This document shows, piece by piece, positions 1 to 20,058 of a stretch of DNA of 20,058 nucleotides. A program made the position numbers and the translations under genes. How positions within the stretch are numbered: position 1 is the stretch's first letter; every line of letters begins with the position of its first letter. The stretch is from a virus, in IMG/VR virus record IMGVR_UViG_3300044695_005329, positions 1-20,058 of that record; one strand, written 5' to 3'. Below the pieces are notes generated by a model. That model ran no database searches. It saw only the letters and a list, made by a program, of their open reading frames with translations, and was not told the DNA's origin.

Positions 1-1
1 A

Positions 2-850
2 AAATCAAAAATTTCGATCAAAGAAAACAACTACGGCACGATGAGATTCCACGACTTATTTGCGGCCATTGCAAAAATTGATTTTTCAGATAATTCATGC
101 TTTGTCTCTGGAGTGAGGGCAGAAGAGGCACCAAAAAGGTTAATGTCTCTCACGCACAAGGCTACTTATAAGTGGATCACTTGGGGTAAGATCTTAAGCA
201 AATCTAAAAACCAAATATCATTTTACCCTATATACGACTGGTTGTACTCTGATATATGGAAAGCTATACATGATCATTCATGGACTTACAATAGAGTCTA
301 TGATCAGTTTTACCGATATGGAGCATCGATACCTCAAATGAGAGTTTCTAATCTACATCATGAGACGGCCTTACATCATATCATGCAAGTACAAGATATT
401 GAACCAGAGACATGGACTCGATTACAAGGCAAGATCTCTGGGGCAAACACTATCAAACATCTTAAAGATATGGCCTATGAATGCCCAAAAGATCTACCCT
501 ATATGTTTGAGAGCTGGAAAGAATATGCGTATTATTTAACTGATAATTTGATCGAGAACGAAAGCAACAAGCAGAAGATCCATGACTATATTAAGAAGTG
601 CGACGGCTTGTATGACAATTCATTGATTGAAAAAACATTCTACCGAACCATTATAAATACCGTATTGTCCTCAGACTGGGACTTGACAAAAATCAGCAAT
701 TTCGAAATAAGGCAAGAGACCAATGCGTATAGACAATTCAAGAAGGGAGTCTATAAATCTGCTATGATCCCATACGTTAAATACTTGACTCAAGAAGAGC
801 AGCAGATATTACAAAAAGAAGTAAAAAAACAATATGATCAATCTCAATGA
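2..850 (+). CDS. IbrA-like PAPS reductase family protein (DUF3440), 5' truncated
   Basis: This is the C-terminal part (282 residues visible) of a protein resembling IbrA, a member of the phosphoadenosine phosphosulfate (PAPS) reductase / ATP pyrophosphatase superfamily. The frame is open to the window edge, so the ATG at 41 is probably internal and the true start and the expected N-terminal ATP-binding loop lie upstream. Visible family signs are the VSGVRAEEAPKRL segment, which corresponds to the G-x-R-x-E-E/S motif of PAPS reductases, followed by FYPIYDWLYSDIW and the region QMRVSNLHHETAL typical of the DUF3440 branch. Related DndC proteins insert sulfur into the DNA backbone, but the substrate of IbrA-type proteins is not settled. 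The gene overlaps the next one by 17 bases, and that neighbour is IbrB-like, which reproduces the known ibrA-ibrB pairing. Family assignment is fairly sure; biochemical role is inference. Confidence 0.82.
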   Translation, partial: KSKISIKENNYGTMRFHDLFAAIAKIDFSDNSCFVSGVRAEEAPKRLMSLTHKATYKWITWGKILSKSKNQISFYPIYDWLYSDIWKAIHDHSWTYNRVYDQFYRYGASIPQMRVSNLHHETALHHIMQVQDIEPETWTRLQGKISGANTIKHLKDMAYECPKDLPYMFESWKEYAYYLTDNLIENESNKQKIHDYIKKCDGLYDNSLIEKTFYRTIINTVLSSDWDLTKISNFEIRQETNAYRQFKKGVYKSAMIPYVKYLTQEEQQILQKEVKKQYDQSQ

Positions 851-1496
851 AATTTTGCAGTCAGAGCTGGAAAAGGCTCCAGATAAAATTGCTTTTATTG
901 AAAGCGTCAAAAAGGCTTTACATGAGCTTACACCAATAAAGCAACCAGTAGACTATGTGAGGTGGGTTCCGATCGAGAAAGTGCAACCAAATGACTATAA
1001 CCCAAACAGCGTTGCCAAAGTAGAAATGGGTCTCCTTTATAAGTCGATTAAGCATGACGGATATACGCAACCAGTAGTCACGATCTATGATCAAAGCAAA
1101 GATAGATACATAATCGTAGACGGCTTTCATAGGTATTTCACTTGCAAGAACAATAAAGATATTTATGATCGGAATTTTGGAATGTTACCAGTAGTTGTAA
1201 TAGAGAAAGATCTTAATGAGCGAATGGCCGCAACCGTAAGACATAACAGAGCAAGAGGCTCTCATTCGATCAAAGGTATGTCAATGATTGTATTCGGAAT
1301 GCTTGACAATGGCTGGAATGATTCAGATATTTGCAACCAGTTAGGAATGGAAGCAGATGAGCTGGTAAAAATTAAGCACATAACTGGTTTCTCCAAACTA
1401 TTCAAAGATGCTGAATACTCAAAATCTTGGGAGACAAAAAATCAAATTAAATACAGACTCGAATATCAAAAAAAATTAAAAGATGCCACTACCTAA
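834..1496 (+). CDS. IbrB-like ParB/sulfiredoxin-fold protein
   Basis: The 220-residue protein carries a ParB/Srx-type domain at about residues 42-140. It starts with VRWVPIEKVQPNDYNPN, continues with KSIKHDGYTQPVV and IIVDGFHRY (the box corresponding to GERR in partition ParBs), and ends with TVRHNRARGSH. A helix-turn-helix-like segment follows (about residues 155-182, NGWNDSDICNQLGMEADEL). IbrB proteins of this kind pair with IbrA and were first described as transcriptional activators in Escherichia coli prophages. Relatives of the ParB/Srx fold bind or cut DNA or use nucleotides. The classical GERRxR box is replaced by VDGFHR, so it is not a canonical chromosome-partition ParB. The ATG at 834 overlaps the upstream gene, which suggests coupled translation. 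It could act on DNA together with the sulfur-chemistry partner; that role is inference. Confidence 0.82.
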   Translation: MINLNEILQSELEKAPDKIAFIESVKKALHELTPIKQPVDYVRWVPIEKVQPNDYNPNSVAKVEMGLLYKSIKHDGYTQPVVTIYDQSKDRYIIVDGFHRYFTCKNNKDIYDRNFGMLPVVVIEKDLNERMAATVRHNRARGSHSIKGMSMIVFGMLDNGWNDSDICNQLGMEADELVKIKHITGFSKLFKDAEYSKSWETKNQIKYRLEYQKKLKDATT

Positions 1497-1962
1497 GCCA
1501 ACACAATCAGAGACAGCAGAAGATTTTATTGATCGATGCATGGATAATGAGACAATGAAAGAGGAGTATCCAAAAATAGAACAAAGATATGCAGTTTGTT
1601 CAATGATATATGAGAGTGAAGCTATACAAAAAAATCTGAGAGCAGAGACCTATACCGACTATCCAAAGGCGGCATCCGAGAACGCAAAGAGAGCATTGAA
1701 GTTTCGAGATGAGACTGATAATAAGAATGGATGCGGAACCCCAGTAGGCTGGAATAGGGCAAACCAGTTAGCCAAAAGAGAGGCAATATCTCTGGAGACT
1801 GTTAAAAGAATGGCCGCATTTATAAGGCACCAACAAAACAAAGATGTACCGTATGAAAGTGGATGTGGCGGCTTAATGTGGGACGCATGGGGCGGTGACG
1901 CTGGAATAAATTGGGCAATCAATAAAATCGAGCAGATCAGAGAACAAACAGAGAATAAATAG
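1483..1962 (+). CDS. Conserved small phage protein, function unknown
   Basis: This 159-residue soluble protein has two recognisable blocks. The N-terminus (MPLPKPTQSETAEDFIDRCM, then a Y-A-V-C motif near residue 38) resembles the short leader found in phage head or protease-associated proteins. From about residue 58 to the end runs a conserved block with DYPKAASENAKRAL, GTPVGWNRANQLAKRE, MAAFIRHQQNK and GGLMWDAWGGDAG. I recall this block from many phage genomes close to head or packaging genes, sometimes fused to other proteins. It has four cysteines but no catalytic pattern that I recognise. It overlaps the IbrB-like gene by 14 bases and sits 13 bases before the small terminase, so it is cotranscribed with packaging genes. 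I cannot assign a function. Confidence 0.75.
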   Translation: MPLPKPTQSETAEDFIDRCMDNETMKEEYPKIEQRYAVCSMIYESEAIQKNLRAETYTDYPKAASENAKRALKFRDETDNKNGCGTPVGWNRANQLAKREAISLETVKRMAAFIRHQQNKDVPYESGCGGLMWDAWGGDAGINWAINKIEQIREQTENK

Positions 1963-1975
1963 TAAATAATTAATC

Positions 1976-2380
1976 ATGGCAAATAAGTTAGATAATCTCA
2001 ATCCATTCAAAAAAGGGCAGAGCGGTAACCCAAAAGGACGGCCAAAAATGACCGTATCAGTCATACTCGATCAGTTTAAAACAGAGGGGTATGAAATTCC
2101 AAGTTCGACTCAGATCAAAAATACATATCTCTACCTCACAACAATGCCGCAAGATCAGTTGAAAAAGATCGTAGATGATAAGGAATGCCCTATGTTATTT
2201 AGGATATGCGCATCAAACATCTTGAGTAAAAAAGGCTTTGAGATCGTAGAAAAGATGTTAGACAGAGCGATCGGTAAACCAACTCAGAGGACGGAACTTG
2301 CTGCAGATGAGACGGCTCCAGTAGACTTTGTAATCAATATTGTTCAAGGCTCAAAGACAATACCGTATGACCCAGACTAA
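1976..2380 (+). CDS. DUF5681-type protein, probable terminase small subunit
   Basis: The 134-residue protein begins with the hallmark FKKGQSGNPKGRPK at residues 11-24, the basic glycine-rich signature of the DUF5681 family that commonly precedes large terminase genes in phages. After it comes a mostly helical middle (MTVSVILDQFKTEGYEIP and further), then a segment with ILSKKGFEIVEKMLDRAIGKP, a typical small-terminase-like pattern of alternating helices. Small terminase subunits recognise the packaging site on phage DNA and regulate the ATPase of the large subunit. The large terminase is 0.7 kb downstream, separated by a membrane protein gene and ssb, which fits the role. The A/T-rich leader before the ATG is typical of this phage. 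DNA-binding by the basic N-terminus is inference. Confidence 0.78.
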   Translation: MANKLDNLNPFKKGQSGNPKGRPKMTVSVILDQFKTEGYEIPSSTQIKNTYLYLTTMPQDQLKKIVDDKECPMLFRICASNILSKKGFEIVEKMLDRAIGKPTQRTELAADETAPVDFVINIVQGSKTIPYDPD

Positions 2381-2630
2381 ACTGATCGTAATAGTTCTTG
2401 CGGCCATAACCATTGAGATCGCATCCACGTTCTACATAACAGCCGTCGCTGAAAAGCAAACATTACAAATGATGTTTTGGGCATTCGTAGGGCCGTATAT
2501 AGGTCTCCCCTTCATAGCGTGGCAGATCGAAGCAAAGAACTGGAAAGAGAGACTGATGTTAGCGACGGCCTACGGATTTGGATACATGATCGGTGCGCTT
2601 ATGGTCTCGCAGTTTCTCCCAAAAGGATAA
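2367..2630 (+). CDS. Small membrane protein with three predicted helices
   Basis: I place the start at the ATG at 2367, giving 87 residues (MTQTKL...). A longer reading from a TTG at 2340 would sit deeper inside the small terminase gene and adds only a polar extension. Three hydrophobic segments are visible: about residues 6-24 (LIVIVLAAITIEIASTFYI), 33-51 (around MMFWAFVGPYIGLPFIAW) and 62-81 (around ATAYGFGYMIGALMVSQF). Charged loops (EAKNWKER) separate the second and third. The first helix holds a buried glutamate, loosely recalling small multidrug transporters, but the protein is short of the four helices of that family. The gene overlaps the small terminase by 14 bases. Role unknown; membrane location is inferred from hydrophobicity only. 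Confidence 0.7.
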   Translation: MTQTKLIVIVLAAITIEIASTFYITAVAEKQTLQMMFWAFVGPYIGLPFIAWQIEAKNWKERLMLATAYGFGYMIGALMVSQFLPKG

Positions 2631-2650
2631 ACAAGTTTCTACCAAATGGA

Positions 2651-2662
2651 TAAGCATGCTTA
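2651..2662. promoter_or_regulatory. 12-bp perfect palindrome upstream of ssb
   Basis: TAAGCATGCTTA is a perfect 12-base palindrome in the 96-base gap between the membrane protein gene and ssb. No clear TAnnTTTG element lies beside it, although TTTTGG and TATAAA-like strings follow within 30 bases. It may be a binding site for a dimeric regulator controlling ssb and the large terminase, but a chance palindrome of this length is possible. Confidence 0.3.
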
Positions 2663-2726
2663 GCTGTTTTGGAGTGTATAAAGAATGAAAGAAAGAATAA
2701 ATTATTATTTAATTAAATAAAGAACC

Positions 2727-3083
2727 ATGTTAAACAGAGTAACAATAATTGGGAGGCTCGGATCGGATGCCAAAAATTTAAAAGCCAAAAATGGAAAGGA
2801 ATATACGGCACTTAGTGTCGCGACTTCAAATTCGTATAAAGATGCCAAAGGTCAATGGCAAGAAAAAACAGAGTGGCATCCAGTAATAGCGTGGTGGAAC
2901 CTTACGGCCGCAAAAGGGCAAATAGTTTATGTCGAGGGCGAAATGAATTATATTGCCGATAAGGATCAAAAGAATGCCTTTGTTACGGCCAAAAGCGTAA
3001 AGGTCATATCTAATGATCAAAAAGAAAAAAAGATTGAGCAGAGCGAGAATACGGATCATGACAATGAAGACCTACCTTTTTAA
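2727..3083 (+). CDS. ssb: Single-stranded DNA-binding protein
   Basis: This 118-residue protein is a short phage SSB. The OB-fold spans about residues 1-100: it opens with MLNRVTIIGRLGSDAK, as in bacterial SSBs, followed by TALSVATSNSYKD, a tryptophan-rich WQEKTEWHPVIAWW strand, GQIVYVEGEM and a final strand AFVTAKSVKVI. The tail is short and acidic and ends in NEDLPF, the conserved tip that recruits replication and repair partners. SSB coats single-stranded DNA during replication and recombination. Bacterial SSBs are usually longer (around 150-180 residues) because of a longer linker. The gene is placed between the two terminase genes and ends only 3 bases before the large terminase, so it is expressed with packaging genes. 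Assignment is secure. Confidence 0.95.
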   Translation: MLNRVTIIGRLGSDAKNLKAKNGKEYTALSVATSNSYKDAKGQWQEKTEWHPVIAWWNLTAAKGQIVYVEGEMNYIADKDQKNAFVTAKSVKVISNDQKEKKIEQSENTDHDNEDLPF

Positions 3084-3086
3084 AAT

Positions 3087-4277
3087 ATGCAGACAACGTG
3101 CTTGTTTCAATGGAACTCCGAACCAGAAAAGTATCGTAACGTTGATCCTAACAAAAAGATCATATGCGTAAACCAAGGCGGTACAAGCTCTGGAAAGACA
3201 TATGCGATAATGCAAGTTTTATTTGTATTGGCTATTAAGAATCCACGCTGGATCATTACGGTAGTTGGGCAAGATTATCCAAACTTAGCAAAAGGATCAA
3301 TCAGAGATAGTCAAAAGATAGTTGCCGATACCCCCTTTATACAAGCTTCAATTGAAGGAGACTTTAACAAAGGTAGCAAGTCTTACAATTTTAAAAACGG
3401 ATCAATCATTGAGTTCACGTCATACCAGACAGCACAAGACGCTAAGAACGGAAAGCGGCAAGTATTATTCGTGAATGAAGCAAACGGTATTCACTATGAC
3501 ATTTTTCATGAACTCGAAATGCGTACAGATCATAAAGTATTCATAGACTATAATCCAAACCAAGAATTTTGGGTGCATGATAGGGTCGTAGGACAGCCTA
3601 ATACAGCGTTTTTTATATCGAACTTTGAGCATAATTCATTCGTTTCTCCAAACATCGTAGAGGGCATATTGAGGCTCAAAAAGACGGATCCTCAACTATG
3701 GAGAGTTTACGGTCTGGGGCAAACTGGAAAGATAGAAGGGACGGTATTCGACTACAGAATAGTAGATGATCTCCCAGCGATCCTTGACAAAAGAGCCTAC
3801 GGCATGGACTTTGGTTTCACAAATGATCCGACTACGTTGGTGCTTTGTGGAATGTCGGACGGAATGATATACGGAAAGGAACTGATATACCAAACTGGTA
3901 TGACCAATAGAGACATAAACGCAATGTTGAAAGAGGTAGGAGTCAGAAAGTCAGATCAGATATTCGCAGACAGTGCGGATCCAAAAACAATTCAAGAACT
4001 GAAAATGTATGGCTGGAATATACTCCCAGCAGAAAAAGGGGCTGACAGTATCCCTTTCTCAATCAATCTAATTAAACAATACGGAAAAATAAACCTTACC
4101 AGAGACAGCATTAACTGGATCAAAGAAGGGCAGAATTATAAGTGGAAAGAAATGAGAGACGGAAGGAAGTTGCCAATACCAATCGATGCCTTCAACCACG
4201 CTTGGGACGCTTGCAGATATTGGGCGATCGGAGTTTTGAAAAAAGGCCAAAAAGGTAACATATTAGCTTACGGATAA
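3087..4277 (+). CDS. terL: Terminase large subunit
   Basis: The 396-residue protein is the ATP-driven DNA packaging motor and headful/cos nuclease. The N-terminal ATPase has a Walker A loop GGTSSGKT at residues 31-38 and a Walker B strand VLFVNE at about 126-131, with the glutamate as catalytic base; the IDYNPN motif follows near 153. The C-terminal RNase H-like nuclease starts with YGMDFGFTNDPT at about 238-249 (Asp241 as a likely metal ligand), continues with FADSADPKTI at about 293-302, and ends with the DAFNHAWDACRYW block near 367-379, where His371 and Asp374 are further candidate metal ligands. This pattern matches the PBSX/Terminase_3 group. Its length is a little below the usual 400-500 residues but both domains are complete. 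It follows ssb after 3 bases. Confidence 0.95.
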   Translation: MQTTCLFQWNSEPEKYRNVDPNKKIICVNQGGTSSGKTYAIMQVLFVLAIKNPRWIITVVGQDYPNLAKGSIRDSQKIVADTPFIQASIEGDFNKGSKSYNFKNGSIIEFTSYQTAQDAKNGKRQVLFVNEANGIHYDIFHELEMRTDHKVFIDYNPNQEFWVHDRVVGQPNTAFFISNFEHNSFVSPNIVEGILRLKKTDPQLWRVYGLGQTGKIEGTVFDYRIVDDLPAILDKRAYGMDFGFTNDPTTLVLCGMSDGMIYGKELIYQTGMTNRDINAMLKEVGVRKSDQIFADSADPKTIQELKMYGWNILPAEKGADSIPFSINLIKQYGKINLTRDSINWIKEGQNYKWKEMRDGRKLPIPIDAFNHAWDACRYWAIGVLKKGQKGNILAYG

Positions 4278-4307
4278 TTTATTTTTAAATATTAAAATTT
4301 TTCAATT

Positions 4308-4652
4308 ATGACAAATGATCAAAAAGAGATCGGAGCAAAATGGCTTGCTATTCTGAATGAATATAACAAGGACTTTGCAACCAAAAGTTTATTTAATCAA
4401 ACAGCTTTGTACCTACGAAGCTTAGGAACGGCTCCAGATAAAAGAGTATCAAGATTTAACAAAGAGGTCAAAGAGGAAAGCCAAAAGCAAAGATCTTTAC
4501 TTAAGCCTCTTTCATTACTCGAAGCGGCCAAACTGAGAGAAGAGCAAGAAGAGGATGAGCATGACTATCCTACAAATTTATTGGCGATCTCAGAGGGAGA
4601 TACGTATGACGGAATGAAAAAAGGTAAAGGTAAAGGTAAACAAAATGTATAA
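4308..4652 (+). CDS. Small charged protein, function unknown
   Basis: I do not recognise this 114-residue hydrophilic protein. It starts with MTNDQKEIGAKWLAILNEYN, is helical in outlook, and becomes very charged: a basic stretch around SRFNKEVKEESQKQRS is followed by the acidic REEQEEDEHD and a lysine-glycine tail KKGKGKGK, encoded by three tandem AAAGGT units. A 30-base A/T-rich leader separates it from the large terminase, and its last 8 bases overlap the next gene, the putative tail assembly chaperone, suggesting translational coupling. Its position between the terminase and the tail genes suggests a structural or assembly role (for instance a head-tail or chaperone partner), but no sequence feature supports a specific one. 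Confidence 0.65.
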   Translation: MTNDQKEIGAKWLAILNEYNKDFATKSLFNQTALYLRSLGTAPDKRVSRFNKEVKEESQKQRSLLKPLSLLEAAKLREEQEEDEHDYPTNLLAISEGDTYDGMKKGKGKGKQNV

Positions 4653-5397
4653 ATTCATCAAATCGACTGGGGGTAGTTTCGCCTACCCCTCTTCACTCGC
4701 AGACATAACCTTAAAAGAGTATATCGACTACCTAAGTTTTGTAGACAATACAAAGCCAAAGGAGCTGAAAGATCTTGAGGATGCATCCATTCAATACCAA
4801 AGATCATTGGATGAGAAGGACAAAGCTACGTATGATAGTTTGGTTTCGAGTTTGACTGATGTAATCATGTACAGAAAAATATATCCTTTCTATGCGAGAG
4901 TGGTCGCTCACTTCGCTAAAGGTATAACAGAGCAAGAAATCTTAGGTGGCAAAAAACATGGAGACGGAATGAATTTAGGAAACTTGCAACATCTTTATAA
5001 TCTGATCGTGCAGATTTTAATTGATCCAGAGGAACCCGAATATACCCCAATTTTACATGTCGATAATGAGCTTTGGTATCTACCGCAAAGATTCATGGAG
5101 AAGTCCAAACTGATTGAATACGCAGAGGCCTCTCAGTTTGAAGCTAACTTACAAGATCTGGAGAATGGCAACCTATTAGCCTTACCAAAGATCATGTGCG
5201 TGTTAGTAAGGAAAGAGGGCGAAATGTATTCAGATAAATTGCTCAAAAGAGAAGAGATATTCAATAACTGGAGCCTCGAAAACTGTTTTAAGGTAGGTTT
5301 TTTTTTGCTGAAACGAAGCGAAATATCTATACTAAGTTTAACGGCCTATACGGCAGCGCAGGATTTGACGAGATTAAGGCTGGAGTCGAACAACTAA
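4645..5397 (+). CDS. Putative tail assembly chaperone, short (G-like) form
   Basis: The zero-frame product is 250 residues. The core (about residues 15-220) is mixed helical, with a segment LALPKIMCVLVRKEGEMY followed by LLKREEIFNNWSLENCFKVGFF. That pattern (a Leu-Pro-containing helix, charged hairpin, then a phenylalanine pair) resembles tail assembly chaperones, which bind the tape measure protein and recruit tube subunits. The last 30 residues after the T run are unlike the rest (LLKRSEISILSL...). They are replaced by 91 residues if ribosomes slip back one base at 5298-5304. That arrangement mirrors the gpG/gpGT pair of lambda-like tails. A 7-bp hairpin lies just inside the 5' end. Function rests on the frameshift architecture and weak sequence resemblance. 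In many phages this gene directly precedes the tape measure; here six genes intervene. Confidence 0.65.
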   Translation: MYKFIKSTGGSFAYPSSLADITLKEYIDYLSFVDNTKPKELKDLEDASIQYQRSLDEKDKATYDSLVSSLTDVIMYRKIYPFYARVVAHFAKGITEQEILGGKKHGDGMNLGNLQHLYNLIVQILIDPEEPEYTPILHVDNELWYLPQRFMEKSKLIEYAEASQFEANLQDLENGNLLALPKIMCVLVRKEGEMYSDKLLKREEIFNNWSLENCFKVGFFLLKRSEISILSLTAYTAAQDLTRLRLESNN

Positions 5398-5579
5398 ATG
5401 CAAATTATGGCTGGTACCTCACATTGAAAAATATTGCCGAAAGTGGTATCTTTAACCGTCCAGACTTGACACCTCTACAAAGTGCAGAACAAGCGGATCT
5501 ATATGAGGCCTTTACCTATCTTTCAGCTTGTAAGGCTCAATCAGACTTTCAGAAAAAATTATATGATACAAAAAAATGA
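4645..5579 (+). CDS. Putative tail assembly chaperone, frameshifted (GT-like) fusion
   Basis: Reading 4645-5304 and then re-reading base 5304 in the -1 frame gives a 311-residue fusion: 220 residues shared with the short form plus 91 more ending at TGA 5577-5579. The extension reads like real protein (FFFAETKRNIYTKFNGLYG, NANYGWYLTLKNIAESGIF, DLYEAFTYLSACKAQSDF) and contains no methionine, so it has no ATG of its own. It fills an otherwise unexplained 178-base gap, and its stop overlaps the next gene's ATG as ATGA, the same arrangement used elsewhere in this operon. By analogy with lambda gpGT, the T-like extension would bind tail tube subunits while the G part binds the tape measure. A one-base deletion in the T run could produce the same layout. 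Confidence 0.72.
4669..4690 (+). promoter_or_regulatory. Hairpin inside the 5' end of the chaperone gene
   Basis: GGGGTAG at 4670-4676 and CTACCCC at 4683-4689 form a perfect 7-bp stem with loop TTTCGC, extended by a G·T pair. It lies about 25 bases after the ATG at 4645. No T run follows, so it is not an intrinsic terminator. It may slow or regulate translation of the chaperone gene; this is inference. Confidence 0.45.
5298..5307 (+). promoter_or_regulatory. Putative -1 ribosomal frameshift site (T9 run)
   Basis: Nine consecutive T residues (5298-5306) are read in the zero frame as G-GT TTT TTT TTG, giving the slippery heptamers T-TTT-TTT and T-TTT-TTG (X-XXY-YYZ form). A -1 slip moves the ribosome into a frame that is open from 5292 to the TGA at 5577-5579. 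I see no strong downstream stem-loop or pseudoknot by eye; only a 3-bp GCT/AGC stem follows. Confidence 0.7.
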
Positions 5580-5776
5580 GAAAATTAAAAAATCGTACAA
5601 AAGTGAGGATAAGACCTAATACATTATTAAGCTCAATAATAATTTTATGCAGTATCTTTGGAACGGCCGCGCTAACAATTACAATAATTGTAGGTCATGT
5701 CTGGATCAAAGCATTGAGCGCAGTGATTATTTTTTTTCTTGGCTGGACGGCCGCAAAATTCCATGAAAGAATATGA
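5576..5776 (+). CDS. Small membrane protein with two predicted helices
   Basis: This 66-residue protein has a basic N-terminus (MRKLKNRTKVRIRPN) and two hydrophobic segments, about residues 17-41 (around SIIILCSIFGTAALTITIIV) and 43-58 (around IKALSAVIIFFLGWTAA), ending in the short polar tail KFHERI. The positive N-terminus predicts an N-in, C-in hairpin. Its ATG overlaps the stop of the frameshifted chaperone as ATGA, and its own TGA overlaps the next ATG, so it is translated as part of the tail operon. Size and topology would suit a holin-like or tail-associated membrane protein, but no lysin gene is nearby and I do not recognise the family. Confidence 0.6.
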   Translation: MRKLKNRTKVRIRPNTLLSSIIILCSIFGTAALTITIIVGHVWIKALSAVIIFFLGWTAAKFHERI

Positions 5777-6351
5777 ATATATTACAAGTAGTTAACCTAT
5801 TCAATCAGATTTGTCTGGGCATCAACGCAAGTTCTCCAGATAGGATAGGTTTTTTTCATTACGGCTGGTATTCAGATATCAATGCGAATATTCAAAACAA
5901 CTGGACTGGGGCAAATGAGATCGGTAGAAAGTACCCAGCCGTTCAACTGATGTATCCAATCTCTACGGTAGAGATAAAAGAGAAAAGCGTCAAAGGATCA
6001 GTTAAGTGCAGAATGATCGTTTCTAAGCAACAATATTATGGGAATGACTCTCAATATGTCAATGAGACAATACTCGAAGCACAGAGCGATCTGGAGGCTC
6101 TTGCGGTAACAATATTGAGCGAATATAATAGGATCTCAAGGCTACCTCAATATCATATGCAGACTGGGATCCAAAACCCGATAACAATTGACTACCTTAG
6201 TGACGCTCACAACGAAAACTTGGTGCTGTTAGATATTCAGTTTAGTATATGGTACGTCTGGGAATGCCCAACTATAAGCTCTGATATACTTAGTTTGGCC
6301 GCTCCATTTAATCTTCTACCCCCAGCAACAACGGATCTCGAAAAGGAATAA
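5773..6351 (+). CDS. Putative head-tail joining or tail terminator protein
   Basis: I do not recognise a named family for this 192-residue protein. It is mixed alpha/beta, opening with MNILQVVNLFNQICLGI and a strand-rich part around GFFHYGWYSDINANI and YPAVQLMYPISTVEI. Further strands lie around GSVKCRMIVSKQQYYG and LDIQFSIWYVW. The segment IKEKSVKGSVKC to YNRISRL includes one likely helix (EAQSDLEALAVTILSEYNRI). A short N-terminal helix followed by beta strands, small size and location immediately before a gp10-like protein fit head-tail connection or tail terminator proteins, which are placed here in many phages. The gene overlaps its upstream neighbour by 4 bases (ATGA) and is 1 base from the next. 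Function is inferred from position only. Confidence 0.5.
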   Translation: MNILQVVNLFNQICLGINASSPDRIGFFHYGWYSDINANIQNNWTGANEIGRKYPAVQLMYPISTVEIKEKSVKGSVKCRMIVSKQQYYGNDSQYVNETILEAQSDLEALAVTILSEYNRISRLPQYHMQTGIQNPITIDYLSDAHNENLVLLDIQFSIWYVWECPTISSDILSLAAPFNLLPPATTDLEKE

Positions 6352-6352
6352 A

Positions 6353-6898
6353 ATGGCAGACGCTCAAAACATATACGAACAACTTGGAAGAGATATTGGA
6401 GAAGTTGTAAAGGATGCGGTCAAAGAAGCTTTTAGGATTCAAGGCAGATCTTTGACTGGGGCTCTGATCAATTCAATTGATTACAATGTTACCAGCACAT
6501 TTGATTCAACAAAGATTGAATTTAGTCTACTCGAATATGGAATGATCTTAAACTATGGAGTAACGCCAGATCGAATACCCTATTCCAGAGGGAGCGGTGC
6601 CAAAGGGAGCAAATATATTGACGGATTGAAGGCCTATGCAAAATTAAGGTTTTCGGTAAATGATAAGACGGCTCTCCAGATAGCTTTTGCGATCGCTAAC
6701 AAACATAAAAAGTATGGGATGCCGCTGGACGGTAAGACTGGGGCGGTCAATGAAGGCATTGAAAATTCAAAGAAAGAAGTTACTCAATTGATCGACGATG
6801 CATTCTCAGAGCTTATAAGAATTATTTTTGTAGAGCCATTTGCTGAAATCCAAAAGAAAGGGAGCGATTCATTAAAAATTAAATACGTACAAATATGA
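6353..6898 (+). CDS. HK97 gp10-like head-tail connector or tail completion protein
   Basis: The 181-residue protein has a long N-terminal helix (NIYEQLGRDIGEVVKDAVKE). It is followed by GRSLTGALINSIDYNV, strands with FSLLEYGMILNYGV, and a helix with LQIAFAIANKHKKYGMP. The order (helix, the S/T-G-x-L-x-x-S-I segment, a beta sheet, then helix) and the final amphipathic helix (KEVTQLIDDAFSELIRIIF) match the HK97 gp10-like group of phage proteins, which complete the tail end that joins the head. The gene starts 1 base after the previous stop and its end overlaps the next start by 4 bases. The assignment is by pattern and position and is moderately confident. Confidence 0.6.
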   Translation: MADAQNIYEQLGRDIGEVVKDAVKEAFRIQGRSLTGALINSIDYNVTSTFDSTKIEFSLLEYGMILNYGVTPDRIPYSRGSGAKGSKYIDGLKAYAKLRFSVNDKTALQIAFAIANKHKKYGMPLDGKTGAVNEGIENSKKEVTQLIDDAFSELIRIIFVEPFAEIQKKGSDSLKIKYVQI

Positions 6899-7215
6899 CA
6901 ATTGAACAAGCTACAAAATTAGCACAAACGCTCAATAACAACTTAAAAGAAACTGGAGCAGATACCTTAGTGGTTTATAATGTTTTTGCATATTGGAGTT
7001 CCAACTATGAAAAGCAATATAACGTAATAATGTATCCTAAAATTCATGATGGAAAGTATGAGACAGCAGACTACTCTCAAAAGTTAGCCTTTGCAAGAGT
7101 CTCAATCAAAGCTCAATTGAAGGCCTCAAAAACATACGAAGGTTTTAATAGTGACTTTGAAGAGCAGACAGATATGGATCCAGAATTAAGCAACTATTTT
7201 AAAAAAAATAACTAA
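6895..7215 (+). CDS. Small phage structural-operon protein, function unknown
   Basis: This 106-residue soluble protein begins MTIEQATKLAQTLNNNLKE (a likely helix), continues with two strands around TLVVYNVFAYW and YNVIMYPKI, and has a helical, acidic C-terminus (NSDFEEQTDMDPELSNYF). I do not recognise it. It overlaps both neighbours (ATGA at the start, one base shared with the next ATG at the end), so it is translated with the head-tail connector and the large tail protein. It may be a small tail component or chaperone, but no motif supports this. Confidence 0.6.
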   Translation: MTIEQATKLAQTLNNNLKETGADTLVVYNVFAYWSSNYEKQYNVIMYPKIHDGKYETADYSQKLAFARVSIKAQLKASKTYEGFNSDFEEQTDMDPELSNYFKKNN

Positions 7216-8456
7216 TGCCATTAGTCACAGCACCTTTCTTTGCTTTAAATTCGCAATATAGGCCAAACAGATTTGTGGTCTCAATGACAAGTGCCGCGCC
7301 TCTGGTATTAGCACAAGCCTCAATAGTCATTGATTTTTTAGGAGTTACAAGCATATCGAAAAGTCCTATTTATAGCATAGGAACTACCTATTATTTTGAG
7401 TTCGACGTATCCAAAGTCCTACAAACATATTCAGCTCCGAAGAGCAATGCCAAAACGTCTGTATTCCCAGACACGCTGGATCAGCCATTGAACGTATCAA
7501 ATACTGATATTCATACCAAAGTGGCTCTGATCATATCATATTTTTACAATGATCCGACTACTGGACTTTTAACGCAGTTCGGTTCAACTGAGATCATTCC
7601 AACTGATTACCCAGCAATCGCTGGAACCAGACAAACAAGGAATTGGCAATTCATGGGCATGGATCTATATATACAAATATTTGGGGGTGGTTCTCCTTTC
7701 TTGACTAATGCACCAATAATTTATGAGATATGTCAAACTGAAAACGCTTACTTAACATTTATAGGATATACGGCAACGACGGTAAAGGTCACGACAAAAG
7801 ATAGCTCTGGATCTGTAATCGATACTGGATTGTTTACAGTCACTCCGAACTCAGATTTTGTACCGACTACGATCGGAACTGGATTGACAAACTTGGCTAC
7901 TCAGAGTTATTTTGACGGATCAGTAAACGTATTAGATCCAAACATATCAGTCTATGAGATACAAGTAGGCCAGTCTTTTTTATTGGGTAGTGTGTGGTCT
8001 TTTTTCCCTTTCTCAGAGATTAGGACTTATAAACTAATAAGCTGTTGCAATGAAAGATCGGTAAGGCTCCATTGGCTAAACAGATTAGGAGGTGCGGATG
8101 CTTACACATTTAGAAGCAAAAAAACAGTAACCCAAAAGATCAAAAGCGAATTAGCACAGAAGCCTCAAACATGGAACTATACTCTACCAGCGGCATCGAG
8201 TTATGATCGTGGCCTATTTAAGATTGCTCAAGATGTATCGATCCAATACGAAGCTGAAAGTGAATTTTATACGACCGCAGAAGGTTCTTGGATCTCAGAG
8301 CTTTTAAGTAGCCCAGAAGTTTACATGGAGACCAGCGACGGATTGATTGCCGTAGTTATAACAGATAGCGACATTACAATTTCAGAAAATGATGAGCTTC
8401 TAAGTGTTACAATAAGTTTTGTAGAGTCTAACAATATAAGCGTGCAACAAAATTAA
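7215..8456 (+). CDS. Putative tail or baseplate structural protein
   Basis: The 413-residue protein is strand-rich, threonine- and serine-rich and nearly free of long helices. It opens with MPLVTAPFFALNSQYRPNRF and YYFEFDVSKVLQTY, has a middle rich in short repeats of beta type (GYTATTVKVTTKDSSG), and ends with RLHWLNRLGGADAYTFRS, SWISELLSSPEVYME and a final strand pair. The W-(I)-x-E-L-L-x-S-P-E-V-Y segment and RLHWLNRLGG are ones I associate with structural proteins near the tail tip of Bacteroidota phages. It starts directly after the previous stop and is 2 bases before the larger 711-residue protein, which resembles a baseplate hub-type protein. A distal tail or baseplate role is likely but the family is not named here. 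Confidence 0.55.
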   Translation: MPLVTAPFFALNSQYRPNRFVVSMTSAAPLVLAQASIVIDFLGVTSISKSPIYSIGTTYYFEFDVSKVLQTYSAPKSNAKTSVFPDTLDQPLNVSNTDIHTKVALIISYFYNDPTTGLLTQFGSTEIIPTDYPAIAGTRQTRNWQFMGMDLYIQIFGGGSPFLTNAPIIYEICQTENAYLTFIGYTATTVKVTTKDSSGSVIDTGLFTVTPNSDFVPTTIGTGLTNLATQSYFDGSVNVLDPNISVYEIQVGQSFLLGSVWSFFPFSEIRTYKLISCCNERSVRLHWLNRLGGADAYTFRSKKTVTQKIKSELAQKPQTWNYTLPAASSYDRGLFKIAQDVSIQYEAESEFYTTAEGSWISELLSSPEVYMETSDGLIAVVITDSDITISENDELLSVTISFVESNNISVQQN

Positions 8457-8458
8457 AT

Positions 8459-10594
8459 ATGGCAGACATAAGAGTTATAATCGACGGAAAATTGGCAGAC
8501 CTACCCCCTCAAGGACTAAGTCTGCCTTTGACATATTCACTAAGAAGCAGAGAAGGCCTCACAATAAATACTGGGAGTCGATCTGAATACGCATTCGAAC
8601 TTCCAGCCACAAAGCAGAATAGCGATATTTTTAATATGTTTTATGAAGTTGGCGGTATAACAATTGTAGCCCAGTCATTCATGGACGCGAGTATCGAAGT
8701 AGACGGTCAGCCATTTTTCATAGGCAAGTGTCAACTACAAAGTGTCACTTTGAGACCAGATCTTTACGGCTGGGGCGGCAAGACTTATAAGGTCGCGTTC
8801 TACGGTAACAATTCAGACTGGGCGATTAGGTTAAAAAATACATTTTTGTATCAACTTGGATTTGGGACGCATCTTTATGAGAGAGATCAGATCCTTGTTT
8901 ACTGGGACTATACTTATCTCAATGACTATTTTAAGTATATTTTAATTAAGTGGAAAAACTGGAATGTATTCGGAGAAGTTGATACTCTTGAATCCACCCC
9001 AGCACTATTTATCGTACATGTATTAGACCGAATTTTTAACTCAATAGGATATACAGTAAATTCAGATTTTATAAGATCAGATTGGTTCTCAAAATTAGTC
9101 ATGCCGATACCAATAGGAGACCGAATCAATGATCCGCAATATGCCGTAGAATATTTGAACGTCGAGGTAAAGGATACAATCATTGATCCGAATGGGAACT
9201 ACTGGCCAGTTGTATTTACTACGCAAACAGTCGCTCCAACGGTGGGCGCAAATCCTTATGACAATATGACTGGATTTTATACAGCACCAGTTACTGGATT
9301 TTATTTGTTCAATTTCACAATTGAAGTAGTGTCTACCGCTGGGGTTTGGCAAGCTGAAGGTGGCCTTGTGCAGAACGGTAGTTTCCCAGTCATAGTTGGA
9401 GCCACATATTTTTTCTTGCCGTTTGGTAGCTCTGGTAATTATTTATTGACAATTGAGAGCGATGTAATATTTTTGAATGCTGGAGAATTTATAGGATTAA
9501 AACTTTCTGCCGCTTGTACGGATCCTTCAACTTATTTCAATATAAGCATGTCTGTTACTGGAGAAGCAGAGATCATTGATAACATCAATTTGGACTTTAA
9601 ATACCTAATAAATAAACGCTGGTCTGCTCTCGATTTTATCAGAGGATTAGCACATGCTTTTAATCTTGTATTCGAAACCAATGAAGGCCAAAAAATTGTA
9701 TCAATTGAACCTGCAGACAAGTATCTTTTAGAAGATCGGTATCCAAATACAAGAGTCTTCAAAGACGGATTTTATGTCAATACAGAGGAGAAAACAGAAT
9801 ACGTAGATTTGATCAAAGGGGGCGAATTAGTCTCTGATACAAAACAAGACAGCGCAATAACTTTGACATGGAAGCCAGACAGTAGCGATCCTACTGTAGA
9901 GGCTATGAATGAGAACCAAAGCATAGGCCTTTTAAATGCAAAATATAATTTCAAAACTGATAGATTTGGTAATGATGAGGCAGTCATTGAAAATCCTTTT
10001 TTCGCACCAACGGTAACGATCATTGACAAAGAGATCATTGCTACTGGAAGCGTAAAGGAACCTATTATACCCATAATTTGGGCAGAGAATTATCTCGAAG
10101 TTTCCTCAAGTACAGAAAAAGTAATAGATGTCTTACCAAGAATTTTAATAACTGAGAGACTAAACTCTGCATTCAATGGTCTTATAAATGTAAGATTGAG
10201 TGGTGGCCTCTCGATCCAGCAAACGCCAATGGCTTATATGGTGGACTATAACGATACAGAGGGGTATCAAACATCTTTGAGCTTCTCAGATGAGTCCGTA
10301 AATCAGTTTACGATCTCTGGACTCATGAAAAGATTTTATTTATCAGAGCTGGTAAGACTTGAAAATGGAAAGAAGCTGGAAATTTTTATGCTCTGGGACG
10401 TTCTAATGTTGCAGAATTTGACATTCAGAAACAAATTGATCATAAACTCTGATACATTTATCTTGCAAGAAATTAACGCGTTCAATGTCTCAAAAAACGC
10501 CAGCACAAAGACTTTTTTACTTCATGACTATAAAGAGGTCAATGCAGAAGATCGGATCCAAAATACGCAAACACAATCAAAAGTAGCACTATAA
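8459..10594 (+). CDS. Putative baseplate/tail-tip protein with C1q-like insert
   Basis: The 711-residue protein starts with a beta-rich part (RVIIDGKLADLPPQGLSLPL, residues about 5-24; then TGSRSEYAFELPATKQN). It holds a hydrophobic strand-rich middle, and from about residue 240 to 370 a jelly-roll-like domain. That domain carries NPYDNMTGFYTAPVTGFY near 265-282, the beta-strand signature of C1q/TNF-like domains. After it the hub-like body resumes with the helix LDFIRGLAHAFNLVFETN (about 391-408), IEPADKYL, and ends in a helix-poor region (VLMLQNLTFRNKLIINSD). The two body parts flanking the C1q-like domain match my memory of tail-tip proteins of Bacteroidota phages. The tape measure gene follows 3 bases downstream. 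A host-contact role for the insert is inference. Confidence 0.55.
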   Translation: MADIRVIIDGKLADLPPQGLSLPLTYSLRSREGLTINTGSRSEYAFELPATKQNSDIFNMFYEVGGITIVAQSFMDASIEVDGQPFFIGKCQLQSVTLRPDLYGWGGKTYKVAFYGNNSDWAIRLKNTFLYQLGFGTHLYERDQILVYWDYTYLNDYFKYILIKWKNWNVFGEVDTLESTPALFIVHVLDRIFNSIGYTVNSDFIRSDWFSKLVMPIPIGDRINDPQYAVEYLNVEVKDTIIDPNGNYWPVVFTTQTVAPTVGANPYDNMTGFYTAPVTGFYLFNFTIEVVSTAGVWQAEGGLVQNGSFPVIVGATYFFLPFGSSGNYLLTIESDVIFLNAGEFIGLKLSAACTDPSTYFNISMSVTGEAEIIDNINLDFKYLINKRWSALDFIRGLAHAFNLVFETNEGQKIVSIEPADKYLLEDRYPNTRVFKDGFYVNTEEKTEYVDLIKGGELVSDTKQDSAITLTWKPDSSDPTVEAMNENQSIGLLNAKYNFKTDRFGNDEAVIENPFFAPTVTIIDKEIIATGSVKEPIIPIIWAENYLEVSSSTEKVIDVLPRILITERLNSAFNGLINVRLSGGLSIQQTPMAYMVDYNDTEGYQTSLSFSDESVNQFTISGLMKRFYLSELVRLENGKKLEIFMLWDVLMLQNLTFRNKLIINSDTFILQEINAFNVSKNASTKTFLLHDYKEVNAEDRIQNTQTQSKVAL

Positions 10595-10597
10595 GAT

Positions 10598-13500
10598 ATG
10601 GCAAACACAATAGTAGGTTTCACGATTGAGATCGACGGCATCCAATCAATCAATCAATTGAACGAAGGTATTAAGGATACCAAAAAGGCAATGAATGATC
10701 TTGACTTGAGTACCGAAGCTGGGCAAAAACAATTTGAGGAACTCTCTCAGACTTTGGGTAAAATGACTGCACAACAAAAGGCTTTGAGAAAAGCGCAAGA
10801 TGATGTAAACAAGTCATTCCTTCCAGAGAAAGCGATCGGAGCCTATGATAAGGCAAGTGCGGAACTAAACAAGCTCAGAAAGGAATTTAAGAATGCGGCT
10901 CTGGACGGCTCAAAAACGACCGCAGAATTAGATAAAATGCAAAAAGAGATCCAACAACTGGATCAGACATTAAAGAAGGTAGACGGCCAAGTAGGACAGT
11001 TCCAGCGCAATGTCGGTAATTATCCAAAAACATTCCAGAGAATTACGCGATCATTAAACCAAGCAATTCCAGGTTTTGAGGCATTTTCAAGCACCCTTAA
11101 AAATTCAGAGGGACGGCTTACGTCCTTTGGGGTTGCCCTTGTTGCTGGATTTGTGGCCTTTCAAGCTGCTAATTTGATCAATAGAGCTATTACTAATCTG
11201 GAAGAATTTAATAAAAAAGTCATTGAGACCAGAAATACCGTAATGGAATTTTCGGGACTTTATGGAGAAAGTCTGGATCGAGTATCAGCACAAACTACGG
11301 CTCTGGCCGAAACCTTTGGAACCGATGCAAAGACAATATCAGAGGCGGCCAAAGCATTAAGCAAACAACTTGGAATTGGATTTGAAGAGGCCATTACAAA
11401 ACTGGAGGGTGCATTAGTTGAAGGGAGAGGGAACGCAGACGATTATTTACAAAAGATCAAAGAGATGCCGTCTGCATTTGTTGAGGCTGGGGATAGTGTC
11501 TCAGAACTATCTGTAAACAATAGAAAACTACTTGAGTCGAACAAAACTCTTGCCGCGTCTCAGATCGATACGGCCAAAAGATCAAAGGAACTGGTAAGCT
11601 CTTTTAAGGAATTTAAAAACGCTGCTGGATCAGCATTGATCAATGTATTGTTAGCCTTATACGAAGCTTTTAAACCAATAGGAACTGCATTTTATAATCT
11701 GGGAAAGGCGGTATTTGGTTTTATAAATGCTTTAGTTTCTGTTTTCGCTCCAGCTGGTAGGACTACCAGTTTGTTAGATCTTTTAGCATCGGCAATACAG
11801 TTCCTTCTTTCTCCGATAACATTCTTAATTCAACTGACTACATCAATATACCAGACCATGACACGCTGGGCTCCAGTTATAGCTGCAGTATCGGTGGCCA
11901 TAGGAGTCTTCACAATAGCCATGAATGCGGCAAGAATAGCGGCAGCGTTCGCGGCCATAGCGCAAGGAGCTTACTCAGCGGCTCTGGGGGTTTATACTAC
12001 GGTAATCAATGTTGCTAAGGCGGCTCAACAAGCATTCAATAATGCTGTTAGATCGAATCCTTTGGGACTTGCATTGACTGGTATAATAGCGGCTGGGACA
12101 GCCATTGCTGCTTATACAGCGGTCACAGATGAGAGTACAGCAGCAATAGATGATCAAACAGAGGCGCAGAAAAGAGCAGAGGCCGAAATGAAAGCTAAAA
12201 TGGATCTTGAAGAAAAAGCTATTGCAGATAAAATGGAAAAGCAAAGACTTGAATTTGAAGAGCAAGCTAAAATTGAAGAGGCCAAAAGAAAAGCAGAAGA
12301 GGCTGCACAAGAATATCAAAGAAAAATCAATGAGAGAGTAGAAAAATTAACAAGTGAGCGCATAAGTTTTCTGGAGAAAGAAGTCGAGGCAACCAAAAAT
12401 GCTTTGTCAGTTATTGCCGATCTCAGAGCTAAATACATTGATGAGCAAATTAAAAACATCAAAGATTCCAGAGAGAGACAAATACGCGAGGTGGAAAGAG
12501 GTGCAGAAAAAGAAGCTTTGGCATTAGATGAGCAATTCAAAAAGTTTCAAGAGGATAATAAGAAAAGAGCTGCAGAAGCTGAAAAACAAGCAGAAGAGGC
12601 TCGTGCCTTATATGGTGCAAACTCTGAAAAAGCTAAAAAGATAGAAGCTGAAAACAAAGCTGCATTGGATCGAGCAAAAGAAGAGGAGACCAAAGTGGCC
12701 GCAGAAATATCTGCTATAAAAATTGAGATCACAAAAAGAACCAATACCGAAACTGATAAGCTAAACTCTGAATTTAGGCAAGAAGATCTGGATAAAGCCA
12801 TAGAAGCTGCAGAAAAATTAAGAGATTTTAGAAGAGATATACTTGAAGAGGAGCAAGACTACATTGAGATGAAATCTGAAATGAAGCTACTCAAAAACAG
12901 AGAGGCCACAAATAAGCTTCTTGCTCAAGAAAAGGATGCCACAAAAAGGCTTGCGATCATTGACGCGGCCGCTAAGCAAGAAGAGCTTATGAGAGAGCAA
13001 GAGATCCTTAACAAGATAATGTCATTGAATGATGCAGAGGCGCAAATTGTGGATGAAGAGGGGAACTTAAAAGTAGGATACAAGCAAGAGGAATATGATG
13101 CGATCCTTTTAGCCAGACAAAAACTTTATACGGAACTCTCAGAGATTGAAGAGAAACAAACAAGCGACGTAATCAAAAACTCGGACGATCAGTTGAAGGC
13201 AAGATTGAAGTCCGTAACAGATGTAATTAACCAGATTAAAGAGATCTCTGATTTATTCTTTCAAGCATTAGAGACAATAAATATGCGGCAAGAGGCTCAA
13301 CTTGAAGAGGCTCTGGAAAGATCCGCAGAAAGGCAACAAAACCTTCAAGAAGAGATTGATAATAGTAGCGGATTACGTAGGTTATATTTTGAACAACAAC
13401 TCGAAAGAGAGGTAGCTAATGCAGAAGCTTTGGAGAAAGCCAAAGAAGAGCTTGCCAAAAAAGCAGCAAAACAACAAAAAGCACAAGCTATTTTACAGTC

Positions 13501-14050
13501 GATCATAAACACTGCTTTGGCCGTAACGTCTGCTTTGGGGACGTTCCCAGCTCCAAATGTTGTTGCGGCACTTATAGCTGGAACACTCGGAGCTACGCAA
13601 ACTGCTTTGATCGCAGCGCAGCCTTTGGCCAAAGGTGGGGTAGTTGGAAAGGGACAAGAAATTGTTACCTTTGCCTCTGGGGGTAGAGTGACCAGTAGAG
13701 GCAACATTAAGCCGCTCTCGAATGGAGACAATGTGCTGGCTACTTTGAAGACTGGAGAGGTCGTATTAAATGAGAACCAACAGCGTAGAATTGGATACCA
13801 AACATTAAAGGCCGCTCAAATACCAAACTTTGCCTCTGGTGGCTTAGTGGGGGCTCCTACGGCATTTGTTAATGATCAAATATCTGCATTAAATGATGAG
13901 AAAAGTAGTTTCAATATGATGCAAAAAATGATCATTGAGACTCAGAGCAGAATTGATCGAATCCAAGTTGTCTATACGGCCGATACAGAGGACTCAGTAG
14001 ACAAAGCACGTCAAGAAAGAAAACAAATTAGAACAACTGCAGAATTTTAG
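10598..14050 (+). CDS. Tail tape measure protein
   Basis: This 1150-residue protein sets tail length and takes part in DNA entry. The N-terminal 170 residues are coiled-coil helices (SINQLNEGIKDTKKAMNDLD, then NKLRKEFKNA), with a typical GQFQRNVGNYPKTFQRI motif at about 132-149. Hydrophobic blocks follow at about 176-198, 345-412, 424-475 (alanine-rich) and 488-509; such blocks suit channel-forming tape measures. A very long charged coiled coil (about 515-960, many EAKRKAEEAAQE-type heptads) and a last hydrophobic segment (about 975-1015) precede the glycine-rich C-terminus (AKGGVVGKGQ, FASGGRV, LSNGDNVLATLKTGEVV, ASGGLVGAP), the usual end of these proteins. It is by far the longest gene here, as expected for a tape measure. 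Its 5' end is 3 bases after the tail-tip gene. Confidence 0.92.
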   Translation: MANTIVGFTIEIDGIQSINQLNEGIKDTKKAMNDLDLSTEAGQKQFEELSQTLGKMTAQQKALRKAQDDVNKSFLPEKAIGAYDKASAELNKLRKEFKNAALDGSKTTAELDKMQKEIQQLDQTLKKVDGQVGQFQRNVGNYPKTFQRITRSLNQAIPGFEAFSSTLKNSEGRLTSFGVALVAGFVAFQAANLINRAITNLEEFNKKVIETRNTVMEFSGLYGESLDRVSAQTTALAETFGTDAKTISEAAKALSKQLGIGFEEAITKLEGALVEGRGNADDYLQKIKEMPSAFVEAGDSVSELSVNNRKLLESNKTLAASQIDTAKRSKELVSSFKEFKNAAGSALINVLLALYEAFKPIGTAFYNLGKAVFGFINALVSVFAPAGRTTSLLDLLASAIQFLLSPITFLIQLTTSIYQTMTRWAPVIAAVSVAIGVFTIAMNAARIAAAFAAIAQGAYSAALGVYTTVINVAKAAQQAFNNAVRSNPLGLALTGIIAAGTAIAAYTAVTDESTAAIDDQTEAQKRAEAEMKAKMDLEEKAIADKMEKQRLEFEEQAKIEEAKRKAEEAAQEYQRKINERVEKLTSERISFLEKEVEATKNALSVIADLRAKYIDEQIKNIKDSRERQIREVERGAEKEALALDEQFKKFQEDNKKRAAEAEKQAEEARALYGANSEKAKKIEAENKAALDRAKEEETKVAAEISAIKIEITKRTNTETDKLNSEFRQEDLDKAIEAAEKLRDFRRDILEEEQDYIEMKSEMKLLKNREATNKLLAQEKDATKRLAIIDAAAKQEELMREQEILNKIMSLNDAEAQIVDEEGNLKVGYKQEEYDAILLARQKLYTELSEIEEKQTSDVIKNSDDQLKARLKSVTDVINQIKEISDLFFQALETINMRQEAQLEEALERSAERQQNLQEEIDNSSGLRRLYFEQQLEREVANAEALEKAKEELAKKAAKQQKAQAILQSIINTALAVTSALGTFPAPNVVAALIAGTLGATQTALIAAQPLAKGGVVGKGQEIVTFASGGRVTSRGNIKPLSNGDNVLATLKTGEVVLNENQQRRIGYQTLKAAQIPNFASGGLVGAPTAFVNDQISALNDEKSSFNMMQKMIIETQSRIDRIQVVYTADTEDSVDKARQERKQIRTTAEF

Positions 14051-14052
14051 AT

Positions 14053-14295
14053 ATGTATATAAGAGAAATACCAGAACAATACCGATCAGAGGCTAAACAG
14101 ATAATGATTAAGAACAATACGGTATTATTGATGCCCAGAGAGGATCTGGAAAGGCTATTCTACTTTTATTATAGGTATATCAAAGTACTTAGAAGAGGAG
14201 AGAAAGTAGAACCAATGATCAAAAAGGATTTAGGATGTATCGCTTGTAGGGGGAAAGTAATAATGTATTTCAAAAATAACTTTCAAGAATGGTAA
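14053..14295 (+). CDS. Small protein with CxxC pair, function unknown
   Basis: The 80-residue protein is basic and mostly helical (MYIREIPEQYRSEAKQIM, PREDLERLFYFYYRYIKVLR). It then has a short segment GCIACRGKVIMYF with two cysteines spaced C-x-x-C, which could bind a metal or form a disulfide, although a single pair is weak evidence. I do not recognise the family. It starts 2 bases after the tape measure stop and overlaps the next gene by 7 bases, so it belongs to the late operon. Confidence 0.5.
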   Translation: MYIREIPEQYRSEAKQIMIKNNTVLLMPREDLERLFYFYYRYIKVLRRGEKVEPMIKKDLGCIACRGKVIMYFKNNFQEW

Positions 14296-14648
14296 TCAAT
14301 TTAACCAGAGATCGAGTAAAGAACTCTCAGAAACTATTTTGCGTATTGGCCTCAAAAGAACTTGAGGAGTCGATCGGAGAAGTGCAGAACATTGAACATA
14401 TTGTTTCTTATTTTGTCATGCACAACATTATAAGACAGTCTATAATCAATCGATACGTAATCATAAAATTGTATCCAGAGTATATTGAGCGATTTGAAAA
14501 GAAAGATCGAGCAGTCAATGAGCTGAGTAAGATATTACCTCTGGAACCGACGGCAATTTATAATATTTTGTCGAACCACTACGCGTATTTTTTCCCTATG
14601 AAACTGGATTTTTTCAAGCCTACAGAGATCCAGACAAAAAAAAATTAA
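14289..14648 (+). CDS. Small protein, possible helix-turn-helix, function unknown
   Basis: The 119-residue protein is mainly helical. Its C-terminal half has a segment AVNELSKILPLEPTAIYNIL (about residues 76-95) that could fold as a helix-turn-helix, with the helix-turn at LPLEP, but the score cannot be judged by eye. The N-terminus reads MVINLTRDRVKNSQKLFCVL. It is the last gene before the promoter-bearing gap at 14649-14755 and overlaps its upstream neighbour by 7 bases. It may be a small DNA-binding regulator of the adjoining promoter, but that is only a guess from position and the weak motif. Confidence 0.45.
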   Translation: MVINLTRDRVKNSQKLFCVLASKELEESIGEVQNIEHIVSYFVMHNIIRQSIINRYVIIKLYPEYIERFEKKDRAVNELSKILPLEPTAIYNILSNHYAYFFPMKLDFFKPTEIQTKKN

Positions 14649-14679
14649 AAAATTTTAAAAAAAAGTCTCAAAAAGTTTT

Positions 14680-14707
14680 TTTGTATGAAATAATTGTCAT
14701 AGATTTG
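14680..14707 (+). promoter_or_regulatory. Bacteroidota-type promoter (TTTG, 16-nt spacer, TAGATTTG)
   Basis: A -33-like TTTG at 14680-14683 lies 16 bases before TAGATTTG (14700-14707), an exact match to the Bacteroidota -7 consensus TAnnTTTG. The spacer is slightly shorter than the usual 17-23 bases. The promoter stands in the 107-base non-coding gap before the 64-residue gene, and transcription would start about 40 bases before its ATG. Confidence 0.7.
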
Positions 14708-14713
14708 TGACAA
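14694..14713. promoter_or_regulatory. Operator-like inverted repeat over the -7 element
   Basis: TTGTCA (14694-14699) and TGACAA (14708-14713) are perfect inverted copies separated by exactly the 8-base -7 element TAGATTTG. A dimeric repressor bound here would block the promoter. TTTGTGACAA recurs at 16799-16808 after the second promoter, but there the left arm is missing. Confidence 0.55.
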
Positions 14714-14755
14714 CAAAGAACGAAAGGAAATTTAAAACAATCAAAAATTATCAGT

Positions 14756-14950
14756 ATGGAAACTTTAAGAATCGGATCATTAGTAAAATTCATGGCAGAC
14801 AATGAAATTTGGATTGTGACCTCAATCCAGCCAAACAGAAACAGAGTTTTTTTAAAGCCTTATTGTGAGGCGGCCAAAAAAGCTAACACAAGATTCAATA
14901 TCACTTTTGATATTTTTCTTTTAGAAAAGCAAGTAACAATAATTGATTAA
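14756..14950 (+). CDS. Small protein with SH3-like outlook, function unknown
   Basis: This 64-residue protein reads METLRIGSLVKFMADNEIWI, with strands VTSIQ and RVFLKPY, a helix-like KKANTRFN stretch and a final strand FLLEKQVTIID. Alternating strands of this kind suggest a small beta-barrel (SH3/KOW-like), but nothing confirms it. It is the first gene after the operator-covered promoter and shares a transcription unit with the 200-residue gene, 20 bases downstream. I do not recognise it; candidate roles include a small regulator or anti-host factor. Confidence 0.5.
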   Translation: METLRIGSLVKFMADNEIWIVTSIQPNRNRVFLKPYCEAAKKANTRFNITFDIFLLEKQVTIID

Positions 14951-14970
14951 CATTTTAAATTTTTAACCGT

Positions 14971-15573
14971 ATGAAGAGTATTATCAATGAGGATCGCTGG
15001 ATCCCAGCTAACATGACCGAAACCAACGTAGATACAACTGTTAAGACAGAGGTATTCTGGGACGCAGAATCAATGACAGCAATGTTTTTTCTGGGCAAAG
15101 CAAGAAAACCTATCTATTATGTTAGGTATAAATCCGTAGAGTCAATGGAGAAAACAATTATTGACTGGGTGTTGCAAGTTTGGAATAACCACCAAAGCAA
15201 GATCGCGGCAAAACAAAAAAGAGCAGAGGCGCAGAGAAGCTTCAATATCAATGATCACTTTGAGGTAGGAGATATTGTATATAACTCTTGGGGCTATGAG
15301 CAAACCAATATTCAGTATTATAAGGTTCTCGAAATGACTGATCATTTTATTAAGGTGCAAGAGTTATATTTGGAAACTGTAGAAGGATCTGAGTATTCTC
15401 ATGGAATGGCAGACGAAGTGGTTCCCAGCACAACATTTGTAGAAGGATCGCAACCATTTAGGCTCAAAGTGAAAGCAAATTCCGACGGTAGCGCAATGAT
15501 TTGTAATCCAGAGTCCTTTTATTATTTTTCGAAGTGGGACGGCAGACCGAAGTATAGAAGCTGGTATTATTAA
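14971..15573 (+). CDS. Conserved phage/plasmid protein with YNSWGYEQTN motif
   Basis: The 200-residue protein has an N-terminal part with FWDAESMTAMFF and PIYYVRYKSVESMEKTI, then a charged linker (AAKQKRAEAQRSF, about 79-91). A second part contains FEVGDIVYNSWGYEQTNI at about 97-114, followed by YYKVLEMTDHFIKVQEL. I recall the G-D-x-x-Y-x-S-W-G-Y-x-Q-T-N motif from small proteins of plasmids and phages whose function is unknown. The C-terminus ends with FYYFSKWDGRPKYRSWYY. The gene is followed 16 bases later by an intrinsic terminator, closing a two-gene transcription unit that begins at the 14.7-kb promoter. Its leader TTTTTAACCGTATG is A/T-rich with no Shine-Dalgarno. Confidence 0.6.
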   Translation: MKSIINEDRWIPANMTETNVDTTVKTEVFWDAESMTAMFFLGKARKPIYYVRYKSVESMEKTIIDWVLQVWNNHQSKIAAKQKRAEAQRSFNINDHFEVGDIVYNSWGYEQTNIQYYKVLEMTDHFIKVQELYLETVEGSEYSHGMADEVVPSTTFVEGSQPFRLKVKANSDGSAMICNPESFYYFSKWDGRPKYRSWYY

Positions 15574-15589
15574 AATATGATCAATGACT

Positions 15590-15618
15590 GGGGGGTATTA
15601 TGTATCCCCCTATTTTTT
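15590..15618 (+). terminator. Intrinsic terminator after the two-gene unit
   Basis: GGGGGGTA (15590-15597) pairs with TATCCCCC (15603-15610), an 8-bp stem including one G·T pair, with loop TTATG. T-A-TTTTTT follows directly (15611-15618). It sits 16 bases after the stop at 15571-15573. Confidence 0.75.
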
Positions 15619-15639
15619 AAAATTTTAAAACCGTATGTT

Positions 15640-16179
15640 ATGTTAGAATTGATAGTAGGAAAATCGGCCGCATCTAAGATCCTTAAAAGCGGCATAAATG
15701 TATTGACGGCCTCTGACTCTGATCTGGAGTATATAGCTGGTAAAAACGCGGCTCAGAAGCTCAAGGCGGCAAAGACAATCATGTATCCAACGGCAGAAGT
15801 TAAGACAATCAGATCCAGCAGCGACGCGGCTGAAATTTTGTATCCGTATCTCATGAACTTGGATCATGAAAAGTTTTATGTATTAGCTATGAGTAACAAT
15901 AACTCTGTAATTGACGTAATCAAAATAAGTGAGGGCGGCCTAACGGCAACAATTGTGGATCCTCGAATATTGTTTAAGCGTCTTTTGATCTCTGGGGCAA
16001 GCGGCTATATTTTAGCACACAATCACCCCAGCGGCAATATAAATCCGTCCAGAGAGGATCGAGAGCTTACCAGTAGATTGAAAGAGGGCGGCAATATTTT
16101 AAATTTAAGATGTTTAGATCATGTAATCATAGGCTGGAATAAAGAGTATTATTCATTTTTGGATAATTCAGATCTGTAA
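15640..16179 (+). CDS. RadC-like JAB/MPN domain protein
   Basis: I choose the ATG at 15640 (179 residues, MLELIVGKSAAS...) because the longer in-frame start at 15577 lies before the terminator stem and would encode it. The protein has a short helical N-terminal part (up to about residue 55) and a JAMM/JAB domain from about 58 on, in which HNHPSGNINPSRED (about 127-140) supplies the His-x-His-x10-Asp zinc ligands; it ends with RCLDHVIIGWNKEYYSFLD. This is the RadC family (about 220 residues in bacteria, so it is shorter at the N-terminus). RadC was named for a repair phenotype but its role is not settled; related proteins are common on phages and mobile elements, often near anti-restriction genes. 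It follows a terminator and precedes the SSB-tail gene. Confidence 0.88.
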   Translation: MLELIVGKSAASKILKSGINVLTASDSDLEYIAGKNAAQKLKAAKTIMYPTAEVKTIRSSSDAAEILYPYLMNLDHEKFYVLAMSNNNSVIDVIKISEGGLTATIVDPRILFKRLLISGASGYILAHNHPSGNINPSREDRELTSRLKEGGNILNLRCLDHVIIGWNKEYYSFLDNSDL

Positions 16180-16205
16180 TTTTTTTAACCTTAAAAATCA
16201 ATATC

Positions 16206-16643
16206 ATGTATAAGTTTTGTATGTATTATGATCCGAGAACTGGAGAACTGATTGAGCAATGTTTTGTAAAAGTCATAGAATTAACTCATGAAAAATCGGC
16301 CGTAAAAAGAGCATTAGTTGAGTATAAGCCTCCAGTCAAAAGCATAAGTTTTTATAAACCGAGAGCGAAGCTTGTAGAACCTTTGATGTATAATTCAGAT
16401 TTAAGATTTGTATTGTTTTATAATATGAGAGAGTTTATAATTGAAGCAAAAGCAATATTTTATAAGCATCCAGATCAAAAATTCATAGACAAAAGCACAC
16501 CGTATATAATCAATGAGTTAAAATGTAATGGATCCGAAAAAAGTATGGAAGAGCTACAAAAAATAATAGGAGCACCGCAGCATATAATTGATCGGGAGCT
16601 TCAAGATAAACTACTGGACTATGTAGATGAGCTACCTTTTTAA
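16206..16643 (+). CDS. Unknown protein with an SSB-type C-terminal tip
   Basis: The 145-residue protein is lysine-rich with a strand-rich N-terminal half (MYKFCMYYDPRTGELIEQCF, FYKPRAKLVEPLMYNS) and a helical C-terminal half (EELQKIIGAPQHIIDREL). It ends in DYVDELPF, an acidic tail with the Asp/Glu-x-Pro-Phe tip typical of SSB proteins; compare NEDLPF at the end of ssb in this window. No OB-fold is visible. The tip could let the protein recruit or compete for SSB partners such as helicases, RecO or primase; that is inference. It follows RadC after 26 bases and is the last gene before the parS-like sites and terminator. Confidence 0.6.
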   Translation: MYKFCMYYDPRTGELIEQCFVKVIELTHEKSAVKRALVEYKPPVKSISFYKPRAKLVEPLMYNSDLRFVLFYNMREFIIEAKAIFYKHPDQKFIDKSTPYIINELKCNGSEKSMEELQKIIGAPQHIIDRELQDKLLDYVDELPF

Positions 16644-16652
16644 AGCATTTAA

Positions 16653-16668
16653 TGTTCCACGTGGAACG
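16653..16668. promoter_or_regulatory. parS-like site 1
   Basis: TGTTCCACGTGGAACG contains a perfect 14-bp palindrome (16654-16667). It matches 15 of 16 bases of the chromosomal parS variant TGTTCCACGTGGAACA, the binding site for ParB in the ParABS partition system. It lies 10 bases after the last gene stop, in a 227-base gene-free region. Confidence 0.75.
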
Positions 16669-16706
16669 TAAAAAAAATAAATTACACTAAGTGTTAGTTA
16701 AAAAAT

Positions 16707-16722
16707 TATTCCACGTGGAACC
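16707..16722. promoter_or_regulatory. parS-like site 2
   Basis: TATTCCACGTGGAACC contains a 12-bp palindrome (16709-16720) and matches 14 of 16 bases of the same parS variant. Its centre is 54 bases from that of site 1 (about five helical turns). The stretch between is A/T-rich and holds a weak inverted repeat (ACTAA-GTG-TTAGT, 16686-16698). Confidence 0.7.
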
Positions 16723-16726
16723 GTAT

Positions 16727-16755
16727 AGGCCTCTCAGATCGAGAGGCTTTTTTTT
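16727..16755 (+). terminator. Strong intrinsic terminator before the head module
   Basis: GCCTCTC (16729-16735) pairs perfectly with GAGAGGC (16741-16747) around loop AGATC, extended by G·T and A-T pairs, followed by eight T residues (16748-16755). It ends the transcript carrying the RadC-like and SSB-tail genes. It starts 5 bases after parS-like site 2. Confidence 0.88.
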
Positions 16756-16794
16756 GTTTTTAAAATATCGTTACAATGTGAGTAAACCGCTGTA

Positions 16795-16802
16795 TATATT
16801 TG
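16795..16802 (+). promoter_or_regulatory. Probable promoter -7 element for the head module
   Basis: TATATTTG matches TAnnTTTG exactly and lies 68 bases before the protease ATG, just after the terminator. The -33 region about 20 bases upstream is TTAC, a poor match to TTTG, so this promoter may be weak or need an activator. The following TGACAA repeats the sequence after the 14.7-kb -7 element. The rest of 16803-16870 holds no other recognisable signal. Confidence 0.55.
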
Positions 16803-16870
16803 TGACAAATTAAGATCATGTATCATTCAGATCTCAAAGGGGTATATATTTAGCAATCTAATATCGTAAA

Positions 16871-17848
16871 ATGGCCGTAGAATTAAATATTTTCGGAGTC
16901 ATAGGTGACAATAAGGGACAAAGCAAAGACGCTGTAACAGAGGCTCTCAGACTGGCTGGAGGGCAAGATGTTACCGTCAATATCTCATCCTCTGGTGGAT
17001 CTGTATTCGAGGGGCTTGCAATGGCCGCAATTTTATCTCAATATTCGGGTAAAACAACTGCGAAGGGACTTGGAATAGTGGCCTCTGCGGCAACAATTGT
17101 CATGCTATCTTGTAATGAAAAGATCATGACAAAAAATTCATTCTTTATGATGCATAATTCTTGGGGCGGCTCAGAGGGTAATGCGTCTGAAATGGAAAGA
17201 ACCGTAGAGCTACTCAAGAAAATAGATGAGCAAATGGCTCAGATATATGTTGCTCAGATCGAGAGTAAAGAGAAGCTGGTAGACGGATCAAAGGAAAAGA
17301 CATTGATCAAAGTTAAGCAGATGATGCAAGATGAGACATGGCTAACAGCAGACGAGGCACTCGAGTATGGTTTTATAGACAAAGTCATTGAAGAGGATAC
17401 GCAATTCACTCAATTATATCAAGATAGTTATGCCTATGTAAGGGCAGAAGCTAATTTTAAAAACATTCCAAAACAGATAAAGAATATGCAATCTGAGAAA
17501 AAAACTATTTTACAGCAAGTCGCTACATGGCTTGGACTGAAAGCAGAGATTACAGTTGAAGAGGAACCAACGGTAACGGATCCAATTGAAGAGGAGCCTC
17601 AAGTAGAAGCAACCCCAGAGCAAAACAATGATCCCAAAAAAGAGGATCTGGAAAATAATCTTGCTGAGTTGCAAAAGAAAGTGGAACAAAAGCAAAAAGA
17701 ACTTGAAGAGATTGAGGCAAACATTGCTTCAAAAATAGCTTACAAAGCAGATCCGAAAAATGAGAGTCAAACTGATAAAATTGGTTTTACTCAAGATCAG
17801 ATTTTGCAAGCTTCAAATTTCATAAATTCACTAATCAATAAAAATTAA
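16871..17848 (+). CDS. ClpP-like prohead protease with scaffold-like C-terminus
   Basis: The 325-residue protein has a ClpP-type serine protease domain (residues about 5-175): NISSSGGSVFEGLAMAAIL near 37-55 is the oxyanion strand, GIVASAATIVM (Ser72 as nucleophile) follows near 68-78, FFMMHNSWGG carries the likely catalytic His95, and MQDETWLTADEALEYGFID (about 152-170) supplies the aspartate side (Asp154 candidate). The C-terminal 120 residues are acidic (VEEEPTVTDPIEEEPQVE) then a coiled coil (NNLAELQKKVEQKQKELEEI), as in phage proteases fused to a scaffold. Such proteins help assemble the prohead and then cleave capsid or scaffold, including themselves. It heads the putative capsid operon, 5 bases before the next gene. 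Confidence 0.85.
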   Translation: MAVELNIFGVIGDNKGQSKDAVTEALRLAGGQDVTVNISSSGGSVFEGLAMAAILSQYSGKTTAKGLGIVASAATIVMLSCNEKIMTKNSFFMMHNSWGGSEGNASEMERTVELLKKIDEQMAQIYVAQIESKEKLVDGSKEKTLIKVKQMMQDETWLTADEALEYGFIDKVIEEDTQFTQLYQDSYAYVRAEANFKNIPKQIKNMQSEKKTILQQVATWLGLKAEITVEEEPTVTDPIEEEPQVEATPEQNNDPKKEDLENNLAELQKKVEQKQKELEEIEANIASKIAYKADPKNESQTDKIGFTQDQILQASNFINSLINKN

Positions 17849-17853
17849 TACAA

Positions 17854-18630
17854 ATGGCATTCAATAAAGAAAACTTCTTTCAAGAAGGTAACAGTGAGGA
17901 GTATTTTTTCTCAAGAACTAATCCTTTGGCAAACGCAGCAAATGCTGAGATCCTAAAAATTGAAGAGTGCGGAGCTTGTACTCTGGAGCTTGTAGGTGTA
18001 TTAAGCTATGATCAAGTGACAAAAGTAGCAGATCTTAAACTTGGTAACCCTACAAACACTTATGATTTTAAGTATATCAAAATGCAGATAACTGACGGAA
18101 AAGGTAATTTTGTTACTACCGTTGGTACTGGAATTGATCCAAATGTAGAAGTTGATGCAACAAGTCTTTTAGGCTCGAACTGGACGGTAACAATAATCAT
18201 GGAGACTGGAGAAGGCAATTTGTTGTCATGCGGCTGTAAAGTTGTGTACAACTTGAGCTGGGACGGCTCTGAATTAGTTTTGGATACAGTATCTATGAAG
18301 CTCCCAGTTCTTGCTCTTTATGAAGTAGACGGAACTGTATCAATTACAGCAATTGATCTTGGATCATTCCCAGACGGCACAAACATACCATTCCAAGTGG
18401 AACTCCATAATACTGGTTCTACAGTTCTAACAGTAGCAAGCGCAACGGCTAATGCTGATATTGTGAGTGCTACATTACCGCAGTTCGCTGGTGTTATTTA
18501 TCCTAACCAAAAGTATGTTCTTAGTGCGGTAGCAGACGGAACACTCGGAGCTGGGGTACAATCTGGATCAATCGACTTTGTAAGTGACGGTGGTACAATT
18601 ACATTAAATGTAACTTGGACTTTAGTATAA
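17854..18630 (+). CDS. Putative capsid decoration protein with Ig-like domain
   Basis: The 258-residue protein is almost all beta. The N-terminus (MAFNKENFFQEGNSEEYFFS) leads into strand-rich segments (CTLELVGVLSYDQVTKVADL, KYIKMQITDGKGNFVTTVG, NWTVTIIMETGEGN) with four cysteines (ECGAC, SCGC). From about residue 160 a domain with IDLGSFPDGTNIPFQVELHN, TGSTVLTVASA, LPQFAGVIYPNQKYVLSA, and a final strand SGSIDFVSDGGTITLNVTW resembles Ig-like domains of the choice-of-anchor/DUF1573 type. Its position between the prohead protease and the putative major capsid protein suggests a head decoration or stabilising protein. Ig-like domains on capsids commonly act in surface interactions. The fold call is moderately sure; the role is inference. 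Confidence 0.6.
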   Translation: MAFNKENFFQEGNSEEYFFSRTNPLANAANAEILKIEECGACTLELVGVLSYDQVTKVADLKLGNPTNTYDFKYIKMQITDGKGNFVTTVGTGIDPNVEVDATSLLGSNWTVTIIMETGEGNLLSCGCKVVYNLSWDGSELVLDTVSMKLPVLALYEVDGTVSITAIDLGSFPDGTNIPFQVELHNTGSTVLTVASATANADIVSATLPQFAGVIYPNQKYVLSAVADGTLGAGVQSGSIDFVSDGGTITLNVTWTLV

Positions 18631-18659
18631 TTATCTAATCAAAAACAAAAAATAAAAAT

Positions 18660-19649
18660 ATGGCTAAATTTGAAGCAGGTCAGTTCCGTATTGGCCTCGT
18701 TGGAACTCAAGCACAAGAGATGCTTTTTAAACCAGTATTCTTTGATGCTGAGATCGACGAAATTTTTGAGACACTTGTGCTGGTCAATAACAAGCAACAA
18801 ATTGGGTACGTGGGTGCTATGGAAGACATCATGCAGCTTGCGAATGGTTGCGGCTGGACTCCAAAAGGTTCTCTGGGTCTCTTTGAGCGTTGCGTAGAAA
18901 CTGATGAGATCAAAGTAAATCTTGAATTGTGCTATGATGAATTTATCGGTACTGTTTATAAGCAGAAATTGAAAGCTGGTGTAAACAGTTCTAATCTCGA
19001 AGGAACCGTTTTCATGCAGATCTTAATGACAAGAATGCAGCAAGCTCTGAGAAAACAAATGATCAAACTTGCGTTTTTTGGCAACAAGGCCTCTGGAGAC
19101 GATGCTGTAAATTTGACCGACGGTATGTGGTCTGTTTATATTCCAGAGCTTGTAGCTGGTAATTTGGTTCCTTATATCAATTCTCAGAGCGGCACACCTT
19201 TGTCAGCTGGTGACGGTATCGATCTATTGACAGCGGTATGGGAAAATTCAAGCAATGTATTGTCAGCAGTTCCAGAGGCTCAGAAAGTATTCTTTGTTTC
19301 TGCGAATGTTTACCGTCAATACCTTCAAGATCTTCAAAACAATGGAGTATCATCTGCGGCTCACTTGACACTATTGACAAATGGTGCGCAGAGATTGACA
19401 TTCAACGGTATTGAAGTTAAGCCTATGTATGACTGGGAACAATACGCGACCAGCTATCTCGGAATTTCGAATGCTAATTTTGTAATGTACACAGAAAGAA
19501 CTAACATGGTTCTTGCTACCGACATTGCAAATCCTATCAATCAAGCTCTCGCATGGCATGATGAAGAGGATGAGAAACTGAAAGTAAAATCTAAATTCTA
19601 TTTAGGTTTCAACTACAAGCATTCAGATTTGATCACAGTTGCGTATTAA
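18660..19649 (+). CDS. Putative major capsid protein
   Basis: The 329-residue protein lies directly after the protease and decoration genes, the usual place for the capsid. It opens with MAKFEAGQFRIGLVGTQAQ, has a helical segment with FMQILMTRMQQALRKQMIKL (about 120-139), AFFGNKASGDD and a domain with VFFVSANVYRQYLQDLQNNG (about 220-239), typical of HK97-fold P-domain pattern (F-V-S-x-N-V-Y). It ends with FNGIEVKPMYDWEQYA, GISNANFVMYTERTN and a DEEDEKLKVKSKFYLGFNY block, as in capsids of Bacteroidota phages. The leader AAAAATATGG is A/T-rich. Length is typical. The HK97 assignment is based on pattern and context. Confidence 0.72.
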   Translation: MAKFEAGQFRIGLVGTQAQEMLFKPVFFDAEIDEIFETLVLVNNKQQIGYVGAMEDIMQLANGCGWTPKGSLGLFERCVETDEIKVNLELCYDEFIGTVYKQKLKAGVNSSNLEGTVFMQILMTRMQQALRKQMIKLAFFGNKASGDDAVNLTDGMWSVYIPELVAGNLVPYINSQSGTPLSAGDGIDLLTAVWENSSNVLSAVPEAQKVFFVSANVYRQYLQDLQNNGVSSAAHLTLLTNGAQRLTFNGIEVKPMYDWEQYATSYLGISNANFVMYTERTNMVLATDIANPINQALAWHDEEDEKLKVKSKFYLGFNYKHSDLITVAY

Positions 19650-19676
19650 TTTTTTCACAAATAAAAAAGTATATAT

Positions 19677-20058
19677 ATGAGCTGTTTAACAACTGGATTG
19701 AGCATCAATTGTGCTCAGAGCTGTAGTGGTGGTGTCTCTCGTTTCTGGGTTGCATCAAAAGAGGATGTATTAAACTTAAATATCACATCTGGAGTAGTTG
19801 ATGCGATCACTATGGACGGTCTTACAAAATTTTATGAGTTCGAACCTTACCAAGAAACTGCGACCTTCACAGAGACTGGAGAAAGAGCCAACTGTAACAC
19901 AGTGGTTACCCAAACTATGGTAGGCATTTTTCCATGTCACTCTCAAGATACCAGAGAGGCGGTACAAGCTATGCAAGATTGTTGCTGCGGATTTATTATG
20001 ATCCATGAAGAGAACAACGGTACGCGCTGGATCTGGGGCACTCCTAAAGATATAACTG
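19677..20058 (+). CDS. Cysteine-rich putative structural protein, 3' truncated
   Basis: The ATG at 19677 opens a frame that stays open to the window edge (127 codons visible). It begins MSCLTTGLSINCAQSCSGGV, continues RFWVASKEDVLNLNITSGVV and LTKFYEFEPYQETATFTETG, and later has CNTVVTQTMVGIFPC and DCCCGFIMI, so eight cysteines in 127 residues. The N-terminal pattern (a Cys-rich short leader, then GGVxRxW and a long strand) recalls a virion protein found next to capsid genes in Bacteroidota phages, possibly a tail tube or head-tail component. Its placement 27 bases after the capsid stop supports a structural role. The function and the end of the gene lie outside this window. Confidence 0.6.
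   Translation, partial: MSCLTTGLSINCAQSCSGGVSRFWVASKEDVLNLNITSGVVDAITMDGLTKFYEFEPYQETATFTETGERANCNTVVTQTMVGIFPCHSQDTREAVQAMQDCCCGFIMIHEENNGTRWIWGTPKDIT

Follow-up and report, generated by a model that had tools for sequence, protein, structure and literature searches.

A conserved run of nine T residues and a probable two-product gene beside the terminase of an uncultured Bacteroidota-type phage

Two reading frames meet at a nine-T run

A gene directly downstream of the terminase large subunit gene in an uncultured tailed phage of Bacteroidota type carries a run of nine T residues (T9), beyond which the -1 frame remains open past the end of the 0 frame. We asked if this gene encodes one protein or two, what kind of slippage would join the frames, and what the product might do. 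The sequence analysed, referred to here as the window, is a 20,058-base IMG/VR virus record. A first-pass annotation, made from the letters of the window, had proposed a programmed -1 frameshift in a putative tail assembly chaperone with the layout of lambda gpG/gpGT. The features relevant to this proposal are:

3087..4277, + strand: terminase large subunit (PHROG terminase large subunit, E 1.1e-29)
4308..4652, + strand: small upstream gene, 114 aa (ORF list; homologue in relative G002)
4645..5397, + strand: 0-frame ORF, short product of 250 aa, "G-like" (ORF list; relatives; AlphaFold model, pLDDT 86)
5292..5579, + strand: open stretch of the -1 frame, C-terminal extension without an ATG, TGA at 5577-5579 (sequence; relatives at 29-78% identity)
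5298..5306, + strand: T9 slippery run, GGT TTT TTT TTG, then G5307 (sequence; 40/40 non-redundant relatives)
5307..5397, + strand: dual-coding overlap of the 0-frame tail (~30 codons) and the start of the extension (variation lowered in both frames)
5576..5776, + strand: next gene, 66 aa, probably a membrane protein (ORF list)
10598..14050, + strand: tape measure protein, 1150 aa (PHROG tape measure families, best E 1.7e-13)
16871-17848: head maturation protease
18660-19649: probable capsid protein

The gene order is unusual (window 3087-19649; L149 2459-3859), running from the terminase through the slippage gene, a neck-like gene, two large hub-like genes and the tape measure gene to the protease and capsid genes, and in relative G002 the portal gene comes after the capsid gene. 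The window also contains auxiliary genes for PAPS reductase-like (41-850), ParB-like (834-1496) and RadC-like DNA repair (15577-16179) proteins.

Direct inspection of the sequence located two slippery heptamers in the 0-frame phase, T_TTT_TTT (5298-5304) and T_TTT_TTG (5301-5307). The small upstream gene (4308..4652) overlaps the start of the slippage gene at 4645. The -1 frame is open over 5292-5576, contains no ATG and ends at the TGA at 5577-5579, which overlaps the ATG of the next gene at 5576 (ATGA); the gap between the end of the 0-frame ORF and that gene (5398-5575) is 178 bases. Six ORFs lie between the slippage gene and the tape measure gene. The layout is as the first-pass annotation had described it, with figures that were right within 1-2 codons, and a -1 shift shortly before the 0-frame ORF ends would yield two products with a common N-terminus.

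Relatives were gathered with the whole 0-frame protein, with the extension and with a profile of each, and removal of near-duplicates left 40 non-redundant sequences, in which the 0-frame part is 16-66% identical. An open, homologous -1 extension of 82-121 codons is present in 40/40, at 29-78% identity. The first-pass annotation had named the run length in relatives as a check on its proposal: T is invariant at all nine positions in all 40, and the run is never shorter than T9. The base after the run is G in 39/40, the exception having T, and one relative (L091) has T10 owing to GTT as the preceding codon. The same results were obtained with a 0-frame profile (A2) that holds nothing past the junction FFL and whose search patterns lie upstream of the site; T9 is present in every recovered contig that spans the site, and the extension is open in these relatives, with one contig (L131) ending within the extension and another (L147) before the site. 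For nearly all preceding codons (GGT, GCT, TCT, GTT) the first T of the run is a synonymous third codon position. In these genomes ~25% of the codons for Gly, Ala and Ser end in T, and Phe is encoded by TTT at a frequency of 0.67, giving a chance expectation for T9 of ~0.11 per independent lineage. Judged against codon usage, conservation of T9 is not due to chance, and homologues with a conserved ORF layout retain a run of at least nine A or T residues. The refuting outcomes stated with the first-pass annotation were looked for in the relatives and not seen: no relative lacks the extension, and none has a tenth T that joins the frames into one, although one sister group of cultured phages is fused and lacks T9.

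Substitution patterns among ten close relatives indicate that both frames are coding. Third-position substitution is 0.55 for the 0 frame upstream and 0.53 for the -1 frame in the extension, and in the overlap it is lowered in both frames, to 0.24 and 0.30; the codon-position pattern follows the 0 frame up to the run and the -1 frame after it. The 0-frame stop falls 30-33 codons past the run in 75% of relatives compared with 29% in simulations, and never before codon 25. By this stop-position measure alone, constraint on the tail of the short product appears modest, because, when the extension is recoded synonymously, a stop ahead of codon 25 is predicted in only 25% of cases. As far as can be read from the sequences, there is strong support for a conserved, programmed switch to the -1 frame, by which ~90 residues are added.

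Split and continuous versions in cultured phages

A tblastn search of the window proteins against cultured phages gave no match. The 0-frame part and the extension were folded separately, and the link to cultured phages came via structure: the 0-frame model (pLDDT 86), run against a viral structure library, gave hits at E about 1e-3 to 2e-3 to uncharacterised proteins from Flavobacterium phage 6H and Nonlabens phage P12024S. In P12024S and P12024L (L225) the gene comes after the terminase, T9 is present, and the product of the open -1 frame resembles the extension. The P12024S gene occupies 23136-23830 (L217) with T9 at 23578-23586 and U_UUU_UUU in phase; in both phages the run begins at a different codon position yet still comprises nine T. 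The deposited annotation divides this gene into P12024S_38 and P12024S_39, which, on the sequence, are probably one gene joined at T9, and we correct the annotation to that effect.

Other cultured phages encode a single ORF of 259-301 aa without T9. These are Flavobacterium phages FPSV-F7, 2A and laban6-1, Cellulophaga phage Ingeline_1, Polaribacter phage Leef_1 and a Microcystis phage, and in most of them FF sits at the junction or close to it. By hhalign, the fused window family matches this continuous group at E 1.2e-7 and a probability of 94%, with an alignment that crosses the junction; in one of the 14 rows of the fused-family profile (L104), the frame-shifting code had translated a few residues wrongly. 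Separate comparisons with the 0-frame part (E 1.5e-7) and with the extension (E 3.5e-6) both agree with the fused result. Ingeline and Leef are siphoviruses (PMC8776804), and the Ingeline homologue is separated from the tape measure gene by two genes. From these comparisons the long form is a complete protein in other phages and the short form is not universally needed, because sister phages encode the fused protein as one ORF.

Possible single-frame homologues occur in gut Bacteroides phages MT836763 and BS-TP3 (gp55), which have a protein of ~180 aa in the syntenic place (L155 3900-4460; L159 2402-2938), with weak collinear profile similarity to the family (E 0.0024, probability 12%). The annotation of BS-TP3 gp55 as a "TrkA-N domain protein" looks wrong. 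A scan of a genome collection returned a single match, contig L148, binned in a Richelia (cyanobacterial) MAG, possibly misbinned and uninformative on the host.

The homologue in Flavobacterium phage 6H (L218 10352-10927, minus strand) is broken at the junction, but the gene is intact in FPSV-F7 and 2A, which are close relatives of 6H. This break, and the single ORF in the cultured Duneviridae and the Microcystis phage, would fit a gene that has decayed or was wrongly sequenced or assembled, its true form being one continuous frame. Against such a reading, T9 and both frames are kept in >40 assemblies and two cultured phages, and both frames are constrained in the overlap, making it very improbable; sequencing error as such was ruled out by conservation across relatives. 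We consider the long product to be real biology and not a sequencing error, from the conservation of T9 and the extension in relatives, the frame-switched substitution pattern, the split gene of P12024S and P12024L and the single-ORF homologues.

Slippage by the polymerase or by the ribosome

The best explanation overall, and one that we hold to be somewhat probable, is a two-product gene with polymerase slippage on T9 whose pair of products acts in tail assembly. The gene at 4645-5579 would give rise to two proteins with a common N-terminus. The majority of mRNAs, with U9, would direct synthesis of the 250-aa short form. RNA polymerase slipping on T9 would produce a fraction of transcripts with one U extra (or two fewer), and ordinary translation of these would give a long form of ~311 aa ending in the -1 frame extension. 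Alternatively, tRNAs could slip back on U_UUU_UUU and/or U_UUU_UUG in programmed -1 ribosomal frameshifting, as in lambda gpG/gpGT. The two routes give nearly identical long products. In our judgement transcriptional slippage is moderately probable and is favoured over the ribosomal route, which is possible at lower probability, because no RNA structure was found, long runs are avoided without avoidance of T6N, and relatives carry a second run, T10. We infer that the polymerase slips instead of the ribosome.

No RNA structure was found downstream of the run in the 40 relatives (mean z -0.06 to -0.43, for folds free of pseudoknots), which argues against ribosomal frameshifting with a stimulatory structure. 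Stimulators are, however, absent from some known -1 frameshift sites.

Run avoidance is a test for transcriptional slippage used by Baranov et al. (PMC1088944), and runs were surveyed here in 286 other genes of ten related genomes. Runs of at least nine A (0 observed, 13.3 expected) and T8 runs (0 observed, 8.0 expected) are missing, and this long-run avoidance is independent of phase, as transcriptional slippage would predict. For T runs of at least nine, two are listed compared with 2.3 expected, numbers too small to show avoidance alone; the exclusion filter had let through the slippage gene of G008, which accounts for one of them, and the other lies at codon 12 of an ORF. In-phase heptamers are commoner than expected (T6N, 83 compared with 67.6; A6N, 164 compared with 139) and so are not avoided in the other genes of these phages, which counts against the ribosomal route.

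Nine T residues allow efficient transcriptional slippage in bacteria and are used in this way in Thermus dnaX (PMC5009743). Consistent with such slippage, the whole run is conserved and not merely a heptamer, including its first T, a synonymous third position in the codon ahead; T5298 is invariant though T_TTT_TTG alone does not require it; and P12024S retains nine T despite its different starting codon position. Several observations point the other way. The avoidance of long runs could stem from replication indels instead of transcription. X_XXY_YYZ heptamers are in phase, both T_TTT_TTT and T_TTT_TTG in the window and U_UUU_UUU in cultured P12024S. The G after the run is kept in 39/40, though polymerase slippage does not require it. 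Elsewhere, in-frame counts of T7 for the -1 phase fall slightly short of expectation (23 compared with 30.4), and the openness of the 0-frame tail is only modestly above the prediction from the -1 protein. In addition, the ribosome brings about the lambda-type G/GT frameshift, which is widely conserved among phages with long tails (PMC5009743). Of the programmed -1 frameshift in the first-pass annotation, the conserved frame transition adding ~90 residues is strongly supported; as to mechanism, transcriptional slippage fits at least as well as the ribosomal route.

The run-length survey also exposed a T10 in relatives, where a gene lying downstream of the portal gene carries it at codon 81-82. 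In 43/43 loci (22 non-redundant; L174-L216) the run is exactly ten T long and keeps one phase; in L174 it lies about 240-250 bases past the gene start at 2001. One of the six search patterns was a FFFELSGG or FFFEVAGG stretch, so that sampling was partly biased to the peptide, not to its codons. The product (312-575 aa) joins an N-terminal domain of ~85 aa, which is conserved, to a C-terminal part that varies. It weakly matches a tail fibre family (E 0.0012) and a ConA-like lectin domain, the latter at a score short of Pfam's cut-off (E 2.7e-4). After T10 the -1 frame meets an immediate stop, TGA, or TAA in L185, which has K in place of E in the 0 frame; in the +1 frame the printed sequences show TAA or TAG two codons further on. 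Slippage at T10 in either direction would therefore truncate the product to its N-terminal domain. The T10 gene is present in 4/9 larger genomes compared, at a position that would fall beyond the end of the window, and the site was not found in P12024S or BS-TP3. Tentatively, this lineage of Bacteroidota-type siphophages may use polymerase slippage as a general virion-assembly device, T9 extending a tail-assembly protein and T10, in many members, truncating a surface fibre to its N-terminal anchor. If true, two protein ratios would be set without ribosomal recoding.

Role of the protein and comparison with known systems

Neither the G part nor the extension matched Pfam, PHROG or PDB sequences. 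In the PDB library, the match of the 0-frame model to the HK97 chaperone gp13 (2ob9_A) was insignificant (E 5.6, probability 0.14, TM (target) 0.39), and one viral structure-library match is named tail assembly chaperone, at E 0.87. In Flavobacterium phage FPSV-S2, which has a gene annotated "tail assembly chaperone", a comparable -1 extension was not seen. The slippage gene is located inside the tail module, but it adjoins the terminase and does not lie between the major tail protein and the tape measure. A role as a tail assembly chaperone is plausible from position and the two-product design but not established, and we describe the protein as chaperone-like and not as a proven member of the lambda-type family. 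The gpG/gpGT layout proposed in the first-pass annotation thus stands as a two-product arrangement, whereas its chaperone assignment lacks a family match and the gene directly follows the terminase.

The frame switch could also be real in a protein that is some other tail or neck morphogenesis factor, a reading compatible with either slippage mechanism and one to which we give roughly one chance in three. The sequence searches without a match and the distance from the tape measure gene suit it, as do sister phages that encode the long form only, which means that a fixed short:long ratio is not universal. Its weight is reduced by the gene's place in the tail module, by the homologue two genes ahead of the tape measure gene in siphophage Ingeline and, at an insignificant score, by the structural match to 2ob9. 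We infer that the pair acts in tail assembly.

The G/GT frameshift is textbook programmed ribosomal frameshifting in tailed phages, with the slippery site G_GGA_AAG in lambda. Like lambda gpG/gpGT, the window gene combines a shared N-terminus with a -1 C-terminal extension that begins near the end of the first ORF and has no start of its own, and it belongs to the tail region of a phage whose tape measure protein is long. Unlike lambda gpG/gpGT, it shows no detectable sequence relation, has T9 as its site, is placed after the terminase with six genes between it and the tape measure, has sister phages with one continuous ORF, and probably depends on polymerase slippage. The invariant T9 in a large uncultured group, the lack of detected structure and the second T10 suggest that the same two-product outcome may arise by polymerase slippage.

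Thermus thermophilus dnaX likewise has exactly nine T in the coding strand and makes two products from one gene (PMC5009743). Slippage in dnaX, however, leads to a truncated product (PMC1088944), whereas slippage in the window would lead to an extended one, and dnaX is resembled more closely by the second site of the relatives, T10, than by T9.

The nearest families are PHROG 25418 and PHROG 32199 (FPSV-F7, Ingeline_1; P12024S_38), both annotated as unknown function. The window family is homologous to the continuous group by hhalign and shares T9 and split frames with P12024S; the members of PHROG 25418 examined differ in being single ORFs without T9. We conclude from these sequences that the programmed frame transition is real and conserved, in a protein family without an assigned function. 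With P12024S and P12024L carrying the T9 version and Ingeline and the Flavobacterium phages the continuous one, both how the switch works and whether the short form is needed are directly testable.
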